64,000 nucleotides of DNA from Methanocella paludicola SANAE (GTDB taxonomy: Archaea; Halobacteriota; Methanocellia; Methanocellales; Methanocellaceae), in contig NC_013665.1 in assembly GCF_000011005.1 (NCBI RefSeq), positions 2,395,501 through 2,459,500 on the forward strand, in the 5' to 3' direction. A program made the position numbers and the translations under genes. Shown here piece by piece: positions 1 to 64,000 of this stretch. How positions within the stretch are numbered: the first letter of the stretch is position 1; every line of letters begins with the position of its first letter. Below the pieces are notes generated by a model. The model was not told the origin of the DNA. It did not search any database and saw only the letters and a program-made list of their open reading frames with translations.

Positions 1-1
1 C

Positions 2-1813
2 TTTGACCGTGAGGGAGAGCTCATCGGCGTCGAGGCGTATCATATCATCAAGGACGCTGCGCCGGCCGCGAAGTTCGACAGGGCCCGCTATAGCGCCATC
101 ACCAGGCAGGAGATCGAGCACGCCTTCGCGAACACCGTGCCCATCGACTTCGACCTTGCGGCCGCCGGCGAGGCCAGGCAGAAGATCGACCTCGTCTGGG
201 GCGCCGCCCTGACCAGATATATCTCGCTTACATGCGGCCGTTTAGGGAATAGCTTCCTGTCCGTGGGCAGGGTCCAGACGCCGCTACTGGCGCTCATCGT
301 GGACCGGGAGAAGGATATCAAGGCCTTCACCCCCACGCCTTACTGGGAGATCTACGCCACGTTCACTAACGGCGAGGAGTTCGTCGCCGGCCACACCGGC
401 AACCGGTTCACGGAAAAAGCGAAGGCTGAGGGCATCATGGCCCGCCTTGGCAGGACCGGAAAGGTCGCCGACTATAAGAAGGAGCCCCGGGTCGAATACC
501 CGCCCATACCGTTCTCCACAACAGAGTTCATACGGGCCGCAGCGAGCATAGGCTTCAGCGCCGCCAACGCCATGCGCATCGCCGAGAACCTGTACGTCAA
601 CGGCTGGATCTCGTACCCGCGTACAGATAATACCGTTTATCCCGCGAGCCTGAACCTGAAAGAGATCGTCGCCCAGTTCGCTGGCGGCGAGTTCGGCAAA
701 TACGCACAAAGATTACTGGAGCAGAGCAGTTTCAAGCCCACCAGGGGCAAAAAAGAGACCACTGACCACCCGCCCATATACCCGGTCGCCAGCGCCCGCA
801 AGTCGGAGATAAAGGCGGACGAGTGGCGCGTTTATGAGCTGGTCGTGAGCCGGTTCTTCGCCACGCTCGCGCCCCCGGCCGAGTACGAGGTCCGCAACGT
901 CTGCGTGGACGTGAACGGCGAGCGTTTCAAAGCCACCGGCTCCATGCTGTCGACTCCGGGATACAGGCTATACTATCCTTATGGTATGGCAAAGGAAGAG
1001 CTGCTCCCCGAGCTGTCCGTCGGCCAGGAACTGGCCGTTAAGAATGCTGCGATGGACGAAAAGCTCACGAAGCCGCCCGTACGCTACGGCCAGGGCAAGC
1101 TCGTCAAGATGATGGAAGACCTGGGACTGGGCACGAAATCCACCAGGCACGAGGCCATCCAGAAGCTATATGCCAGGAACTACGTCCACGGCAACCCGCC
1201 CGTGCCCACGAACACGGCGTTCGCCGTCGTGGGCGCCCTGGAGAAGTACGCGGACCTCATCACCAAGCCGGACATGACCAGCCGGCTCGAGTCGGACATG
1301 GACAGTATCGCGGAAGGCAAGATAAAAGAGGAGGCCGTCGTGCAGGAATCCCAGGGCATGCTCGAGACCATCTTCGACGACCTTGACAAGAACCATAACG
1401 ATATCAGGGAGGTCCTTTACGAGGGCCTGCGCGAGGACAGGCGCATCGGCAAATGCCCGAGCTGCGGCAAGGACCTTTACGTGAGGAAGAGCAAGAAGGG
1501 AGGCCGGTTCATCGGCTGTGAAGGCTATCCGGAATGTAATTTCATACTGCCCCTGCCCCGCATGGGCACTATAATAGTGACCGAGAAGAACTGCGATAAG
1601 CACGGCATCAGCCACATCCGTATCGTCAACGGAGGCTCGAAGCCGTGGGACCTGGGGTGCCCGCAGTGCAACTACGAGGAGTGGCAGAAGAAGAACGCCG
1701 CCGAGAAGGTCACGCCCGTCCGGAAGTCATCCGAGCCGGCGAAGAAGCCCGCCCGTAAGACCACTAAAAAGAAGGCCGCCGACGATAAGGGCGCCCCGTT
1801 AGTTAAAAGTTAA
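2..1813 (+). CDS. topA: DNA topoisomerase I (type IA), 5'-truncated by window edge
   Basis: Relaxes negatively supercoiled DNA through a transient 5'-phosphotyrosine break. The reading frame is open from base 2, and the first visible residues (FDREGELIG) are the acidic TOPRIM motif, so the true start lies upstream and about 603 residues are visible. The active-site tyrosine is expected in the SYPRTDN motif, near visible residue 200. The C-terminus carries a CPSC...C...C zinc-ribbon module, then a second partial Cys cluster (CDKHG...CPQC) and a Lys/Ala-rich basic tail, as in archaeal TopA. A run of T residues follows the stop codon and probably serves as an archaeal terminator. Family assignment is secure. 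The missing N-terminus is only a window effect. Confidence 0.95.
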   Translation, partial: FDREGELIGVEAYHIIKDAAPAAKFDRARYSAITRQEIEHAFANTVPIDFDLAAAGEARQKIDLVWGAALTRYISLTCGRLGNSFLSVGRVQTPLLALIVDREKDIKAFTPTPYWEIYATFTNGEEFVAGHTGNRFTEKAKAEGIMARLGRTGKVADYKKEPRVEYPPIPFSTTEFIRAAASIGFSAANAMRIAENLYVNGWISYPRTDNTVYPASLNLKEIVAQFAGGEFGKYAQRLLEQSSFKPTRGKKETTDHPPIYPVASARKSEIKADEWRVYELVVSRFFATLAPPAEYEVRNVCVDVNGERFKATGSMLSTPGYRLYYPYGMAKEELLPELSVGQELAVKNAAMDEKLTKPPVRYGQGKLVKMMEDLGLGTKSTRHEAIQKLYARNYVHGNPPVPTNTAFAVVGALEKYADLITKPDMTSRLESDMDSIAEGKIKEEAVVQESQGMLETIFDDLDKNHNDIREVLYEGLREDRRIGKCPSCGKDLYVRKSKKGGRFIGCEGYPECNFILPLPRMGTIIVTEKNCDKHGISHIRIVNGGSKPWDLGCPQCNYEEWQKKNAAEKVTPVRKSSEPAKKPARKTTKKKAADDKGAPLVKS

Positions 1814-1831
1814 AAAATTTTTTTTAAATGT

Positions 1832-2710
1832 TTATACGCCGAAGGCGTTCTTGAGCGGTGTCGGTGCTGCGATAGTAGCCGACCCGTGCTCCAGGCGCTC
1901 CTCGGCCCACGCGTAAGCCAGCGTGTAGAACGACGTGCGCACGAACATGTTCAGCGTGTTCACGAAGGAGATGGCCATGAAGGCGAACACGACTGCGACT
2001 GCGACGCCGAGCATCCAGCTCAGCCCGCCGAGCAGCGCATAGAGGCCGATGGCGATGAGTATGGAGAATACGACCCCGAAGAAGCCGAACAGGCCTGTCA
2101 GGATGCGGATGCCCGCCTCGCCCGCGCCTATGAGCACCAGGTTGTTCCTGGCGATGTCGAACGCCTTCTTGAACGTGTCCACGAAGCCCAGGCTGCCGAT
2201 GACCGCCACGGGTATGAGGAGCGCGCTGGCGATCTTCCAGCCCTCCTCAAGGGCGACCGTTAAAATTGGCGCGAGGAGCCCGTATATGGCGCCGCGCCTC
2301 TGCCTCCGGGAGTTCTTCATCGAGCCGACCAGCATCGAGACGACGACGGCGACGACCGCCAGGCCCAGGATGACGTGCCACCGGGACAGCGCCCTGCCGA
2401 AGGCCTTACGCAGCGAAGAGCGGCCGAACTTCACGTGCTCGTATATGGCGAACGATGACACGGCCATGAAGAGATAGTTCACCATGAAGCTGAGCAGCAG
2501 CGCCCCGAATAGGACGACGATGAATAACGGCCCCAGGCCGCTATTCGTGAAGACGTTAGAGAGCACTGCCGCGATAAAGACCGCTATACCGATGAAGGCT
2601 CCAAGCACTACGGAACAGAACGAGGGGAGCAGAAGCCCCGGCTCCTCCGTCACCATCCGAAAACACTCGACGATGTACTTGAAAGCCTGTTCGATCGATT
2701 CGAAGACCAT
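1832..2710 (-). CDS. Polytopic membrane protein, DUF6159-like
   Basis: A 292-residue integral membrane protein with about six hydrophobic segments. The N-terminal cytoplasmic stretch (MVFESIEQAFKYIVECFRMV) precedes the first helix, and there is a basic loop near residues 130-140 (SMKNSRRQRRG). The overall pattern resembles the archaeal and bacterial DUF6159 membrane family, which has no known function. It is transcribed convergently towards topA, with only about 18 bp between the two stop codons. No catalytic motif is visible. Confidence is high that it is a real gene and modest for the family name. Confidence 0.75.
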   Translation of the reverse strand: MVFESIEQAFKYIVECFRMVTEEPGLLLPSFCSVVLGAFIGIAVFIAAVLSNVFTNSGLGPLFIVVLFGALLLSFMVNYLFMAVSSFAIYEHVKFGRSSLRKAFGRALSRWHVILGLAVVAVVVSMLVGSMKNSRRQRRGAIYGLLAPILTVALEEGWKIASALLIPVAVIGSLGFVDTFKKAFDIARNNLVLIGAGEAGIRILTGLFGFFGVVFSILIAIGLYALLGGLSWMLGVAVAVVFAFMAISFVNTLNMFVRTSFYTLAYAWAEERLEHGSATIAAPTPLKNAFGV

Positions 2711-2843
2711 TTAAACCTCTCCTTTAATAATCGGTTTTCCATCATAGATACGCCACGCATATATAAAACTATGCGAGCGGCGCCGAAGGCAAAGTTTATT
2801 TCTCAATAGGGCAATTGAGTATTCACAGAGGCATCAGGGCTCG

Positions 2844-3494
2844 TTGAAGGTCGAAAATATGCAGGCCAGGGAACAGATCTCGGAGATCAGGCAGTGCCCA
2901 AGGCACGGTTATTTCCGCGGCAGCCAGTGTAATTGCGGCAGCCCGGGCAGGTTCATTTTATCCGGCTTTAAGGCAGAAAAGCTTGGCAGGATCATATCCG
3001 GCGCATTGAGGCATTTCCCGGCGGAGCTCGGGCTAAAGCTCGATGAGCACGGATGGGCGAACATTGACGACCTGGAGAGGGCGATCGCCGCTAAATACTC
3101 GTGGGCAAGGCGGGAGCACATCGAGGCCATGCTCGATACGGACGAGAAAGGCCGGTATGAGCATGACGGCGAAAGGGTCCGGGCCAGATACGGCCACTCC
3201 ATTAAAGTGGACCTCGACTACCCGGAGGCGGACTATGACCTGCTCTATTACGGCACGAGCGAGGAAGAGGCCGACCGCATACTGGAGATCGGGCTGAAGC
3301 CGGTGAACCAGCACCACGTACACCTGAGCAAATCCATCGAGGAGGCAGTTAAGGTCGCCTGCATACGGACCGAGAATCCGGTCATAATATCGATTGATGC
3401 TCGAAAGGCAAAAGAGAACGGCATCAGGATCTTAGACGCGGGGCCTGTGTGCCTGTCAGGGCCTATTCCGCCCGAGTACCTGAAGATCGAATGA
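2844..3494 (+). CDS. kptA: RNA 2'-phosphotransferase (Tpt1/KptA family)
   Basis: Transfers an internal RNA 2'-phosphate to NAD+, giving ADP-ribose 1'',2''-cyclic phosphate and nicotinamide. Visible signatures are LRHFPAELGLKLDEHGW (conserved Arg-His of the N-terminal lobe), the YGTSEEEADRILEIGL segment, and HHVHLSKS in the NAD-binding lobe. A short Cys-rich extension (CPRHGYFRGSQCNCG) at residues 17-31 looks like a zinc knuckle, as in several archaeal homologues. The listed start is TTG at 2844. An in-frame ATG at 2859 would remove five residues and is equally possible. The 3' end overlaps the convergent rtcA by 32 bp. Confidence 0.9.
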   Translation: MKVENMQAREQISEIRQCPRHGYFRGSQCNCGSPGRFILSGFKAEKLGRIISGALRHFPAELGLKLDEHGWANIDDLERAIAAKYSWARREHIEAMLDTDEKGRYEHDGERVRARYGHSIKVDLDYPEADYDLLYYGTSEEEADRILEIGLKPVNQHHVHLSKSIEEAVKVACIRTENPVIISIDARKAKENGIRILDAGPVCLSGPIPPEYLKIE

Positions 3495-4485
3495 GCGTCT
3501 TCTCGTCTATCCTTTTTATCTCGAATTTTCTGCCGGTCATCTGCTCTACCACTCGTATGCCAGCAGCGGTATGGTCTGTAAGCCGGCTGGCCGATATGCT
3601 GGACTCGCCTTCCGACAGCGCCATATAAATAATAAGCTGGTCCGCCAGGTGGGCGTCCACTGCCGCTCCCGACTTCAGCGCGCCGGCCAGCTGCGATGCC
3701 GCCTCGCGCCCGACTTTTTCAGCGGGCTTTCCTCGTTCGCCCAGGGCGATTCCCCCTGCCAGCCCTTTATAAAGCGTGATGCTGGAGCCCAGAGAGGTAT
3801 CGTTCCGTATATCGAGCTGTATATCGCCGACATCATATCCCTGGGACCGAAGGTATTCGACAGCAGCTTTTGCCTGCCGCTCGCAGACGTGGGACGGCAG
3901 GTGGGATGAGGCGGATACGCCCTCCACCGCTATCCCGCAGGGCTCCGTCAGGTCGATGCCCTGTAACGCCGAAGGCGATGTACGCACGATGACATGGCCG
4001 TTACCGGCGGGGAAAAAGCCCCTGGCAAGGAGCGAAGACTCAATATGAAAGCCGAAACGGGCAAGGGCGGGCATGGTGACGCTATGGAAATAATCGTATG
4101 GAGGGGCCCATTTTACGTCCGTCCCGCCAGTCATATCAAGCGTGACGGGCCCGGGCGCATACGCGGCGATGGGCAGGATGCTTTGCAATGCGAGAGTAAT
4201 GCTTCCTGCAGTCCCCATGTTAATGGTATAATTTCCCGGCTTGATGGGGCCGGGGTGGAAAGTAACCTCGGTAGAACCGTGTCTCAGGCCTTCCACGGAG
4301 GCGTCCGTCATATCGCGGGCGATCTCGATAGATTTTACGTGCTGTATGCCCAGCCCTGGCCTGGGGCGGCTTTTGCGTATGTTGACGATGCGGACGGCCT
4401 TCTGCATGATGGCGGAAAGGGCGATGGCGGTGCGCAATATCTGGCCTCCCCCTTCGCCTACCGAGCCGTCTACAGTCAAGAGCAT
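3463..4485 (-). CDS. rtcA: RNA 3'-terminal phosphate cyclase
   Basis: Converts an RNA 3'-phosphate to a 2',3'-cyclic phosphate using ATP and a covalent AMP-histidine intermediate. The protein has 340 residues, the usual RtcA length. Family motifs seen are the N-terminal DGSVGEGGGQILRTA, RGFFPAGNGHV near residue 155, LPSHVCERQA near 195, and the C-terminal LTDHTAAG, whose His is the expected adenylylated residue. It overlaps kptA tail-to-tail, so two enzymes acting on RNA phosphate ends sit together. Confidence 0.93.
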   Translation of the reverse strand: MLLTVDGSVGEGGGQILRTAIALSAIMQKAVRIVNIRKSRPRPGLGIQHVKSIEIARDMTDASVEGLRHGSTEVTFHPGPIKPGNYTINMGTAGSITLALQSILPIAAYAPGPVTLDMTGGTDVKWAPPYDYFHSVTMPALARFGFHIESSLLARGFFPAGNGHVIVRTSPSALQGIDLTEPCGIAVEGVSASSHLPSHVCERQAKAAVEYLRSQGYDVGDIQLDIRNDTSLGSSITLYKGLAGGIALGERGKPAEKVGREAASQLAGALKSGAAVDAHLADQLIIYMALSEGESSISASRLTDHTAAGIRVVEQMTGRKFEIKRIDEKTLIRSSGTRAE

Positions 4486-4523
4486 AAAAAAGAATGGGGC
4501 GCTTTAATAATAATTGTTAGCCT

Positions 4524-6023
4524 CTACCCGAATATGTTAGCGATATACGTGAGCATGCTGTTTATCAGGTAACCGATGTACGTCAGGCTGAGCCCGGGAA
4601 TTGCGACTAGCTCTACCGGGACTTCCAGGTGGCCGCCCGGGATGACCTCTATGCTGGCCGTGACGTTCCTATAGCCGTCCCTTGAGACCGTATATGAGTA
4701 AACGCCATACTGGATCCTGGTCAGATTCGTCGAGCCCGTCCCTACCAGCTCGCCGTTCAGGTATATGGAAGCGTCGGAGGGGTTGACCTTAAAATAAACA
4801 TCTCCTGTACTCGGCTTCAGTATCTTAGTGATCCGGGAAGTGCCATCCGAGTGCACGGTGACCGTAACATTCTCGGGAAGGTATCCGTCCATCTGCAGGC
4901 TGCACGAATGCTCGCCGGCCCTTACGCCGGTGATGTTGAAGGGCGTCGTGCGGCCAGTGTACGCGCCGTCGAGCCATATGTTGGCACCCGCCGGGTCTGA
5001 AATGACTTCGATAGAGCCCGAGTCGATGAAGTCGACGGTGACGGGAACGCTATAGTCGTGCGATACATTCATCATGTTATGATAGTAGACCGAGAATGCG
5101 TTGGATACCGTGGTCGTATCGTTACCCATGAAATTATAGGTGACCCTGACCGCGAAGTTTTCCATCGGGGAGCTTATGGTAACGCGCTTGAACTCGTAGT
5201 TGCCCTCGGCGTTCGTCGTCGTGGACATGACCGGGCAGAAGGCGATGCCGTCGACCCTGCAAAGCTCGACGACCGCCCCGTAGAGAGGCACGCCATTCTT
5301 CTGCTTCACATAGCCATGCACGATATTAACGCCTTCGGCAGGCGCTGCGTGATAAGTACTGCCGTTACCGGCCAGCGATATGGATAGTACGGCAGTGAAC
5401 GTGTCGTCGCTCCTGACATGAACGCTGGTCTTGCCGGTGGAATATGTCCTGCCGTTCTCGTTGTGCTCGGCCCAGACCTGGTAATCTCCGGCGGGCAGGT
5501 AGAACTGCCAGTTATCTCCAGGCTCGGATGAGACAAAGTCGTACATACCGTTACTCAGGTAAACGGTGGACGATACATACTCTTTATAATCATTTACGTT
5601 GACCACCTTGCCGGTGAGCCAGCCATAGTTGGACGGCGGATAATAATAGATCTGCACGTCGTGAGTTATGATCTGGTTCTTGTAGATCCAGAAGAACTCT
5701 GTCTTATCTTTATAAGATTTACCGCTACTGTTGTAGGTGGCGACAAGGCGGAAATTGTTCCGGCCATCGAAGCCATATATGGGGATCTTATCAATGGTGA
5801 AACTGCCATCGGCTGCAGAGACCGTAGAGCTGAAAACTTCGCTCAGGTTGTTCTGTATCTCAACAATGGCATTAGCGATCGGCACGTTGTCTCTTCCGAT
5901 CACTTTACCGGTTACCACGCCACATCCATCGTCGGCATGAGAGACCGGCATTATAGCAATAAATAACGGTATGATAAGTAATAATACGAATAAACGAAAG
6001 TCCATTTTTAACATTTTTACCAC
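4524..6023 (-). CDS. Secreted protein with carboxypeptidase-like and PEGA domains
   Basis: A 499-residue exported protein. An N-terminal signal peptide (LFVLLLIIPLFIAIMPVSHA) is followed by several beta-sandwich repeats of the carboxypeptidase-regulatory type, each starting with a GxVxGxNxxPIxxAxV pattern. Two PEGA domains of about 65 residues follow (SDPAGANIWLDGAYTG and NPSDASIYLNGELVG). The end is hydrophobic and may anchor the protein. Many N-glycosylation sequons (NxS/T) are present. No enzyme motif is visible, so a cell-surface structural or adhesive role is inferred. It lies directly downstream of another surface protein on the same strand, with a 55-bp gap, so the two may be cotranscribed. 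Confidence 0.8.
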   Translation of the reverse strand: MVKMLKMDFRLFVLLLIIPLFIAIMPVSHADDGCGVVTGKVIGRDNVPIANAIVEIQNNLSEVFSSTVSAADGSFTIDKIPIYGFDGRNNFRLVATYNSSGKSYKDKTEFFWIYKNQIITHDVQIYYYPPSNYGWLTGKVVNVNDYKEYVSSTVYLSNGMYDFVSSEPGDNWQFYLPAGDYQVWAEHNENGRTYSTGKTSVHVRSDDTFTAVLSISLAGNGSTYHAAPAEGVNIVHGYVKQKNGVPLYGAVVELCRVDGIAFCPVMSTTTNAEGNYEFKRVTISSPMENFAVRVTYNFMGNDTTTVSNAFSVYYHNMMNVSHDYSVPVTVDFIDSGSIEVISDPAGANIWLDGAYTGRTTPFNITGVRAGEHSCSLQMDGYLPENVTVTVHSDGTSRITKILKPSTGDVYFKVNPSDASIYLNGELVGTGSTNLTRIQYGVYSYTVSRDGYRNVTASIEVIPGGHLEVPVELVAIPGLSLTYIGYLINSMLTYIANIFG

Positions 6024-6078
6024 GAGAACAAATAAAAAGAGATTAAGGGGAAATTAATCCCCTTAGTCTACTAGATCC

Positions 6079-8091
6079 TTAGTTCTCTTTCCTCGCGACG
6101 AGGTAGGCTACACCGAGTAATCCGGCCAGCGCGAACAGGGTCTCAAAGCCCGGGGTCGGGACTGGGGTCGGAGTCGGGGTGGGGGTTGCCGGAGCAACCG
6201 TTGCCGTAGCGCTCGCGCTCGGGGTCGGCGTTATGCTGACCGGGGCGATGTACGAGTAGTCGGGTATAGCGATGTTGTGGGTCGCAGTACCATACTCAGA
6301 GCCGGGGACGTAGGTCGCGTTCTGGTAGTCCTTGAGGTCGCTCGGGAAGGGACCCATAACGAACACTGCATACCAAATGTGGCCTTCCTTCTCACCCGTT
6401 ACGTTGTAAACGTTCCAGGGTACTCTGTAGTAGGTGTACATACCGACTGCTGCGGTCCTGCCGTCGTTCGAGAGCTGCGGGTTCTCGGGGATGTCCACTA
6501 TGCCAGTGTTCTCCCATCTGCCGAGGGTCTCGTTCCACTTGACATTCCACAGGGTCACGTTAGCGTTCGGGATACCGACCTTGTTCATGTCGGTGACGAT
6601 GCCCGACACAGTGCCCCAGCCGACTACGCGGACCGTGGTCGTGTCGCTCAGGTTGTGGCCGTACATGATGGCTGCCGTACCGGTGATGTTGACCTTACCG
6701 ACAGTGTTGTTGGAGGTCAGCAGGATCCAGGCCTGGCCGTTGAGGTCGGTGATGTTGGTCTTGACCTTCGGCAGGGTGGCGACCGTGTCGTTGTCAGATT
6801 CGAACGTCACGGGGATGTTGGCCCTCTTGTACTTCTGGCCGTTGTAGTAGAGCTGTGCGATGATCCAGTCAGACTGGCCGCCAACGAGTATGGTGTCCTT
6901 CTCGGCGGTGACCTTGATCGCATCCGGCGGCGGGATCCTTAAGACGATCGAGCCGATGGAGGTCCTTGACCTGTTGATCGAGTAGTTGTTGCTCGCGCCG
7001 TAGATGGTCAGGTTGTCAGTCAGCTGAGCGCTGGCGTCAACGTAGCCGTGGATAGCGCCCTGGAGAACGATGTAGTCAAAGACGAACAGGCCGACGAACG
7101 GCTGGCTGCTGCTGGTCGTCCTCGTCATGTTGTAGATCTCGTAGTAGGTGCCGTTGCCGAACTGGCCCATGACGTGTAATGTGACGGGGATGCCACCGTA
7201 GCCGGTGCCATACGAGTCAACTACGTATCCGGTCCAGGATCCGGTCGGAGCCTCGAAGTAGATCTTGAGGTTGGCGAAGATGCTCGAGTCCTCTGCGTAG
7301 TAAGCCCAGATGGTGGAGTTGTTGCCGCCATAGAGTTCATCTACCCAGCCGAACTGTACGCAAGCCTTGCCCAGGTTGTCCTTGGTGGGCTGGTCGATTG
7401 CGGTGCCCTGGCCAGGTGCCACGAGGCTACCATTCGCAGCGCTCCAAGTCCACGGGAATCCACTCGTGAAGGTGTTGTTGGTTGCGTTACCGACGGTGAA
7501 GTTGATGTTGTAGCCGTCAGCGACCGGGTTGCCCAGTGCGTCGTACATGTAGGCGCAGATCTGTATGTTGTCCATGCCATCAGCTACGACGTGGCCTCTC
7601 TCGGCCTTCAGCTCGATCCTTGCGGGCTTGGTAAAGATAACGACCGACGTGGTCGAAGCGGACTGCTGGTCCCTGTCAATACCGAAAGCTGCAGAGTAAC
7701 CTTCTCCGTACGGCTCCTTGTACGCATACATCTTGTATGCAGCCATACCGGCGGCTAGAGTTGGAAATGCCGGAGATGGAGTCTGCGTATTAGAGCTGTA
7801 GGTAGCGTTGATACCAGTGATCTGGTAGTTACCGTACGCATCAGAGGTAGTGTTGAAGTATTCCTGTGATACATTGGATGCATTCACAATTGCAATATAA
7901 GCATTGCCGATGCCCACAGTACCGTTTACCGACGTAGTGACTCTGCCGGTCACTGAGCCCTTCTTCCCATCGTATGCGGCCGGGTACTTTAGGCCGAACT
8001 CAGTGGGATAGATGGCAGAAGCCGGCACCATTGCGCCGATAAAGCAGAGTATTACGAGTACTGCTAATGCTGCCTTAGTAATATTTTTCAT
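6079..8091 (-). CDS. PGF-CTERM-anchored cell-surface protein with Ig-like domains
   Basis: A 670-residue surface protein. It has a signal peptide (residues 1-26, ending around VPASA), a carboxypeptidase-regulatory-like repeat at about 45-125, invasin/Big-1-like Ig domains (ITDLNGQAWILLTSNNTVG is typical), and a second regulatory-like repeat. A Pro/Thr-rich linker comes next, followed by a C-terminal sorting signal of PGF, a hydrophobic helix and a basic tail (VARKEN). This tripartite end is the archaeosortase A substrate signature of Methanomicrobia and haloarchaea, so S-layer-associated anchoring is inferred. Asn-Xaa-Ser/Thr sequons are abundant, suggesting heavy glycosylation. Confidence 0.85.
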   Translation of the reverse strand: MKNITKAALAVLVILCFIGAMVPASAIYPTEFGLKYPAAYDGKKGSVTGRVTTSVNGTVGIGNAYIAIVNASNVSQEYFNTTSDAYGNYQITGINATYSSNTQTPSPAFPTLAAGMAAYKMYAYKEPYGEGYSAAFGIDRDQQSASTTSVVIFTKPARIELKAERGHVVADGMDNIQICAYMYDALGNPVADGYNINFTVGNATNNTFTSGFPWTWSAANGSLVAPGQGTAIDQPTKDNLGKACVQFGWVDELYGGNNSTIWAYYAEDSSIFANLKIYFEAPTGSWTGYVVDSYGTGYGGIPVTLHVMGQFGNGTYYEIYNMTRTTSSSQPFVGLFVFDYIVLQGAIHGYVDASAQLTDNLTIYGASNNYSINRSRTSIGSIVLRIPPPDAIKVTAEKDTILVGGQSDWIIAQLYYNGQKYKRANIPVTFESDNDTVATLPKVKTNITDLNGQAWILLTSNNTVGKVNITGTAAIMYGHNLSDTTTVRVVGWGTVSGIVTDMNKVGIPNANVTLWNVKWNETLGRWENTGIVDIPENPQLSNDGRTAAVGMYTYYRVPWNVYNVTGEKEGHIWYAVFVMGPFPSDLKDYQNATYVPGSEYGTATHNIAIPDYSYIAPVSITPTPSASATATVAPATPTPTPTPVPTPGFETLFALAGLLGVAYLVARKEN

Positions 8092-8499
8092 TAATTCAAC
8101 CTCCCATGGTTGTGTTTATTGTGCAAGCGGATATCATGGCCCGGATAAAACGGTCTTGTTTTATCGCCCCATATGCCGCATCTTCGACATATGCCGAACT
8201 AGACATCGCCAGATATAAATCCATATCCTATGGATTATTGGAGTAACATTAGGTCTTTCCCTAATAAATCTTTTTTGGTCTTTCCCCTATATAAAATGGG
8301 CTTCCGCAGGGACCAAAAGCACAGATAATATCACATTACACCGCTATATTTTTTGCCATGGGCTCGCCCGGCATCCCGATGCGCCGCCCCCAAATGCCTG
8401 CACCATACTAATAGCGAATATACGACAATTGACTAACATCCTCTACGGTCCACCATTAAATATATCAATATAGTACTATACTCTGAACTGTCGATCCGA
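8092..8499. other. Intergenic region between divergent genes
   Basis: This 408-bp AT-rich gap separates the surface-protein gene (leftward) from phosphoglycerate mutase (rightward). Its left half holds the palindrome and repeats listed separately. Its right end carries a TATA-like TTAAATATA at about 8456-8464, some 36-44 bases before the apgM ATG, implying a short leader for that gene. No coding potential or RNA gene was recognised in the middle. Confidence 0.5.
8213..8296 (-). promoter_or_regulatory. Putative promoter and operator of the PGF-CTERM surface gene
   Basis: Read on the minus strand, a TATA-like sequence (TTTATATCT) sits at about 8213-8221, roughly 120 bases upstream of the surface-protein ATG. 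It overlaps a perfect inverted repeat, AATCCATA-TCC-TATGGATT (8218-8236). Farther upstream are two direct repeats on the minus strand containing GGGAAAGACC (8252-8268 and 8277-8295). The palindrome touches the expected BRE/TATA position, so a repressor or activator site is plausible. The regulator is unknown. Confidence 0.4.
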
Positions 8500-9690
8500 A
8501 TGAAGTACGCAGTCATCCTCGGCGACGGGATGTCCGATTACCCCGTCGAAGAACTGGATAATAATACTCCTTTGATGAGCGCCAGGAAGCCCCATATGGA
8601 TTTCATGGCTATGAACGCCCGGCACTACGGCCTGTGCCAGACAACCGTCGAGAGCCTGCCGGCCGGCAGCGACGTGGCGAACCTGGCCGTCCTGGGGTAC
8701 GACCCGGCCAGATACTATAACGGCCGGGGCCCGCTGGAGGCCATGAGCATGGGCATAAAGCTGAGGCCGGACGACGTCGCCTTCCGCTGTAACCTGATCA
8801 CGGTCCGGGACGGCCTGATCGCCGACTATAGCGCGGGCCACGTCACGTCCGGGGAAGCCTCGGAGCTGATCAGGTACGTCGACCGGGAAATGGGAAGCAA
8901 CGGCACCAGGTTCTATCCTGGTATAAGCTATCGCCATCTGATGGTGCTGGACGGTAAGGGCGCCGGCGCTGTCTGTGACGCCCCACACGATTTTACCGGC
9001 GAGCCTGTGGAAAGCCACCTTCCGAGGGGCGCGGAACATGAGCGGCTTATAGAGATGATCAAAAGGTCCTGGGAGCTTCTCGGCGAACATCCCATTAACA
9101 AGAAACGTGTTCGGGAAGGCAAAAACCCGGCCAACTCCATCTGGCCGTGGGGCCAGGGGAGGGCCCCCGCCATGCCCAAATTCATGGAAAAGTATGGCCT
9201 GAAGGGCTCCGTGATATCGGCGGTCGACCTCATCAAGGGCCTCGGCGTCTCGGCGGGTCTCGAGGTCATCGAGGTGCCCGGAGCGACGGGATATTTCGAT
9301 ACCGATTATCGTGCAAAGGCACGCTATGCGCTGGAGTCCCTCGAGAAGAACGACTTCGTCTTCATCCACGTCGAGGCGCCTGACGAGGCGGGGCACGAGG
9401 GAATGGTCAGGGAGAAGGTAAAGGCCATCGAGGACCTGGACAGTAAGGTCGTGGGCCCGATGCTTGAGGGCATGCGTAAGTTCGGCGATTTCCGCCTCAT
9501 GGTGTGCCCTGACCACCCGACCCCCCTTTCTATCAAGACTCATGCCCGGGACCCCGTCCCATACATAATATATGACTCCGGGAGGACGGGTAAGCCTGCT
9601 GAAGCCTATGACGAAAAAACAATGAAGGACGGACTCTTTATAAAAGATGGCTACCGGCTGATGGACCTATTCATCAATGACAGGCTATAG
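8500..9690 (+). CDS. apgM: 2,3-bisphosphoglycerate-independent phosphoglycerate mutase (archaeal type)
   Basis: Interconverts 3- and 2-phosphoglycerate in glycolysis and gluconeogenesis. At 396 residues it has the archaeal ApgM length and belongs to the alkaline phosphatase superfamily. Metal-site motifs are visible: MKYAVILGDGMSD at the N-terminus, the serine motif LPAGSDVANLAVLGYDP near residue 55, HVEAPDEAGHEG near 290, and CPDHPTP plus THARDPVP near 340. Enolase, the next pathway enzyme, is also in this window. The stop lies just before the thrB start, so the two are probably cotranscribed. Confidence 0.95.
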   Translation: MKYAVILGDGMSDYPVEELDNNTPLMSARKPHMDFMAMNARHYGLCQTTVESLPAGSDVANLAVLGYDPARYYNGRGPLEAMSMGIKLRPDDVAFRCNLITVRDGLIADYSAGHVTSGEASELIRYVDREMGSNGTRFYPGISYRHLMVLDGKGAGAVCDAPHDFTGEPVESHLPRGAEHERLIEMIKRSWELLGEHPINKKRVREGKNPANSIWPWGQGRAPAMPKFMEKYGLKGSVISAVDLIKGLGVSAGLEVIEVPGATGYFDTDYRAKARYALESLEKNDFVFIHVEAPDEAGHEGMVREKVKAIEDLDSKVVGPMLEGMRKFGDFRLMVCPDHPTPLSIKTHARDPVPYIIYDSGRTGKPAEAYDEKTMKDGLFIKDGYRLMDLFINDRL

Positions 9691-9697
9691 TGGTACT

Positions 9698-10582
9698 ATG
9701 GAACGCGTGCGTGTCAGGGCATCGGCGACTTCGGCCAACCTCGGGGCGGGGTTCGACGTGCTCGGCCTGGCGCTGGACGAGCCTTATGACGTCATCGAGG
9801 TGGAGCCGGCGGAGCGCCTGGAGATACGAATAGTGGGCAAGGGCGCGGGGTCCATACCCCTCGACCCGGAAAAGAACACTGCCGGCCTCGTGGCGAAGGC
9901 CATGGGAAGGGACGTGCTGATCACCATCCACAGCAACATCCGGCCTTCGGGGGGGCTGGGGAGCAGCGCTGCTCCGGCGGCCGGTACTGCTTTTGCCATT
10001 AACGAGCTTTTTTCGCTGGGCTATACCAGGGAGGGGCTGGTCCCCATCGCGGCGAAGGGCGAAGTGGCGGCCGCGGGCGTGGCGCACGCGGACAACGTGG
10101 GCCCGTGTATCATGGGCGGCCTGACTATCGTGTGCGGCGACCACGCGAAGAGCGTGGCCATGCCGGACGTAAGCGTGGTCGCGATACTGCCCGACATAGA
10201 GGTGAGCACGAAGGCGGCCCGGGAGCTGCTTCCGGCCTGCGTGCCCCTGAGGGAGATGGTGCTGAACGTGGGCAAGGCCTGCATGCTGGTGGCGGGTGCC
10301 TCCTCTAAAGACCCCGCGATGATCGGCCGCTCGCTGATGGGCTCATTCAACGAAAAATACCGGTCTCCGCTCATAAAAGGCTATGAGGATGTCAGGGCCG
10401 GGGCGCTAAGCCAGGGCGCATACGGGGTCGCCATCAGCGGCTCGGGGCCCACGATGATCGCCCTCTGCCCCGGGGAACGATCGAAACATGTCGAAAAGGC
10501 CATGATCGGGCAATTCGGCAAGCACGGCATTTCCTGCGAGTCCTTCATTACGAGGGTGGGCCAGGGAGTGCAAATTATTTAA
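9698..10582 (+). CDS. thrB: Homoserine kinase (GHMP family)
   Basis: Phosphorylates L-homoserine in threonine synthesis. GHMP-kinase signatures are the N-terminal VRASATSANLGAGFD strand-loop, the ATP-binding loop RPSGGLGSSAAPAAG near residue 85, and the C-terminal GVAISGSGPTM motif near 245. Starting at ATG 9698 gives an N-terminus (MERVRVRA) that matches family members. An upstream ATG at 9677 would overlap apgM by 14 bases and add seven residues. There is no clear ribosome binding site for either start. Confidence 0.92.
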   Translation: MERVRVRASATSANLGAGFDVLGLALDEPYDVIEVEPAERLEIRIVGKGAGSIPLDPEKNTAGLVAKAMGRDVLITIHSNIRPSGGLGSSAAPAAGTAFAINELFSLGYTREGLVPIAAKGEVAAAGVAHADNVGPCIMGGLTIVCGDHAKSVAMPDVSVVAILPDIEVSTKAARELLPACVPLREMVLNVGKACMLVAGASSKDPAMIGRSLMGSFNEKYRSPLIKGYEDVRAGALSQGAYGVAISGSGPTMIALCPGERSKHVEKAMIGQFGKHGISCESFITRVGQGVQII

Positions 10583-10611
10583 GCGAAGAATATCTAGAAG
10601 GATAGAATATC

Positions 10612-11220
10612 ATGGCGGAGGACAGGAACTACTTAACCGTGGCTGCCCTGGTTGTCGTAGGGCTGGTCGTGCTCATCGCGGTCGCGGGAGCGGCCTATTT
10701 ATTGTTCACGTCCCTCGTCGGCGTGCCCACGCCGACCCCGACCCCGACGCCGGAGCCCGTGATGACTCCCACGCCCTATGCGATCATACCCTCTGGGCCT
10801 GTTACGGTAACGGCAACACCATCGGGCGCTACGCCCCTGCCGACGGCCGTCCAGCCAGTCGTAAAGTCTTCCAGCCTTGTGGGCTACGGCACCGATAAGG
10901 ACGTGTACAAGCGAGGTGACACGGCCATCGCCTACATGGTCATCAAGAACACGGGAACAGTACCTATCGATGAGGCCACGCTGAACATCAAGGTAGAAAG
11001 GTATGTCTCCATCGTGGGTTACGTGAACGTGCAGAGCCCGACCACGACGCTGACCGGCCTTAACATCAAGCCCGGTGAGACGAAGAGGGCGGAATATCTC
11101 ATCACCATACCCGGCGACTACGAGGGCGTATCCACGGCCGGCAAGTACCGGTTCACCATAGAGGTCATCGTCTGGGGCAACAATATCGGCAGCTTCCAGA
11201 AAGAGGTTACCGTACAGTAA
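10612..11220 (+). CDS. Membrane-anchored exported protein with C-terminal beta-sandwich domain
   Basis: A 202-residue protein. A single hydrophobic segment at about residues 9-34 anchors it, a Pro/Thr-rich spacer follows (residues ~40-80), and the rest is a domain beginning GYGTDKDVYKRGDTA with NTG and IKPGET turns, as in CARDB-like or COG1361-like beta-sandwiches. The next gene encodes the same domain on a cleavable signal peptide, so they are paralogues. The function is unknown. An extracellular role is inferred from the anchor and spacer. Confidence 0.7.
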   Translation: MAEDRNYLTVAALVVVGLVVLIAVAGAAYLLFTSLVGVPTPTPTPTPEPVMTPTPYAIIPSGPVTVTATPSGATPLPTAVQPVVKSSSLVGYGTDKDVYKRGDTAIAYMVIKNTGTVPIDEATLNIKVERYVSIVGYVNVQSPTTTLTGLNIKPGETKRAEYLITIPGDYEGVSTAGKYRFTIEVIVWGNNIGSFQKEVTVQ

Positions 11221-11368
11221 GCTCTTCCATATTATTCTTTTGGCGTGCGACCGGCATATAATATATTAGTATGTCCCTGCGATAAGAGCCCGGTAAATGG
11301 TGTTTAAACGGCATTATTTTTCGGGTATAAATAATAGGCCGCGGCCATATACTGGCATGGGGTGTATA

Positions 11369-11893
11369 ATGGTGAGAAGCGTTTTTAAGCTGATGCTGGC
11401 GTTCGGGCTTATCGCGGCCGGCGCCATGATGATCGTGTCGGGCGTGCAGGGAGCATCCGGCGCCGCCCCGGTAAATGTGTCGCAGACGGGCCCGGTCGCC
11501 GTCAGTGCCACGACGACCGCATTGCCTCCGGGAGCGGCCGGCTCTGAGGTCGTAGGTTATGGCACAGACAAGGATACCTATAACCGGGGAGACACGGCGA
11601 AAGGATATATCGAGCTAAAGAACACGGGCAACTCCGTCATAAACGACGCCACGATCCGGGTCACGGCGTCGAGGAACGTGCCGGCGCTGGGCACTGTGTC
11701 GCTGGGAACGAAGGACTTCAAGCTCACGGGATTGGGCATTAAGCCAGGAGAGATGAAGAAGGCCCAGTTCTCGGTCGATATTCCAAAAGAGTATAGTGGG
11801 TTCTCCACCGCGGGCGATTATACGATCAGCGGCAAGGTGCTGGTGAACGGTAAGGAGGTAGGCGCCTTCAGTAAGAAGGTCAAAGTCGTATAA
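11369..11893 (+). CDS. Secreted paralogue of the preceding beta-sandwich protein
   Basis: A 174-residue exported protein starting MVRSVFKLMLAFGLIAAG, followed by a spacer and a domain starting GYGTDKDTYNRGDTA. It is clearly related to the C-terminal domain of the upstream gene, with shared NTG, LTGLxIKPGE and STAGxY positions. ATG 11369 is preferred because it begins a good signal peptide and has a GGGGTG ribosome site five bases upstream. An in-frame ATG at 11297 would add 24 residues that bury the signal peptide. The function is unknown. Confidence 0.65.
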   Translation: MVRSVFKLMLAFGLIAAGAMMIVSGVQGASGAAPVNVSQTGPVAVSATTTALPPGAAGSEVVGYGTDKDTYNRGDTAKGYIELKNTGNSVINDATIRVTASRNVPALGTVSLGTKDFKLTGLGIKPGEMKKAQFSVDIPKEYSGFSTAGDYTISGKVLVNGKEVGAFSKKVKVV

Positions 11894-11964
11894 CATCTTT
11901 TCAATTTTTTGTACCGGCCTTTTATCGTCAGGTCATTATTATAAACATGCCTGTGGTCCATTTC

Positions 11965-13191
11965 ATGGTGATCTTTTTGGGGGAGACTGTCGTCATCGCG
12001 CCCACGACCCGTAATGAGGGGCATGGCAAGTTCGTGCTGGACGTCGACGAGGAAGGGATCGTGAAGAAGGGGAACTTTTTAAGCATGGTCACGGTGAGAG
12101 GCTTCGAGAAATTTCTTGTCGGCAGGGGAATGGAGTTCGCGCCCGTGGCCACGAGCCGTTTTTGCGGCCTGTGCCCTCCGACGCATGCGACGGCGTCCTC
12201 CGAGGCGGTAGAGCGCTCCATCGGCCTGAGCCCTCCGCGTCACGGGCTGCTGCTGAGAGAGCTCTGTAACATCGGCAACCATCTTCACGATCACCCGCTT
12301 CAGCAGGTGCTCATACTCCCGGATTTTGTCAAGGACCCCGAAAAATATAGGGAAGCGCTGGCCCGCATCCAGAAGATGCGCCGCATAGGCCAGTACATCT
12401 GTAATGTCGTGGGCGGCGAGGCCATTCACTCGCCGTACATCCGGGTGGGCGGCATGTACACGAACATCAGCGAGGCGGCCAGGCATAAGCTCACGGCGAT
12501 GCTGGAGGAGTTTACGCAGTATCACGAGGCACAGAGCCGCTTCATGGAGGAGGCGTTCAGCGCCGCCGGCGTTCCCCCGGGACTGGGCGTGAACGACGTG
12601 GACATGATGGCCACGGACCTCATCTATGGCCGGTCAGATGTGTTCGAGGAGAAATATTTCCCCTATTATTCTGAGCTATTGCCTGCCAACTATTACGGGA
12701 AGGAGATCGGCGTGGAGGCCTGCACCCGTATCCCCCTGCTCCGTGGCAAGATCGTGGAAGTAGGCCCTGTAGCCCGTTTATGGAAGTATAAGGGCTGGAG
12801 AGAGAAGGGGACGATGGCCCTGAACCGGGCGAGGCTGACGGAGATCTCGCTCAGGATAGAGCGAGGGCTGGAGATCCTTCGGGAGCTGAATACGCGGGCG
12901 CATACTCTGAACAGGCCTGTTTCTTATGGCATTGGGCGTCTGGGGATAGGTGTTAACGAGGCGCCCAGGGGCACGAATGTCCATATTACTCGTGTCGAGG
13001 ACGGCCGGATCACCTATTATAAGGCCATGCCGGCGACCATGTGGAACATATCGACCATCGGGAAGTCCACGGAGGGATTCCACTATAAGTGGGCACAGTG
13101 GGTCATGCGGTCGTACGACCCCTGCATTTCCTGCGCCACCCACATGATCGTCATGCACGAGGGCCGGGTCGTGGAGGAGAGGTTCATATGA
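11965..13191 (+). CDS. frhA: Coenzyme F420-reducing-type [NiFe] hydrogenase, alpha (large) subunit
   Basis: Large subunit carrying the Ni-Fe site of an FrhA-type (group 3a-like) hydrogenase, which uses H2 to reduce F420. Ni ligands are visible as the N-terminal CGLC motif (SRFCGLCPPTH, where most relatives have RICGIC) and the C-terminal DPCISCATH. The opening TTRNEGHGKF matches the family's conserved TTRxEGHG. A TATAAA at 11940-11945 predicts transcription starting near 11965-11970, so ATG 11965 is preferred over ATG 11947, which lies too close to the TATA box. The stop overlaps the ATG of frhG. Confidence 0.85.
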   Translation: MVIFLGETVVIAPTTRNEGHGKFVLDVDEEGIVKKGNFLSMVTVRGFEKFLVGRGMEFAPVATSRFCGLCPPTHATASSEAVERSIGLSPPRHGLLLRELCNIGNHLHDHPLQQVLILPDFVKDPEKYREALARIQKMRRIGQYICNVVGGEAIHSPYIRVGGMYTNISEAARHKLTAMLEEFTQYHEAQSRFMEEAFSAAGVPPGLGVNDVDMMATDLIYGRSDVFEEKYFPYYSELLPANYYGKEIGVEACTRIPLLRGKIVEVGPVARLWKYKGWREKGTMALNRARLTEISLRIERGLEILRELNTRAHTLNRPVSYGIGRLGIGVNEAPRGTNVHITRVEDGRITYYKAMPATMWNISTIGKSTEGFHYKWAQWVMRSYDPCISCATHMIVMHEGRVVEERFI

Positions 13192-13895
13192 GCAAGCCGA
13201 AGTTCGCCTACGTCCACCTGGCCGCCTGTTCCGGCTGCGAGATATCGTTCCTGGACAACTTCGAGCGGCTGCTGGACATGATGGACATGGTCGATATCGA
13301 GTACATGACGCTTATCAAGGACGCCACCGATATACCTAAGGTCGATATCGTCTTCGTGGACGGGGCCGCCTGCCTGCAATCGGAGGATGCTGTGGAGACG
13401 CTGAAAAAGGCGCGCGAGAACGCCACTTATCTGGTGGCCTGGGGCGGGTGCTCGTCGACAGCGACTATCAATAATTTTTCTAGAGGAGGCCAGCTCCCCC
13501 AGCCCCAGCACGAGTCCTTTCCGCCGATAAAGCGCCTGGTCAAGGTGGACGCCTCCGTGCCGGGCTCTCCTCCCGGGCCAGGCATGGCGTATAACGTGAT
13601 AAGGGCGTTCGTGGAGGGGGACCTGGACTACTTGAAGTACCTTTCGTCATACAGCCTGGGCGGCTTCGCCTGCGGCTGCGACCTGTGGAAGGACATTGTC
13701 GATAACGGCCTGTGCATCGGGTGCGGTGCCTGCGCGATGGCCTGCCCGACCCGGGCCATCACCATGGTCGAAGGCCGGCCTAATAACGTGTTCGAGCGGT
13801 GCGTGAAGTGTGGCGCCTGCTATGCGCAGTGCCCCCGTAGCTTCCTGCCTACGGCGGCCATCGAGAAGCTGATGGACAGGCTGATGGAGGATTGA
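13188..13895 (+). CDS. frhG: F420-reducing-type hydrogenase gamma (small) subunit
   Basis: The 235-residue electron-transfer subunit. The N-terminal half is the [NiFe] small-subunit fold with the proximal-cluster motif AACSGCEIS and downstream WGGCSST. The C-terminal half has two ferredoxin-type cluster motifs, CIGCGACAMACP and CVKCGACYAQCP, characteristic of FrhG. The start is ATG 13188, overlapping the frhA stop as ATGA. A longer in-frame opening upstream gives a His/Arg-rich tail unlike the family. It would pass electrons from the Ni-Fe site to FrhB. Confidence 0.92.
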   Translation: MSKPKFAYVHLAACSGCEISFLDNFERLLDMMDMVDIEYMTLIKDATDIPKVDIVFVDGAACLQSEDAVETLKKARENATYLVAWGGCSSTATINNFSRGGQLPQPQHESFPPIKRLVKVDASVPGSPPGPGMAYNVIRAFVEGDLDYLKYLSSYSLGGFACGCDLWKDIVDNGLCIGCGACAMACPTRAITMVEGRPNNVFERCVKCGACYAQCPRSFLPTAAIEKLMDRLMED

Positions 13896-13896
13896 C

Positions 13897-14754
13897 ATGG
13901 CATACCAGGGTTTCGGGAAATATAAGGAAGTCTTGAGCGCCCGGTCTGCGGACGAGGAGATCCGTAACATCGCCCAGGACGGGGGGACCACGACGGCACT
14001 GTTGTGTTTTGCCCTCGAGACCGGCTTCATCGACGGGGCGGTGCTGACGAAAAAATCGAGCAGGGAGTGGGTGCCCGCCCAGTACGTGGCGACGACCCGG
14101 GACGAGATCCTCCAGTCGGCGAAGAGCGTCTACGCGCTGTCCCCCAGCCTGTACCGGCTGAAGGAGGCGACGAGGGAAAGGGCCCTGAGTAAGGTGGGCT
14201 ATGTGGGGCTGCCCTGCCAGATCGAGGCGGTCCGCAAGATGCAGCTGTACCCGTTCGGGGCACGGGATATCGTGGAGAGCCTGGCCCTCGTCATCGGCAT
14301 CTTTTGTTTCGAGAACTTTTATCCCGAGAGCCTGAAAGCCATTGTAGAAGGCCTGGGCGAGGAGCCCCTGGAGGATGTGGTGCGCATGCGGTGTGCCTCC
14401 GGGAAGTTCAGGACGGAGGGGGAGAAGGGCATTATCGTGCCGCTAAAGCAGGCGTCCCGGTACATTCAGGACGGCGACCGCATCTGCCCGGACCTCGTGT
14501 CGGAGTGGGCGGATATCTCGGCGGGCTCCGTGGGCTCGGACCCCGGATGGAATACTGTCTTCCTCAGGACGAAGAAGGGCCACGACTTTTTCCAGCAGGC
14601 CACCGGGGCTGGCGCCATAGAGACGAAGGAGATCAGCGAGGAAGGGCTTAAGGCACTCGAAAAGCTGGCCGTAGCGAAGAAGGACCGGGCGAAAAAACAT
14701 ATCGCAAAGCGCGAGGAGCTCGGGCTTTACGTGACCCGGGACATCTACTATTGA
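13897..14754 (+). CDS. frhB: F420-binding hydrogenase beta subunit
   Basis: A 285-residue FrhB/FdhB-family protein that binds FAD and an Fe-S cluster and reduces F420. Motifs include DGGTTTALL near residue 28, VGLPCQIEAVRKM near 105, and GIFCFENFYPE near 130. It starts one base after the frhG stop, completing an A-G-B operon. No frhD-type maturation protease gene lies in or next to this operon. Its 3' end overlaps a convergent methyltransferase gene by seven bases. Confidence 0.92.
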   Translation: MAYQGFGKYKEVLSARSADEEIRNIAQDGGTTTALLCFALETGFIDGAVLTKKSSREWVPAQYVATTRDEILQSAKSVYALSPSLYRLKEATRERALSKVGYVGLPCQIEAVRKMQLYPFGARDIVESLALVIGIFCFENFYPESLKAIVEGLGEEPLEDVVRMRCASGKFRTEGEKGIIVPLKQASRYIQDGDRICPDLVSEWADISAGSVGSDPGWNTVFLRTKKGHDFFQQATGAGAIETKEISEEGLKALEKLAVAKKDRAKKHIAKREELGLYVTRDIYY

Positions 14755-15389
14755 GGCTTCCGCGCCCGGACATAATAAGCGTTGAGCCGGCTCCTAACCA
14801 GGTCCATCCGCTCGATCCGGAACCGGGCCTGCCCCAGGAATGACTGTAATTTTTCCGAGGTCAATGGCCAGCTTTTTTTAGGCGCAAAGCCGAACCTCAG
14901 GTGGAACTGGAAGGAGAGGAGCGTACGCTGGACGCGGCCCATGCCGTCTTCCGTATAGTTGATGATGAGCAGCATGCCGCCGGGCTTCAGCACCCGAAAG
15001 CACTCTTTTAGCGCTCTGGCGGGGTCGTCGAGCGTATGTAGCATGTTCGCCATCAGGGCTGTGTCGAAAGTGCTCGAGGGCAGCCCAGGCGATTCGCTAT
15101 CCTGCACCTGAAAAGAGACGTTGTGAAGGTCACGCAGGTTCGATCGGGCGGCGTCCACCATCCCTGGGGACATATCGGTTGCGAGGACATGCTTTGCATT
15201 CCCCGCGATAACCCTGGTGAAATATCCTGTCCCGCAGCCGAACTCGACGGCATTGCCCGGATCATGCTCGCTTGCGAGAATGGCGGCCAGGTTCCTGCGG
15301 ACATCCCTGCCGATCATGCCCTCGAGCGTATCGTCATACGTGTCCGCGAACCTGCCCCAGTAATCGTCTTTGTCCCGGTGCTCCAGCAT
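14748..15389 (-). CDS. Class I SAM-dependent methyltransferase
   Basis: A 213-residue Rossmann methyltransferase. Motif I is VEFGCGTGYFTRVI near residue 48, an acidic residue ends strand 2 (LATDMSPGM), and the post-motif LKPGGMLLIINY is typical of the UbiE/Methyltransf_11 group. The substrate cannot be read from the sequence. It faces the frh operon tail to tail. Confidence 0.8.
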   Translation of the reverse strand: MLEHRDKDDYWGRFADTYDDTLEGMIGRDVRRNLAAILASEHDPGNAVEFGCGTGYFTRVIAGNAKHVLATDMSPGMVDAARSNLRDLHNVSFQVQDSESPGLPSSTFDTALMANMLHTLDDPARALKECFRVLKPGGMLLIINYTEDGMGRVQRTLLSFQFHLRFGFAPKKSWPLTSEKLQSFLGQARFRIERMDLVRSRLNAYYVRARKPQ

Positions 15390-15589
15390 AAGGGTAAATT
15401 ATTAATTTTTTATTATATTAATAATCTTACCAGTTTAATGCATTAAAATGAGCGAACAGTAGTTCCATATTTGCTCTTTTTATGTTTTTTCTTCGATGCG
15501 ACGCACGTACAGCCCTCCGGTTGGTAACACGAAACCACGAATTCTATTATATCCCACGTAAGGGCACGAAATGCACAAAGGTAAAAAGT

Positions 15590-16636
15590 TCAGATATGCT
15601 CGTAAAGCGTATTCCTCTCCACGGGCACCCGGTCGATGGCCCGAATAAGCTGGATGAACTCTTCCTTTGAGAGGTACTCGCCGTGCTCGGAGCCGCCGGC
15701 TATGGAGATCTTGTCCTCGATCATGGTGCCGCCGAAGTCGTTGGCCCCGGCGCAGAGGGCGGCCTGCGATAGTTTGACGCCCATCTTGATCCAGGAGACC
15801 TGGATGTTGGGGATGTCCTGTCCGAAGATGACCCGGGCCAGCGCGTGCAGGCGCAGGTCGTCCATGCCGCTCACGCCTTTAGACTGGCCGCTGAGCCGGT
15901 TGTTCTCGTGCATGAAGGTGAGAGGTATGAACTCGGTGAAGCCGTGAGTCTCGCGCTGGATGTCCCTTAGAAGGAACATGTGGTCGATGCGGTCCTCCCA
16001 GGTCTCCAGGGTGCCATACATGATGGTGGACGTGGTCCTTATGCCCAGACGGTGGGCGTCCTTGATGATGTCGACCCACTCTCGCGTTGACACCTTTCTG
16101 GGACAGATCTTTTCCCGGACCGAGTCGACCAGGATCTCGGCCGAGGCCCCGGTGATCGTGTTCAGCCCCGCCTTCTTGAAGGCGGCCATGGCCTCTGCCG
16201 GAGTGACGCCCGACACTTTCGCCGCATAGTGGACCTCCATCGGGGACAGGGCGTGGATCATGATATCGTACTTCGACTTGATGGCTTCGAAGAGGTCGCA
16301 GTAGTACTCCACGGTCATGTAGGGCATGACACCTGAGATGAGGCACAGCTCGGTGGCGCCGATATCCTTTGCCTCGCCGACCCTCTGCAGGACATCATCG
16401 GTGCTGAGCTTAAAGCCGATGTTGTTCCTGAAGGAGCAGAAGTCGCACCCGATCATGCACCGGTCGGTGATCTCGACGAGCCGGTTCACGACGTAGGTGA
16501 TCTCATCGCCGGCGATCGTCTTTCGCAGCTCGTTCGCCGTGTCGAAGAGCTCGAATGGGTTGGCTTTCACGAGCTCAAGCGCGTCCTTCTTCGTGATATC
16601 CCCTGCGAGCGAGCGCTCATAGATGTCCTTTAGCAT
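15590..16636 (-). CDS. cofH: CofH-like radical SAM enzyme (F420 chromophore synthase subunit 2 paralogue)
   Basis: A 348-residue radical SAM protein of the CofH/MqnC family. The cluster ligands are CMIGCDFC (CX3CX2C), near residue 57. It is closely related along its length to the adjacent CofH, sharing [40 protein letters not shown] and ANDFGGTMIEDKIS. CofH condenses the tyrosine-derived radical with 5-amino-6-ribitylaminouracil in Fo synthesis. It differs from the neighbour in the strand ending CLISGVMPYM, where the neighbour has [10 protein letters not shown], so this may be a specialised or second CofH. The gap to the next gene is about 46 bp. Confidence 0.85.
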   Translation of the reverse strand: MLKDIYERSLAGDITKKDALELVKANPFELFDTANELRKTIAGDEITYVVNRLVEITDRCMIGCDFCSFRNNIGFKLSTDDVLQRVGEAKDIGATELCLISGVMPYMTVEYYCDLFEAIKSKYDIMIHALSPMEVHYAAKVSGVTPAEAMAAFKKAGLNTITGASAEILVDSVREKICPRKVSTREWVDIIKDAHRLGIRTTSTIMYGTLETWEDRIDHMFLLRDIQRETHGFTEFIPLTFMHENNRLSGQSKGVSGMDDLRLHALARVIFGQDIPNIQVSWIKMGVKLSQAALCAGANDFGGTMIEDKISIAGGSEHGEYLSKEEFIQLIRAIDRVPVERNTLYEHI

Positions 16637-16682
16637 GATCCACCTATTTTGTGGCTATAAAAAGAAGCTCATCGGTAATAAA

Positions 16683-17750
16683 TCATCCGATATACTTGTA
16701 GAGGGTAGTGCGCTGCCTCGGCGTACGCCCGGCATCCCGGATGATGGCCCGCAGTTCCTCGGGCGACATGCACTCTCCCGAAGTCGCGCCCGCCGTCTTC
16801 GATATACGCTCCTCCATGAGCGTGCCGCCCAGGTCGTTGGCGCCGCAGTGGAGCGCGACCTGCGCCAGCTTGGGGCCGAGCTTGACCCACGACGCCTGCA
16901 CGTTCACCAGGTCCCTCCCGAAGATCAGCCGGGCGAGGGCGTACATCCGCAGGTCATCCAGGCCGCTGGCGCCCATGGAGCCCTTTTCTTTCAGGACGAC
17001 GCTGCCCAGCGGGCTGTTCTTGCTCATGAACGACAGGGGAACGAACTCGGTGAAACCATGTGTCTTACGCTGGATGCCTCTCTGGATAAAGAGGTGGTCG
17101 AGCCGGTCCTTCCATGTCTCGATGTGGCCGTACATGATGGTGGCCGTGGTGGGTATGCCGGTCTCGTGTGCCTTTGTGACCACGTCGACCCATTGTTCAG
17201 TGTTAAGCTTGTCCGGACAGATCTTCTCCCGGACCGAGTCGACGAGGATCTCTGCGGCCGTGCCGGGCATGGAGCCGAGCCCGGCATTCTTTAGCTCTTT
17301 TAATGAGTGGGAAACACTTACTCCTGAGATCCGGCTCATGTGGAAGACTTCCATGGGCGAAAAGGCGTGGATGTCGATATCATATTTGCCTTTAATGGAT
17401 TTGAGCATGGCGACGTAGTCCTTAAGGTACATATCCGAGAGCAGGCCCCCCTGGATACAGACCTCGGTCGCGCCGTAGGCCTTCGCCTCGCCCACCTTTT
17501 TCAATAGCTGCTCGTCGGTGAGCCGGTAGTTCTCACGATTGCGGAAGGCGCAAAAGCGGCAGGTGCCTATGCAGATATCCGTAAAGTTCATGTTCCTGTT
17601 GACCACGTAGGAGACGGTATCGCCCACGAGCTCCCTGCGTACGGCGTCGGCCGTCTGGAACAGCTCGAATGGGTCCGCCTTCAGTAACGCCATTGCGTCC
17701 CTTTTGGTGATCTTTCCTGCAAGCGATCGCTCGTAAATGTCCTTAAACAC
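16683..17750 (-). CDS. cofH: 5-amino-6-(D-ribitylamino)uracil-L-tyrosine 4-hydroxyphenyl transferase (CofH)
   Basis: The more canonical CofH copy, 355 residues. The radical SAM motif CIGTCRFC (CX3CX2C) lies near residue 60, followed by the family strand EVCIQGGL. It acts with CofG to make Fo, the deazaflavin core of F420. Its start overlaps the cofG stop by eight bases, giving the order cofG-cofH-cofH on the minus strand and implying one transcript. Confidence 0.93.
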
Positions 17751-18723
17751 AATACCCCTCTCCGTCAGCGTGTTTCCTGATGATGGGCTCCAGCCTTTCC
17801 GGGTACCAGCCCATTATCACGTACTTCGGGTACAGCGGGAGCCGCTCCCGCAGCTTCAGGCCCATGGCTTCGAGCTCGTCCAGCGTGGGCCACCTGCACT
17901 CCGGGTTGATGTAGTCCTCGGTGACCGGCGAGATGCCGCCGATGTCGCCCGCGCCAGCCTCCAGGAATTCGAGCAGGTGAGACGTCAGGTTAGGCGGCGC
18001 CTGGAGCTCGATATCGCCCGGTAGTATCTCGCGGGCCATCCTTAAAACACTTATCATGTCATCAACGGTGGGCGGTTCCACGCTGCCCATCCGCGTCTCG
18101 GGCTTGGGCACGAAGTTCTGGACGATGACCTCCTGGATATGGCCGTACTTTTTATGTATATCCCGGATGGCCTCAAGGGACTGGCGGCGGTCGTCCCAGG
18201 TCTCCCCTATGCCGACCAGGATGCCGGTAGTGAACGGTATGCGGAGCTTCCCCGCGCTCTCGATGAACCCGAGGCGGAGCGAGGGCTTTTTCATGGGGCT
18301 CAGCCTGTGGGCAGGCAGGTCCGCCGTCGTCTCCAGCATGAGGCCCATGCTGGCATTGACGTCCTTTAGTCGTTCCAGCTCCCCGTATGGCAGCACGCCG
18401 CCGTTCGTGTGGGGTAGTATGCCAAGCTCGATGGCGTCGAGGCAGAGGTCGTAGACATAATCGGTGAGCGTCTCATACCCGTACCTGTTCAGCTCCTTAA
18501 AGAAAAGGGGATCCGACGGCGAGTCCCCGTATGTGAAAAGCGCCTCCAGGCAGCCCAGGCCTGCGGCCTTCTTGAGCATGGCGTGGGCGATCTCGGGCCG
18601 GATGACGAAGGCCTCACGCGATCCGACGTCCCGCCGGAACCCGCAGTAGCCGCAGTTGTTCCTGCACATGTTCGTGACCGGGACGAACACGTTCCGTGAA
18701 TAGGTGATGAATTCTTTAGACAT
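17743..18723 (-). CDS. cofG: 7,8-didemethyl-8-hydroxy-5-deazariboflavin synthase subunit 1 (CofG)
   Basis: A 326-residue radical SAM enzyme that completes Fo formation after CofH. The cluster motif is CRNNCGYC (CX3CX2C), near residue 19. Family segments include [41 protein letters not shown] and [17 protein letters not shown]. It is the first gene of the cofG-cofH-cofH set. A TATA-like AATAAATATATAC upstream (around 18760-18772) may be its promoter. Confidence 0.95.
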
Positions 18724-18865
18724 GTGAAACGCCCGTCTAAGTAACCAACGTTGACCACATAATAAATATATACTTTACTACGTCGCGGGCGGCCAAAGCC
18801 CGGCATTTACACGATGAACGTTTAAAACCTCTGGGATGATAGTTGAATGTAAGGGTGTTTAAGAG

Positions 18866-19801
18866 GTGAATACCGGGGTCAATATTAGGGCTAGCTTTGC
18901 CTTTGTTTTAGCTTGCATTGTCATGGCGGCCAGTGTGCCATCCCCGGCGCTGGGCGCGGCGGCCGAGGCAAGATACGAGGTCGTCGCGGACGGCGTGACA
19001 TACGGGAACGACCTGACCATCACCGGGCTCAACCAGAGCGTGTTCCATCAGCAGACGCTGGCGGCCGCCGACAGGGAGACGGCCGAATTGTCCTTCCCGT
19101 CCGACCTGAAGTTCAGTCCCTCTCAGGGCGTAGACCTGGCGCTCCCATCGATATCGCAAACCAGAGAACAGACGGTGAGCTCGTCCAGCACAGGCTTTTT
19201 CGAGGCGAACATTCCTTTTTACCCGTGCTGTAACTACGGCGCCGCTCCCGTAGGCTTCGGCCAGTTCCGTAAGCCCAGCCCCGTCACGGCGGCCCGGTTC
19301 AGGGGCAGCGCCCTGATGTACCCGGAGATGGTCGTCCGTGGTATCCTCGTCCCTGACCTGGCATACGAGAATAAGAACGTCAACAACTCGATGGTCACCC
19401 TTCCGCCGGCCATGGCAGCCGGGGCCTACGGGGAAGTAGCGACCGTCGCCAATTCCACCCGGGGAGAGACGGCAATTAACAATTCGACGTTCGGGAACCT
19501 CACCCCGCCCTTGATCTTATCCACCCATCGATTCAACTTCGACTCGAACGCGTCGCAAATAAATAATTACAGCATAATGGAGCGAATGTGGCGCAACTCC
19601 CACCTGGCCCACCTCATGGACGTCGCATACGAGGGGGATGCTTCCCTGCCATTCTGGATGGAGCCTTTAAAGCCCACCGAGGCGCTCCAGAGGACGAATC
19701 ACTCCCGGGTGATCAGCTATTCCCTGAATATGACGCAGCCCGGGAAATACCTGACCAGGGCAGGCTGGGACCTCGTGCCGCTGACGCCCGGCGAACTATA
19801 A
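18866..19801 (+). CDS. Secreted protein of unknown function
   Basis: A 311-residue predicted exported protein starting from GTG, with a signal peptide of about 30 residues ending near SPALGAAA. The mature part has many Asn/Ser/Thr sequons, a Cys-Cys pair (FYPCCNYGAAP) near residue 119, and no recognised domain. It sits between cofG (divergent) and cofC (same strand, about 70 bp downstream). Its place inside the F420 cluster may be accidental. I do not recognise a family. Confidence 0.6.
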   Translation: MNTGVNIRASFAFVLACIVMAASVPSPALGAAAEARYEVVADGVTYGNDLTITGLNQSVFHQQTLAAADRETAELSFPSDLKFSPSQGVDLALPSISQTREQTVSSSSTGFFEANIPFYPCCNYGAAPVGFGQFRKPSPVTAARFRGSALMYPEMVVRGILVPDLAYENKNVNNSMVTLPPAMAAGAYGEVATVANSTRGETAINNSTFGNLTPPLILSTHRFNFDSNASQINNYSIMERMWRNSHLAHLMDVAYEGDASLPFWMEPLKPTEALQRTNHSRVISYSLNMTQPGKYLTRAGWDLVPLTPGEL

Positions 19802-19872
19802 AGAGGGGCGGCCTACAAAGCGGCTCCGGATGCCCAAAGTATATAACATTACAATGCTTTTCATAGAATACG

Positions 19873-20535
19873 ATGAAGGCAGTCGTACCCTTTAAGACGG
19901 TAAACGCCAAGTCCCGGCTGTCCGCAGTCCTTACGGCCGACGAGCGGACGAAGCTGGCCCGCCTGATGCTCGACGACATCACGGGCGTGCTCCGCGAGGC
20001 AGGGCTAAAGGTGGTCCTTCTTACGACGGCGCCGTTCAAGTATGACGCAGAGATCGTCGTCAGCGAAAAGGACCTGAATTCCGCGTTGAACGACTTTTTA
20101 AGCTCCGCGTCGGAGCCCGTCATGATCATCATGGCCGACATACCGCTTATCACGGTCAAAAATGTCAGGGACATGCTCGCAAGCCCCGCGGATGTGGTCA
20201 TATCGCCGGGAAGGGGCGGCGGCACGAACGTACAATTCATTAAGGAACCGCAGAAGTACCACGTGGACTATTATGGCGCAAGCTTTTTGGATCACATGCG
20301 CATCGCCGGGGACAGCGGCCTGACGGCAGAGGTCTTCGACTCGTTCAACGCCTCCAGCGACATCGACGAGGCGCAGGATCTGGTCGAGCTGCATATCCAC
20401 GGCAAAGGCAGGGCCGCCGAGTATTTGCGCACATTCATGGCGCTGGACGTGAGCAAGGGCCGCGTTAAAGTTATGAGAGACGTGCAAAAGGTCCCCGAGG
20501 GCAGGCACCCCGGAAGGTCCGTGGCGACCCAGTAA
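19873..20535 (+). CDS. cofC: 2-phospho-L-lactate guanylyltransferase
   Basis: Activates 2-phospholactate (or a related phosphoenolpyruvate-type substrate) with GTP for F420 assembly. The 220-residue nucleotidyltransferase has the N-terminal [17 protein letters not shown] signature loop, the metal/nucleotide strand IIMADIPLI near residue 92, and SPGRGGGTN near 116. The C-terminal [19 protein letters not shown] is also typical. With cofG, cofH and cofE it accounts for most of the dedicated F420 pathway; cofD is not in this window. Confidence 0.93.
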
Positions 20536-20672
20536 CGCTTAAAAGTTATAAACGCCAAATTTTTCGATATTTTGGCTTTTTAATGGATATTATTGCCCTG
20601 GCAGCGGGCGATTGTAAAGGTTTAAATACCTTCGAGTAGACCCTGATTTTATAACCATTAAGGGGGCAAATA

Positions 20673-21560
20673 TTGGCAACTAGTCAAAAAAGGGCATCAT
20701 TTGGCGGGAAGACGGAATTTCTGGCCAGCGCGGAGAAGACGCCGCTGGGCTACTATTTCGCTTTACTGACCATATTTCTCGTCGGAGGCATCTACGCCCT
20801 CGTCGAGTTCGGCGGCATCGTGCCGGAAAAGTCATTACTGCTTATAAGCATTAGCGATGCCCTGCTCATCGTGGGCACCGTTCTGTTCTTATTGACGTCG
20901 CTCTTCGGGTACATCAAGGCCCGGAACCTGCGGATACAGGACGCCATGTTCGGGTTCTCGATGGCGTCGTTCTCGTTCTGCATCGCGGGTGTAGTCTGGG
21001 CGTGGTACAACCTGATCCAGCAGGTAAGGGCGCCGTTCCCCTCGATGGCGGACGTGTTCTTCCTCATCGGCTCCCTGGCGACCATCGCTGCCATATACAG
21101 CGCGACGAGGGCGGTCAGCGAGACGACCGGCCTCAAGGTGGAGCTGAACGTGATAATCATCGTGCTCGCGGTCGTCGCCACGGCGGCCATCGTGGGGACG
21201 TATGCCTCGTTCACGGACATCCTGAGCGGCGGCATGACGCCTAAGGCGATGATATCCATCGCCTATCCGGCCCTCGACATCATCTGCCTGGCCATGGTGT
21301 GCAACCTGATCATACTCTCCTCGGGCCGAAGCGTGTTCGAGTCGCAGCTCGTCATCGCGGCGGGGACGGTCATACTCTCGATATCGCATATCTACTTCTC
21401 GGTCATGGCCTCGATAGGCTATAGCCGCTATGAGCCGCTCGCCATAACGCTCTACGCCGTCGCGTTCATGCTCTTCGCCATCGGCATATCCAGGTACGTC
21501 GACCTGACGAAGTACGACATCGTCATGGACCGGGTGGCCAAGCTCAACCGCAGGCAATAG
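20673..21560 (+). CDS. Eight-helix integral membrane protein, sensor-type
   Basis: A 295-residue protein, apparently starting at TTG 20673 just after an AAGGGGG ribosome site. About eight hydrophobic segments span most of its length. The stretch VVWAWYNLIQQVRAPFPSMADVFFLIG resembles the membrane-sensor region found N-terminal to some bacterial and archaeal signalling enzymes, but no kinase or cyclase domain follows, only a short charged tail. A stand-alone sensor or scaffold is one guess. The function is unknown. Confidence 0.65.
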   Translation: MATSQKRASFGGKTEFLASAEKTPLGYYFALLTIFLVGGIYALVEFGGIVPEKSLLLISISDALLIVGTVLFLLTSLFGYIKARNLRIQDAMFGFSMASFSFCIAGVVWAWYNLIQQVRAPFPSMADVFFLIGSLATIAAIYSATRAVSETTGLKVELNVIIIVLAVVATAAIVGTYASFTDILSGGMTPKAMISIAYPALDIICLAMVCNLIILSSGRSVFESQLVIAAGTVILSISHIYFSVMASIGYSRYEPLAITLYAVAFMLFAIGISRYVDLTKYDIVMDRVAKLNRRQ

Positions 21561-21695
21561 TCCCCTTTTTATATCCTTTTTTATATGCCGCCTTATGGGA
21601 ATAATAGGCAAGCGTAAAAGCCGCTTCTGGCTGAATGCGCATGCTTGAAAAGATATAAATGATATATGCGTGTATTACGTGCGGGTGAAGGTCTA

Positions 21696-22784
21696 ATGGT
21701 CATCACAAAGGACGATATTAAGGATGTCATAAAGCACTATGACACAAATAAAATAACTGTTTGTACAATTGCCAGCCATTCCTCCCTGCACGTCTTCCGC
21801 GGCGCATACGACGAGGGCCTGCGCAGGTGCGCGGTGTGCGCGACGGGAAGAGACGTCCCCTACAGGAGGTTCAGGTCGGCCGATGAGTATATTATCGTCG
21901 ATAAGTTCGCCGATATCATCGATGAGGGCCTCCAGGAAAAGCTCAGGAAAATGAACGCGATCATCATACCTCACGGCTCATTCGTCGCCTACGTGGGCCT
22001 GGAGAACATCGAGAACAAGTTCAAGGTGCCCATACTGGGCAACCGTAATATCCTCAGGTGGGAGGCGGAGAGGGAGCGCGTCACCAGGCTGTTCGAGGCC
22101 GCGAACATCCGCAAGCCGCAGAAGATCTTCGGCCCGGACAAGATCGACAGGCCGTGCATGGTCAAGTTCCCCGGTGCAAGGGGCGGCAGGGGATACTTCG
22201 TCACCGACTCTCCGGCGGGCTTCGACGAGAAGATCAAGCTCATGGTCAAGAAGGGCTGGCTGACCGAAGAGGACCGGGACAGGGCACACATCGAGGAGTA
22301 CGTCGCGGGCGACATCTACTGCATGCACTACTTCTACTCACAGCTGACAAACGAGGTCGAGATGCTGGGCATGGACAGGAGGCACGAGGCGAACATCGAC
22401 GGCCTCGTGAGGATCCCGGCCAAAGACCAGATAGAAGCGGGCCTTCAGCCCACCTACGTGGTCACGGGCAACTTCCCGGTGGTCGCCAGAGAGTCACTTC
22501 TCGACCAGGCGTTCGCGATGGGCGACCGGCTGGCCGATGTGGCCAAGAAGATGGTGCCCCCGGGACTGCTGGGAGCGTTCTGCATCCAGACGATGTGCAC
22601 CGATAACCTGGAGTTCGTCGCCTTTGAGATCTCCGCCAGGCAGGACGGCGGCACGAACACGTTCATGGACGGCTCGCCCTACTCCTATCTGAGGTACGGC
22701 CCCGGCATGAGCATGGGCCGACGCTACTGCATGGAGATCAAAGAGGCCATCAAGCAGGACCGTCTCATCGATATCCTGACTTAA
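21696..22784 (+). CDS. purP: 5-formaminoimidazole-4-carboxamide ribonucleotide synthetase (PurP), copy 1
   Basis: Archaeal ATP- and formate-dependent enzyme converting AICAR to FAICAR in purine synthesis. It has 362 residues and an ATP-grasp fold. Typical PurP segments are [14 protein letters not shown] near the start, [12 protein letters not shown], the nucleotide loop [11 protein letters not shown], and the C-terminal [12 protein letters not shown] with SMGRR. ATG 21696 follows a GGGTGAAGG ribosome site. An in-frame ATG at 21666 adds ten residues. Two further paralogues lie at 46.3-48.5 kb, and this copy resembles the third more than the second. Confidence 0.93.
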
Positions 22785-22789
22785 GTTGC

Positions 22790-22819
22790 GGGGCGCTTGC
22801 GCTCCGTTATTCCTTTTTT
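22790..22819 (+). terminator. Hairpin plus T-run after purP
   Basis: Stem GGGGCGC-TT-GCGCTCC (7 bp including one G-T pair), followed by TTATTCC and a run of seven T residues. It is placed just after the purP stop codon, so it is likely the terminator. It abuts the fold-back repeat element that begins at about 22821. Confidence 0.55.
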
Positions 22820-22820
22820 A

Positions 22821-23248
22821 GTTCTTGTGCGTTTTTTAATATGATGTATTGCTTTAGCTGATACGGATTTCCGCCTTTTCACATTGTGCCGTCTTAGGTG
22901 TGTCCTTAACCACAGAGACACCGGGCCCACTGAGTTTCACAGAGATTCTTTTATATACGAGTCACAGAGCGCACAGAGGACGGGTTTATAACATTCCTGG
23001 GGCACAGAGTCGTTAGAGGCACTGGCGAGGATAAACCTGCTAAATTGTTTATTGGTCAACCGTGCCTCAATAAACTCTGTGCCCCAGATAAGCCAATAAA
23101 CCGGGCTCTGTGGCCTCTGTGACTCAAATAATTAAAAAAAGAACTCTGTGAAACTCCTGTGCGCTCTGCGCCCCTGTGGTTAAGGACACTCAATGACGGC
23201 ATAACGTGAAAGGATAAAAATGTTTAGCCAAAAATCGTAGAAGAGCCA
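22821..23248 (+). repeat. Dispersed fold-back element, copy 1
   Basis: About 430 bp that can be aligned end to end with the copies at 44325-44748 (same orientation) and 51451-51891 (opposite orientation). Near-terminal inverted arms run from TGCCGTC...GTGTCC...ACCACAG on the left to CTGTGGTTAAGGACACTC...GACGGCA on the right. Between them, many CACAGAG words on the left pair with CTCTGTG words on the right, so one strand folds into a long imperfect hairpin. No ORF or transposase is present. It lies between convergent purP and the DUF362 gene. Confidence 0.8.
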
Positions 23249-23253
23249 CTTTT

Positions 23254-24174
23254 TTAAACGCTTGAGATATGATATTCCTTAAAACCCTCGCCCTGCTCGC
23301 TCATCTCTTTCTTAATGGCAGCGCAGATCTCGCCGGCCTCCTCGTTGACCGGCACCAGCTCGACCTCGTCAGGCCCCTTCGCGCCCAGGCCCAGCTCTAC
23401 TGCCCGGGCGATCTGCTCCTGCTTAAAGACCGGCCCTGCAGCGACCTCGGGCGTCGTCCCGTACACCCTGAGTATCGAGACACCTGTGGCGTCCAGCGCC
23501 ACCCGGTCGGACGACGCCAGCATCACGCCCGGCTCGATGAGCGTGCCTGCCTCCGGGCCGCCCTTAGAGAAGCCCTTGATGCCGTCCATGATGACGAATG
23601 ACGGCCGGTAGGCGGCGTTGATCTCGGCGATCATGAGCCGCTGGTATGGGGAGCCGTGGAGCTCATACATGTAGTTATAGCGGTCTGAGGGGTCGTACTT
23701 TGCGACCATGCCCACGCTGTTCTTCAGGGACATCGTGAAGTGGCCCCCGAAGCGGTGGGTCTTGAGGCAGCAGGTAGTAACGACCGCGTCGGCATCCCGG
23801 AAAACATCGGGGAACATATAGCCCCGGTTCCAGTGGCTTCCCGGAGGAGCCTCTTTTTTCCAGTGCTCCCGGCCAAGCCCGTCTAGCACTTCTACTTTGA
23901 AACCGTACTTCTGCGCCAGGCTCAGCACGCCCATCTCGTAGAGCACGTCCCGGGTGATGCCCATGCCGCTCCTCTCGGCCAGCGTGACATGCATGCCCTT
24001 CAGGCTTTCCACGATGGCCGCCAGCGTATCCGGGTGAGTCGAGGCAGGGAAGGGGTCGGCGCTATTAAAATTAGCCTTAACGGCAATATTTTTTCCCGGG
24101 GCGGAGAAATGCCCGATGAGCTCACTTACGCCCCGCTTCCGGTCGTTCGTCCTGACCACGAATACCTGCGACAT
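23254..24174 (-). CDS. DUF362 domain protein
   Basis: A 306-residue DUF362-family protein with segments such as VKANFNSADPFPASTHPDTLAAIVESL, DADAVVTTCCLKTH and NSVGMVAKYDP. Related archaeal and bacterial proteins are often iron-sulfur associated, but this one has no ferredoxin motif. The Cys pair in TTCCLKTH, near residue 133, is the most notable feature. The function is not established. It is divergent from glnA, with about 165 bp between the genes. Confidence 0.8.
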   Translation of the reverse strand: MSQVFVVRTNDRKRGVSELIGHFSAPGKNIAVKANFNSADPFPASTHPDTLAAIVESLKGMHVTLAERSGMGITRDVLYEMGVLSLAQKYGFKVEVLDGLGREHWKKEAPPGSHWNRGYMFPDVFRDADAVVTTCCLKTHRFGGHFTMSLKNSVGMVAKYDPSDRYNYMYELHGSPYQRLMIAEINAAYRPSFVIMDGIKGFSKGGPEAGTLIEPGVMLASSDRVALDATGVSILRVYGTTPEVAAGPVFKQEQIARAVELGLGAKGPDEVELVPVNEEAGEICAAIKKEMSEQGEGFKEYHISSV

Positions 24175-24257
24175 ACATCAAAATATCCGGGCTCCGTCAC
24201 GATAAGCGTTGCACCACTGATTTCACACTATTAAGCGCCAGTAGTTATGGCAACTTT

Positions 24258-24309
24258 TATATATACGGACTAGGCAATATACTTCACAGTCGGAAGCATA
24301 CTTCCGACT
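24258..24309 (+). promoter_or_regulatory. glnA promoter with NrpR-type operator
   Basis: A TATA box (TTTATATATA, about 24257-24266) is followed by a perfect palindrome with a 9-bp arm on each side of CATA (24288-24309). Inside it lies GGAA-N6-TTCC (24292-24305), matching the operator known for the nitrogen repressor NrpR in methanogens. The site sits about 25-50 bases downstream of the TATA box, covering the expected transcription start, a position suited to repression when nitrogen is sufficient. Confidence 0.75.
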
Positions 24310-24338
24310 ATGAACAGGCGAGTTGGTGAAGTTTTCCT

Positions 24339-25781
24339 ATGGCATCCGACAACATGAAGAAACTCAAGGAAATCATAACGAAAAACAAGATCAAGTACGT
24401 TGATTACAAGTTCATCGATGTCCCCGGCACCTGGCAGCACAAGACCCATCCCATCAGCGAGCTGGACGAGGACATATTCAAGTATGGCACCGGCTTCGAC
24501 GGCTCGAGCATCCGCGGCTTCCAGGGCATCGAGGAAAGCGACATGCTCCTCATACCCGACGCGGACACGGCGTTCCTGGACCCCTTCATCCGGGAGCCGA
24601 CGCTTTCGCTTACCTGCGACGTTTGCGACCCCGACGGCATCAAGCCGTACCACCGGGACCCGAGGTATATCGCGAAGAAGGCCGAGAAGTACATGGCCAC
24701 CACCGGCATCGCCGACGCGGCGTACTTCGGCCCCGAGCTGGAATTCTTTATCTTCGACGACGTCCAGTTCGACGTCCTCACACCTTATAAGGGCATGAGC
24801 TACTCGATCAACTCCGACGAGGGCATCTGGAACTCCAACCACAACTCCACCCCCAACCTGGGCCACCGGCCGAGGTTCAAGGAGGGCTACTTCCCGGTCG
24901 CCCCGACCGACACCCAGACCGACATCCGGAACGAGATGGTCAGCACCATGATGGACATCGGCATGAAGGTCGAGCTGCACCACCACGAGGTGGCCACGGC
25001 CGGCCAGGCCGAGATCGGCATCCGGTTCAATACCCTCACGAAGATCGCGGACCAGACCCTGATGTACAAGTACGTCGTCAAGAACATCGCCCAGAAGAAT
25101 GGCAAGACGGCCACCTTCATGCCGAAGCCCCTGTTCGGCGACAACGGGAGCGGCATGCACACCCACCAGAGCCTGTGGAAGGGCGGCAAGCCCCTGTTCT
25201 TCGACAAGGACGGCTATGGCATGCTCTCGAAGACCGCGTTGTACTACATCGGCGGCCTGCTGACGCACGCCCACTCGCTGCTCGGCTTCTGCAGCCCCAG
25301 CACCAACTCGTACAAGAGGCTCGTGCCCGGCTACGAGGCGCCCGTGAACCTGGTCTTCTCGAGCAGGAACAGGAGCGCCGCGGTACGCATTCCCATGTAC
25401 TCGGACAACCCGAAGACCAAGCGCATCGAGTTCCGACCTCCCGACGCCACCTGCAACCCGTACCTGGCCTTCGCCGCCATGCTCATGGCCGGCCTCGACG
25501 GCATCCAGAAGAAGATCGACCCGACCAAGGCAGGGTTCGGCCCCATCAACAAGAACATTTATCACCTGCCCGAGGCCGAGAAGGCGAAGATCAAGTCGGT
25601 TCCCGGCTCGCTGGACGAGGCGCTCACCGCGCTGGAGAACGACCACGAGTACCTCACGAAGGGCGGCGTGTTCACCGAGGACTTAATCGGCGCCTGGGTG
25701 GACTACAAGCGTAATACGGAGATCGACCCTGTGAAGATCAGGACTCACCCGTACGAGCTGTACCTTTACTACGATGCATGA
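24339..25781 (+). CDS. glnA: Glutamine synthetase type I (longer form)
   Basis: Makes glutamine from glutamate, ammonia and ATP. The 480-residue class I enzyme shows FDGSSIRGFQGIEESDM, the metal-binding GPELEFF near residue 130, HHHEVATAGQAEIGIRF near 213, and the ATP-site-adjacent [16 protein letters not shown]. Near residue 410, NKNIYHLPEAEK resembles the region of the adenylylated tyrosine in GSI-beta enzymes; whether it is modified here cannot be told. An NrpR-like operator precedes it. It differs from the shorter GS at 44.8 kb by an insertion near residues 150-175 and other changes. Confidence 0.95.
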   Translation: MASDNMKKLKEIITKNKIKYVDYKFIDVPGTWQHKTHPISELDEDIFKYGTGFDGSSIRGFQGIEESDMLLIPDADTAFLDPFIREPTLSLTCDVCDPDGIKPYHRDPRYIAKKAEKYMATTGIADAAYFGPELEFFIFDDVQFDVLTPYKGMSYSINSDEGIWNSNHNSTPNLGHRPRFKEGYFPVAPTDTQTDIRNEMVSTMMDIGMKVELHHHEVATAGQAEIGIRFNTLTKIADQTLMYKYVVKNIAQKNGKTATFMPKPLFGDNGSGMHTHQSLWKGGKPLFFDKDGYGMLSKTALYYIGGLLTHAHSLLGFCSPSTNSYKRLVPGYEAPVNLVFSSRNRSAAVRIPMYSDNPKTKRIEFRPPDATCNPYLAFAAMLMAGLDGIQKKIDPTKAGFGPINKNIYHLPEAEKAKIKSVPGSLDEALTALENDHEYLTKGGVFTEDLIGAWVDYKRNTEIDPVKIRTHPYELYLYYDA

Positions 25782-25784
25782 TAC

Positions 25785-25814
25785 GGTGGATTTTCATCCA
25801 CCTTTCTCTTTTTA
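25785..25814 (+). terminator. glnA terminator hairpin
   Basis: Perfect 7-bp stem GGTGGAT-TTTC-ATCCACC followed by a pyrimidine tract with a run of five T residues. It begins four bases after the glnA stop codon. Confidence 0.7.
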
Positions 25815-25860
25815 CTTCTTTTCCGTAAAATGTATATGCCCGTAACGTGATACGTATATC

Positions 25861-25922
25861 GGCGATGAAGCTCGCCGTGCTCTTATGCAGAACCGCCGCA
25901 CGGACTGCGACTAATGGCTTCT
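25861..25922 (+). promoter_or_regulatory. Structured leader element, copy A (upstream of Nudix 1)
   Basis: Hairpin GGCGA-TGAAGC-TCGCC, then a middle part with the invariant AACCGCCGC, then CTAATGGCTTCT. The loop GAAGC can pair with the distal GCTTC. A TATA-like TGTATATG lies about 30 bases upstream (25831-25838), so the element should start at or next to the transcript 5' end. The Nudix ATG is 45 bases downstream, and its GGAAG ribosome site could compete with the loop for pairing to CTTC. Confidence 0.7.
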
Positions 25923-25967
25923 GTTCGTTAAAAATGCCTTTTGGCGATAATGACGGAAGTGAAATAG

Positions 25968-26441
25968 ATGGCTGAAAAATTTATCGTAGGCTGTTACGGC
26001 CTCGTGTTCGACGGCGGGAATCTGCTGATGGTCAAACAGCGCTCCGGCCACTGGGCCGGCAAATGGATCCTGCCCGGCGGCAAACTGGAGATCGGAGAAA
26101 GCTTTGAACAGTGTATCGAGCGCGAAGTTTTCGAGGAGACGTTTTGCAGGGTAAAGGCGGTGAGACAGTTGAGCGCCGTAGCGTCCTATAGCCCGGACTC
26201 CGCCTTCGAAAAGCAGGTCGTCCTCGTCTTCTACCTGTGCAAGCTCCTCGAAGGCGAGCCGAAGAAAGGCGACGGCGTCGACGCCGCAAGCTGGGTGGAC
26301 GTGAGCCGGTTCGAGCACATGGCCGGAGCGGACATGGTCCCTGCCCGGATATTCAACGTCGTCTCGGACCTGTGCGCTAAAAAGTCTTTCCCGGCGGTGA
26401 CCTTCGACTTTTGCGAGGCGGCATCGATGGCGGGCAGGTGA
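25968..26441 (+). CDS. Nudix hydrolase (active-site intact)
   Basis: A 157-residue protein of the Nudix superfamily, which cleaves nucleoside diphosphates linked to other moieties. The Nudix box at about residues 38-60 reads GKLEIGE...REVFEET, keeping the Arg-Glu and Glu-Glu metal-binding positions, although the usual Gly near the end is Phe. The substrate is unknown. It has a closely related but degenerate paralogue at 38.7 kb, and both are preceded by the same leader element. The next gene starts four bases after its stop. Confidence 0.88.
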   Translation: MAEKFIVGCYGLVFDGGNLLMVKQRSGHWAGKWILPGGKLEIGESFEQCIEREVFEETFCRVKAVRQLSAVASYSPDSAFEKQVVLVFYLCKLLEGEPKKGDGVDAASWVDVSRFEHMAGADMVPARIFNVVSDLCAKKSFPAVTFDFCEAASMAGR

Positions 26442-26445
26442 GCGC

Positions 26446-27294
26446 ATGATGACGGCTCACGTGTTACCGCTCATGAGTTATATTGATGCGCGATCGCTGG
26501 CCGATTACCTCCTTAAGCGGCGAAACCCGGATGGCGGATTTTGCCATTATAGCCTGGACGAGTCGAACCTGAACGATACGGCGTATGCGATCCTCATCCT
26601 GGACATGCTCGGCCGGCTTCCGCAGGACGACAGGACCGTCGAGTATGTTCGCTCCTTCCAGCGTGCCGACGGCAGCTATAACAGCCCCTATTCGGCATGG
26701 TGCGCGCTAAAGGCCCTTAAGATCATGGACTCGGAGCCGAAGTACGGCCTCGAGGAGTATGTCCGGCAGCTCCTGCGAAAGCACACCATACCTGAGGAAG
26801 TATACATCGAAAGGCTGAGCATATTCGAATCGTCGTTCTACCTGGCGGGCATTCTGGAGCTGATAGGGCGCCCCGGGCTGTGCGACGATATCGCCGCAGC
26901 CGTTCTCGAGTATCGCATGCCGGATGGCAGCTTCGGCCGGAGCGATCCGGGCATTATATCCACGTACCATGCGCTCTCCATACTTCGGTCCGCCGGAAAG
27001 CCGATGGGCGAGTTTGGGGATTCGGCGGACTTCATCGCCGCCCGTGCCGTGGGCAGCGGCGGATTCACGAAAAAGCCCCTGGCCGGCCTCGCCTTCATGG
27101 ATGAGACGTACTATGCCCTTATGACGCTCGAAATGCTCGGCAAAAGGCCGGATCATGTCAGGGAGACGATCGGCTTCGTTGTCGATTGCCAGAACGAGAA
27201 CGGCGGCTTTCGCAGGGCGAGGGCATCGGGCATCTCCGGCTTCGATACCTCGTACTATGCGGTCCAGTCGTTGCGGACACTGATAAAATCTTAG
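26446..27294 (+). CDS. Prenyltransferase/terpene-cyclase-fold repeat protein
   Basis: A 282-residue alpha/alpha-barrel protein with repeated QF-type motifs: NPDGGFCHY, RADGSYNS, MPDGSFGRS, VGSGGFTK and NENGGFRRA. These match protein geranylgeranyl/farnesyltransferase beta subunits and squalene cyclases. It lacks the DXDD motif of cyclases, and I could not confirm a full zinc site. Archaeal proteins of this kind have no established reaction. It appears cotranscribed with the Nudix gene, which could hint at isoprenoid diphosphate chemistry, but that is speculative. Confidence 0.75.
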   Translation: MMTAHVLPLMSYIDARSLADYLLKRRNPDGGFCHYSLDESNLNDTAYAILILDMLGRLPQDDRTVEYVRSFQRADGSYNSPYSAWCALKALKIMDSEPKYGLEEYVRQLLRKHTIPEEVYIERLSIFESSFYLAGILELIGRPGLCDDIAAAVLEYRMPDGSFGRSDPGIISTYHALSILRSAGKPMGEFGDSADFIAARAVGSGGFTKKPLAGLAFMDETYYALMTLEMLGKRPDHVRETIGFVVDCQNENGGFRRARASGISGFDTSYYAVQSLRTLIKS

Positions 27295-27343
27295 AACGCG
27301 GATTATAATATTCGAATGTTAATGTTAATGGATGTGATTCATT

Positions 27344-28597
27344 TTGCCAGTACCAATTGAAAAGATCCATGCGAGAGAGATCCTCGATTCGAGGGGCAAC
27401 CCGACGGTCGAGGTCGAAGTGCATACCCCATATAATGTCGGCGTAGCATGCGTGCCATCGGGCGCGTCCACCGGTACCCACGAGGCGTTAGAGCTCAGAG
27501 ACAAGGATAAACGCTTTGGCGGCAAGGGCGTGCTGAAGGCCGTGAAGAACGTGAACAACGTGATCGCCCCCAAGGTCGTGGGAATGGACGCCGCCGCCCA
27601 GCGTAACCTGGACATGTTCATGCTGGAGCTGGACAGCACCGAGAACAAGTCGAAACTCGGCGCCAACGCCATCCTGGGCGTCTCTATGGCCGCGGCCCGG
27701 GCGGCCGCCGGCGCCCTGGAGCTGCCCTTATACCAGTACCTGGGAGGCGTTAACGCGTATAAGCTGCCCGTCCCCATGATGAACGTCATCAACGGGGGCA
27801 AGCACGCGGGCAGCGGCCTGGCGATCCAGGAGTTCCTGTTATTGCCTGTCGGCGCCGACACGTACCACGAGGCGCTGCGCATGAACGTGGAAACATACCA
27901 TACGCTCGCTAAAATCCTTAAAGACAAGTACGGCAAGTCTGCGACCAACGTGGGCGACGAGGGAGGCTATGCGCCCTCCATCGGCACGACCCGCGAGGCG
28001 CTGGACGCCATGATGGAGGCCATCGATAAGGCAGGGTACAAGGGCAAAATAAAGCTCGGGATAGACTCCGCAGCGAGCGAGTTCTTCAAGGGCGGCAAAT
28101 ACAACATCGACGGCAAAAGCCTGTCGCGTGACCAGATGGTCAAGTATTATGCGGGCATCGTGAAGGATTATCCGATCATCGTGCTCGAGGACCCGTTCGC
28201 CGAGGAGGACTGGGACGGGTTCGTCGCCATCACGAAAGAGGTCGGTAAAAAGGTGACCGTCATCGGCGACGATATTTATGTGACGAACGTGAAGCGGCTG
28301 CAGAAGGGCATCGACATGGGCGCCGCTAACTCGCTATTGTTAAAGCTGAACCAGATCGGTACCGTCTCGGAAGCTTTCGATGCTGCGACCCTCGCGTTCC
28401 GTAATAAGTATAAGGTCGCCGTGAGCCACCGGTCCGGGGAGACCTGCGACTCCATCATTGCGGACGTGGCCGTGGCTCTCAGCGCGGAGATCATTAAGAC
28501 TGGCGCGCCGGCCAGGAGCGAGCGTACCTCGAAGTACAACCAGCTCTTGAGAATTGAGGAGAATCTCGGTAAGGCTGCAGTGTACACTAAGCTATAG
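27344..28597 (+). CDS. eno: Enolase
   Basis: Dehydrates 2-phosphoglycerate to phosphoenolpyruvate. It has 417 residues with the family motifs [55 protein letters not shown], and [10 protein letters not shown] followed by SHRSGETCD; the catalytic Lys of KLNQIG is present. The start is TTG 27344, which gives the normal N-terminus. Its last seven codons lie within a 39-bp sequence repeated downstream of the P-type ATPase. Confidence 0.96.
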
Positions 28598-28615
28598 GCG
28601 TCAATTCGGGCCGCC
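28577..28615. repeat. 39-bp direct repeat, left copy (3' end of eno)
   Basis: A perfect 39-bp sequence starting GCAGTGTACAC and ending GGGCCGCC. It covers the end of eno including its TAG stop and 18 bases beyond. The identical sequence in the same orientation lies at 31156-31194. The 2,540 bp between the repeats hold the P-type ATPase gene. Confidence 0.95.
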
Positions 28616-28688
28616 TTGGGTTACATGGGAAAGGTTATCAGACAAGATAAATGGAGAATACTGGAAGGCTTTAAACATTAATCCAAAA

Positions 28689-31031
28689 ATGCAGAAGCAA
28701 GATATTTCCCTGGAAGCAAATGTTGACGTGGAAGACCTCTCTGAAGCGGAAGCCCGGGCGCGTCTGGATAAAAATGGTTACAATGAAATACTCGAAGAGC
28801 CTTCCGGCCCTTTTCGAGGCATCCTCAAGCGCCTTTGGGGGCCCATCCCATGGACGCTCGAAGCGGCGCTGATACTGGAGGTCGCTCTAGGCAAAATAGT
28901 CGAAGCATCGGTCATAGCAGTCTTATTGCTCTTCAGCGCCATAGTGGGTGAAACCCAGGAACTTCGAGCCCATACCGCTGTGGACTTCCTCCGCCACCGT
29001 CTGCAGGTAAGCGCGCGGGTGCGCCGGGATGGGCGCTGGCGATTTCTTCCCGCCCGAGAGCTTGTTTCAGGCGATCTGGTCCACATTAAATTAGGCGACA
29101 TCGTGCCTGCGGACTGCATAATCCGCAATGGGGCGGTGGAAGTCGACCAGTCTGTGCTCACAGGAGAGTCAGTCAGTGTATCACGTTCAAATGATGAGAC
29201 GATCTATTCGGGATCAACTGTCCTTCGTGGCGAAGCCATTGCAACAGTAACGGCAACAGGGTCCGGCACTTCGTACGGGCGGACGGCCGAACTGGTAAGG
29301 ACTGCCGAATCACCCGGTCACCTTCAAAAGCTTATGTTCACTGTAGTGCGCTATCTGGCAACCGTGGACCTGGTTCTCGCAGTGGTGCTCGTGGGAGTTG
29401 CCCTATGGAACAATTCCGACTTGCTCCCGCTCCTACCATTCCTGGTGGTGCTTGTGATCGCCACAGTGCCGGTCTCGATGCCGGCAAGCTTTACTGTCGC
29501 TAACGCGCTCGAAGCCCGCACGCTTGCGAAAGAAGGCGTTCTCATTACCGGATTGACGGCGATCCAGGAAGCAGCGACTATGGAGGTTCTCTGCGTGGAC
29601 AAGACCGGCACGCTGACGCAGAACCGGCCGGAGATAGCCGCTATCATCCCCTTCCCGGGCGAACTTGAGGAAGAAGTCCTGGCCTATGCCGCTGCATGCT
29701 GCGACGAGGCGACCCAGAATCCTCTGGATATAGCGATCCTTCACGAATTAGAGCATCGATCGATACAGCCACTGAGCCGACATAGGATCGTTCCTTTCGA
29801 CCCGGCGACCAAGCGTTCGGAGTCATACGTTAACCGCGATGGCCAAACCTTCCAGGTGATGCTTGGTTCTCCTCCGATCGTGGAACAGTTCGCCGACCCC
29901 CGGCCTGAATTCAAGGATCAAGTAGAAGAGCTGGCCGCCAGCGGGGCTCGCGTACTGGCGGTTGCGGCAGGCCCTGAAGGACATCTTTCACTTCGTGGGC
30001 TGGTGGCGCTGGCTGACCTGCCCAGAGAAGACGCTGCCGCCCTCGTAAAGGCTATCCAGGGCCTCGGGATCCGGGTACTTATGGTCACAGGCGACACTTC
30101 CGCTACAGCGCGGGCGGTGAGCCATAAAGTCAATCTCGGCGATCGCATCGGGGATTTGAATGTTGCCCTCAATAATCCGCTTGAGTACGACGGGTTCGCC
30201 AATGTTTATCCCGAAGATAAGTTCCGCATCGTGCAGGCTCTCCAAAAGCTTCACCTGACCACAGGCATGACAGGGGATGGCATAAACGACGCGCCGGCGC
30301 TCAAACAGGCGGAAGTCGGGATCGCTGTCAGTTCTGCCTCGGACGTCGCCAAGGCCTCCGCAAAAGTAGTCATGACCAGCCCCGGGCTCCAGGACATCGT
30401 CAAGATCATCTACGGTGGCCGCTATGTTTACCGCCGGATGCTAACATGGACCATCACGAAGATCGCGAGGACTGTCGAGCTTGCTGTTCTGCTGACCCTC
30501 GGGTATATTGCCACGGGCTTCTTTGTAACACCATTAAGCCTGATTATCATAATAATCGTTTTGAATGATATTGTGACGATCACCCTCGGAACTGATCGTG
30601 CATGGGCCTCTCCAGTACCTGAGCGATGGGATGTCAGAGATATTGCCAAAATTGCGGGCATACTTGCAGCCGGCTGGCTGGTCCTGGCGTTCTTCATCCT
30701 GTGGATAGGCCTGAACGTACTGAAACTCCCGGTCCCCCAGATCCAAACGCTCATGTTTGTCTACCTCATCTTTTCGGCACAAACAACGATTTACATAACC
30801 CGCGTTCGGGATCACTTGTGGTCGTTCCTGCCGAGCCGATACGTCATCGCGACCACGGTCGGCAATGTAGTCGTAGCATCGGCTCTCGCTATCCTGGGGA
30901 TACTGATGGCTGCAGTTCCCGTTATTTATTTGATCGGTGTTCTCGGAGCCGTTCTTGCAGCAACATTCCTGCTCGATGAGGTTAAAATTTGGTTTTACCA
31001 AAGTACGGGTATTCTAGGGAAGGTTAAATAA
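28689..31031 (+). CDS. P-type ATPase, plasma-membrane H+-ATPase-like (P3A)
   Basis: A 780-residue cation-pumping ATPase. Key motifs are the A-domain LTGES near residue 160, the phosphorylation site CVDKTGTLTQN near 305, the hinge TGDGINDAPALKQAE near 530, and VPVSMPASFTVANALEA in M4, which fits the proton-pump (P3A) branch. It has an N-terminal regulatory segment and about ten helices. ATG 28689 is chosen because upstream residues overlap the enolase 3' end and are not family-like. The gene is bracketed by a 39-bp direct repeat, and its codon choice looks less G/C-biased than its neighbours, both suggesting acquisition. Confidence 0.88.
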   Translation: MQKQDISLEANVDVEDLSEAEARARLDKNGYNEILEEPSGPFRGILKRLWGPIPWTLEAALILEVALGKIVEASVIAVLLLFSAIVGETQELRAHTAVDFLRHRLQVSARVRRDGRWRFLPARELVSGDLVHIKLGDIVPADCIIRNGAVEVDQSVLTGESVSVSRSNDETIYSGSTVLRGEAIATVTATGSGTSYGRTAELVRTAESPGHLQKLMFTVVRYLATVDLVLAVVLVGVALWNNSDLLPLLPFLVVLVIATVPVSMPASFTVANALEARTLAKEGVLITGLTAIQEAATMEVLCVDKTGTLTQNRPEIAAIIPFPGELEEEVLAYAAACCDEATQNPLDIAILHELEHRSIQPLSRHRIVPFDPATKRSESYVNRDGQTFQVMLGSPPIVEQFADPRPEFKDQVEELAASGARVLAVAAGPEGHLSLRGLVALADLPREDAAALVKAIQGLGIRVLMVTGDTSATARAVSHKVNLGDRIGDLNVALNNPLEYDGFANVYPEDKFRIVQALQKLHLTTGMTGDGINDAPALKQAEVGIAVSSASDVAKASAKVVMTSPGLQDIVKIIYGGRYVYRRMLTWTITKIARTVELAVLLTLGYIATGFFVTPLSLIIIIIVLNDIVTITLGTDRAWASPVPERWDVRDIAKIAGILAAGWLVLAFFILWIGLNVLKLPVPQIQTLMFVYLIFSAQTTIYITRVRDHLWSFLPSRYVIATTVGNVVVASALAILGILMAAVPVIYLIGVLGAVLAATFLLDEVKIWFYQSTGILGKVK

Positions 31032-31090
31032 AAACCACTAAACAGTTTTGTTAAGAGAATCCAGGGAGCTTTGTCGTAGAGCGCCGCCTG

Positions 31091-31129
31091 GCATTACCGC
31101 ACCGCGTCGTCACTGACTTGATCGGGGGC
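31091..31129 (+). pseudogene. Short remnant resembling the FAD oxidoreductase genes
   Basis: Thirteen codons read ALPHRVVTDLIGG, matching the ALPHRVVTDLIEG segment of the FAD oxidoreductase at 48.6-50 kb. Most nucleotide differences fall at third positions. There is no surrounding reading frame of that family. It lies between the P-type ATPase stop and the right 39-bp repeat. It may be a decayed fragment carried with the inserted module, although chance cannot be fully excluded for so short a match. Confidence 0.4.
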
Positions 31130-31155
31130 CGGGCCGCCCCCTATGATTAAGTATG

Positions 31156-31194
31156 GCAGTGTACACTAAGCTATAGGCGTCAATTCGGGCCGCC
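31156..31194. repeat. 39-bp direct repeat, right copy (3' end of dynamin-like gene)
   Basis: Identical to 28577-28615. On the minus strand it supplies the last nine codons and the stop of the dynamin-like gene; on the plus strand it is an orphan copy of the enolase 3' end. If the insert and one repeat are removed, enolase and the GTPase become convergent genes with overlapping 3' ends. Confidence 0.95.
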
Positions 31195-32962
31195 GGCAGT
31201 AAAGCTCGACGGCCTCCAGCCTTTTTTTATGCTCCTCCAGGGCGGCCAGCATCCGGTCGATCTCTGCGGCACGTTTCTGCGCTTCACTCGCGGACATGGA
31301 CTTTTCGGCCCGGGCTCTTTCGAGCGCCTGCTTTACTGAGGACACCAGAGTATCCGCCATGGTCTCGTACGAGGCCTTCATGCTCTTCGATGACTTCAGG
31401 AGGCTTTCCAGGAACGCATAGCGTATCTTGCCCGAGTTCATATCCAGCGAGCGCTCCACGCGCTCCCGCATAGCGTTCTTAACCTGCCCGCGGAACAGCG
31501 AAGACGGCATCATCAGGTTGAGCGTCGTGAGCGCCGTATCGAGCAGCATGCCCTCGTCCATGAAAGTATCGATGCCGTAGAATAGGGGCGTATGAAGGTC
31601 CGGCGCACCATCGAATGAGTAGTGCCGTATCTCGACATCGAATATATCGGACGAGGCCTTTTCGAACCGGCGGATGGACTCTTCCCACCTCTCGGAGTGC
31701 GACTTCGCCTTCTCAGCATAGAGCCCGGATATTTTCTCCTCCTCACTGGCACGCCAGCTATCACAGGCCCCGGAAATGACCTTAAAGAGCTGGTCCTTGA
31801 TCGCGTTCAGGAACTCGCGGTTGCCGGCTTTCGGATAAGTATCGATGAACGACTCCATCTGCCGGATGGCAACGGGAGTCATCTCGCTTTTGAATTTGCC
31901 GCTATCCACGTCCAGCGTCTTGATCATAGAGTCCACGTCCCACTCGATGAGGTGCACATTGGCTTCCTTGTCCCTCAGGAATCGCTCCAGCTCCACATTG
32001 AACAAAGTCGCTTTCTCTTCCAGCGCCTGCACTGATAGCGCCCGTGTCTTCTTCTCGATGGCCAAGGACAGGCGCCTTGCCTCCACGAGCCCCGATGCCC
32101 TGTCCAGGATGGAGCGCAGGAAGACGCCGCACTTATCGGTGGTCAAAAAGGTGCCGAGCGCTCTATCAAAATCTACGTAACCGCTCCGTTGCAAAAGCTC
32201 CCTATCGCCTTTTGTTTTCCCTTCGAGCGCCTGCTTTGCGGATAAGGGAAATAATTTAGGCTCGGCCCCCATCTTTTCCCCGATCACGGCCCGGTTAAAG
32301 GCTATAGACTCCTTCACCTCTTCGGCGTCGGCCCTGTCGACCTTGTTAAGGATGAAAAAGAACTTTTTCACGTGCTTCCCGACGTCCTCAAGGAACCGCA
32401 GCTCAACGTCGCTGACCGGCGGGTCGATGGAGAGCATGAACACGGCTGCGTCTACTTTTGACAGGAAGCTGTAGGTCACCTCAGTGTTGTGGAGGAAAGT
32501 GGAGCCGATGCCGGGCGTATCGATGATCATTACGCCCTCCTTCAGATAGTCGGAGGGGTACTCTATCTCCACGTGGCCCACGCGCTTTACATTCCGGGGA
32601 TTTCCCCGCTCGGTCACGTAATCGCCCAGTAACTCAGGCCCGATAACGTCGGAGCGCCCGTCCTGGTATATTACGGTCGTCCTCGGTACGGGGCCGAACC
32701 GGATCACCGTGATGATGGACGTGAGAGGGACCACCGCCGTGGGAAGCACGCTATCGCCAAGCAAAGCATTGATGAACGTCGTCTTTCCTCGCTTGAACTG
32801 GCCCAGCACGACCAGGTTGAACGTGTCGGAGTCCAGCTTGGCGATAAGCGCATCGGCCTCCCGGCGCGCCGCCTCCTCATCCGACATGAGCCCTCTTAAA
32901 GCGTTAAGCTCCTCCCGGGCCCTGTTTTTAAGCTCGCCGTAATCATTAACAGGCTGCATCAT
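31166..32962 (-). CDS. Dynamin-like GTPase
   Basis: A 598-residue bacterial-type dynamin-like protein. GTPase motifs are G1 GQFKRGKTTF near residue 54, G2 region PLTSIITVIRFG, G3 IDTPGIGS near 150, and G4 NKVDRAD near 207. The remainder is long and helical with charged coiled-coil stretches. A hydrophobic patch near residues 470-490 (LLDTALTTLNLMMPSSLF) could be a membrane-inserting paddle. Members of this superfamily remodel or tether membranes. The gene is preceded by leader copy B, and its 3' end is formed by the 39-bp repeat. Confidence 0.88.
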   Translation of the reverse strand: MMQPVNDYGELKNRAREELNALRGLMSDEEAARREADALIAKLDSDTFNLVVLGQFKRGKTTFINALLGDSVLPTAVVPLTSIITVIRFGPVPRTTVIYQDGRSDVIGPELLGDYVTERGNPRNVKRVGHVEIEYPSDYLKEGVMIIDTPGIGSTFLHNTEVTYSFLSKVDAAVFMLSIDPPVSDVELRFLEDVGKHVKKFFFILNKVDRADAEEVKESIAFNRAVIGEKMGAEPKLFPLSAKQALEGKTKGDRELLQRSGYVDFDRALGTFLTTDKCGVFLRSILDRASGLVEARRLSLAIEKKTRALSVQALEEKATLFNVELERFLRDKEANVHLIEWDVDSMIKTLDVDSGKFKSEMTPVAIRQMESFIDTYPKAGNREFLNAIKDQLFKVISGACDSWRASEEEKISGLYAEKAKSHSERWEESIRRFEKASSDIFDVEIRHYSFDGAPDLHTPLFYGIDTFMDEGMLLDTALTTLNLMMPSSLFRGQVKNAMRERVERSLDMNSGKIRYAFLESLLKSSKSMKASYETMADTLVSSVKQALERARAEKSMSASEAQKRAAEIDRMLAALEEHKKRLEAVELYCRRPELTPIA

Positions 32963-32991
32963 ATTTTCACCGCAAATGAACGTTTTAAAAT

Positions 32992-33046
32992 AGAAGCTAT
33001 CAGCCTTGCGGCGGTTTTGCCATGAGCCACGGCGAGCTTCATCGCC
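32992..33046 (-). promoter_or_regulatory. Structured leader element, copy B (upstream of dynamin-like GTPase)
   Basis: Read on the minus strand: hairpin GGCGA-TGAAGC-TCGCC, middle part with AACCGCCGC, and 3' segment CTGATAGCTTCT. The loop GAAGC is complementary to GCTTC. This is the most diverged copy in the middle (GTGGCTCATGGC replaces GTGCTCTTATGC). A TATA-like CTATATT (33071-33077) lies about 25 bases upstream. The GTPase ATG, with a GGTGA ribosome site, is about 30 bases downstream. Confidence 0.65.
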
Positions 33047-33085
33047 GCTGTATGTTATGCTTTTTAAAAGAATATAGGTTACGTT

Positions 33086-33502
33086 TTACTTTGAGGCTAT
33101 CCGCTTCAAGCGTCGCACCTGCTCATCGAGACGATCGCAGAGCTCTCCCATCTTTTCCGCCTGCTCATCCGACTCGATGTCGCCGTGGGTCTTTCTAAGC
33201 TTTTCGGGGCGCATGTCGTCGACCAGGTCCTCCATGAATTGAGAAAGGACATAGATACGCCACTTCACGTCCGTCTCTTCCTGCGGCAGGCCCGAGTCGC
33301 CCCAGTAGTCTTCGATTGCACGCTCCATGCCAGCCATGATATTGTTGATCTCCTTCACCTCTTCCGCTGTGGGCCGGCCCTTCAGGCTGGAATGGAACTG
33401 GTCGCCCGATGCCATAAGCGACCTTATCTCCCGGATATAGCCCAGTATCGTCGTGGCCGCGGCACTTACCGACCTGTTATGGCGCCCGCACATCCCTATC
33501 AC
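33086..33502 (-). CDS. Small helical protein of unknown function
   Basis: A 138-residue, mostly charged and helical protein with a C-terminal coiled-coil-like stretch (DEQAEKMGELCDRLDEQVRRLKRI). GTG 33502 overlaps the MFS stop codon as GTGA; ATG 33493 is an alternative three codons in. No family is recognised. Coupling to the transporter gene suggests a shared transcript, possibly as an accessory protein. Confidence 0.6.
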   Translation of the reverse strand: MIGMCGRHNRSVSAAATTILGYIREIRSLMASGDQFHSSLKGRPTAEEVKEINNIMAGMERAIEDYWGDSGLPQEETDVKWRIYVLSQFMEDLVDDMRPEKLRKTHGDIESDEQAEKMGELCDRLDEQVRRLKRIASK

Positions 33503-34710
33503 CCTTGAGTATTTGCTCCGACATCATATTTTTTATTGGTAAGGATTAGCGCGATAACTCCTGCCGCTCCCGCGAGCGCCGCGAACGCGAAGCCGTAGGC
33601 GAACCCGAATGCGCTCCACAGGACGCCTACGACGAAGCTGGAGATGAAATCGCCCACACCATTCATTGTGGCCATCGCGCCGAAGCCCAGGGCGCGGCGT
33701 GGTTCCTCGACCATCTGCCCGCAGACGGCGCCTTCGAGGGTGTCCTCGGCCGCGATATAGGCGCCCGCAATGGCGAATAATAATCCGTATACGATAACAT
33801 TGGGCGGCGCCAGGATGAACCCGACGAACATCAGCACGGCCAGCGCGTACCCGAAGGCTAGAACTTCCTTCCGTCCAAACCGGTCGCCCAGCGCCCCGAA
33901 CGGATAGCATGCGGCAGCGTAGACGACGTTCCGCACTCCGTACAGCAGCACCCCCATCGCGGTCGCCTGCACGAAGCCAAGAGTCGGCGTTAACGTTGTC
34001 ACGGCAAAGAGGATAAGCATCGTGTGGGAGAAGTCCGAGACGCCGAATAGCAGCACTGCGGATAAGAACCCTTTAAACCGCGGCGTAAATCCCTTTAAGG
34101 ACGTTACGATGTTCACGTGCCCTTTGGCAGGGGCCGGATTTTTCTCTTTCACGGCCACCATGAATACGATAACGGCCAGCATGCCCGGTATGACCGCGAG
34201 CCAGAATACGTCCCTCATCCCGATGTAGGAGACCAGCACGAACGCAAGCGCCGGACCGGCTATGGCCCCGAGGGTGTCTCCCGTCCGGTGGACCCCGAAC
34301 GCTTTGCCGAGGTCGTTTTCCTCTACCGATTTCGCAAGGATGGCATCCCTCGGGGGGCCGCGGACGCCCCGCCCGATCCAGCCGAACACCCGGCCTAAGA
34401 GCACGGCCGGCCAGGACGATGCCAGCGCGACGATAGCCGGGAAGATGCCCGTCGCGATGTACCCTATTATTGAGAGCTCCTTGCGCTTCCCGAGCTTGTC
34501 CGAGTAGTAGCCCGATAATAGCTTGGCAAAGCTTGAAAGCCCGTCGCTCAGCCCTTCGATGAGGCCCAGCGCGTACGCCGGAGCGCCCAGCGACGTAAGG
34601 AATGACGGCAGCAGCACGGTCACAGTCTCATGCCCAAAGTCCGAGAGGAAGCTCGTCAGCGAGACGCCCCAGACGGTGGAATTAAGCCAGCCCTTATTGT
34701 TATTTTCCAT
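33499..34710 (-). CDS. Major facilitator superfamily transporter
   Basis: A 403-residue transporter with about 12 hydrophobic segments. The MFS loop motif appears as SGYYSDKLGKRKE near residue 65 and again as GALGDRFGRKEV in the second half, and GRVFGWIGRGVRGPPRD is reminiscent of the drug/multidrug exporter branch. The substrate is unknown. It is the first gene of a two-gene unit behind leader copy C. Confidence 0.88.
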   Translation of the reverse strand: MENNNKGWLNSTVWGVSLTSFLSDFGHETVTVLLPSFLTSLGAPAYALGLIEGLSDGLSSFAKLLSGYYSDKLGKRKELSIIGYIATGIFPAIVALASSWPAVLLGRVFGWIGRGVRGPPRDAILAKSVEENDLGKAFGVHRTGDTLGAIAGPALAFVLVSYIGMRDVFWLAVIPGMLAVIVFMVAVKEKNPAPAKGHVNIVTSLKGFTPRFKGFLSAVLLFGVSDFSHTMLILFAVTTLTPTLGFVQATAMGVLLYGVRNVVYAAACYPFGALGDRFGRKEVLAFGYALAVLMFVGFILAPPNVIVYGLLFAIAGAYIAAEDTLEGAVCGQMVEEPRRALGFGAMATMNGVGDFISSFVVGVLWSAFGFAYGFAFAALAGAAGVIALILTNKKYDVGANTQG

Positions 34711-34756
34711 TTAACTCACCATTAGCAACCCGTTCAAAGAATGGCTTTGAACTATC

Positions 34757-34818
34757 AGAAGCCATTAGTCGCCCGCTGCGCGGCGGTTCTGCATAAGAGC
34801 ACGGTGAGCTTCATCACC
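34757..34818 (-). promoter_or_regulatory. Structured leader element, copy C (upstream of MFS transporter)
   Basis: Read on the minus strand: hairpin GGTGA-TGAAGC-TCACC, where the C-G pair of copies A and B is replaced by a compatible T-A pair. The invariant AACCGCCGC and CTAATGGCTTCT follow. TATAAATA (34841-34848) is about 23 bases upstream. Downstream, TTCAAAG-CCATT-CTTTGAA forms a separate hairpin before the GGTGAG ribosome site and ATG. Confidence 0.7.
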
Positions 34819-34875
34819 AGAATAGCATAGTGGCCGGTTTTATTTATATGTTTGGTCATAGAATAGTTCACTATT

Positions 34876-35655
34876 TCAATGTATAATAAGCGAACACATC
34901 TCGTATCCACCGATTGCGCATATGATGACTACCAGGGCCAGGCAAAGGTAATACAGGATCCTTTCGAAAGTCTCAGCTGAAACGTTATCTACAGCATCAC
35001 CGACAGCTTTTCCGGTCCACTTGATCGCCCTCGATAATGCGCTGGCAGGGGGTTCTTCATCCAGGCTGATCTCGCAGTAATGGCGGCCAGTATAGAAGGA
35101 TAGCGCCGTAACGGCTAATATGAGGGCAATGGAGGAGAACATGGTGACCGTCCAATAAGCCCCGGTGAGGCCAAATGCCAGCACGGCTATGATATCGAGC
35201 GCAATGATCAGCGCGGCGGCCCTGGACGGCCGGATGTCCCAGAAAATATCGATGGCCCTTTTATGCTTTCCTGCGATGGCTATAGCATCGTCCACCAGGC
35301 CAAATTGTAGATCGTATTTAAAGTTGATGTTGACCGAAGCGCACGATGGCGATAGTATCATGAAAAGGATGGGGTAAAGCGACTCTCCGTGATAGGATAT
35401 GAACATCGCTTCGACTCGCTCGGACGTGTCGATATTTTTTATGGCCGGGTAATTATCCTGGTTAAAATAATAGACCCGCGCGTTCGTATCCAGCTCCACC
35501 GTAAATCTGCCGATGGTCTCATGGAATAATTCACAGAGCAGGATTAAGTCATCGATGTACATTCGTGACATCGGTATGCGGATATTCCGGAAGGACGGCG
35601 ATTTGACCGATAAGCTCTCTATCAATGAAGATATTGCCTGCGGACTGGCCCTCAT
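34876..35655 (-). CDS. Two-helix membrane protein of unknown function (paralogue 1)
   Basis: A 259-residue protein. The N-terminal 155 residues look soluble, followed by two adjacent hydrophobic helices (AAALIIALDIIAVLAFGLTGAYW, then TVMFSSIALILAVTALSF), a short charged region, and a C-terminal hydrophobic segment. Its N-terminal domain aligns with the gene at 39.2 kb: YIDDLILLCELF with YYSDIIRLFGLF, FISYHGESLYP with FLAYYGESPDP, and the following PxxASVNINxKYxxxxG with PVNAAICINDKYGIPYG. No known domain is recognised. Preceded by leader copy D. Confidence 0.65.
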   Translation of the reverse strand: MRASPQAISSLIESLSVKSPSFRNIRIPMSRMYIDDLILLCELFHETIGRFTVELDTNARVYYFNQDNYPAIKNIDTSERVEAMFISYHGESLYPILFMILSPSCASVNINFKYDLQFGLVDDAIAIAGKHKRAIDIFWDIRPSRAAALIIALDIIAVLAFGLTGAYWTVTMFSSIALILAVTALSFYTGRHYCEISLDEEPPASALSRAIKWTGKAVGDAVDNVSAETFERILYYLCLALVVIICAIGGYEMCSLIIH

Positions 35656-35682
35656 GCGCTTAACCTCTGGATCACATTAGCC

Positions 35683-35742
35683 AGAGGCCATTAGTCGCGA
35701 CGGGCGGCGGTTCTGCACAAAAGCACGGTGAGCCTCATCACC
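35683..35742 (-). promoter_or_regulatory. Structured leader element, copy D (upstream of two-helix protein 1)
   Basis: Read on the minus strand: hairpin GGTGA-TGAGGC-TCACC, AACCGCCGC, and CTAATGGCCTCT. Here the loop is GAGGC and the 3' segment is GCCTC, a compensatory change relative to GAAGC/GCTTC in the other four copies. The 3' segment also forms CCTCTGG-N10-CCAGAGG with bases overlapping the AGAGG ribosome site, eight bases before the ATG. TATAAAG (35764-35770) lies about 22 bases upstream. Confidence 0.75.
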
Positions 35743-35864
35743 ATTGTCGTTAACACTCTCCGCCTTTATACGTCTTGCGCCACCGTATTATTTTCTGAAT
35801 TTAAAATGGCGGGATGCGATAGATGTCAAATATAAAAATAAATCGCTAAATGTAATGTCTCATC

Positions 35865-37580
35865 ATGAGAAGCCAGGATTTAAGAAAACAAAGCCCCGAG
35901 ATCGACCCGCTAAAGCTCTCCATGGACTTCACGGTCGAAGACCTGGGGAAACCGCAGATACTCGTCGACGACGTCTGGGGCGACTCCATGCCCGGCAGCT
36001 ATCACCTGATGCAATTATCGCAGATGGTATCCAATGGCGTATACTCCAGCGGCGGAAAGCCAGGCCTGTTCCACGTTACCGACGTGTGCGACGGCATCAT
36101 CCAGGGCACGGAGGGCATGTACTATTCCCTGCTATCGAGGGAAATGATCTGCGACATGATCGAGGTCCACTGGAGGACGCAGCCGATGGACGGCATGGTG
36201 CTGGTGTCCAGCTGCGATAAGGCGGTCCCGGGCCAGCTCATGGCCGCCGCCAGGCTAAACGATGCCCCGGCGATCGTTGCGCTCGGGGGCACCCAGGCGC
36301 CGGGCCCCGGGATGTTCACGCTTGAACAGGTCGGTACGATATATGCACAACTCAGGCGGGGAGAGCTGGCAAAGGATGTTTTCACGTTCTTCCAGCAGAA
36401 TGCGTGCCCCACCGAGGGGAGCTGCTCCTTCATGGGAACGGCGAACACCATGCAATCGATGTCGGAAGCCCTGGGCATGTCATTGCCAGGGTCGGCTGTG
36501 ACGCCCGCATACCAGAAGGACGTCCGGGCCCTCGCGGAAATATCGGGGAAGCGCATCATGGGCATGCTGGAAGAGGGCGCCATGACCAGGGATATACTGA
36601 CGAAGGACGCGTTCGAGAACGCGATCATGGTCCACGCGGCTATAGCGGGGTCGCTGAACGCCATCATGCACCTCGCCGCCATAGCCCATGAAACGGGAAT
36701 AACGCTGCATCCAAAGCTATGGGATGAGCTTAACCGGGAAATCCCATACCTGCTCAACGTCCGGCCCAGCGGGAAGTACCCGGCGGTATTCTTCTGGTAC
36801 GCGGGCGGAGTATACGGCATCATCTCGGAAATCAGGGAGTTCCTGCACCTCGATGCCATGACAGTGACCGGCAAGACCGTCGGCGAGAACCTGAAGGACA
36901 TGGAGAATATGGACTACTTCACAAAAGTACGGCGATATCTTAAAAACTTTAAAGTAACTGCAGAGGACGTCATGGCACCGATCAACCGCCCTATCGGAAA
37001 AGGAGCCCTCGCTATTCTAAGCGGTAATCTTGCGCCCGGCCACGCGGCGATTAAATATTCCGCATTGCCCAGGGAGATGTTCCACCACGTCGGGCCGGCG
37101 GTGGTATTCGAGCAGGAAAAGGCGGCCTTCGACGCGGTAATAAACGGCGAAATCGAGCCGGGCTCCATGATCGTCCTGCGCTATGCCGGTCCTAAGGGGT
37201 TGGGGTTACCGGAGATGTTTTACCTAACGGAAGCGCTCGCATCGAAAAGGGAGCTGGACACGACGACGGCGCTCATTACGGACGGACGGTTCTCCGGTGC
37301 AAGCCGCGGGCCGTGCGTGGGATACCTGTGCCCGGAGGCCATGGACGGAGGGCCCATAGCAGTCGTGGAAGACGGCGACCTTATCGAGCTGGACGTACCG
37401 AACAGGGGCCTGAACATAGTGGGCGTACAATGTAAAAAAGAAGAGCCGGAAACCATCAACAAAATTATCGCCGATAGGCTTTCACAATGGAAGCCCCCGG
37501 AGAATAAGTACACCGGGGTGTTAAGATTATTTACTAAATTAGCGACACCTGCCATGGAAGGGGCGTATATGAAATATTAG
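35865..37580 (+). CDS. IlvD/Edd family dehydratase (dihydroxy-acid or sugar-acid dehydratase)
   Basis: A 571-residue Fe-S dehydratase. Family motifs are TDVCDGIIQGTEGMYYSLLSRE, SSCDKAVPGQLMAAAR near residue 110, CPTEGSCSFMGTANTMQ near 181, and the C-terminal DGRFSGASRGP near 470. Cysteines at the expected cluster positions are present. The form DVCDGI, where typical IlvD has VSDGI, and CDKAVPGQ, where typical IlvD has CDKxxPG, suggest a branch distinct from the biosynthetic enzyme, so a sugar-acid substrate is possible. No other branched-chain amino acid gene is nearby. Confidence 0.8.
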   Translation: MRSQDLRKQSPEIDPLKLSMDFTVEDLGKPQILVDDVWGDSMPGSYHLMQLSQMVSNGVYSSGGKPGLFHVTDVCDGIIQGTEGMYYSLLSREMICDMIEVHWRTQPMDGMVLVSSCDKAVPGQLMAAARLNDAPAIVALGGTQAPGPGMFTLEQVGTIYAQLRRGELAKDVFTFFQQNACPTEGSCSFMGTANTMQSMSEALGMSLPGSAVTPAYQKDVRALAEISGKRIMGMLEEGAMTRDILTKDAFENAIMVHAAIAGSLNAIMHLAAIAHETGITLHPKLWDELNREIPYLLNVRPSGKYPAVFFWYAGGVYGIISEIREFLHLDAMTVTGKTVGENLKDMENMDYFTKVRRYLKNFKVTAEDVMAPINRPIGKGALAILSGNLAPGHAAIKYSALPREMFHHVGPAVVFEQEKAAFDAVINGEIEPGSMIVLRYAGPKGLGLPEMFYLTEALASKRELDTTTALITDGRFSGASRGPCVGYLCPEAMDGGPIAVVEDGDLIELDVPNRGLNIVGVQCKKEEPETINKIIADRLSQWKPPENKYTGVLRLFTKLATPAMEGAYMKY

Positions 37581-37627
37581 CTGCCCATTATTTTGTTATA
37601 GCGAAGGTTGAAAAAGATATGACAAGT

Positions 37628-38446
37628 TTAGGAGTATATGTCCGGCGATGGTTCCCGGTATGAGACAATATCTTTTACCGGCGTTTTTTCATCCCTTGCT
37701 ACTTTCTCCAGTAAGGCTTGCTTTACGAGGTCCGTGCCATCCGCCCGGAATGAAGGCTTGATCCCGTTATCGTCCTTCGTATACTGGTAGCCCCGGATGA
37801 TCGCGATGGGGGTCCCCTCGTCGGCCTCGCCCATGAGCATGTTGGCGCAGGCGGCGACCTCGTCGGCGATGGCCTGGATGGTGATCTTGAGCTCGTGGCC
37901 GAACAGGTCCTTGTCGCCCCGCTTATCGTGGAGGGCGGAGATGCCGGCGCAGCCCACCGTGACGCCGATCTGGCCTTCGCGGAAGGAGCGGCCGTTCGTG
38001 TCGGTGATGATGACGGCCACGCGCTTACCGGTAAGCTCTAAGATGCGGTCACGGATCCTGCGGGCCGATGCGTCCGGGTTCTCGGGAAGCGATAAGATAT
38101 GGCCGGATTCGGTGTTCGACCGGTCGGTACCGGCGTTTATGCATACGTTACCCCAGACGGTCTGGACAAGGAGCGGTCGCTTCATGAGGACCTTCGTACT
38201 GTTCGTGAGCACGTGCTGGATGAATCGGGGATCCTCGTTGTTCAGCCCGGCCAGTTCCACTGCCCTTTGCGTGGGCACGATACCGTCTAAAGAATACCGG
38301 CGGCCCTCCGCTTTGGATACGATGGTGTGCGCGAAAACAACTATATCGTCGTCCTCTATCTTCGCCAGGCTTGCCACGATGGCCCCGAGGTCATCGCCCT
38401 TCTGTATCATGGGAACGCCGTCCACGGTGAATGCTGTGATTTTCAA
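37628..38446 (-). CDS. cofE: Coenzyme F420-0:L-glutamate ligase
   Basis: Adds glutamate residues to F420-0 with GTP. Signatures are VPMIQKGDDLGAIVA at the N-terminus, FAHTIVSKAEGR, TDTNGRSFREGQIGVTVGCAGI, and DLFGHELKITIQAIADEVA. TTG 38446 is chosen because a GGAGG ribosome site (38455-38459) lies eight bases upstream and gives LKITAFTVDGVPM, as in relatives. A longer opening to 38572 would run into the leader element of the divergent Nudix gene. The resulting length is 272 residues. Confidence 0.92.
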   Translation of the reverse strand: MKITAFTVDGVPMIQKGDDLGAIVASLAKIEDDDIVVFAHTIVSKAEGRRYSLDGIVPTQRAVELAGLNNEDPRFIQHVLTNSTKVLMKRPLLVQTVWGNVCINAGTDRSNTESGHILSLPENPDASARRIRDRILELTGKRVAVIITDTNGRSFREGQIGVTVGCAGISALHDKRGDKDLFGHELKITIQAIADEVAACANMLMGEADEGTPIAIIRGYQYTKDDNGIKPSFRADGTDLVKQALLEKVARDEKTPVKDIVSYREPSPDIYS

Positions 38447-38557
38447 CGATAAGGCCTCCGAATTAATCCTATAAGGCCCCGAAAAGGCATAAACATTGTG
38501 CGTAATCGGCACTAAAGGATAAAACGTATAAATGATGATGGACAATACTCCCATACT

Positions 38558-38620
38558 GGTGATGAAGCTCACCGTGCTCTTATGCAGAACCGCCGCAAGG
38601 CAATGCGACTAATAGCTTCT
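38558..38620 (+). promoter_or_regulatory. Structured leader element, copy E (upstream of Nudix 2)
   Basis: Hairpin GGTGA-TGAAGC-TCACC, AACCGCCGC, and CTAATAGCTTCT, with GAAGC complementary to GCTTC. TATAAAT (38527-38533) lies about 25 bases upstream. Through the first 50 bases it closely follows copies A and C. The Nudix 2 ATG is 75 bases downstream. Confidence 0.7.
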
Positions 38621-38694
38621 CCAGACATTGAGGCGCATTGTCGATGGCGGACATTCGGCCCATATGGCAATGCGCGATGTTGCGAGTTGGTCCT

Positions 38695-39183
38695 ATGGCA
38701 GACAGGTTTGTCGTATATTGCTGTGGCCTGGTCTTTGACGACGGTAGGCTATTGATCGTAAAGCATAAAAAGTCGCAGTGGGGTAACCGGTGGGCGCTGC
38801 CGGGAGGCCGGCTGCGGCCGGGGGAAAGGTTCCAGCACTGTGTCGAAACGATGGTCGAAAGGGAGACATCATGCTCGGTGAAAGCCGTCAGGCAGATAAC
38901 GACGTCGATGTCCTATCACGACAGCTCGATACTGGACAGGCACGCAGTACTCATTTTCTACCTCTGTAAATACATGTATGGCGAGCCCCGTGCCGGAGAC
39001 GGGATCGAAGCGGCGATATGGGCGGACGAGGAGCTTTTTACGGGCCTCGCCAGGGACCTGGACATGCCCTACCAGTTCATCGAAGCGGTCTCGGCGCTTT
39101 GCATTAATGCCACGTCATTCCGGGAATTATCGTTCGACTTCAAAAAGCCCGAATCGATCTTCAGGGGCATGATCCTTGATTGA
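38695..39183 (+). CDS. Nudix-fold protein with degenerate active site
   Basis: A 162-residue paralogue of the Nudix hydrolase at 26 kb, aligned from MADRFVVYCCGLVFDDGRLLIVK onward. Its Nudix box keeps the first part (GRLRPGE), but the catalytic RExxEE has become TMVERE, losing the Arg-Glu pair and one metal-binding Glu. It is therefore probably inactive or altered, perhaps a sensor. ATG 38695 matches the paralogue start; in-frame starts at 38638 and 38644 exist. It is followed 19 bases later by a two-helix membrane protein. Confidence 0.8.
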   Translation: MADRFVVYCCGLVFDDGRLLIVKHKKSQWGNRWALPGGRLRPGERFQHCVETMVERETSCSVKAVRQITTSMSYHDSSILDRHAVLIFYLCKYMYGEPRAGDGIEAAIWADEELFTGLARDLDMPYQFIEAVSALCINATSFRELSFDFKKPESIFRGMILD

Positions 39184-39202
39184 GGGGCAGGGGTGAGAGA
39201 GA

Positions 39203-39910
39203 ATGGATAATAAGAAAAAAATCATAGACAGTCCATGGACCAAAGCCCGGATGAAAGGTCCGCTCTCGAAATACGTGAATGAACTGGAAAAAGATTCCGT
39301 GGATAGCATTATTGAGCTGCCCGTGTCGAAGGTCTATTACTCAGACATAATCAGGCTGTTCGGACTATTCGACCTTCACTTTAAGGCTTTTAAGGCTGAG
39401 ATCGATACCTATAAAGACGCTTACTTATTCGACGAGACTAATTATACACGGATCGATGGCGTCGATAAAAGTGAAGACGTGGATGCCCTGTTCCTCGCCT
39501 ATTACGGCGAATCGCCCGACCCCCGGGTATTTTTAATGCTAACCCCCGTCAATGCGGCCATTTGTATCAATGATAAGTATGGCATACCCTACGGCTTTTA
39601 TGAAGACGCATACCGGCTATTATCGAAAAATAGGAGACTTCTCGACCGGTTTTTCCGTTTGAATATCGATTATGTTATTATCATCGCCGTCATCGCGATC
39701 ATCGTGGCAGCATTGCTGGGCGCCGGGCAGATACTATTGGTTTCTATAACGGTCGTATCTTCCCTGATCATCGCAACATTGTATGCGGTCGCTTACTATG
39801 CGAAAAGAAGATACTACCGGGTATATTTATGCGAAGCACCGGTCAAGAAAGGCCCAATTGGTTCGGCCGTGGCAAAAATGCTGGAGGCGTTACATATTGT
39901 ATTCAATTAA
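39203..39910 (+). CDS. Two-helix membrane protein of unknown function (paralogue 2)
   Basis: A 235-residue paralogue of the gene at 34.9-35.7 kb: a soluble N-terminal domain of about 150 residues, two adjacent hydrophobic helices (IDYVIIIAVIAIIVAALLGAG, then ILLVSITVVSSLIIATLYAV), and a short basic tail. The shared motif is a YYGES-type segment followed by a strand with N/DKY. It sits in a unit with the degenerate Nudix gene, a few bases after an AGAGAGAATG start context. The function is unknown. AT content is higher than in core genes. Confidence 0.65.
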   Translation: MDNKKKIIDSPWTKARMKGPLSKYVNELEKDSVDSIIELPVSKVYYSDIIRLFGLFDLHFKAFKAEIDTYKDAYLFDETNYTRIDGVDKSEDVDALFLAYYGESPDPRVFLMLTPVNAAICINDKYGIPYGFYEDAYRLLSKNRRLLDRFFRLNIDYVIIIAVIAIIVAALLGAGQILLVSITVVSSLIIATLYAVAYYAKRRYYRVYLCEAPVKKGPIGSAVAKMLEALHIVFN

Positions 39911-39973
39911 ATGCTTATACTGTAATTTTATATTTATCGATCGTATACGAAATAGACTATTGAGGTCCTTGTT

Positions 39974-41257
39974 ATGAGTTTGAAGTCGAGGAAGATTCTG
40001 GGCACGCCCTGTGCGAACGGGGCGAAGCTGCTGTTTCTGGGAGCGGGAGAGCTTGGTAAGGAGACGATGATCGAGGCCCAGCGAATGGGCATCGAGGTCG
40101 TGGCGGTGGACAGGTACGCCAACTCGCCGGGCATGCAGGTGGCACACCGTTCATATCCGATCAACATGAAGAGCGAGCGGGCGCTGATGGCCATCGTGGC
40201 GAGGGAGAGGCCGGACGCCATCATCCCCGAGATCGAGGCCATCAACATCGACACGCTCTTCAAACTGGAGAAGGAGGGCTACTTCGTGGCGCCGTGCGCC
40301 AAGGCGGTGTGGACCGCCATGCACCGGGAGCGCCTCAGGGAGGCCATCGCCTCGACCGGGGCCCGTACCTCGAAGTACGAGTACGCCACCGACCTGGAGA
40401 GCTTCAGGAAGGCCTGCGACAAGATCGGGTTCCCCTGTGTTTCGAAGCCCATCCAGTCGTCCAGCGGCAAAGGCTCATACTTATTGAAGAGCAAGAAGGA
40501 CGTCGAGAAGGCCTTCAAGGAGGCCGAGAAGGCCCGGGGCTCGGCGGCCAAGATAATCGTCGAGGAGTTCATCGACTTCGACGTGGAGATCACCGAACTG
40601 TCGGTAAAGTACGTGAACGAGAAGGGCAGGGACGAGAGCAAGTTCGTCCGGCCGCTCGGCCACTACCAGATCGAGGGCGACTACCACTCCTCGTGGCACC
40701 CCTGGATCGAGGACGGCGACGAGAAGATGGTTAAAAAGATCGAGAAGCAAATATACGATTACTCGCAGCGCATCATGGACAACCTGGGCGGTTATGGGTT
40801 GTATGCTCACGAGATGTTCATCGACCTGAAGAATGGCAAGGTGTACGCCAACGAGACGGCGTGCAGGCCGCACGACACGGGCCTGGTGACCATGGCCTCG
40901 ATGCCGCTGGGATATTCGCAGTTCGCGCTGCACGCGAAGGCTGTTCTGGGCATTCCCATCCAGTGGCATGACAGGGTCATCGAGCCCCGGAGCAGCGCGG
41001 CGTCCCACGTCATCATCTCCCACACCGAGGGCTGGTACCCGCAGTATAACGTAACGGGCGCCTACGACGACGACACGAACGTCCTCATCTTCGGCAAGCC
41101 CGAAACGTATGCGGAACGCCGGATGGGCGTGGTGCTCTCGTGCGGGAAGACCGTAGAGCAGGCCCGCCGCAAGGCCCAGGCCAGCGCCCACAAAGTGAAG
41201 ATCGACGCCGGCCAAGGATGGAAAGGACAAGAGATAACCGAAAAGCACTATCATTAA
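39974..41257 (+). CDS. purT: Formate-dependent phosphoribosylglycinamide formyltransferase (PurT)
   Basis: ATP-grasp enzyme making formyl-GAR from GAR, ATP and formate. It has 427 residues. Signatures are LLFLGAGELGKETMIEAQRMG near the N-terminus, IIPEIEAINIDTL, the ATP-grasp loop SSSGKGSYL, and the C-terminal ETACRPHDTGLVTM. Together with PurP it indicates formate-based one-carbon input to purines, as in many archaea. Confidence 0.95.
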   Translation: MSLKSRKILGTPCANGAKLLFLGAGELGKETMIEAQRMGIEVVAVDRYANSPGMQVAHRSYPINMKSERALMAIVARERPDAIIPEIEAINIDTLFKLEKEGYFVAPCAKAVWTAMHRERLREAIASTGARTSKYEYATDLESFRKACDKIGFPCVSKPIQSSSGKGSYLLKSKKDVEKAFKEAEKARGSAAKIIVEEFIDFDVEITELSVKYVNEKGRDESKFVRPLGHYQIEGDYHSSWHPWIEDGDEKMVKKIEKQIYDYSQRIMDNLGGYGLYAHEMFIDLKNGKVYANETACRPHDTGLVTMASMPLGYSQFALHAKAVLGIPIQWHDRVIEPRSSAASHVIISHTEGWYPQYNVTGAYDDDTNVLIFGKPETYAERRMGVVLSCGKTVEQARRKAQASAHKVKIDAGQGWKGQEITEKHYH

Positions 41258-41274
41258 AAATTGAAGTAATTTCG

Positions 41275-42831
41275 ATGACTTTCCACAGCATCCTGTCAGA
41301 ACGGGCGGATATAGCGATCGAGAAACCGGGAATGCCCTCGTTTTTCGTGGACCTGAATCTGGATCAGGTCATAGACGCGATTACGTCTGGAAAACAGGAC
41401 TATGACCTGAAACCATTTTTTTACTCTGCATTGGCCGATATAGGTAGCATTGTATATCGCCAGGAAATATTCGAGGACCTGGAAAACTTAGACCTTCTCA
41501 ATAGTGTCGATACGTTCGCCGACAATATGTGCACGATGCGAGACCACCTTGCTCAGGCGAAGAAGCTTAGTTATCGGTATCAAAAAGAAAGCTGGTTCTT
41601 GGATGCTGTGATCGTCTATTGTCATGCCGTGAAAGAGCTGACGCGCGAACTTAGCCGGATCGACTTACGTTCACGTGGATTTTGCTCATTTCGTGATTTT
41701 TTGACCGTCTACTCCCGGTCAGACCGATTCACGTCACTCCTGGAAGAAGCAAAACAAATTATGGCCGAACTATCCACCATAAAATATTCCATGATCATAA
41801 AAGACGGCACGATCAAAGTCCGCAACTATGAGTCGGAATCGGACTACAGCGCGGACGTCGAGCAGACCTTTGAAAAATTCAAGCAGGGCGCCGTGAAAGA
41901 TTACCGGTCGAACCTGCCCGAATACGTCGAGATGAACCATGTCGAGGCAAAAGTGCTCGAATTCATCGGCCTTCTGAATCCCGAGACCTTTACGAGGCTT
42001 AACGATTATTATGCAAAGAATCAGGACTATTTGGATAAAACTATAAGCGGTTTTGACCGGGAGGTCCAATTTTACATTTCCTATATCGATCACATCGGAA
42101 AATTCAGCGATATCGGATTGCAGTTCTGCTATCCACAAATATCTAACCCGGGGAAGGATGTTTACAGCCATGAGGGATTCGACCTTGCCCTGGCTAATAG
42201 ATTAATAGATAAAAAATCCCCTATCATTTGTAATGATTTTTATCTGGAGGGGAAGGAGCGAATTATCGTAGTCTCCGGCCCCAACCAGGGCGGAAAAACG
42301 ACTTTCGCACGCACCTTTGGCCAGCTACACTATCTGGCCAGTTTAGGGTGCCCTGTCCCTGGCAGAGAGGCACGGCTCTTTATATGTGACCGCATCTTTA
42401 CGCATTTCGAAAAGAGCGAAAACATTAAGGATCTCCGTGGAAAGCTGCAGGACGACCTCGTCAGGGTCATCGAGATCTTGAATAAGGCGACGCCCGGCAG
42501 TATTATCATATTGAACGAGATATTCACGTCCACGACCTTAAGCGACGCGGTCTTCTTAAGTAAAAAAGTGATGGAGAAGATAGAGGCGCTCGACTCGTTA
42601 TGCGTTTGCGTTACATTTATCGATGAGTTGTCCGCTTTTAGCGAGAAGACCGTCAGCATGGTCAGCATGGTCGTCCCGGAAAATCCGACGTTAAGGACAT
42701 TCAAGGTCATAAGGAAGCCGGCGGATGGCCTTTCCTATGCGATATCCATTTCCGAGAAGTATCGCCTTACGTACAAATTTTTAAAGGAGCGCCTGGATCA
42801 TGAAAGCGTTTCTCATGCACAAAGACCGTGA
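41275..42831 (+). CDS. MutS-like ATPase, first of an overlapping pair
   Basis: A 518-residue protein with a helical N-terminal lever/clamp-like region and a MutS-type ABC ATPase domain. The Walker A is GPNQGGKTTFA near residue 334, and the Walker B region is SIIILNEIF near 402. It lacks the mismatch-reading and connector domains of canonical MutS and the Smr nuclease domain of MutS2. ATG 41275 is used because upstream residues overlap purT and look random. Codon use is more AT-rich than the neighbouring purT. The 3' end overlaps the next MutS-like gene by 32 bases, pointing to a heteromeric complex. Confidence 0.78.
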   Translation: MTFHSILSERADIAIEKPGMPSFFVDLNLDQVIDAITSGKQDYDLKPFFYSALADIGSIVYRQEIFEDLENLDLLNSVDTFADNMCTMRDHLAQAKKLSYRYQKESWFLDAVIVYCHAVKELTRELSRIDLRSRGFCSFRDFLTVYSRSDRFTSLLEEAKQIMAELSTIKYSMIIKDGTIKVRNYESESDYSADVEQTFEKFKQGAVKDYRSNLPEYVEMNHVEAKVLEFIGLLNPETFTRLNDYYAKNQDYLDKTISGFDREVQFYISYIDHIGKFSDIGLQFCYPQISNPGKDVYSHEGFDLALANRLIDKKSPIICNDFYLEGKERIIVVSGPNQGGKTTFARTFGQLHYLASLGCPVPGREARLFICDRIFTHFEKSENIKDLRGKLQDDLVRVIEILNKATPGSIIILNEIFTSTTLSDAVFLSKKVMEKIEALDSLCVCVTFIDELSAFSEKTVSMVSMVVPENPTLRTFKVIRKPADGLSYAISISEKYRLTYKFLKERLDHESVSHAQRP

Positions 42832-44305
42832 TTTTGATATGGGACAGCACATGCCCTGGAACGAGCTATCGCTGATCCAGGACCTGGAATTGGGCACGCT
42901 ATTCATGGCCATGGCCCGGGATGACGAATTCTTATCCGGCGTGGCGAAGAAAGCCGTCTTAACCGGCATCCATAATAGCCCCGATGCCATCCTCTATCGC
43001 CAGGCCGTGCTTAAAGATTGCCTGGAGAATCCATCGGTCGTCAGGAATATTTACGATATTGCGCTGGATGCCATCGAAGGCGAGAAAAAGATTTACTGGG
43101 GATTTTTAAGCAGGTACCCGGCCGCGGTCTTAGGTCGTTCGCTGGATGTGCTGGAGATATTCGTCAATAGGCTAAAAAAATTAAGGAAGATCGCCGACGA
43201 ATACGCGGAACAATTTGTGTCGGACGGATTTGTTACTCTTTTTACGATGCTAAAAAGAGAGCTGAGCGATGAATATTTTGCCGAGGTCGAGGGCCATCTT
43301 AAGATGCTGAAGTTCCGTGAGGGGGTCCTGATCAGTGCGGAGCTCGGGAAAGGCAATAAAGGCACCCGCTATGTCCTTCGCCGGCCGCATAACATTAAAC
43401 AGGGCTGGCTGGAGCGGGTCTTTAGCAAGAAGGCTCCCCTTTATTCTTATACCATCCCCGAGAGGGATGAGGCGGGCGCACGGGCTTTATCTGACCTAAG
43501 GGACCGGGGGATCAACAACGTGGCGAATGCGCTCGCCCAATCCTGCGATCATATCCTGAGCTTCTTCAACATGCTGCGGACAGAATTAGCATTCTATATC
43601 GGTTGTTTAAATTTACACGAGCAGCTTTCTCAAATGGGAGAACCGGTGTGTTTCCCGATACCAGTAGAAGCTGAAAAACGTAAGCATTCATGCAAAGGGA
43701 TATATGATGTCTGTCTGGCATTGACCATGAAACAAAAAGTGGTTGGCAATGAGCTCAACGCGGACGATAAGGACCTCGTCATGATCACAGGCGCTAATCA
43801 GGGAGGCAAATCGACCTTTTTACGCAGCATAGGACTGGCCCAGCTTATGATGCAAAGCGGCATGTTCGTGCCGGCCGAGTATTTCAGTGCCAACGTGTGC
43901 GATAATATTTTCACGCATTACAAGCGGGAAGAAGATGTCACGATGAGCAGCGGGAAACTGGACGAGGAACTCAGCCGGATGAACGATATCGTTAACCATA
44001 TCTCCCCTAAATCAATATTGTTATTTAACGAATCCTTCGCCGCGACGAACGAAAGGGAAGGTTCGGAAATTGCCGGTCAGATCACGGCTGCCCTTGTCGA
44101 GGGACATATCAAGGTCTTCTTTGTGTCGCACCTGTATAGTTTCGCACACTCGCTTTATGATAAGCAATTACAAAACGCGGTCTTTCTGAGAGCTGTCAGG
44201 CAAAGCGATGGTAAGAGGACGTACCGGTTGGTCGAAGGCGAGCCGCTACAAACGAGCTACGGTCAGGATCTGTATAGCAGGATTGTCCAAACGAACACAA
44301 CGTGA
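42800..44305 (+). CDS. MutS-like ATPase, second of an overlapping pair
   Basis: A 501-residue partner of the preceding gene. The Walker A is GANQGGKSTFL near residue 332, followed by a serine-rich signature region (MSSGKLDEELSRM), Walker B ILLFNESFAATNEREG near 410, and the switch His in VSHLYSFAH. The N-terminal half is helical with no mismatch-recognition motif. A GGAG ribosome site sits within the end of the upstream gene. Stand-alone MutS core ATPases like this have no assigned role. Confidence 0.8.
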   Translation: MKAFLMHKDRDFDMGQHMPWNELSLIQDLELGTLFMAMARDDEFLSGVAKKAVLTGIHNSPDAILYRQAVLKDCLENPSVVRNIYDIALDAIEGEKKIYWGFLSRYPAAVLGRSLDVLEIFVNRLKKLRKIADEYAEQFVSDGFVTLFTMLKRELSDEYFAEVEGHLKMLKFREGVLISAELGKGNKGTRYVLRRPHNIKQGWLERVFSKKAPLYSYTIPERDEAGARALSDLRDRGINNVANALAQSCDHILSFFNMLRTELAFYIGCLNLHEQLSQMGEPVCFPIPVEAEKRKHSCKGIYDVCLALTMKQKVVGNELNADDKDLVMITGANQGGKSTFLRSIGLAQLMMQSGMFVPAEYFSANVCDNIFTHYKREEDVTMSSGKLDEELSRMNDIVNHISPKSILLFNESFAATNEREGSEIAGQITAALVEGHIKVFFVSHLYSFAHSLYDKQLQNAVFLRAVRQSDGKRTYRLVEGEPLQTSYGQDLYSRIVQTNTT

Positions 44306-44324
44306 TTTTCAAAATTTAAAAAAG

Positions 44325-44748
44325 GTTCTTGTGCGTTTTTGGGATGATATATTGCTTTGGCTGATGCCTTCGCTCGTTTTTATGTTATGCCGTCGTTGAG
44401 TGGTCCAACCACAGGGGCACGGAGAGCGCTGAGTTTCACGGAGTTTTCTTATAAAGGGAGACCCAGAGGGCACAGGGGACGGGTTTATAACTTTCCCGGG
44501 GCACGGAGTTGAAAGAGGCACTGCCGAGGATAAACCGCATTATTGTTTATTGGTCAACCGGGCCTCAATAAACTCTGTGCCCCAGGAAAGCCAATAAACC
44601 AGGCTCTGAGCTCTCTGAGTCTCAAATTATTAAAAAATAACTCTGTGTAACTCCCGTGCGCTCCGTGCCCCTGTGGTTGGACCACTCAACGACGGCATAA
44701 CTAGAAAAGGATAAAAAAACATTCATCCCAAAACCGCGGAAGAGTCTT
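44325..44748 (+). repeat. Dispersed fold-back element, copy 2
   Basis: Same orientation as copy 1 at 22.8 kb. It starts with GTTCTTGTGCG, and its inverted arms run from TTATGCCGTCGTTGAG to CTCAACGACGGCATAA. The shared centre contains AGGCACTGCCGAGGATAAACC and a GTTTATTGGTCAACC block. It occupies the gap between the convergent second MutS-like gene and glutamine synthetase. No coding potential is seen in it. Confidence 0.8.
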
Positions 44749-44777
44749 AAAAAAAGTGGCTATCTATATGATCGCCA

Positions 44778-46115
44778 CTAGTAAATACCAAGGTAGCGGT
44801 CGACTTCCCACTGGTGTACCTGGGTGCGGTACTCGTCCCACTCGATGCGCTTGGCGGTCATGAAGTTCTCGTAGACGTGGGGGCCCAGGGCGCTCCTGAC
44901 CACGTCATCGGCCTCCAGCTCGTCCAGCGCCTCGCTCAGGCTCGCGGGCAGGCTCTTGATGTTCAAATCCTTCTTCTGTTTTCCCGTGAGATGATAAATA
45001 TTCAAATTTACAGGGTCTCCCGGGTCGGTCTTCTTCTTGATCCCGTCCAATCCGGCCTTGAGCATCACGGCCAAGGCCAGGTACGGGTTGCAGGCCGGGT
45101 CCGGGTTCCTGAGCTCGGCCCTGGTGCCCATGCCACGGCGGGCCGGTATGCGCACTAACGGAGAGCGATTCTTCTCCGACCACGCGATGTACACGGGCGC
45201 CTCGTAGCCCGGCACGAGCCGCTTATAAGAGTTCACGATCGGGTTCGTGATGGCTGAATACCCCCTCGCGTGGCCGAGCAGGCCGCCGATGTAGTATAAA
45301 GCCGTCTTGCTCAGCTGGTACTTCGCGTTCTCATCATAAAAAGCATTCTGATTCTTACCTTTAATGAACAGTGACTGGTGGGTGTGCATCCCCGACCCGG
45401 CCTTGCCGAACAAAGGCTTTGGCATGAAGGTGGCGTGCAGGCCGTACTGCATGGCGATCTTCCGCACCACGAACTTGAACGTCACCACGTTATCCGCCGT
45501 GGTCAGAGCAGGAGCGTACTTGAAACCGATCTCGTGCTGGCCCTCGCCCACCTCGTGGTGCGACATCTCGATATCGAAGCCCATCCCCATTAATGAAGTG
45601 ACTATCGCCCGCCGGACCTCGTCGCCCAGGTCCACGGGAGACAGGTCGAAGTATCCGCCGTAGTCACGGGAATCCGTAGTAGGCATGTCGTTCTCGTCTC
45701 GCTCGAACAAGTAGAATTCGGCCTCGGGGCCGGCGTTCATGCTGAACCCCATCTTCTCGGCCTCCTTGATGACCTTCTTAAGCACGTTCCTGGGGCAGCC
45801 CTCGAACGGCTTGCCATCCGGATTGTACACGTCGCAGATGAGCCGCGCGACGTTGCCGTACTCGCTCTGCCAGGGAATGAGAGAAAAGGTGTTCATGTCC
45901 GGCTTGAGGTACATGTCCGACTCCTCGATGCGGACGAACCCCTCGATGGACGAACCGTCGAACATGACATCACCATCCAGAGCCTTCTCGAGCTGGCTGG
46001 CGGGGATGGCCACGTTCTTCGTGGTCCCGAACACGTCGGTGAACTGTAACTTGATGAACTTGACATCGAGGTCCTCAGCCCTCTTCAGTATGGACTCTTT
46101 GGTGACTTTGCTCAT
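44778..46115 (-). CDS. glnA: Glutamine synthetase type I (shorter form)
   Basis: A 445-residue class I glutamine synthetase with [59 protein letters not shown] and the C-terminal [15 protein letters not shown]. It is of the compact GSI-alpha-like form common in archaea. No NrpR-like GGAA-N6-TTCC site was seen upstream, in contrast to the other copy; a TATA-like TTTTATATG lies about 30 bases before the ATG on the minus strand. Confidence 0.94.
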
Positions 46116-46295
46116 GTAAGAAGAATAAGGACCCGGGATACATATAAAATTATCCTGAGAAGCGCTTTCGACCGACTCCAGAGTAATATCGCTCTCGGAT
46201 AAGGACCGCCATCATATTATGTGACCGCAAATTATTTTTACACCACGCGACGAGCGCTATTAATCAGTAAATATACACTATACAGGCGAGGAGAA

Positions 46296-47393
46296 ATGAC
46301 GACCGATAGTATTAAGAAAATGGTAAGAGAATTCAAGCCAAAAAAAGTGAGAATAGGCATATTGGGCTCACACTCTGCCCTGGAGATCGCCTCGGGCGCA
46401 AAGCAGGAAAAGCTCGAGACCGTGGTGATCTGCGAGAAAGGCAGAGAAAAGACGTATGCAAAGTATTACAAAAATCTCTTCGACCACATCATCGTCCTCG
46501 ATAAGTTCGCGGACATCATTAAAGAACCAAACCTGAAAAAGCTGAGCGCCCTCAACACGATATTCGTGCCCAGCCGCTCCTTCTCCGTGTATACCGGTTA
46601 CGAGAACATCGAGCAAAAGTTCACGGTGCCCCTCATGGGCAACCGGTCCATGCTCAGGACCGAGGAGCGCAACACGCCTAAGAATCAGCACTACCTGCTC
46701 AAGAAAGCGGGGATACTGACGCCTAAGATCTTCAAATCGCCCGACGAGATAGACCGCCTGTCGATCGTCAAGGTAACCGAAAAAGGGCGGCCGCTGGAGC
46801 GGGCCTTTTTCTACGTCGCATCGCCTGAGGAATACGAAAAGAAATCTAAAGAGCGCATACGAAAGGGCATCGTCAGCGCAGAGATGCTGAAGAGCTCGAT
46901 CATCGAGGAGTACGTGATCGGCGCGAAGTTCAACGCCAACTTTTTCTGGTCGCCCCTGACCGACGAGATAGACCTGCTCGGCTTCGACCGGCGTATACAG
47001 ACAGACCTGGACGGAGTGCTTGACCTGCCCGCCGCCGAGCAGCTCGAGCTTAATATCCCCACGCAGAACATCGAGATCGGCCACATGGGCGCGACCATGC
47101 GGGAAAGCCAGCTCGAGATGATGTTCGACGCCGCGGAGCGCTTCGTGAAGACCTGCAAAAAGGAGTACCCGCCCGGAATGATAGGCCTCTTCGCCTTACA
47201 GGGCGCCGTGACCAGGGACCTGAAATTTTACGTCTTCGACGTAAGCCCCCGTATCCCGGGCTGCCCGTGCGTCGAGCCTACTTCGCCCTACATGAAGTAC
47301 AAGTACGGAATGGAAGTCGGCCCCGGAAGGCGTGTTGCCATGGAAATAAAGCGCGCGATGAAAGAGGACAGGCTTTCTGATGTGCTAACATGA
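46296..47393 (+). CDS. PurP-family ATP-grasp protein, copy 2
   Basis: A 365-residue paralogue of PurP. It keeps the fold landmarks GILGSHSALEIASGA, IIVLDKFADII, a VPLMGNRSMLRTEE segment, and a C-terminal FDVSPRIPG. It has diverged at the glycine-rich nucleotide loop, where KVTEKGRPLERAFFY replaces [11 protein letters not shown]. It may therefore be a different ligase or a non-catalytic subunit. ATG 46296 follows a strong GAGGAGA ribosome site. The stop overlaps the next PurP paralogue by four bases (ATGA). Confidence 0.82.
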   Translation: MTTDSIKKMVREFKPKKVRIGILGSHSALEIASGAKQEKLETVVICEKGREKTYAKYYKNLFDHIIVLDKFADIIKEPNLKKLSALNTIFVPSRSFSVYTGYENIEQKFTVPLMGNRSMLRTEERNTPKNQHYLLKKAGILTPKIFKSPDEIDRLSIVKVTEKGRPLERAFFYVASPEEYEKKSKERIRKGIVSAEMLKSSIIEEYVIGAKFNANFFWSPLTDEIDLLGFDRRIQTDLDGVLDLPAAEQLELNIPTQNIEIGHMGATMRESQLEMMFDAAERFVKTCKKEYPPGMIGLFALQGAVTRDLKFYVFDVSPRIPGCPCVEPTSPYMKYKYGMEVGPGRRVAMEIKRAMKEDRLSDVLT

Positions 47394-48466
47394 GCGATGT
47401 GAGCGGCATACTGGATAATTATGACCTGAAAAATATAGCCATAGGCACGCTCGGCTCCCACACCGCGCTCAACATCTTCAAAGGCGCAAAAGAGGAAGGC
47501 TTCAGGACGGTATGCGTCTGCAGGGAAAAAGATGCGATACTGTACCGGAAATTCGGTGTCGTGGACGATATGATCATTGTCCGGGACTTTAGCGAGCTGA
47601 TGACCGGGCATATACAGGAAAAGCTACGGCGTCTCAACGTTATCCTTATACCCCACGGCTCGTTCACGGCTTTCCTGAGCACGGAAGACCTGACCGGCAG
47701 CCTCCGAGTGCCCATGTTCGGGAACAGGGAGCTGCTCCATTTAGAGGCCGACCGGAAAGAGCAGAGAGAATGGCTGCGGAAGGCGGGGCTCAGGCTTCCC
47801 GGCACCATTAAGTCGCCAGAGGATATCGACAGGCTCGTTATCGCGAAGCTGCCTGGCGCAAAGGGCGGAAGAGGATATTTCCTTGCGGCGTCGCCGGAAG
47901 GGTTCCATAGAAAGTTCAGCGACATGGTCAGGCGCGGGCTCCTGAAAGAGGAAGACAAGGAGAATATCCACCTGCAGGAGTACCTGATGGGCGTGAACGT
48001 CTATCCCAGCTATTTCTCCTCGATCATCAAGAACGACGTGGAATTCTTAGCTATCGACAGGCGCTACGAATCCGCCGTCGACGCGATAGGCAGGATCCCC
48101 GCGGGCGAGCAGCTCGAGATACGGGCGAACCCGACCTATACGATCGTGGGCAACTTCCCCATCGTTATAAGGGAGTCGCTGCTTCCGGAGCTGATCAGGA
48201 TGGGCGAAAATGTCCATGAGACGGCGAAGAGGCTGGCGCCGCCGGGAATAATCGGGCCTTTCTGCCTGGAGACGGTAGTGACGGACGACCTCAATATCCA
48301 CACGTTCGAGATCTCCGCGCGCATCGTGGCGGGAACTAACGCCGGCATCGGCACTTCTCCATATGCCTATCTGAAGTATGGAGAGAACATGTACATGGGG
48401 AGACGTATCGCCCTCGAAATAAGGGAAGCCCTTGAACAGGGCAGGCTCCATGAGATCCTGACATAA
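47390..48466 (+). CDS. purP: PurP-family synthetase, copy 3
   Basis: A 358-residue PurP paralogue with the standard loop LPGAKGGRGYF, IIPHGSFTAFL, GNFPIVIRESLLPE and EISARIVAGTN. In these it resembles the purP at 21.7 kb. It is translationally coupled to copy 2. One of these genes presumably carries out AICAR formylation; the reason for three copies is not apparent. Confidence 0.85.
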   Translation: MSDVSGILDNYDLKNIAIGTLGSHTALNIFKGAKEEGFRTVCVCREKDAILYRKFGVVDDMIIVRDFSELMTGHIQEKLRRLNVILIPHGSFTAFLSTEDLTGSLRVPMFGNRELLHLEADRKEQREWLRKAGLRLPGTIKSPEDIDRLVIAKLPGAKGGRGYFLAASPEGFHRKFSDMVRRGLLKEEDKENIHLQEYLMGVNVYPSYFSSIIKNDVEFLAIDRRYESAVDAIGRIPAGEQLEIRANPTYTIVGNFPIVIRESLLPELIRMGENVHETAKRLAPPGIIGPFCLETVVTDDLNIHTFEISARIVAGTNAGIGTSPYAYLKYGENMYMGRRIALEIREALEQGRLHEILT

Positions 48467-48483
48467 AGTTTTTTTAGCGGTGT

Positions 48484-48510
48484 GCGGCGGACGCCGCTTC
48501 TTTGCCTTTA
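48484..48510 (+). terminator. Hairpin after purP copy 3
   Basis: Stem GCGGCG-GA-CGCCGC followed by a T-rich tract, 18 bases after the stop codon. It fits a terminator for the two-gene purP-like unit. Confidence 0.45.
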
Positions 48511-48565
48511 GAGAAATTATAAATATTGCATCCCGCCTACTCCCCTATGAGTAAGAGTGATAAGG

Positions 48566-49951
48566 ATGAAACGAGGTGCGGGTAGCAGGAAAAAAGTCAT
48601 CATCGTGGGAGCGGGCCCCGGCGGCCTTATGGCGGCCAGGGAACTGGCAGAATACGCGGACGTCACGATCATCGAGAAGGGCAAGGACATAAGCAAACGC
48701 ACCTGCCAGGTCTTGAAGGGCAAGGACTGTATCTATTGTAATGTGTGCAACGTGACCGCGGGCATTGGCGGCGCCGGCGGCATGTCGGACGGCAAGCTCA
48801 ACCTCAACCCGCTCATCGGGGGCGACCTGATCGACTTTCTCGGCATGGGCCGGACCCAGGACTTGTTCGACATGGTTGACGCCTATTTCGTAGAGCATGG
48901 GGCTCCCGACGAAGCGCCCCACGTGCCCTCGGCCGGGCTGGAGCAGTCCGCGGCCGCCAACGGCATCGAGTTCATCCCCATCAAACAAAAACACATAGGC
49001 AGCGACATGCTGCCGAAAGTCATCGGCTCCATGAAAAAGGACCTCGAGAACCGGGGCGTCAAGTTCATGCTGAATACGACGGTGGAGAGCCTTACGGCGA
49101 GGAATAAGAAGGCCACCGGGGTCATTGCTAATGGTAATCAGCTCTTGGCGGATTTCGTTCTTCTGGCGCCCGGCCGGTCGGGAAGTACCTGGCTCGGGGA
49201 GCAGATGAAAAAGTACGACGTGCCCATCAAGTACATGCCCATCGACGTCGGCGTCAGGGTCGAAGTCCCCGCAGTCGTATACGACGAAGCGGTAAAGACG
49301 AACTGGGACCCCAAGTTCCGCATGCGCACGCCCACCTACGACGACCTTGTCCGTACCTTTTGTACGTGCCCGTACGGCTTCGTCGTGCAGGACACCTACG
49401 AATCCGGCGTCGGCGCCAACGGCCATTCCCAGCGCAACTGCCGCTCGAACAACACGAACTTTGCCTTTTTATCGAAGATCGCGCTTACCGAGCCCCTGGA
49501 GAACACGAACGAGTACGGGAGCACCATCGCCGAGCAGGCGAAGACCATCGGGGGCGGCAAGCCGCTCCTACAACGCCTGGGCGACCTCAAGAAGGGCCGG
49601 CGGTCCACCTGGGAACGCCTCAAGCGGAGCTACGTGGAGCCCACGCTCAGGTTCGTAACGCCAGGCGACATATCAATGGCTTTGCCACACCGCGTCGTAA
49701 CAGACCTGATCGAAGGCCTGGACATGCTTGACCGCGTGGTACCGGGCGTGGCCTCTGATGCGACGCTGCTCTATGCCCCTGAGATCAAGTTCGCGGCGGT
49801 CAGGCCCGAGACGAGGGACCACTTCGAGACCGCGGTCATCGACAACCTCTACGTCTGCGGCGACGGCGCAGGCGTCACCAGAGGCATCGTGCCCGCAGCG
49901 GCCATGGGCATAGAATGCGCCGAAGGCATCATCGAAAAAATAGAAAAATAA
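48566..49951 (+). CDS. FAD-dependent oxidoreductase (COG2509-like), copy 1
   Basis: A 461-residue flavoprotein of the uncharacterised FAD-dependent dehydrogenase group. The Rossmann motif is VIIVGAGPGGLMAARELAE near residue 10. A Cys-rich loop (CQVLKGKDCIYCNVCNVTAG) near residues 50-70 may bind a cluster or take part in redox chemistry. The C-terminal FAD motif is NLYVCGDGAGVTRGI. The substrate is unknown. ATG 48566 is the best start; GTG 48557 is possible. A near-duplicate follows directly. Confidence 0.82.
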   Translation: MKRGAGSRKKVIIVGAGPGGLMAARELAEYADVTIIEKGKDISKRTCQVLKGKDCIYCNVCNVTAGIGGAGGMSDGKLNLNPLIGGDLIDFLGMGRTQDLFDMVDAYFVEHGAPDEAPHVPSAGLEQSAAANGIEFIPIKQKHIGSDMLPKVIGSMKKDLENRGVKFMLNTTVESLTARNKKATGVIANGNQLLADFVLLAPGRSGSTWLGEQMKKYDVPIKYMPIDVGVRVEVPAVVYDEAVKTNWDPKFRMRTPTYDDLVRTFCTCPYGFVVQDTYESGVGANGHSQRNCRSNNTNFAFLSKIALTEPLENTNEYGSTIAEQAKTIGGGKPLLQRLGDLKKGRRSTWERLKRSYVEPTLRFVTPGDISMALPHRVVTDLIEGLDMLDRVVPGVASDATLLYAPEIKFAAVRPETRDHFETAVIDNLYVCGDGAGVTRGIVPAAAMGIECAEGIIEKIEK

Positions 49952-50072
49952 GTTCCATCTCTTTTTTACCGTGGAATTGTACTACCAGGCCAGTTAGCCC
50001 GGGCTATGTCGTATGGCCTGTAGAAATCATTAATATAGACCCCTGTGAATTCCTTATGGAAGGCTGGTAAGG

Positions 50073-51452
50073 ACGAAGTCAGGGAGCAGAAAAAAGGTCA
50101 TCATCGTGGGCGCAGGCCCCGGCGGCCTGATGGCGGCCAGGGAACTGGCAGAATGCGCGAACGTCACCATCGTCGATAAGGGCAAGGACATAGGCAAACG
50201 CACGTGCGAGGTCATGAAGGGCAAGGACTGCATATCCTGTAGCATATGTAACGTGACCGCGGGCGTGGGCGGCGCCAGCGGCATGTCGGACGGCAAGCTC
50301 AACCTCAGCCCGCTCATCGGGGGCGACCTCGTAGACTTTCTTGGCGTGCAAAGGACACAGAGGCTCGTCGACATGGTTGACGCCTATTTCGTAGAGCATG
50401 GAGCGCCTGATGAAGCCCCTCACATCCCCTCGACGAGCCTGCAGCAGTCCGCGGCCGCCAACGGCATCGAGTTCATCCCCATCAAACAAAAACACATAGG
50501 CAGCGACATGCTGCCGAAAGTCATCGGCTCCATGAAAAAGGACCTTGAAAAGAGAGGGGTCAAGTTCATGCTGAATACTGATGTGGACAGCATCACCGCC
50601 CGTAACGACCGGGTCACCGGGGTCATTGCTAATGGTAATCAGCTCTTGGCGGATTTCGTTCTTCTGGCGCCCGGCCGGTCGGGAAGTACCTGGCTCGGGG
50701 AGCAGATGAAAAAGTACGACGTGCCCATCAAGTACATGCCCATCGACGTCGGCGTCAGGGTCGAAGTCCCCGCAGTCGTATACGACGAAGCGGTAAAGAC
50801 GAACTGGGACCCCAAGTTCCTGATGTATACGCCCACCTACGACGATCGCGTGCGGACTTTTGGCACTTGCCCCCACGGGTTCGTCGTGCAGGACACCTAC
50901 GAATCCGGCGTCGGCGCTATTGGCCATTCCCAGCGCAACTGCCGCTCGAACAACACGAATTTCGCTTTTCTCACAAAGATAGGGCTTACCGAGCCATTAG
51001 AGAATACGAACGAGTACGGTAACACGATCGCTGAGCAGGCGAAGACCATCGGGGGCGGCAAGCCGCTCCTGCAGCGTTTAGGGGATTTGAAGAAGGGCCG
51101 GCGGTCCACCTGGGAACGCCTCAAGCGGAGCTACGTGGAGCCCACGCTCAGATTCGTAACGCCAGGCGACATATCAATGGCTTTGCCACACCGCGTCGTC
51201 ACCGACATCCTGGAGGGCCTTAACATGCTTGACCGGGTCATACCTGGTGTTGCGGCGGACTCTACGCTGCTCTATGCCCCTGAGATCAAGTTCGCGGCGG
51301 TCAGGCCCGAGACGAGGGACCACTTCGAGACCGCGGTCATCGACAACCTCTACGTCTGCGGCGACGGCGCAGGCGTCACCAGAGGCATCGTGCCCGCAGC
51401 GGCCATGGGCATAGAATGCGCCGAAGGCATCATCGAAAAAATAGAAAAATGA
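50073..51452 (+). CDS. FAD-dependent oxidoreductase (COG2509-like), copy 2, start codon altered
   Basis: Tandem paralogue of the preceding gene, with long identical nucleotide blocks. It keeps the GAGPGGLMAARELAE motif, the Cys-rich loop (CEVMKGKDCISCSICNVTAG) and the C-terminal FAD motif. Alignment puts ACG (50073) at the position of the ATG in copy 1. No ATG, GTG or TTG is available in frame upstream, where the frame opens after a stop at 50046. GTG 50106 is in frame but would cut off the first FAD-binding strand. The gene may use a non-standard start (ACG, or CTG 50064 after GGAAGG) or may be poorly translated. Confidence 0.72.
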   Translation, partial: TKSGSRKKVIIVGAGPGGLMAARELAECANVTIVDKGKDIGKRTCEVMKGKDCISCSICNVTAGVGGASGMSDGKLNLSPLIGGDLVDFLGVQRTQRLVDMVDAYFVEHGAPDEAPHIPSTSLQQSAAANGIEFIPIKQKHIGSDMLPKVIGSMKKDLEKRGVKFMLNTDVDSITARNDRVTGVIANGNQLLADFVLLAPGRSGSTWLGEQMKKYDVPIKYMPIDVGVRVEVPAVVYDEAVKTNWDPKFLMYTPTYDDRVRTFGTCPHGFVVQDTYESGVGAIGHSQRNCRSNNTNFAFLTKIGLTEPLENTNEYGNTIAEQAKTIGGGKPLLQRLGDLKKGRRSTWERLKRSYVEPTLRFVTPGDISMALPHRVVTDILEGLNMLDRVIPGVAADSTLLYAPEIKFAAVRPETRDHFETAVIDNLYVCGDGAGVTRGIVPAAAMGIECAEGIIEKIEK

Positions 51453-51891
51453 CTCATCCTCGGTTTTGGGGTAAACATTTTCTATCCTTTTCCCGTTATG
51501 CCGTCGTTGAGTGTCCTTTTCGCTGATGCGAATTCGAGCAACCACAGGGGCGCAGAGCGCACGGGAGTTTCACAGAGTTTTTCTTAATAATTTGAGACTC
51601 AGAGGGCACGGAGCCCGGTTTATTGACTTACCCGGGGCACAGAGATTATAGAGGCAGGGTTGACCAATAAACAACTATCTGGTTTATCCTCGGCAGTGCC
51701 TCGTTAAACTCAGTGCCTCAGGTAAGTATAAACCCGTCCTCCGTGCGCTCTGAGCCTCCATCTATAAAAAACTCCGTGAAACCCTGCGCTCTCCGTGCCT
51801 CTGTGGTTGGACCACTCCGAGACAGCATAGCGGAAAAACGAGTAGGGGCATTGGCTAAAGAAATTTATCATCCCAAAAATGCATAAGAACC
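51451..51891 (-). repeat. Dispersed fold-back element, copy 3 (inverted)
   Basis: Reverse complement of copies 1 and 2 across its whole length, for example GACCAATAAAC...GGTTTATCCTCGGC in place of GAGGATAAACC...GTTTATTGGTC. The flanking TTTTGGGATGA and GGTTCTT segments are included. It lies between the convergent second FAD oxidoreductase and the kinase gene. Its left end touches the stop of the FAD gene. Confidence 0.8.
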
Positions 51892-51904
51892 AGAAAAATA
51901 AGCC

Positions 51905-52900
51905 TCATGACGCCGCTTCAGGCAAAGGCGCCAGATCCTCCGGGCCCAGCATGTCTACGATAGCATCGACCTTATCCTCGGGCAGGTCAAGGTCCACCTT
52001 GTTCAGCGCGATGCCGATGAGACCGCATGACCGCCTCAGCTCTTCCCCGGAATGATATTTCAGCGCCAGCTCCACGACCTTCGGGACGGGCACTTTCTGG
52101 GCGAGAGCACATATCGCGCAAATAAGATCGAAATCCTGGGCCTTCTGCATGTCTGCCTCCTGTATCTTAAGGCAGTCTACGACGACCAGGCAGCGCCCGT
52201 CGAATAAAAAGTTATCCAGCTTCACATCGCCGTGGAACACTCCCTTTTCGTGCATTGTCTTCAGCGTCGCGAAGACCTGCTCGACGATGCCTTCAGACAG
52301 CTCCACCTTAGATAGGGGCTTTCCCTCGACGAACTCCATGACGAGCATGTAGTCCCCGTCGTTAAGCCTGTGCACCCCGAATACTTCGGGCACCGCAACG
52401 CCCTGGTCTTTTAGCCGCATGAGGCTGTCCCGCTCGTACTCCACCATGTCCTTCGCGTCGGCGTGCTCGTCGAAGGTCAACCCGGCGCCGCTGGCCATGG
52501 CCCCCAGGTTCCTCATGAGCGTCATGTACCGGTGCTTCAGGACGCTGGCATCGTCGATGATCTTGCCCATGTACTTCCGCTCGTTTTTATCCCGGCCGAT
52601 GCCCGTTACGATGACGGGGATGGACATCCAGTACGAGCCTCCGGCCAGCTCCATCCGGATCTTTTTCAGCTTATACTTTCGCCGGAACAGGTGGCTGACC
52701 TGGGCCTTCCTCACGACGGTCAGGCTATCCCGGGACGCGTCGTGGACGACGCCCGACATCAGGCGCCTGAAGTTGAGGTAGAAAATACCATCGACAGCCC
52801 TTAATATGACATAGCCTGCGCCCACCAGTAGAACGATCAGCCAGACCATGAACCGGTTATATAGCAGCGTATAGGCAAGTCCCTTTGAGCGCTTCAACAT
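51905..52900 (-). CDS. Membrane-anchored RIO/Bud32-like protein kinase
   Basis: A 331-residue protein with one transmembrane helix at about residues 17-36 (FMVWLIVLLVGAGYVILRAV) and a lipopolysaccharide-kinase/RIO-like catalytic region. It has MEFVEGKPL as the hinge, HGDVKLDNFLFD as the catalytic loop near residue 224, and VVVDCLKI in the DFG position. The N-lobe is atypical and the usual ATP-binding lysine is not obvious. It is the last gene of the hydrogenase-to-MinD gene train. Target proteins are unknown. Confidence 0.75.
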   Translation of the reverse strand: MLKRSKGLAYTLLYNRFMVWLIVLLVGAGYVILRAVDGIFYLNFRRLMSGVVHDASRDSLTVVRKAQVSHLFRRKYKLKKIRMELAGGSYWMSIPVIVTGIGRDKNERKYMGKIIDDASVLKHRYMTLMRNLGAMASGAGLTFDEHADAKDMVEYERDSLMRLKDQGVAVPEVFGVHRLNDGDYMLVMEFVEGKPLSKVELSEGIVEQVFATLKTMHEKGVFHGDVKLDNFLFDGRCLVVVDCLKIQEADMQKAQDFDLICAICALAQKVPVPKVVELALKYHSGEELRRSCGLIGIALNKVDLDLPEDKVDAIVDMLGPEDLAPLPEAAS

Positions 52901-52967
52901 ACGGTACCCGGGGTAGTATTAGCATGGCAGCTATAAAAAAATTAACGGCGGTAATGAAAAAAAAGGT

Positions 52968-53171
52968 TTAAAACTTAAGCTTCTTGAACTCCTCGATATC
53001 GTAAGCCAGCCTGCCAAGCTCCTCGTCCGTGATCTCCACGCGGTTCTTAAGCACTCTCAGCTCGGCCGTAAGCTGCTTGATCCTCGTGTACATGATGTAC
53101 ATGACGGCGAAGCAGAGCACGATGCCCAGCGTCAATACCCCGATAAGAAGTTCGAACAACATTTGCTCCAT
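52968..53171 (-). CDS. Small membrane protein with coiled coil
   Basis: A 67-residue protein with one transmembrane helix (LLIGVLTLGIVLCFAVMYIMY) followed by a heptad-patterned coil (RIKQLTAELRVLKNRVEITDEELGRLAYDIEE, in parts). It starts one base after the minD stop. Its size and topology suggest a membrane adaptor for the neighbouring MinD or kinase; this is inference only. Confidence 0.6.
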   Translation of the reverse strand: MEQMLFELLIGVLTLGIVLCFAVMYIMYTRIKQLTAELRVLKNRVEITDEELGRLAYDIEEFKKLKF

Positions 53172-53172
53172 A

Positions 53173-53961
53173 TCATACGCCTCCGAATAATGACCGTGCG
53201 AGACGGTCTATGAACGTTTCCTTCTTCCCCTCTGCAGTCTCTACTGTGGCCACCTTTGTGCCGGCGATCCTCGCGGCCAGCCTCTTGAAGCCCTTCGCGG
53301 CCGGGCTGTCCGGGTACATGACGACGACCGGAGTCTTGAAGGCCGCTGCCCTGCGCACGCTGGCGTCCTCGGGGATCACTTCGAGCACTTCTGCGCCCAT
53401 GATCTGCCCGATCTTCTGGCTGGTAAGCATGGTCTTTTCCGAGGACGCGCGGTTCAGCACCACGCCGCCCACGGCGCCCCCGACCATCTCGGTGAGCACT
53501 TTGATCTTGACGGAATCCGCCAGCGACGATAGCTCGGGGTTCACCACGAGCAGGACCTCGTCTGCGATGGCCAGCGGAATGACGCCGTCCTTGCTGATGC
53601 CCGCGGGAGCGTCGATCAGCACGTAGTCGGCGTCCATGACGAGCTTGCTCATGACGAACTGGAGCCGGTCAGGATCGGCGTTCTGGAAGCCCTGGAGCGA
53701 TATGCCGCTCGGCACCACGCGAAGGCCGGTGGGAAGCTCATAGATCGCCTGCTGTATATCGGCCTTGCCCGCCAGGACCTCGTGCAGGGTGATCTTGCTC
53801 TTCTCCAGCCCCAGCACCAGGCCGAGGTTAGCCATTCCGATATCCGCGTCCAGAATTATCGTACGCTTGCCTAACAGCGCCAGGGCGGTTCCAAGGTTAG
53901 CCGTCGTCATGGTCTTGCCGGTACCGCCCTTTCCGGAGGCTATGGTAAATACTTTGGTCAT
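53173..53961 (-). CDS. minD: MinD/ParA-family ATPase
   Basis: A 262-residue deviant-Walker ATPase. The Walker A is GKGGTGKT near residue 10, the Walker A' region is LDADIGMANLG, and the switch II region is IDAPAG. The last dozen residues (FIDRLARSLFGGV) form an amphipathic helix of the MinD membrane-targeting kind. Archaeal MinD homologues position membrane-bound structures rather than the division ring. It lies between roadblock-associated genes and a small transmembrane protein. Confidence 0.9.
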   Translation of the reverse strand: MTKVFTIASGKGGTGKTMTTANLGTALALLGKRTIILDADIGMANLGLVLGLEKSKITLHEVLAGKADIQQAIYELPTGLRVVPSGISLQGFQNADPDRLQFVMSKLVMDADYVLIDAPAGISKDGVIPLAIADEVLLVVNPELSSLADSVKIKVLTEMVGGAVGGVVLNRASSEKTMLTSQKIGQIMGAEVLEVIPEDASVRRAAAFKTPVVVMYPDSPAAKGFKRLAARIAGTKVATVETAEGKKETFIDRLARSLFGGV

Positions 53962-54003
53962 TCACACACCCTTATGCTTGTACATTTGCCCCATTCAATG
54001 ATA

Positions 54004-54891
54004 TCAATGCTTCTTGATCATTTCCACGAGGATCATGCGCTTAATCTCCGCGCTTTCGTATACGATGCCCTCGCTCTTCTTTTGCTCGATGTAGGCCGAT
54101 ACCTCGCTTTCGGTCGGCCAGGGCATGCGCCCGAGGAAGCCCTGGATGTCGGCCATGAGCGCCGCCCTCTCCCGGCTCTTGCGCTCCTCGATGCGGGTAT
54201 ATACGCTTTCCAGTACGCTGCTCTCCTGAAAGTGATATCCCTTATCCCTTAAATATCTGATGAAATCCATTATATCGACGCTGGAGTAAGCCTTTCTGGC
54301 CTCGGCGAAAGCCGATATCTCGGATTCCAGCGCCTCCTGGCCCAGCTCTTTAGCGGCCGGCGCTGGCCGGATCGGGACCTTGAGGGCCTCGAACGTCTCC
54401 TGTGCGGGCAGGACCGGATTCACGATACTTATCTTAGGACCGGGCTCCGCCTGTGCCACGGCCGCCTGCGCTACCGTCGCCTTGGGCGGCGCGCTCTTGC
54501 CCATCGCGATGCGGATCCGCCGCGCCTCGTTGATGAGGTCCTGCACGTCGCTCGCTTCCGTTTCCAGGTACTTCGCCAGGTTATCCTTATACGATAGGCC
54601 GCTTTCCGGCTCCGCCTTTTTTGTGTGCGTTTCTATTGCCGGCGCTTTTTTATTCTCCTCGTCTTCCGTCTCGACGTACTTGGCCAGGACGCTGTCGGCG
54701 ATCGCGGACGCCTGCTCTTCGGGGAACACGTCCAGCATGATGTTCATGAGCCGCGGCAGGTCGAGCGAGCCGTCGGAGCGTAAGATCTCCCGTGCAGCGT
54801 TGCCGTGGCCGGCCCTGTTGAACCGGGCGATGCCTTCGTTCCCGGCGACGAGCAGGATGGCGTTCTGGAGTATCGTCGATATGTCACGCAT
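54004..54891 (-). CDS. Unknown protein linked to roadblock/MinD genes
   Basis: A 295-residue soluble protein with an N-terminal helical domain (to about 75), a low-complexity Ala/Pro/Glu-rich middle (100-190), and a C-terminal helical domain (IMDFIRYLRDKGYHFQE to the end). No family is recognised. It is about 40 bp from minD and 10 bp from the upstream gene, so it is probably cotranscribed. The layout looks like a linker or adaptor protein. Confidence 0.6.
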   Translation of the reverse strand: MRDISTILQNAILLVAGNEGIARFNRAGHGNAAREILRSDGSLDLPRLMNIMLDVFPEEQASAIADSVLAKYVETEDEENKKAPAIETHTKKAEPESGLSYKDNLAKYLETEASDVQDLINEARRIRIAMGKSAPPKATVAQAAVAQAEPGPKISIVNPVLPAQETFEALKVPIRPAPAAKELGQEALESEISAFAEARKAYSSVDIMDFIRYLRDKGYHFQESSVLESVYTRIEERKSRERAALMADIQGFLGRMPWPTESEVSAYIEQKKSEGIVYESAEIKRMILVEMIKKH

Positions 54892-54901
54892 TCGTGCACC
54901 T

Positions 54902-56083
54902 TTAGGTCCGTTTTTTCTTTTCAGGTATGACTTTGAGATGGGACAGCTCGAGCCGCTTCAGGAGGTCGTCCACGTTGCCCACGAACTCCTTTTCGACCTT
55001 CCGGACAAAATCGGCGTCGTCATCGATGTCGCCCTTGAGGGCCCCCGTGGACTTCGACTCCGGGGCCGGAGTGCCCATGCTTTCGGCATTCACTCCCCTG
55101 TCGAATAAGGCCTTTGCGGATATGCCGGGCACCTGCTTTGGCGAGGCGTCGAACCGGTGTGTCTCCATCGGCCCCGGCTGCTCCGGCGGGTAGATGACGG
55201 TGCCGTGCGCCATCGTCTCCGTCCTCACGATAGGCTCCGGCTTTGTCAGCGGAACATATGGCTTTGAGTCCGGCCTGAGCACCTGCATCGGCTTCTGCTC
55301 CTCAGCAGATTTCTGCTCCGACGCAGCCTTCGGCGTTTCCTTTTCAGGCTCGCCGGACAGCGCGATGTGCGGGTACATCCGGATGATGGAATGTATGATC
55401 GCCTCGCCGACGCGGTAGAACTCCGTCACGCCGCTCTCGTGCAGCACTTTCGCAAGGAACGCGTCGCCCGAGCCGGCTGACGAGTAGGCCGCGACGGGCT
55501 TTCCGTTCAGCAGGAGCAGGTGGTACTCAGAAAAGCCCGCGCCGTCCTGCTTTATCAATACCGAGTGGCCGGTCTCGTCCTTCCTCGACTCGATATACGA
55601 CCGTAGGCTGACGGCGTTCTCAGACTTTACGAACGAGCCCCTGACCTCGGGCATTCCCGCCGGCTTTTCCCTGGGAGGGCTCTGCCTCTGCACCGGCATC
55701 GGCTTTGGCTCCGGGGGCTTAGGCGCCTCTACGGGCTTCGGGGCGGGCTTCGGGCGGACCAGGAGGTCCCTGCCGAAGTCCATGGCCAGCCGCAGCTGGC
55801 CGTCGTTCAGCGAAAAAAGCTCGATGAACGTATCGTCTTCGGATGCGATGGACGCTATGGCCTTCTGCTCACCGTCGGGGCGGTCGGACTTGCCGTCGGA
55901 GGTATACGCGATGACGGGCTTTCCGGACCCGTATACGATGACGCCCTCGGCAAAGGCGCCCCGGAATTGCGAAGCCCGCATGAAGCCGGTGAACGAGTCC
56001 TTTTGCAGGGCTATGTTCAGCTCGGACAGGGGCATCGGCCCCTTAAAGCTCCTTACCAGCGTGCCGTGCGGAAGCTCCATCAT
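54902..56083 (-). CDS. Unknown protein with two DUF2226-like modules
   Basis: A 393-residue protein. Residues 1-110 (MMELPHGTLVRSFKGP...FTGFMRAS...GVIVYGSGKPVIAYTS) and about 155-250 (HSVLIKQDGAGFSEYHLLLLNGKPVAAYSS) look like two versions of one small beta-rich module, possibly of the archaeal DUF2226 type. They are joined by a Pro-rich linker and followed by a long Pro/Glu-rich tail ending in a helix (DFVRKVEKEFVGNVDDLLKRLE). The start overlaps the next upstream gene by four bases. The function is unknown. Confidence 0.6.
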   Translation of the reverse strand: MMELPHGTLVRSFKGPMPLSELNIALQKDSFTGFMRASQFRGAFAEGVIVYGSGKPVIAYTSDGKSDRPDGEQKAIASIASEDDTFIELFSLNDGQLRLAMDFGRDLLVRPKPAPKPVEAPKPPEPKPMPVQRQSPPREKPAGMPEVRGSFVKSENAVSLRSYIESRKDETGHSVLIKQDGAGFSEYHLLLLNGKPVAAYSSAGSGDAFLAKVLHESGVTEFYRVGEAIIHSIIRMYPHIALSGEPEKETPKAASEQKSAEEQKPMQVLRPDSKPYVPLTKPEPIVRTETMAHGTVIYPPEQPGPMETHRFDASPKQVPGISAKALFDRGVNAESMGTPAPESKSTGALKGDIDDDADFVRKVEKEFVGNVDDLLKRLELSHLKVIPEKKKRT

Positions 56084-56802
56084 TGTTCCCTCATGTTATT
56101 CTGCGCGTTCCGGATGCTCAGCCGTACCAGGCCCAGGTTCGCGTCGGCCGAGGTCAGCACGCACAGGAACATGTCGTTCAGGGGCGCGATGACCACCTTG
56201 TTCGACGGTGTCTCGAGGATGATCTGGTCGGCGCTGCCGAGCTGCAGCTCGCCGGCGATGCGGGCGCCGCTGCGCACCATGTCCTCGGTGGCCACGGCGA
56301 TGTGCTCGAAGTCCACCTGCTGGCCCTGCTGGTAGATGGGCAGGCCGTCGACGACCAGCGCCGCGGCGATGACGCCCGGAAGCTGTATCACCGTGGCCAG
56401 CAGCACGTCATACGGGATCTTCCTGGGCTCCGGAGCGGCCGGCGCCTCTGCTTCCCAGGTATTCGCCTCGGGCGCATTCGACATGCCGCCGATGATCGAG
56501 TCCGGATAGCCCGCGAAGACCTGCGCCTTCTCTCCTTCGCCGTAGGCGAAAACCTTGAGCTCCGGCGCCTTGAGCGCCATCATGCGGTCCAGCGCGTTCA
56601 TCTGGTACAGCACGATGCCCATCGTGGCGAATGCGGAGGCCAGCACGTTGCCGTCATCTACGATGATGAAGCCTTCGCTTGCCATGCCGTTCTCGCCCTG
56701 TCTTATCGAGATGCATCCCCGGAAGTCGTGCCCGTACTCCTTTAGTGCCTCGGGCACGGGCTTCACCGTCTCCGCTATGAGCTTACCGTCGGGTATTTTC
56801 AC
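56080..56802 (-). CDS. Fusion of DUF2226-like module and roadblock/LC7 domain
   Basis: A 240-residue protein. The N-terminal 115 residues (MKIPDGKLIAETV...GFIIVDDGNVLASAFATMG) resemble the modules of the next gene. After an Ala/Pro linker, residues ~130-235 (PGVIAAALVVDGLPIYQQGQ...ICLE-type strand, ending ADANLGLVRLSIRNA) form a roadblock/LC7 domain. Roadblock proteins dimerise and often control small GTPases or polarity. No small GTPase gene is adjacent here. Confidence 0.7.
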   Translation of the reverse strand: MKIPDGKLIAETVKPVPEALKEYGHDFRGCISIRQGENGMASEGFIIVDDGNVLASAFATMGIVLYQMNALDRMMALKAPELKVFAYGEGEKAQVFAGYPDSIIGGMSNAPEANTWEAEAPAAPEPRKIPYDVLLATVIQLPGVIAAALVVDGLPIYQQGQQVDFEHIAVATEDMVRSGARIAGELQLGSADQIILETPSNKVVIAPLNDMFLCVLTSADANLGLVRLSIRNAQNNMREQ

Positions 56803-56825
56803 GTATTATGCCCTTCTTATGTCTT

Positions 56826-57173
56826 TTATAGCGCCGCAGCTATCCGGTCCTTGTTCTTCTTCACCTCGTACCTGATGCGGCCGATGTTGGCGCCGTGCTC
56901 TGCCACGATGGCCAGGATCTCGTTCTGGCTGACCACGGAGAGCATGATCGGGCCCTTTTCCAGCTCGACCAGCACCTGCTCGAAGTTGCCCTTGCCCAGC
57001 TCGATGCCCATTGCCTCTGACGTACCGACGCTCGTCGAAGCCATCGCACCGAGCGCGTCCATGTCCACCTGGATATTCGCCACGTGCTCGATGATGAAGC
57101 CGTCACGGCCCACGATCGCCGCAGCGTTTACCCCCTCGACCTTTGCCAGGTCGCCCAAAATCCTCTTTAACAT
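56826..57173 (-). CDS. Roadblock/LC7 domain protein
   Basis: A 115-residue single-domain roadblock protein with VEGVNAAAIVGRDGFIIEH and the C-terminal ANIGRIRYEVKKNKDRI. Its start overlaps the hydrogenase large-subunit stop by seven bases, so the roadblock/MinD set is physically continuous with the hydrogenase operon. Confidence 0.85.
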   Translation of the reverse strand: MLKRILGDLAKVEGVNAAAIVGRDGFIIEHVANIQVDMDALGAMASTSVGTSEAMGIELGKGNFEQVLVELEKGPIMLSVVSQNEILAIVAEHGANIGRIRYEVKKNKDRIAAAL

Positions 57174-58576
57174 TTTGTTACCTCGCGAATGACATTACCC
57201 TCTGAGTCGACGACCGTAAGCTGGACCGGCATGCGCCCGATCGCGTGCGTGGCACACGAGACGCACGGGTCATAGGCCCTTACCACCATCTCGATGCGGT
57301 TCAAGGTGCCCTCGCTCACGTTATCGCCGTGTATGAGCTTCTGAGATGACTGCAGGACTGCCCGGTCGATGGCCCGGTTGTTGTGGCCCGTCGCCACGAT
57401 CAGGTTCGCCTTCGTGATGAAACCCTTATCGTTGACCGTATAGTCGTGGATGAGCGTGCCGCGGGTCGCCTCGACGACGCCGATGCCCCGGGTATTCTTC
57501 ACGCCCGTGACGGCGGTGCGCACGTTCTTATCCGTTATAGCGGAGTCCTGGAGCAGCGAGAGCGCCGTCTCGCTCGCCGCCATGTACTCGATGGTGCGGG
57601 CGGCGTGGTAGAGCAGCGACTGCTGCGGCACGCGGCCGTACTTCGCCCGGAACTCGGCCAGCATTTTGTCAGCTTCCGGCGTACCGATGGAGTCGACGAT
57701 GTTCACCCTGGCCAGGGGGCCGACGCGGTAAAAGCCGTTGCCCTTCTTGAGCTTCGTGAACTTCATGTACGAGTACGGCTCTGCCGTCTCCTCGATGTAG
57801 CTGAGGTAGTCCTTGCCCGGGAAGTCGGCCAGCTGCACTCCGCCGGAATCAATGGCACGAACGTTGCCGTCGTAGAACTCGAGCTTGCCGTTCCTGGTCA
57901 GGCCCACGAAGTCGGACTGCACGAGGCCTACGCTGTTGACCAGATCGGCGTACTTGTCCATCATCTTCATGACCACAGGCCAGGAGATCCTCGCGATCTC
58001 CACGGAGCGCTTTGCCATGGCCTCCAGCTCAGCCCTCTTCTCGTTCGCGAGGGCGAACGACATGCCGCCGGGCACTGCCGACACAGGGTGGATGGGCTTG
58101 CCGCCGGTCTCCTCGGTGATGCGCTGGCCGATCTTGCGGCCCTCGATGGCCATCTTTGCCAGCTCCGGGTTGGCCTGGACCAGCCCGACGACGTTGCGGA
58201 GCGCGGGGTTGTAGTCCGGGCCCAGTATGTAGTCCGGCAGAGCGAGTAAGAATAAGTGCAGCGCGTGGGAGTGGATGAACTGCCCCATGTCGAGGAGCCT
58301 TCGGAGCTTGAGGGCCGTCTCGGGCACCTGCGCGCCGAATATCTCGTCGACCGCCTTGGCCGAAGCCAGGTGGTGGACCGTCGGGCAGATACCGCAGATG
58401 CGGGGCGTGATGCGCGGGGCTTCCTCGACCGCCGCGCCCTCCAGGAACTTCTCGAAGCCCCTGAGCTCGGTCGCGTGGAAGTGGGCGTCCGCCACTTCGC
58501 CCTTATCGTCTAAGTTGATCGTGACGCTGGCGTGGCCCTCGATCCGCGAAAGCGGGTGAATGGTAAGCTTCTTCAT
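57167..58576 (-). CDS. [NiFe] hydrogenase large subunit, F420-non-reducing (MvhA) type
   Basis: A 469-residue Ni-Fe catalytic subunit of the MvhA-like group 3 type. It opens TIHPLSRIEGHASV, with L1 RICGICPTVHH near residue 59 and L2 AYDPCVSCATH near 437, so all four Ni-ligand cysteines are present. About 25 residues follow the last His. It is translationally coupled to the small subunit (ATGA). No MvhD and no maturation protease gene is adjacent. The natural electron acceptor in this operon is therefore unclear, although a ferredoxin gene lies upstream. Confidence 0.88.
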   Translation of the reverse strand: MKKLTIHPLSRIEGHASVTINLDDKGEVADAHFHATELRGFEKFLEGAAVEEAPRITPRICGICPTVHHLASAKAVDEIFGAQVPETALKLRRLLDMGQFIHSHALHLFLLALPDYILGPDYNPALRNVVGLVQANPELAKMAIEGRKIGQRITEETGGKPIHPVSAVPGGMSFALANEKRAELEAMAKRSVEIARISWPVVMKMMDKYADLVNSVGLVQSDFVGLTRNGKLEFYDGNVRAIDSGGVQLADFPGKDYLSYIEETAEPYSYMKFTKLKKGNGFYRVGPLARVNIVDSIGTPEADKMLAEFRAKYGRVPQQSLLYHAARTIEYMAASETALSLLQDSAITDKNVRTAVTGVKNTRGIGVVEATRGTLIHDYTVNDKGFITKANLIVATGHNNRAIDRAVLQSSQKLIHGDNVSEGTLNRIEMVVRAYDPCVSCATHAIGRMPVQLTVVDSEGNVIREVTKC

Positions 58577-59493
58577 AGGTGTCTCTCCTTGATGATATCG
58601 GGTATCTTAGACACGGACTTGTTCTCCATTATCTTGCTGCCCATGACGAACGGGTATATCGTGTGGGGCACGTCGTAGAGCTCCTTCTCGATCTCCGCCT
58701 GCGGTAATTCGGTCAAATGCTGGATGCGCATGACCAGGATATTGTACAGGTCACGGCATGGCTCTCTCAGCACGTCGAGCGACGGGCCGCTGCAGCCATG
58801 GCAGGGTATGCCGTGGTGCGTGCATAGCGCGCCGCACCGGCCGAACGTGACGGAGCCCATGCATAAATAGCCCTGCCCGAGCAGGCATTTGCCCTCTTCG
58901 GGTATGCCCTCGTACCGGCGCTTGAGCTTCCAGTTCTTCACTAATTCCATGTTCCGGTCGCACTCGGCACAGACGGACTTCTTGGGCAGTTCGGGCACGT
59001 GGCCCTCGACCAGCGGCAGGAGTATCTTGCGTAAGAACGTCTCCTTGGGCGGGCAGCCGGTAATATAGTAGTCCACCTTGATGACGTCCCCCACCGCATA
59101 GCCGCGGTACAGTAACTCAGGAATGTCGTCCTTCGGTATGGTCTTGCTCGTGGTCGATACCGAATCGGTGTAGACGCTGCTCAGTATCTCGTCCCGGCTG
59201 TGGATGATCGAAAGCCCCGAGACGCCGCCGAAGCACGCGCAGGTGCCGTAGGCGATGACCGTCTTGGCCTTCTGCCTCAGCTTTTTCACCCGCTCCATGT
59301 TCTCCTTGTTGCGGATGGCGCCCCCGATGATGGCGATGTCGATGCCGTCGGGCGGCTCCTTTACGTCCATCAAAATAGGGGAGTATACGAGCTCTGCCTT
59401 GCCCAGTAATTGTAATATGTCCTCGTGCAGGTCCAGTATGGACACGTGGCATCCCGCGCAGGACGCCAGGGGTTCTGTTGCCAGCTTCAGCAT
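58573..59493 (-). CDS. [NiFe] hydrogenase small subunit, MvhG type
   Basis: A 306-residue small subunit with proximal-cluster motif SCAGCHVS near residue 11, GTCACFGG near 100, CPPKE near 155, and the MvhG-typical Cys-rich end (CAECDRNMELVK, CLLGQGYLCMG, CGALCTHHGIPCHGCSG). ATG 59493 is chosen because GAGGTGATC lies just upstream; the longer opening adds an Arg-rich stretch overlapping the neighbouring gene. Confidence 0.9.
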   Translation of the reverse strand: MLKLATEPLASCAGCHVSILDLHEDILQLLGKAELVYSPILMDVKEPPDGIDIAIIGGAIRNKENMERVKKLRQKAKTVIAYGTCACFGGVSGLSIIHSRDEILSSVYTDSVSTTSKTIPKDDIPELLYRGYAVGDVIKVDYYITGCPPKETFLRKILLPLVEGHVPELPKKSVCAECDRNMELVKNWKLKRRYEGIPEEGKCLLGQGYLCMGSVTFGRCGALCTHHGIPCHGCSGPSLDVLREPCRDLYNILVMRIQHLTELPQAEIEKELYDVPHTIYPFVMGSKIMENKSVSKIPDIIKERHL

Positions 59494-59498
59494 CGCGA

Positions 59499-60023
59499 TC
59501 ACCTCAAAATGAGCTTTTTCAGGCACGTGTTCGGCCCGACGTGTACGATCTCGAGCTTGCCCCTCTTGCCCGTGATCTCTTCCACCGCGCCCACCATGTA
59601 GCCGTACAGGCTCTGGCACAGCGGGCCTTTCTGAGGCATGCCCTCATGGCGGAGGGTCTGCCGCACCAGGCAGTCGCGGAACACGAGATATATGAAAGTC
59701 TCGCCGTTCTCGGTAATGATATAAGAGTCCTTACCCTTCGGCTTCCACAGCTCGAAGTTGTACTGCTTGCCCAGGATCTCGGAAAGCTCGGTCAGCGCCT
59801 TTTCGACATTCTCGGTCTTCGGGAAATATTTACCGGTCTCGTGGCCCATCTTCAGCCCGGCCCGGTATACGACGGCGTTGGCGCCGCCCCTGGCGATCTC
59901 CTCCAGCGAGCGGATGATGGTGGCGTTCAGGACCATCAGGCCGTGGAGGGCCTCCTCGTAGTCGTGGATGTTGCCCTCGCAGTGTAAGGGCAGCTCTTCG
60001 GGCTTGACGATGTGCTCCTGCAT
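59499..60023 (-). CDS. V4R-like (4-vinyl reductase/hydrocarbon-binding) domain protein
   Basis: A 174-residue protein with a C-terminal pattern typical of V4R-type small-molecule-binding domains (FRDCLVRQTL...PLCQSLYGYMVGAVEEITGKRG). It contains three conserved-looking Cys residues (RDCL, PLCQ and NTCLKK) that could bind metal. ATG 60023 overlaps the ferredoxin stop as TAATG. It sits between ferredoxin and hydrogenase genes and may be a regulatory or assembly factor. The assignment is moderate. Confidence 0.6.
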   Translation of the reverse strand: MQEHIVKPEELPLHCEGNIHDYEEALHGLMVLNATIIRSLEEIARGGANAVVYRAGLKMGHETGKYFPKTENVEKALTELSEILGKQYNFELWKPKGKDSYIITENGETFIYLVFRDCLVRQTLRHEGMPQKGPLCQSLYGYMVGAVEEITGKRGKLEIVHVGPNTCLKKLILR

Positions 60024-60268
60024 TAGATGAACCTCCTGAGCATGGAGCAGACCTCGAGGTCGACGTAAAGGCGCCGGGAAAGGTAAATATCCTGGTGCTC
60101 TATCGCGTTCGACGGGCATATCTCGTGGCAGGAGAGGCACATCATGCAGTCGTCCGGGTTAGCCACCGTTGATCTCCCGCTCTTCAGCTCATAGACATGC
60201 ATCGGGCAGTCGTGGACACAGAGGCCGCAGCCGATGCAGACTTCGCTATCGATCACGATTTTTACCAT
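60023..60268 (-). CDS. 2[4Fe-4S] ferredoxin
   Basis: An 81-residue ferredoxin with two cluster motifs, CIGCGLCVHDCP and CMMCLSCHEICP, and a hydrophobic C-terminal extension with one more Cys. It is the first gene of the hydrogenase operon and a likely electron partner of the hydrogenase. Confidence 0.88.
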   Translation of the reverse strand: MVKIVIDSEVCIGCGLCVHDCPMHVYELKSGRSTVANPDDCMMCLSCHEICPSNAIEHQDIYLSRRLYVDLEVCSMLRRFI

Positions 60269-60761
60269 TGGGGGACACTTCCTGTTGCTAGCTATACAAT
60301 AATAATAGTTGTCTGGATAAGAATGAGTTCAGGATGCGAAAGGATATAAAGCTATCCTATTACGGGTTAAAATATTTCTCTCAACGAGCGCTTATCCGTA
60401 AATTATTTACGATTATATATAGTAGACTTTTATTCATTATGCGCTTAGTATATAATTTTGTTCGACTGGGGAGCAAGCAAGTTTACCGCGGAATTGGGTC
60501 GTCTCAGGCCATTACCCCTACATAATTTCACTGTACGGTAATTTCTTCGGCATGTATAATAGATCTTTTTTATAATTAAAAATCGCTTCCTGTCGAGAAC
60601 AAAGTTAATAAGACATGTCAGAATTACCTAATTTGCGTCAGGCCCGAGTGACAGGGTGTGGCACGTATTCGTTTAAACCGCGTTCATCGCGGTAAAAACG
60701 GGCGATTTCTTCGTCCGGGCTTTATTAAAAACGCAAGTTTGTACCGAAAAAAGGTGAGCCA
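60269..60761. other. AT-rich intergenic region between divergent transcription units
   Basis: This 493-bp gap separates the hydrogenase gene train (leftward) from the SprT-like gene (rightward) and is much more AT-rich than its surroundings. It contains AGGATA-TAAAGC-TATCCT (60341-60358), an inverted repeat around a TATA-like core, and two hairpins near the SprT-like gene, listed separately. The only opening longer than 60 codons is basic and low-complexity and does not look like a protein. No tRNA was recognised. Confidence 0.5.
60677..60717 (+). promoter_or_regulatory. Two consecutive hairpins upstream of SprT-like gene
   Basis: ACCGCG-TTCAT-CGCGGT (60677-60693) is a perfect 6-bp stem. CGGGCGA-TTTCT-TCGTCCG (60699-60717) is a 7-bp stem with one G-T pair. 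They end about 45 bases before the SprT-like ATG and are followed by TTTATTAAAA. They may be a leader structure, an attenuator, or an operator. Sequence is the only evidence. Confidence 0.35.
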
Positions 60762-61445
60762 ATGGAAAACGATCACATGCTGAAGATGCAGGCCATAAAC
60801 GAATATCTGAGCGATACGCGGCAGCGCTTCTGGACGATCAACCAGGACTATTTCGATAACAGCATCCCCGACATCATGCTGCGCATCAGCGACCGCCTGT
60901 ACAGCCGTATCGGGTACGCCCACAGCAACCCGCTCGGCATCGTCCTCTCCTATCGGTATCTGCAGAAATACGGGTGGGACGTGATGGACGACGTCTTCAA
61001 GCACGAGATCGCTCACGTTTACGCTTATCATTTCCACGGCGAGCGCGGCCACCGCGGCTGTAACTTCCTGGACGCGTGCAGCCGCATGGGCGTGTCGCCC
61101 AGCGCGAGGACCAACGAGCTCTTCGTCGAGCGGGAAAAATGGTATTACCGCTGCCGGAAGTGCGGCGATTCGATCTTTACCTACAGGCCCCTGACGAAAG
61201 TGGAGTACTGCGAATGCTGTGCGCCGTCCGACGAGAGCATGCTCATCAAGGTCACGAAAGATCAGCTTAGCATCCCGCTGAACGAGTTCAGGGCCCGCAT
61301 AAGGCCGAAGATCTCGGTCTACCAGTGCTCGAAGTGCGGACGCGAGGTCAGGCGCTACAAGCGGTGGTCCGATAAGCATTCCTGCGCTCTCTGCCATCCC
61401 GGCGTGTTCGACGAGACGTGCCTCATGACGCTGGTCCGCGGCTAA
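60762..61445 (+). CDS. SprT-like zinc metallopeptidase
   Basis: A 227-residue protein with a SprT/Spartan-type active site, HEIAHVYAYHFHGERGH near residue 87 (HExxH plus a downstream His). Two Cys4 zinc-ribbon modules follow: CRKCG...CECC at about 131-151, and CSKCG...CALC at about 188-212. Spartan-type proteases remove DNA-protein crosslinks; in archaea the role is inferred. An AAAGGTGAG ribosome site supports ATG 60762. Confidence 0.85.
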   Translation: MENDHMLKMQAINEYLSDTRQRFWTINQDYFDNSIPDIMLRISDRLYSRIGYAHSNPLGIVLSYRYLQKYGWDVMDDVFKHEIAHVYAYHFHGERGHRGCNFLDACSRMGVSPSARTNELFVEREKWYYRCRKCGDSIFTYRPLTKVEYCECCAPSDESMLIKVTKDQLSIPLNEFRARIRPKISVYQCSKCGREVRRYKRWSDKHSCALCHPGVFDETCLMTLVRG

Positions 61446-61468
61446 AGTAAAACACTCATTTTATATCA

Positions 61469-62050
61469 TTACGCATTCTGGCCTGCCCGGGGTTTCTTCA
61501 GCAGCACGATGTAGACGATCGTGACATAGCTGATCAGGACGAGCCCCAGCGCCAGTAACAGGCTTCCGTTTAAAGATGCTTTTTGTGACGGGTCCAGGAG
61601 AGTCATTAGCCACCAGATAGCCGTGACCAGTATCGCTAAGGCGGCAGCTGCGACGCTGACGAGCCTCTGTATCCAGAGGGAGATCGCGTAGAACATCGAT
61701 ATGCCGCCGGAGACCGCCTGTACAGTCTTCTGCTGTTCGGACGTCATGCCGCCGTCGGGGCTCACGACCAGCGGATCATCGATACGCATGTCATTCCAGC
61801 CAGGATTCCCTGATGCCCTGTGCCGCCCTTTCCAGCCCCATATGACGAGCAGAAGCCCCAGGTCCATAAAGGCCGTCGGTATGAGCATGAAGATGATGAC
61901 CCCCACCCAATCCGTTATGGTGAGTGACGCCATGGCGTCCGGATCGGCGGAGAGGAACATCGTCAGGAAGATCGTGCCTATACAGAAGAAAAAGATACCG
62001 AGAAATATCTGCGATAACCAATCGTTGATCTGAATGCCCCGCCGGCTCAT
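61469..62050 (-). CDS. Four-helix membrane protein of unknown function
   Basis: A 193-residue protein with two N-terminal hydrophobic helices (FLGIFFFCIGTIFLTMFL and VGVIIFMLIPTAFMDLGLLL), a polar loop of about 50 residues, and two C-terminal helices. No catalytic motif or family is recognised. It is divergent from the small gene downstream of it. Confidence 0.6.
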   Translation of the reverse strand: MSRRGIQINDWLSQIFLGIFFFCIGTIFLTMFLSADPDAMASLTITDWVGVIIFMLIPTAFMDLGLLLVIWGWKGRHRASGNPGWNDMRIDDPLVVSPDGGMTSEQQKTVQAVSGGISMFYAISLWIQRLVSVAAAALAILVTAIWWLMTLLDPSQKASLNGSLLLALGLVLISYVTIVYIVLLKKPRAGQNA

Positions 62051-62176
62051 AGTATTAAAATTGACCTGTGATATAAATAAGCTTCTAAGTTAAAAGTGTA
62101 AGCAGGATAAGCGCCCTTACATATGCCGCGATTTTCAGCAGATACGCACATCTACATAATTTCCCTTCCACTTATC

Positions 62177-62434
62177 ATGGACTTCGGGGGTTTCGTGGAG
62201 AAGTACGGCGAGGCGACGACCAGGGTGGCCTTGAGGCTGGCCGTGGGGCGCATCCGCGGAATAATAAAAGAAAAAGTCGGCCGCGCTGCAGCCACGAACG
62301 GCATATGTTTCCTTTCTATAGAAGAGCTGAGATGCGACGTCGCAAGCGTGGCCAGCGTGCTTAGCGAGTTCCCGTTCAGCCCCGAGGAAAAGGACGCGCT
62401 GCTGGCCAAGGCGTGGGAGATCGTTACGCCCTAG
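62177..62434 (+). CDS. Small hypothetical protein
   Basis: An 85-residue, mostly helical protein (MDFGGFVEKYGEATTRVALR...). ATG 62177 is preferred because residues upstream, from an in-frame ATG at 62123, look like translated leader. Its 3' end overlaps the convergent flavodoxin gene by four bases. No family is recognised. Confidence 0.5.
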   Translation: MDFGGFVEKYGEATTRVALRLAVGRIRGIIKEKVGRAAATNGICFLSIEELRCDVASVASVLSEFPFSPEEKDALLAKAWEIVTP

Positions 62435-62886
62435 GCTCGCAAAGTCTTAGCGAAGTCGCGGGCCTGCTCGATCATCGCCCTGTTCGGGAGGCCTTTGTTG
62501 ATGCCGCCGATGTACTTGAACAGGCCGGCAGTGTCCCAGCCTTTGCAGATGAACTCGCCGGCGTTCCGGTAGCCCTTTTTGGAGATTATGAGGTTCAGGT
62601 GCCGGTGCTGGTTGATGTCGCCCTTGCCGGCCGTGGAGAAGATGAAAACGCTCTTATCCTGCTCCTCGTCCGGTTCCGGCAGCTTTTCCGCCAGCTCGAG
62701 AATGCTTTTATGGTGCTTGCCTTTATAGATGCCGGAGCCCAGGCCGATGAGGTCGTATTCGCCCGCCTTGCCGGCGTCGAACTCCTCCGGGCTCACCACG
62801 GGCGCGTCCAGTACCTCCGCCATCGCCTTCGCCACCTTCATGGTATTCCCGTGGGACTCTGAAACGCATACGATGATCGTTTTCAT
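62431..62886 (-). CDS. Flavodoxin-family protein
   Basis: A 151-residue flavodoxin fold. The phosphate-binding loop is VSESHGNTMKVAKAM near residue 8, with YDLIGLGSGIYKGKHH near 45 and FSTAGKGD near 85. It probably binds FMN. The electron partner is unknown. Confidence 0.85.
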   Translation of the reverse strand: MKTIIVCVSESHGNTMKVAKAMAEVLDAPVVSPEEFDAGKAGEYDLIGLGSGIYKGKHHKSILELAEKLPEPDEEQDKSVFIFSTAGKGDINQHRHLNLIISKKGYRNAGEFICKGWDTAGLFKYIGGINKGLPNRAMIEQARDFAKTLRA

Positions 62887-62982
62887 GATAAGCTCATTAA
62901 TTACGCGCTTATGTATTAATTGTTCGCATCTTTTTTTCAGGCCGACAAAACTATTTAAGATGGCGTTACGTCAGGAGGAATG

Positions 62983-63981
62983 ATGAAGAAGGTCATCCGG
63001 GATTTCGAGTGCGCCATGTGCGGCGGATGCTGTGCCAGCCAGGACCTGGTGCAGCTTACGACTTACGAGCTGTACAGGCTCTCAAGGTCCCTTCAAATGG
63101 AGCCCGCGGAGTTCTTCGATAAGTACTGCGTCGTGACGGCGACGAGCCTGAACCCGATGCCTCACCTGTACATTAAGACGGTAAATGGCGCATGCCCGTT
63201 CCTTAAGGACAATAAGTGCAGCGTCCACGAGTCAAGGCCTTACGCGTGCCAGGCGTACCCGATGCGCGTCTACTGGGTTTTGACCAGGGACATGAAGGAT
63301 TTTGTGCGCGCTCATTACAAGCTTGAAGACTCCTGCAGCCTGTTCAAGCTGGACGATAACGACGTGCTCCTGGGCGACTTCGAGCTGCTGTCACGGCAGA
63401 CGATCGCCTACTGGGTCGACGACGCCTACTTCAGCATGGCGGGCGGGACGGTCGACCTCTCCGTGCCATACCGGGTCGCCGACCTTTACATCCACGATAA
63501 AGGCATGCGTGACGTGGCAAAGCGCTATGTCGTTAACCCGGAGCACCCTCCTGTCGCCTACGACTCGGAGCTCGCCTACGCGAAAATAACATTAACGCTC
63601 CAGGCCGCCGTGTGGGACACTTCGTTCGCCCTCGTCAGCGCAGAAAGGCAGGAGACCGGCGAGGACGCCCGCATCGGAAAATACCTGCTCATGGCCACGG
63701 ACGATGAGTCCGTGAAGGCCCTGCGTCTGCTCGTGGAGAGCGGCAGGCTCGACCTTGCCAGGACCCTGGCGATGGAATCGAAGGCCCGCAAGGGCACATT
63801 TATTGTCGCCGCGCTGCATGGCTCGTCCACGGACCACGTCGCCCTGGGGTTCGTCCTGGGCGCGGAGAAAGGGGAGCTTGAAGCCTTTACGGAAAACGGC
63901 AATAAGCCCCTGTACGTCTTCTTTAAGGGCAGTGCTGCCGACGGTAAGCTCACCGGATTCCCGCTCAACATTAAAATATAG
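62983..63981 (+). CDS. YkgJ-family cysteine cluster protein
   Basis: A 332-residue protein with the YkgJ-type metal-binding pattern CAMCGGCC near residue 10, CPFLKDNKCSVHESRPYACQAYP near 68-90, and downstream Cys. Such proteins bind zinc or an Fe-S cluster and their function is unknown. The remaining 200 residues, with a possible ligand-binding domain, are not recognised. ATG 62983 has a properly spaced GGAGG; ATG 62980 is too close to it. Confidence 0.78.
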   Translation: MKKVIRDFECAMCGGCCASQDLVQLTTYELYRLSRSLQMEPAEFFDKYCVVTATSLNPMPHLYIKTVNGACPFLKDNKCSVHESRPYACQAYPMRVYWVLTRDMKDFVRAHYKLEDSCSLFKLDDNDVLLGDFELLSRQTIAYWVDDAYFSMAGGTVDLSVPYRVADLYIHDKGMRDVAKRYVVNPEHPPVAYDSELAYAKITLTLQAAVWDTSFALVSAERQETGEDARIGKYLLMATDDESVKALRLLVESGRLDLARTLAMESKARKGTFIVAALHGSSTDHVALGFVLGAEKGELEAFTENGNKPLYVFFKGSAADGKLTGFPLNIKI

Positions 63982-64000
63982 CCAGCGTAAAAAGTGATAG

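Follow-up and report, generated by a model that had tools for sequence, protein, structure and literature searches.

All five structured leader elements in the window (the whole 64 kb stretch of DNA analyzed here) are almost certainly fluoride (crcB) riboswitch aptamers of the Rfam class RF01734, and the genes that these riboswitches precede in this methane-producing archaeon, as in its relatives, resemble a fluoride-defence island of a kind seldom described. The interest lies in this island and its candidate fluoride-resistance proteins more than in the RNA, which is ordinary. Scanning the window with 4227 Rfam families, we obtained RF01734 matches for copy A at 25861–25922 (+; 37.5 bits), copy B at 32992–33046 (-; 45.1 bits), copy C at 34757–34818 (-; 34.2 bits), copy D at 35683–35742 (-; 29.8 bits) and copy E at 38558–38620 (+; 30.8 bits). 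All five matches are full length (model positions 1–64), with E-values for the 64 kb window from 2.8e-9 to 2.9e-4. Copies A, B and C exceed the curated cut-off of 34 bits; D and E fall below it, yet match over the full length at E-values below 3e-4. Rfam matches to ceN114 and sX6 within the window were far under their own cut-offs and were rejected.

Re-reading the sequence confirmed the coordinates and strands that a first-pass annotation had given for the five copies, and the 9-mer that it described as invariant, AACCGCCGC, is the same in five of five. Its suggestion that these were copies of a candidate new RNA did not survive. All five match RF01734, and the crcB motif was already described from both bacteria and archaea in 2010 (PMC2864571); the RNA itself belongs to a riboswitch class that was already known in this domain.

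The elements share with the RF01734 class the P1 stem, the pseudoknot, the second stem, the AACCGCC segment and the linchpin A-U, together with a 5′-leader position and fluoride-type genes. P1 changes in step between copies, as had been noticed at the outset (GGCGA/TCGCC in A and B; GGTGA/TCACC in C, D and E), and the pairing reported between a loop and a distal segment (GAAGC with GCTTC in four copies, GAGGC with GCCTC in D) is the known fluoride-riboswitch pseudoknot. A covariation test, proposed with the original description, was run on a sequence-based alignment of 37 archaeal copies in which we assigned the pairs from the known fold. Counting base pairs of P1, the pseudoknot and the second stem, 96.7% of cells were paired, and the covariation score was 0.397, compared with 0.195 ± 0.014 for shuffled alignments and a maximum of 0.150 when partners were slid. 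In the pseudoknot, each of the six pairs is formed in 37 of 37 copies, with four of the six changed on both sides, and the second stem (AACCGCC...GGC) is paired in 87.4% of cells. Both linchpin positions, A and U, are invariant across the 37 copies; in the Bacillus cereus riboswitch the corresponding A40-U48 pair is locked by fluoride and required (PMC8752731).

We observed that each element points the same way as the gene behind it (five of five) and that, as previously reported, a TATA-like box lies 22–31 bases upstream: the best TTTAWAWA-like octamer begins 30, 22, 30, 30 and 31 nt before P1 in copies A to E. Among 118 archaeal copies, good octamer matches concentrate mainly 30–35 nt before P1. 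Given the usual spacing of archaeal promoters, a TATA-like box in this position implies transcription starting at P1 or a few bases from it. Transcripts should thus begin at or near P1, a start predicted from the promoter position and in line with the earlier placement of the element at the 5′ start of the transcript. The RF01734 matches, the real pseudoknot and the upstream TATA-like box bear out the description of the element as a structured cis-regulatory leader.

We propose that each of the five aptamers is the 5′ end of a transcription unit and that these five units would together constitute a fluoride-response island. Extrapolating from the known class, we infer that the five RNAs bind fluoride and exert fluoride-ON gene control. 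Rising intracellular fluoride, with Mg2+, would lock the A-U linchpin together with P1 and the pseudoknot; in this state the aptamer would turn on the downstream genes – enolase, Nudix and MutS-like enzymes, a P-type ATPase, an MFS transporter, a dynamin-like GTPase and a toroid protein.

For the local mechanism we prefer translational control, to which we give close to an even chance. Without fluoride, the 3′ pseudoknot strand would pair with the leader around the Shine-Dalgarno sequence; with fluoride, that strand would shift into the pseudoknot and free the ribosome site. In A, C and D, though not in B or E, the forming pseudoknot is predicted to release the Shine-Dalgarno sequence, and candidate pairings identified by eye are GCUUC/GAAGU in A, GCUCACCGU/AUGGUGAGU in C and CCUCUGG/CCAGAGG in D. 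Across the five window copies, Shine-Dalgarno effects were no better than in shuffled leaders, against which only the pseudoknot-strand pairing of C stood out (1% of shuffles). A swap control on 116 copies, counted regardless of their relatedness, gave an effect that was significant though small (mean z -0.30, p 0.0016). With Shine-Dalgarno effects not exceeding the shuffle level and the pairing weakly above that of swapped leaders, we therefore put the translational switch forward as tentative. Transcriptional control by the same aptamer, in which fluoride binding would prevent premature termination in the leader, is a serious competitor with a somewhat below-even chance of being correct. Two accounts of archetypal bacterial fluoride riboswitches describe them as working on transcription (PMC11077080, PMC8752731), and the sequestration evidence that does not beat shuffles also speaks for this mode. 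Against it, no hairpin followed by a U-run is evident by eye in the leaders, with the proviso that bacterial rules capture archaeal termination poorly.

Three features set the window elements apart from the RF01734 class: an insert of 11 nt separating P1 from the second stem, which the first description of the elements lacked; a C-A mismatch within that stem in four of them (A, C, D and E); and the presence of five copies within 13 kb. The insert and the mismatch are apparently why D and E score below the cut-off. Two sub-cut-off copies, the insert after P1 and the mismatch in four copies could also be taken to indicate a riboswitch class of its own, or a fluoride-type fold whose ligand specificity has changed. 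We consider this very improbable, as the conserved P1, pseudoknot and linchpin positions are all retained, the insert site is variable and the C-A mismatch recurrent among related archaeal copies, and the gene context is of the fluoride type.

Searching the whole genome with RF01734 (2,957,635 bases, a single contig) returned five copies in total and no sixth. Five random positions would fall within 12.7 kb of 2.96 Mb with a chance of ~2e-9. A short palindromic mobile element of MITE or REP type, inserted close to promoters, which the presence of five copies, three of them very similar, might suggest and which the first-pass annotation rightly argued against, is refuted as the sole explanation and retains next to no probability, since the genome-wide search found no randomly oriented copies – only these five, all co-oriented with a gene and behind a TATA-like box – and homologous copies precede fluoride genes throughout the phylum. 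Duplication of riboswitch and gene together is possible. A candidate sixth element at 26999–27039 (-), scoring 20.5 bits with a model that we built, is partial and lies inside the toroid coding sequence; we read it as a chance match.

With the five elements read as fluoride riboswitches, and transcription-unit extents inferred from spacing and strand, the island is organized as follows. Unit A begins with a Nudix hydrolase (25968–26441, +; PF00293) and continues with an alpha-alpha toroid (prenyltransferase-like) protein (26446–27294, +; PF00432), an enolase (27344–28597, +; TIGR01060) and a P-type ATPase, probably for H+ (28554–31031, +, with the true start further in), whose match to the proton-efflux family TIGR01647 is barely over the cut-off (618.6 versus 615.5 bits). 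A dynamin-like GTPase (31166–32962, -; PF00350) lies behind copy B. Copy C precedes an MFS transporter (33499–34710, -; PF07690), after which a 138-amino acid ORF with no family match (33086–33502, -) perhaps belongs to the same unit. Behind copy D is a membrane protein with no family match (34876–35655, -). Unit E starts with a second Nudix protein (38638–39183, +; PF00293; start at 38644 or 38695), 45% identical to that of unit A, followed by a membrane protein (39203–39910, +) that is a paralogue of the one behind copy D (31% identity). It possibly extends to a PurT-like ATP-grasp enzyme (39974–41257, +; PF02222 and PF21244) and two MutS-like ATPases (41275–42831 and 42800–44305, both +; PF00488).

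Pfam and pairwise comparison thus agree with the genes listed in the first-pass annotation (two Nudix proteins, a dynamin-like GTPase, an MFS transporter and two related membrane proteins), and five copies in 13 kb, each ahead of a gene, support its view of a local regulon. Missing from that list were the enolase, P-type ATPase, toroid and MutS-like genes of the riboswitch units. The leaders have the context of a fluoride response, with enolase in unit A, MutS-like genes in unit E and a TATA box upstream: enolase, a classic target of fluoride, is commonly associated with the riboswitch (PMC11139923), and mutS was among the first genes tied to the crcB motif (PMC2864571).

Fluoride riboswitches are present in 80 of 394 genomes of the phylum, and some are clustered, with eight in ~12 kb (G290), seven in ~13 kb (G373), four (G125) and three (G041). 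We assigned the first recognizable gene behind 120 copies with flanking sequence; the counts are approximate, being based on crude ORF calling and on BLAST-cluster classes named by Pfam on few members or by resemblance. A toroid protein follows the riboswitch as often as Fluc does (26 of 120 each), and then come dynamin-like proteins (17), Na+/H+ antiporters (9), HycD-like proteins (5), enolase (4), MFS (3), MutS-like proteins (3) and others in smaller numbers; 20 copies, including A, D and E of the window, have no assigned first gene. Of 47 strong toroid matches outside the window, 31 have a riboswitch on their own strand no more than 2 kb upstream. By profile comparison, the toroid protein matches terpene cyclases and the beta subunits of prenyltransferases, and such sequence matches name the fold, not the function. 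In one genome (G111 C3, 43998–45148) a toroid gene adjoins Fluc and no riboswitch match is found beside them; the toroid is therefore tied to fluoride independently of the riboswitch. At another locus (L048), tandem riboswitch matches at 8086–8147 and 8136–8197 (+), the first ending where the second begins, are possibly a double aptamer.

A single scan of 84,980 genomes identified 77 loci encoding relatives of the window MFS transporter. Requiring an identity of 42% or more in the best segment leaves 36 loci; for 22 of these, the stretch retrieved contains a fluoride riboswitch, though not in every case upstream, as detected by a model that we built on archaeal copies and that included three of these genomes. 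The riboswitch directly precedes the MFS gene at four loci (L127, L128, L130 and L139); elsewhere the order is riboswitch-enolase-MFS (L124), riboswitch-antiporter-MFS (L125), riboswitch-DUF190-Fluc-MFS (L153) or riboswitch-antiporter-Usp-dynamin-MFS (L144), and in Holophagaceae it is riboswitch-CLC-MFS (L145 and L151, with CLC assigned by Pfam for L151). This MFS clade belongs to fluoride operons of archaea and bacteria. We considered the transporter as a simple substitute for Fluc or CLC and found no such rule, as it follows CLC in the Holophagaceae riboswitch operon and co-occurs with Fluc elsewhere. Because the MFS protein often lies beside a known exporter, its place in these operons does not fix its substrate. 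The clade matched no solved structure.

Neither Fluc/CrcB (PF02537) nor CLC (PF00654) was found in the 2.96-Mb single-contig genome by searches that were positive in control genomes. Of four genomes examined from the class, two (the window genome and G002) have the riboswitch and lack Fluc; the other two lack the riboswitch and have a Fluc pair. More broadly, 35 of 63 riboswitch-positive archaeal genomes lack Fluc and 15 of these 35 also lack CLC, in a survey that includes some draft genomes and lumps CLC-F with other CLCs. Bacterial fluoride-resistance operons combine Fluc or CLC-F with enolase, pyrophosphatase and a Na+/H+ antiporter (reviewed in PMC11139923). The island shares with them riboswitch-led transporters and fluoride-sensitive enzymes, but differs in belonging to a genome without Fluc or CLC and in having MFS, P-type ATPase, dynamin-like and toroid proteins. 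In the open-access papers searched we did not find these four named beside fluoride riboswitches, MFS co-mentions being set aside.

A new exporter or resistance protein in the island is plausible. A more specific and tentative proposal, rather unlikely to hold as a whole, is that the MFS protein (33499–34710), alone or with the P-type ATPase, could be a new archaeal fluoride exporter family operating without Fluc or CLC, and that the toroid protein (26446–27294) could be an unrecognized fluoride-resistance protein. The candidates that the islands name for fluoride survival in genomes without Fluc and CLC are the MFS clade, Na+/H+ antiporters and the toroid and dynamin-like families, with the last two repeatedly placed under predicted fluoride control.

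Several neighbouring genes also deserve mention. A CofE (F420 ligase) gene at 37628–38572 adjoins copy E on the opposite strand, and some copies in the G290 and G373 clusters (L044 and L045; eight and seven copies) lie ahead of CofE and ABC transporter genes. An IlvD (dihydroxy-acid dehydratase) gene adjoins a fluoride riboswitch in three genomes (35865–37580, + in the window; L048 10620–12263; L045 12981–14630) and reads away from it in all three – a conserved neighbour that has no obvious riboswitch itself. A glutamine synthetase gene without a riboswitch (24339–25781, +) lies just upstream of copy A, and in the relative G373 a glutamine synthetase gene is directly behind a fluoride riboswitch (L045 11370–12698, -). 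Elsewhere in the window, adjoining ORFs at 48557–49951 and 50106–51452 (+) encode FAD-dependent-oxidoreductase-like proteins that closely resemble each other, the product of a recent tandem duplication.

Follow-up and report, generated by a model that had tools for sequence, protein, structure and literature searches.

Gene content of the MutS-core locus

The window (the whole stretch of 64,000 nucleotides that was analysed, from the genome of Methanocella paludicola SANAE) contains two overlapping genes, here termed A and B:

41275–42831, + strand: gene A, MutS-core ATPase of 518 residues (lever about residues 1–300, ATPase about residues 320–513)
42800–44305, + strand: gene B, MutS-core ATPase of 501 residues
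42800–42831, + strand: overlap of A and B, 32 bases

The starts of both genes coincide with the start in nearly all homologues, and since these begin at the matching residue, position 42800 is the correct start of B. The first-pass annotation, made from the sequence alone, had described two proteins of about 500 residues that each join a lever to a MutS ATPase and lack a mismatch-reading domain and a nuclease, encoded by genes that overlap by 32 bases and are more AT-rich than the upstream purT, and this description holds throughout. A Pfam search found one MutS_V domain (PF00488) in each protein (A, E = 4e-20; B, E = 6e-22) and no other domain above cut-off in either, with MutS_I (mismatch-binding), MutS_II (connector), SMR and KOW all among the domains not found. 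A and B are 28% identical, chiefly over the ATPase, and are not copies of each other. The GC content of the pair is ∼0.43–0.51, and that of purT ∼0.60.

The pair closes a same-strand run of the order riboswitch–NUDIX–X–purT–A–B, with gaps of about 20, 64 and 18 bases after NUDIX, X and purT, respectively:

38549–38628, + strand: fluoride riboswitch heading the A–B gene run (RF01734; 30.8 bits against a gathering cut-off of 34, E = 3e-5 in 14 kb)
38638–39183, + strand: NUDIX hydrolase just behind this riboswitch
39203–39910, + strand: X, a protein of 235 residues with a hydrophobic, likely transmembrane stretch
39974–41257, + strand: second copy of purT, between X and A

We searched the whole genome, a single contig of 2,957,635 bases, for RF01734. 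Five matches had E-values below 1e-5, all of them inside the window (at 25852, 32984, 34749, 35675 and 38549), and three exceed the Rfam gathering cut-off. The riboswitch at 38549–38628 is the single match in an Rfam search of the 14-kb region around the pair. The other four belong to a neighbouring gene island:

25852–25930, + strand: fluoride riboswitch (RF01734) of a run encoding NUDIX, a prenyltransferase-fold protein, enolase and a proton-pump P-type ATPase
27344–28597, + strand: enolase, a fluoride-sensitive enzyme
28554–31031, + strand: P-type ATPase of the plasma-membrane proton-efflux type
31166–32962, − strand: dynamin-like GTPase, directly behind the riboswitch at 32984–33055
32984–33055, − strand: fluoride riboswitch (RF01734), the best in the genome at 45.1 bits
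33499–34710, − strand: MFS transporter behind the riboswitch at 34749–34827
34749–34827, − strand: fluoride riboswitch (RF01734)
35675–35751, − strand: fluoride riboswitch (RF01734), upstream of an orphan of 259 residues (34876–35655)

Two NUDIX hydrolases lie around the five riboswitches, and neither CrcB nor CLC was found in the whole genome. The fluoride riboswitches and fluoride genes of this context do not appear in the first-pass annotation.

The riboswitch at 38549 lies 2.6 kb upstream of A. Judged from the sequence, its direct control of A–B in this genome is likely, and an internal promoter ahead of purT may serve the pair instead. A scan for sigma-70-like promoters and terminators performed at or below chance, and such a scan is of little use for an archaeal host.

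The closest relative of the locus is found in genome G003, where B is 73% identical and the riboswitch, NUDIX (66% identical), A and B all lie in this order on a single strand and a second riboswitch follows close behind B. Neither the pair nor a riboswitch occurs in two further genomes from the same family. In G003 purT lies elsewhere and is absent between NUDIX and A, and in the window it duplicates the copy at genome positions 2835015–2836292 (99.5% identical over 1292 bp). Because purT is duplicated here and missing from the G003 order, the riboswitch–NUDIX–A–B block looks older than the purT copy, which appears to have been inserted into the run, or to have been kept alike by gene conversion. 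Downstream of B, the fold-back element that had been taken to fit accessory status does exist, with 54-nt arms at 44374–44427 and 44658–44711. It is a member of a genome-wide repeat with ∼40 copies, which makes it uninformative on the pair, and we rejected it as a component of the A–B unit.

Fold and ATPase motifs of A and B

Single-chain AlphaFold2 models, built from alignments of 53 relatives for A and 55 for B, were confident for both proteins (A, pLDDT 88.8 and pTM 0.85; B, pLDDT 88.9 and pTM 0.86). Each model comprises an all-helical lever of ∼280 residues followed by the ATPase. In a structure search the best PDB folds for both were MutS, Msh2/Msh3/Msh6 and MutS2, and the top folds of each included the MutS2 cores 7vuf and 7qv3, the latter a ribosome-bound form. 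Compared with MutS, the clamp insert is reduced. The net charge of the A lever averages −3.3 charges per 100 residues, a measure that fails to separate DNA from protein binding.

With their PF00488 ATPase, G-x-N-x-G-G-K Walker A and helical lever, A and B have the hallmarks of the MutS-core superfamily, whose D-E Walker B they do not share. The Walker B aspartate helps to hold Mg2+. In the A–B family it is replaced, with N-E in place of D-E in 53 of 53 A and 54 of 55 B sequences (107 of 108 overall), whereas KamC, MutS2 and MutS5-like sequences with a readable motif retain D-E. By residue matching through alignment offsets, the same substitution was engineered into E. coli MutS for the D693N crystal structure (3k0s). 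The Walker A motif of the family is G-P/A-N-Q-G-G-K, seen as GPNQGGKTT in A (335–343) and GANQGGKST in B (331–339); Walker B reads I-L-N-E in A (N414, E415) and F-N-E in B (N410, E411). The H-loop histidine is retained in B (His444), where the family has Thr-His, and is replaced by phenylalanine in A (V-T-F, F448), where every sequence has Thr-Phe. With A altered at two motifs and B at one, the pair is asymmetric.

Placement within the MutS superfamily

To place the pair, we compared A and B with the curated models of known families, and neither approaches the cut-off of any. Against MutS1, A scores 85 and B 77 bits at a cut-off of 480 (NF003810), and neither exceeds 85 bits with TIGR01070 (cut-off 642); against MutS2 (TIGR01069, cut-off 400), 65 and 71 bits; and against KamC (NF052383, cut-off 300), 45 and 72 bits. 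In a tree of the ATPase domain, A and B each form a clade (100/98 and 99/98) and group together (91/82), while MutS1 is monophyletic (100/97) and includes neither. Domains, curated scores and the separate clade together rule out a mismatch-repair MutS. No MutS of the mismatch-repair type was found elsewhere in the genome.

The Msh2–Msh3 and Msh2–Msh6 complexes share with the pair the heterodimer logic, the ATPase fold and the top PDB matches, but A and B lack the mismatch-binding, connector and full clamp domains of MutS1 and Msh proteins and fall in a separate clade. MutS2 likewise has a MutS core without a mismatch domain and a similar fold (7vuf, 7qv3), and differs in its SMR and KOW parts, in not being built of two unlike subunits and in its Walker B.

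The NCBIfam match led us to consider A and B as KamC orthologues, which we rejected after comparison with 12 true KamC loci and a tree that put KamC beside MutS2 (85/86). Like A and B, KamC is a single-core MutS-like ATPase (∼540 residues), linked to an enzyme and devoid of a mismatch domain, but it is one MutS-core gene beside a non-MutS gene product of ∼340 residues and keeps D-E. Because it groups with MutS2 and not with A–B, we keep it as an analogy only. NCBIfam names it a lysine 5,6-aminomutase reactivase (NF052383), and it is by this name only that KamC sets a precedent for an enzyme as the target of a MutS core. Aminomutase genes are missing both from the annotated genes around the pair in the window and from the gene families that recur beside the related loci.

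The association of such genes with fluoride riboswitches is not new. Weinberg et al. 2010 listed the crcB motif in the leaders of genes 'involved in DNA repair (mutS)' (PMC2864571). These are very probably the same genes, being MutS-annotated and set behind the riboswitch in its 5′-leader context; there they carry the DNA repair label, whereas here they are two partnered MutS-core proteins with an altered Walker B and without mismatch or nuclease domains. In the open-access literature we found no study describing a fluoride-linked MutS pair, a two-subunit non-mismatch family with altered Walker B.

Distribution and pairing

We scanned 84,980 species genomes and confirmed 73 loci. The A–B family is present at 70 of these (L034–L103); the other three, with MutS2-type or very short matches only, were excluded. 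Besides the kin of Methanocella, the archaeal loci lie in Thermoplasmata and Woesearchaeota, and the bacterial loci span Bacillota, Chloroflexi, Spirochaetes, Bacteroidetes, Proteobacteria, Acidobacteria, Verrucomicrobia, Actinomycetota and Thermotogae. A further 103 plasmid records have a match, which covers at least 80% of B in 47 of them, and a phage collection gave partial ATPase matches only. This spread over plasmids, archaea and many bacterial phyla agrees with the accessory or acquired status proposed in the first-pass annotation.

Most of the ∼70 homologous loci have both genes intact, so the homologues are not confined to fragments of full MutS. A precedes B at every locus with enough sequence, except in one in-frame chimera (L103) that fuses the A lever at Walker A to the B ATPase. 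Of 66 homologous pairs, 59 have an overlap of exactly 4 bp between the two genes, and the pairwise distances of A and B are correlated (r = 0.90 over 49 loci, a value reached in 0 of 2000 permutations). Both observations back the obligate partnership first read from the overlap, and this comparison of sequences supports A–B as a dedicated two-protein unit. From the same data, the two proteins are predicted to bind each other as a 1:1 complex.

Association with fluoride riboswitches and fluoride genes

A survey of the neighbourhoods, which the first-pass annotation had proposed, shows that fluoride genes recur from phylum to phylum across the 70 loci. The most frequent neighbours are enolase (23 loci), dynamin (18), MFS transporters (16), Na/H antiporters (10), DUF190 (10), CrcB (9) and pyrophosphatase (8). 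At least one fluoride riboswitch is present at 50 of the 70 loci, and 31 of the 59 with enough upstream sequence have one in the same orientation within 400 nt of A; the same-orientation aptamer of the window heads its run 2.6 kb away, whereas that of Thermoanaerobacterium saccharolyticum (L036) lies 65 nt upstream of A. For comparison, a review puts the riboswitch-controlled share at ∼15% for Fluc and ∼30% for CLC-F exporters (PMC11139923).

A riboswitch model built from 30 Rfam-called aptamers (threshold E ≤ 0.01) gave 103 matches in 1.16 Mb around the pairs, a count that is partly non-independent because those 30 aptamers are the training set of the model, and 0 matches in 0.25 Mb around MutS1, MutS2, MutS5-like and KamC genes. 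The control regions and the Rfam matches themselves are independent of this training set.

The link extends to whole genomes. Among 300 Bacillota genomes, a riboswitch is found in 13 of 14 with the pair and in 93 of 286 without it (Fisher p = 8e-6; p = 1.4e-4 leaving out three previously known genomes), although these p-values overstate independence since the genomes are related to each other. The sole pair genome without a riboswitch, G107, has only a partial match to the pair. Ten of the 12 Bacillota genomes with at least three fluoride riboswitches carry the pair, which thus marks the most elaborate fluoride defences.

Annotated plasmid islands hold the same gene set as the chromosomal loci. 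In a Klebsiella plasmid island the pair lies beside crcB, phosphoglycerate mutase, enolase, USP and pyrophosphatase, a set also seen, under riboswitch control and likewise mobile, in GI3 of Enterobacter cloacae FRM, an experimentally proven fluoride-resistance island; GI3 differs in that the MutS pair is absent from its published gene table (PMC5533749). On this comparative sequence evidence, A and B almost certainly form a co-inherited two-gene MutS-core family associated with fluoride riboswitches and with fluoride genes.

The same mobility, with some loci lacking a fluoride marker, would also suit an anti-phage defence system or a general accessory ATPase pair merely riding mobile islands, a defence role having been raised in the first-pass annotation. 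We consider this very improbable, given a riboswitch directly upstream at half of the testable loci and the co-occurrence at genome level. The defence suggestion in particular was not borne out: PADLOC gave only weak P-loop similarity, and the recurrent neighbours are fluoride genes, with no defence genes among them.

A proposed role of A–B under fluoride stress

Taken together, we give about an even chance to the reading that A–B is an obligate, asymmetric MutS-core heterodimer of a fluoride-stress regulon. The ATPases of such a heterodimer would meet in the manner of other MutS dimers, with the two levers together forming a clamp that ATP would close and open. The clamp may grip proteins frozen by fluoride–metal–phosphate complexes, such as enolase, pyrophosphatase and other Mg-dependent enzymes, and use ATP to open and reset them, acting as a reactivase and not as a DNA-repair factor. 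With the Walker B aspartate lost from both sites, Mg2+ would be bound less tightly, and this, more speculatively, could spare the machine itself from trapping by Mg- or Al-fluoride.

For the client of the clamp we rank fluoride-locked proteins first, then the ribosome or other NTPases, then DNA. Fluoride-locked proteins, freed by an ATP-driven clamp, are the tentative choice, somewhat short of an even chance; they are favoured because ion pumps and enzymes sensitive to fluoride recur next to the pair, because KamC offers a precedent and because the mismatch and nuclease parts are missing. Counting against the heterodimer reading and its mechanism, a client gene is often absent, with enolase nearby in only about a third of the loci; ∼8 loci with long flanks (in Verrucomicrobia, Thermoplasmata and Actinoallomurus) have neither a riboswitch nor a fluoride gene; and the riboswitch of the A–B run in the window is distant from A and scores below the gathering cut-off.

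Fluoride–metal complexes also freeze GTPases and ATPases in the transition state, on ribosomes for instance, and the pair might split or clear the resulting jams as MutS2 does. A study on B. subtilis reports that MutS2 splits stalled ribosomes, recruited to collisions by its KOW and SMR domains (PMC10897456). The ribosome-bound MutS2 core among the top folds of both proteins would agree with this, as would a Walker B change that fits a need to resist fluoride–metal trapping. Ribosome rescue is nevertheless improbable, as A and B have neither KOW nor SMR, fall outside the MutS2 clade and show no translation genes among their recurrent neighbour families.

Still less probable is a fluoride-induced factor for DNA repair or DNA structure, loading onto branched or damaged DNA as a MutS-like clamp. 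In its favour are the resemblance of fold and ATPase to MutS and the 2010 entry of mutS among the DNA-repair genes of the crcB motif, which came with the suggestion of a DNA-damaging stress (PMC2864571). Yet the mismatch-reading domain is missing and the clamp insert reduced, the lever is not basic (with the limit on charge given above), the A–B clade stands apart from MutS1, and the genes that recur beside the pair encode ion transporters and fluoride-sensitive enzymes instead of DNA repair proteins, and include no MutL-type partner.

The preferred reading, a heterodimer freeing fluoride-locked proteins, would in its fullest form make the pair a new kind of MutS machine, asymmetric and with the Walker B D-to-N change in both ATPase sites, that physically relieves Mg-dependent enzymes or NTPases of fluoride poisoning and serves as a 'fluoride reactivase' beside fluoride export. 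We hold this complete version to be unlikely, if worth stating. For the family as a whole, the findings indicate that the 'mutS' genes behind fluoride riboswitches, on record as DNA repair since 2010, form a MutS family of their own with two subunits, devoted to fluoride stress across bacteria, archaea and conjugative plasmids. What has been labelled 'DNA repair mutS' is more probably a machine of two proteins that serves under fluoride stress, and a vague label gives way to the testable claims of an obligate heterodimer and a D-to-N adapted ATPase. If this is true, the pair would undo fluoride poisoning, a role besides that of exporting fluoride.

Fusion of the paired genes and neighbouring features

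Among the 70 loci homologous to the pair of overlapping MutS-core ATPase genes, A and B, the locus of Bellilinea caldifistulae (L103) carries a single chimeric gene (7233–8756), in which the N-terminal helical lever of A is fused in frame to the ATPase part of B, with the junction at Walker A. A fluoride riboswitch lies 57 nt ahead of this gene.

In the window, purT (39974–41257, plus strand), which is placed within the fluoride gene run, has a second genomic copy at 2835015–2836292. The copies share 99.5% identity, confined to the gene itself, and the duplicate is possibly an additional copy of a fluoride-sensitive Mg enzyme, comparable to enolase.

A MITE-like palindromic repeat (44374–44711) is present in about 40 copies genome-wide. 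Separately, the window encodes three proteins of the PurP (DUF1246/DUF1297) family (21666–22784, 46221–47393 and 47390–48466), two of which are arranged in tandem.

Other genes of the fluoride island

28554–31031, plus strand: P-type ATPase, in the enolase run
31166–32962, minus strand: dynamin-like GTPase, directly 3′ of fluoride riboswitch 32984–33055 (minus)
33499–34710, minus strand: MFS transporter, led by fluoride riboswitch 34749–34827 (minus)
34876–35655, minus strand: 259-residue orphan protein, behind fluoride riboswitch 35675–35751 (minus)

The orphan protein had no match in Pfam or NCBIfam searches. Dynamins are present at 18 of the 70 pair loci, and our search of the open-access literature found no paper linking dynamins to fluoride riboswitches. 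The P-type ATPase scores above the cut-off for plasma-membrane proton-efflux ATPases, a type that fits the acid load expected as HF enters. Neither CrcB/Fluc nor CLC was found when the M. paludicola genome was searched. MFS genes recur at pair loci (16/70), and the riboswitch-led MFS transporter may represent an additional class of fluoride exporter.
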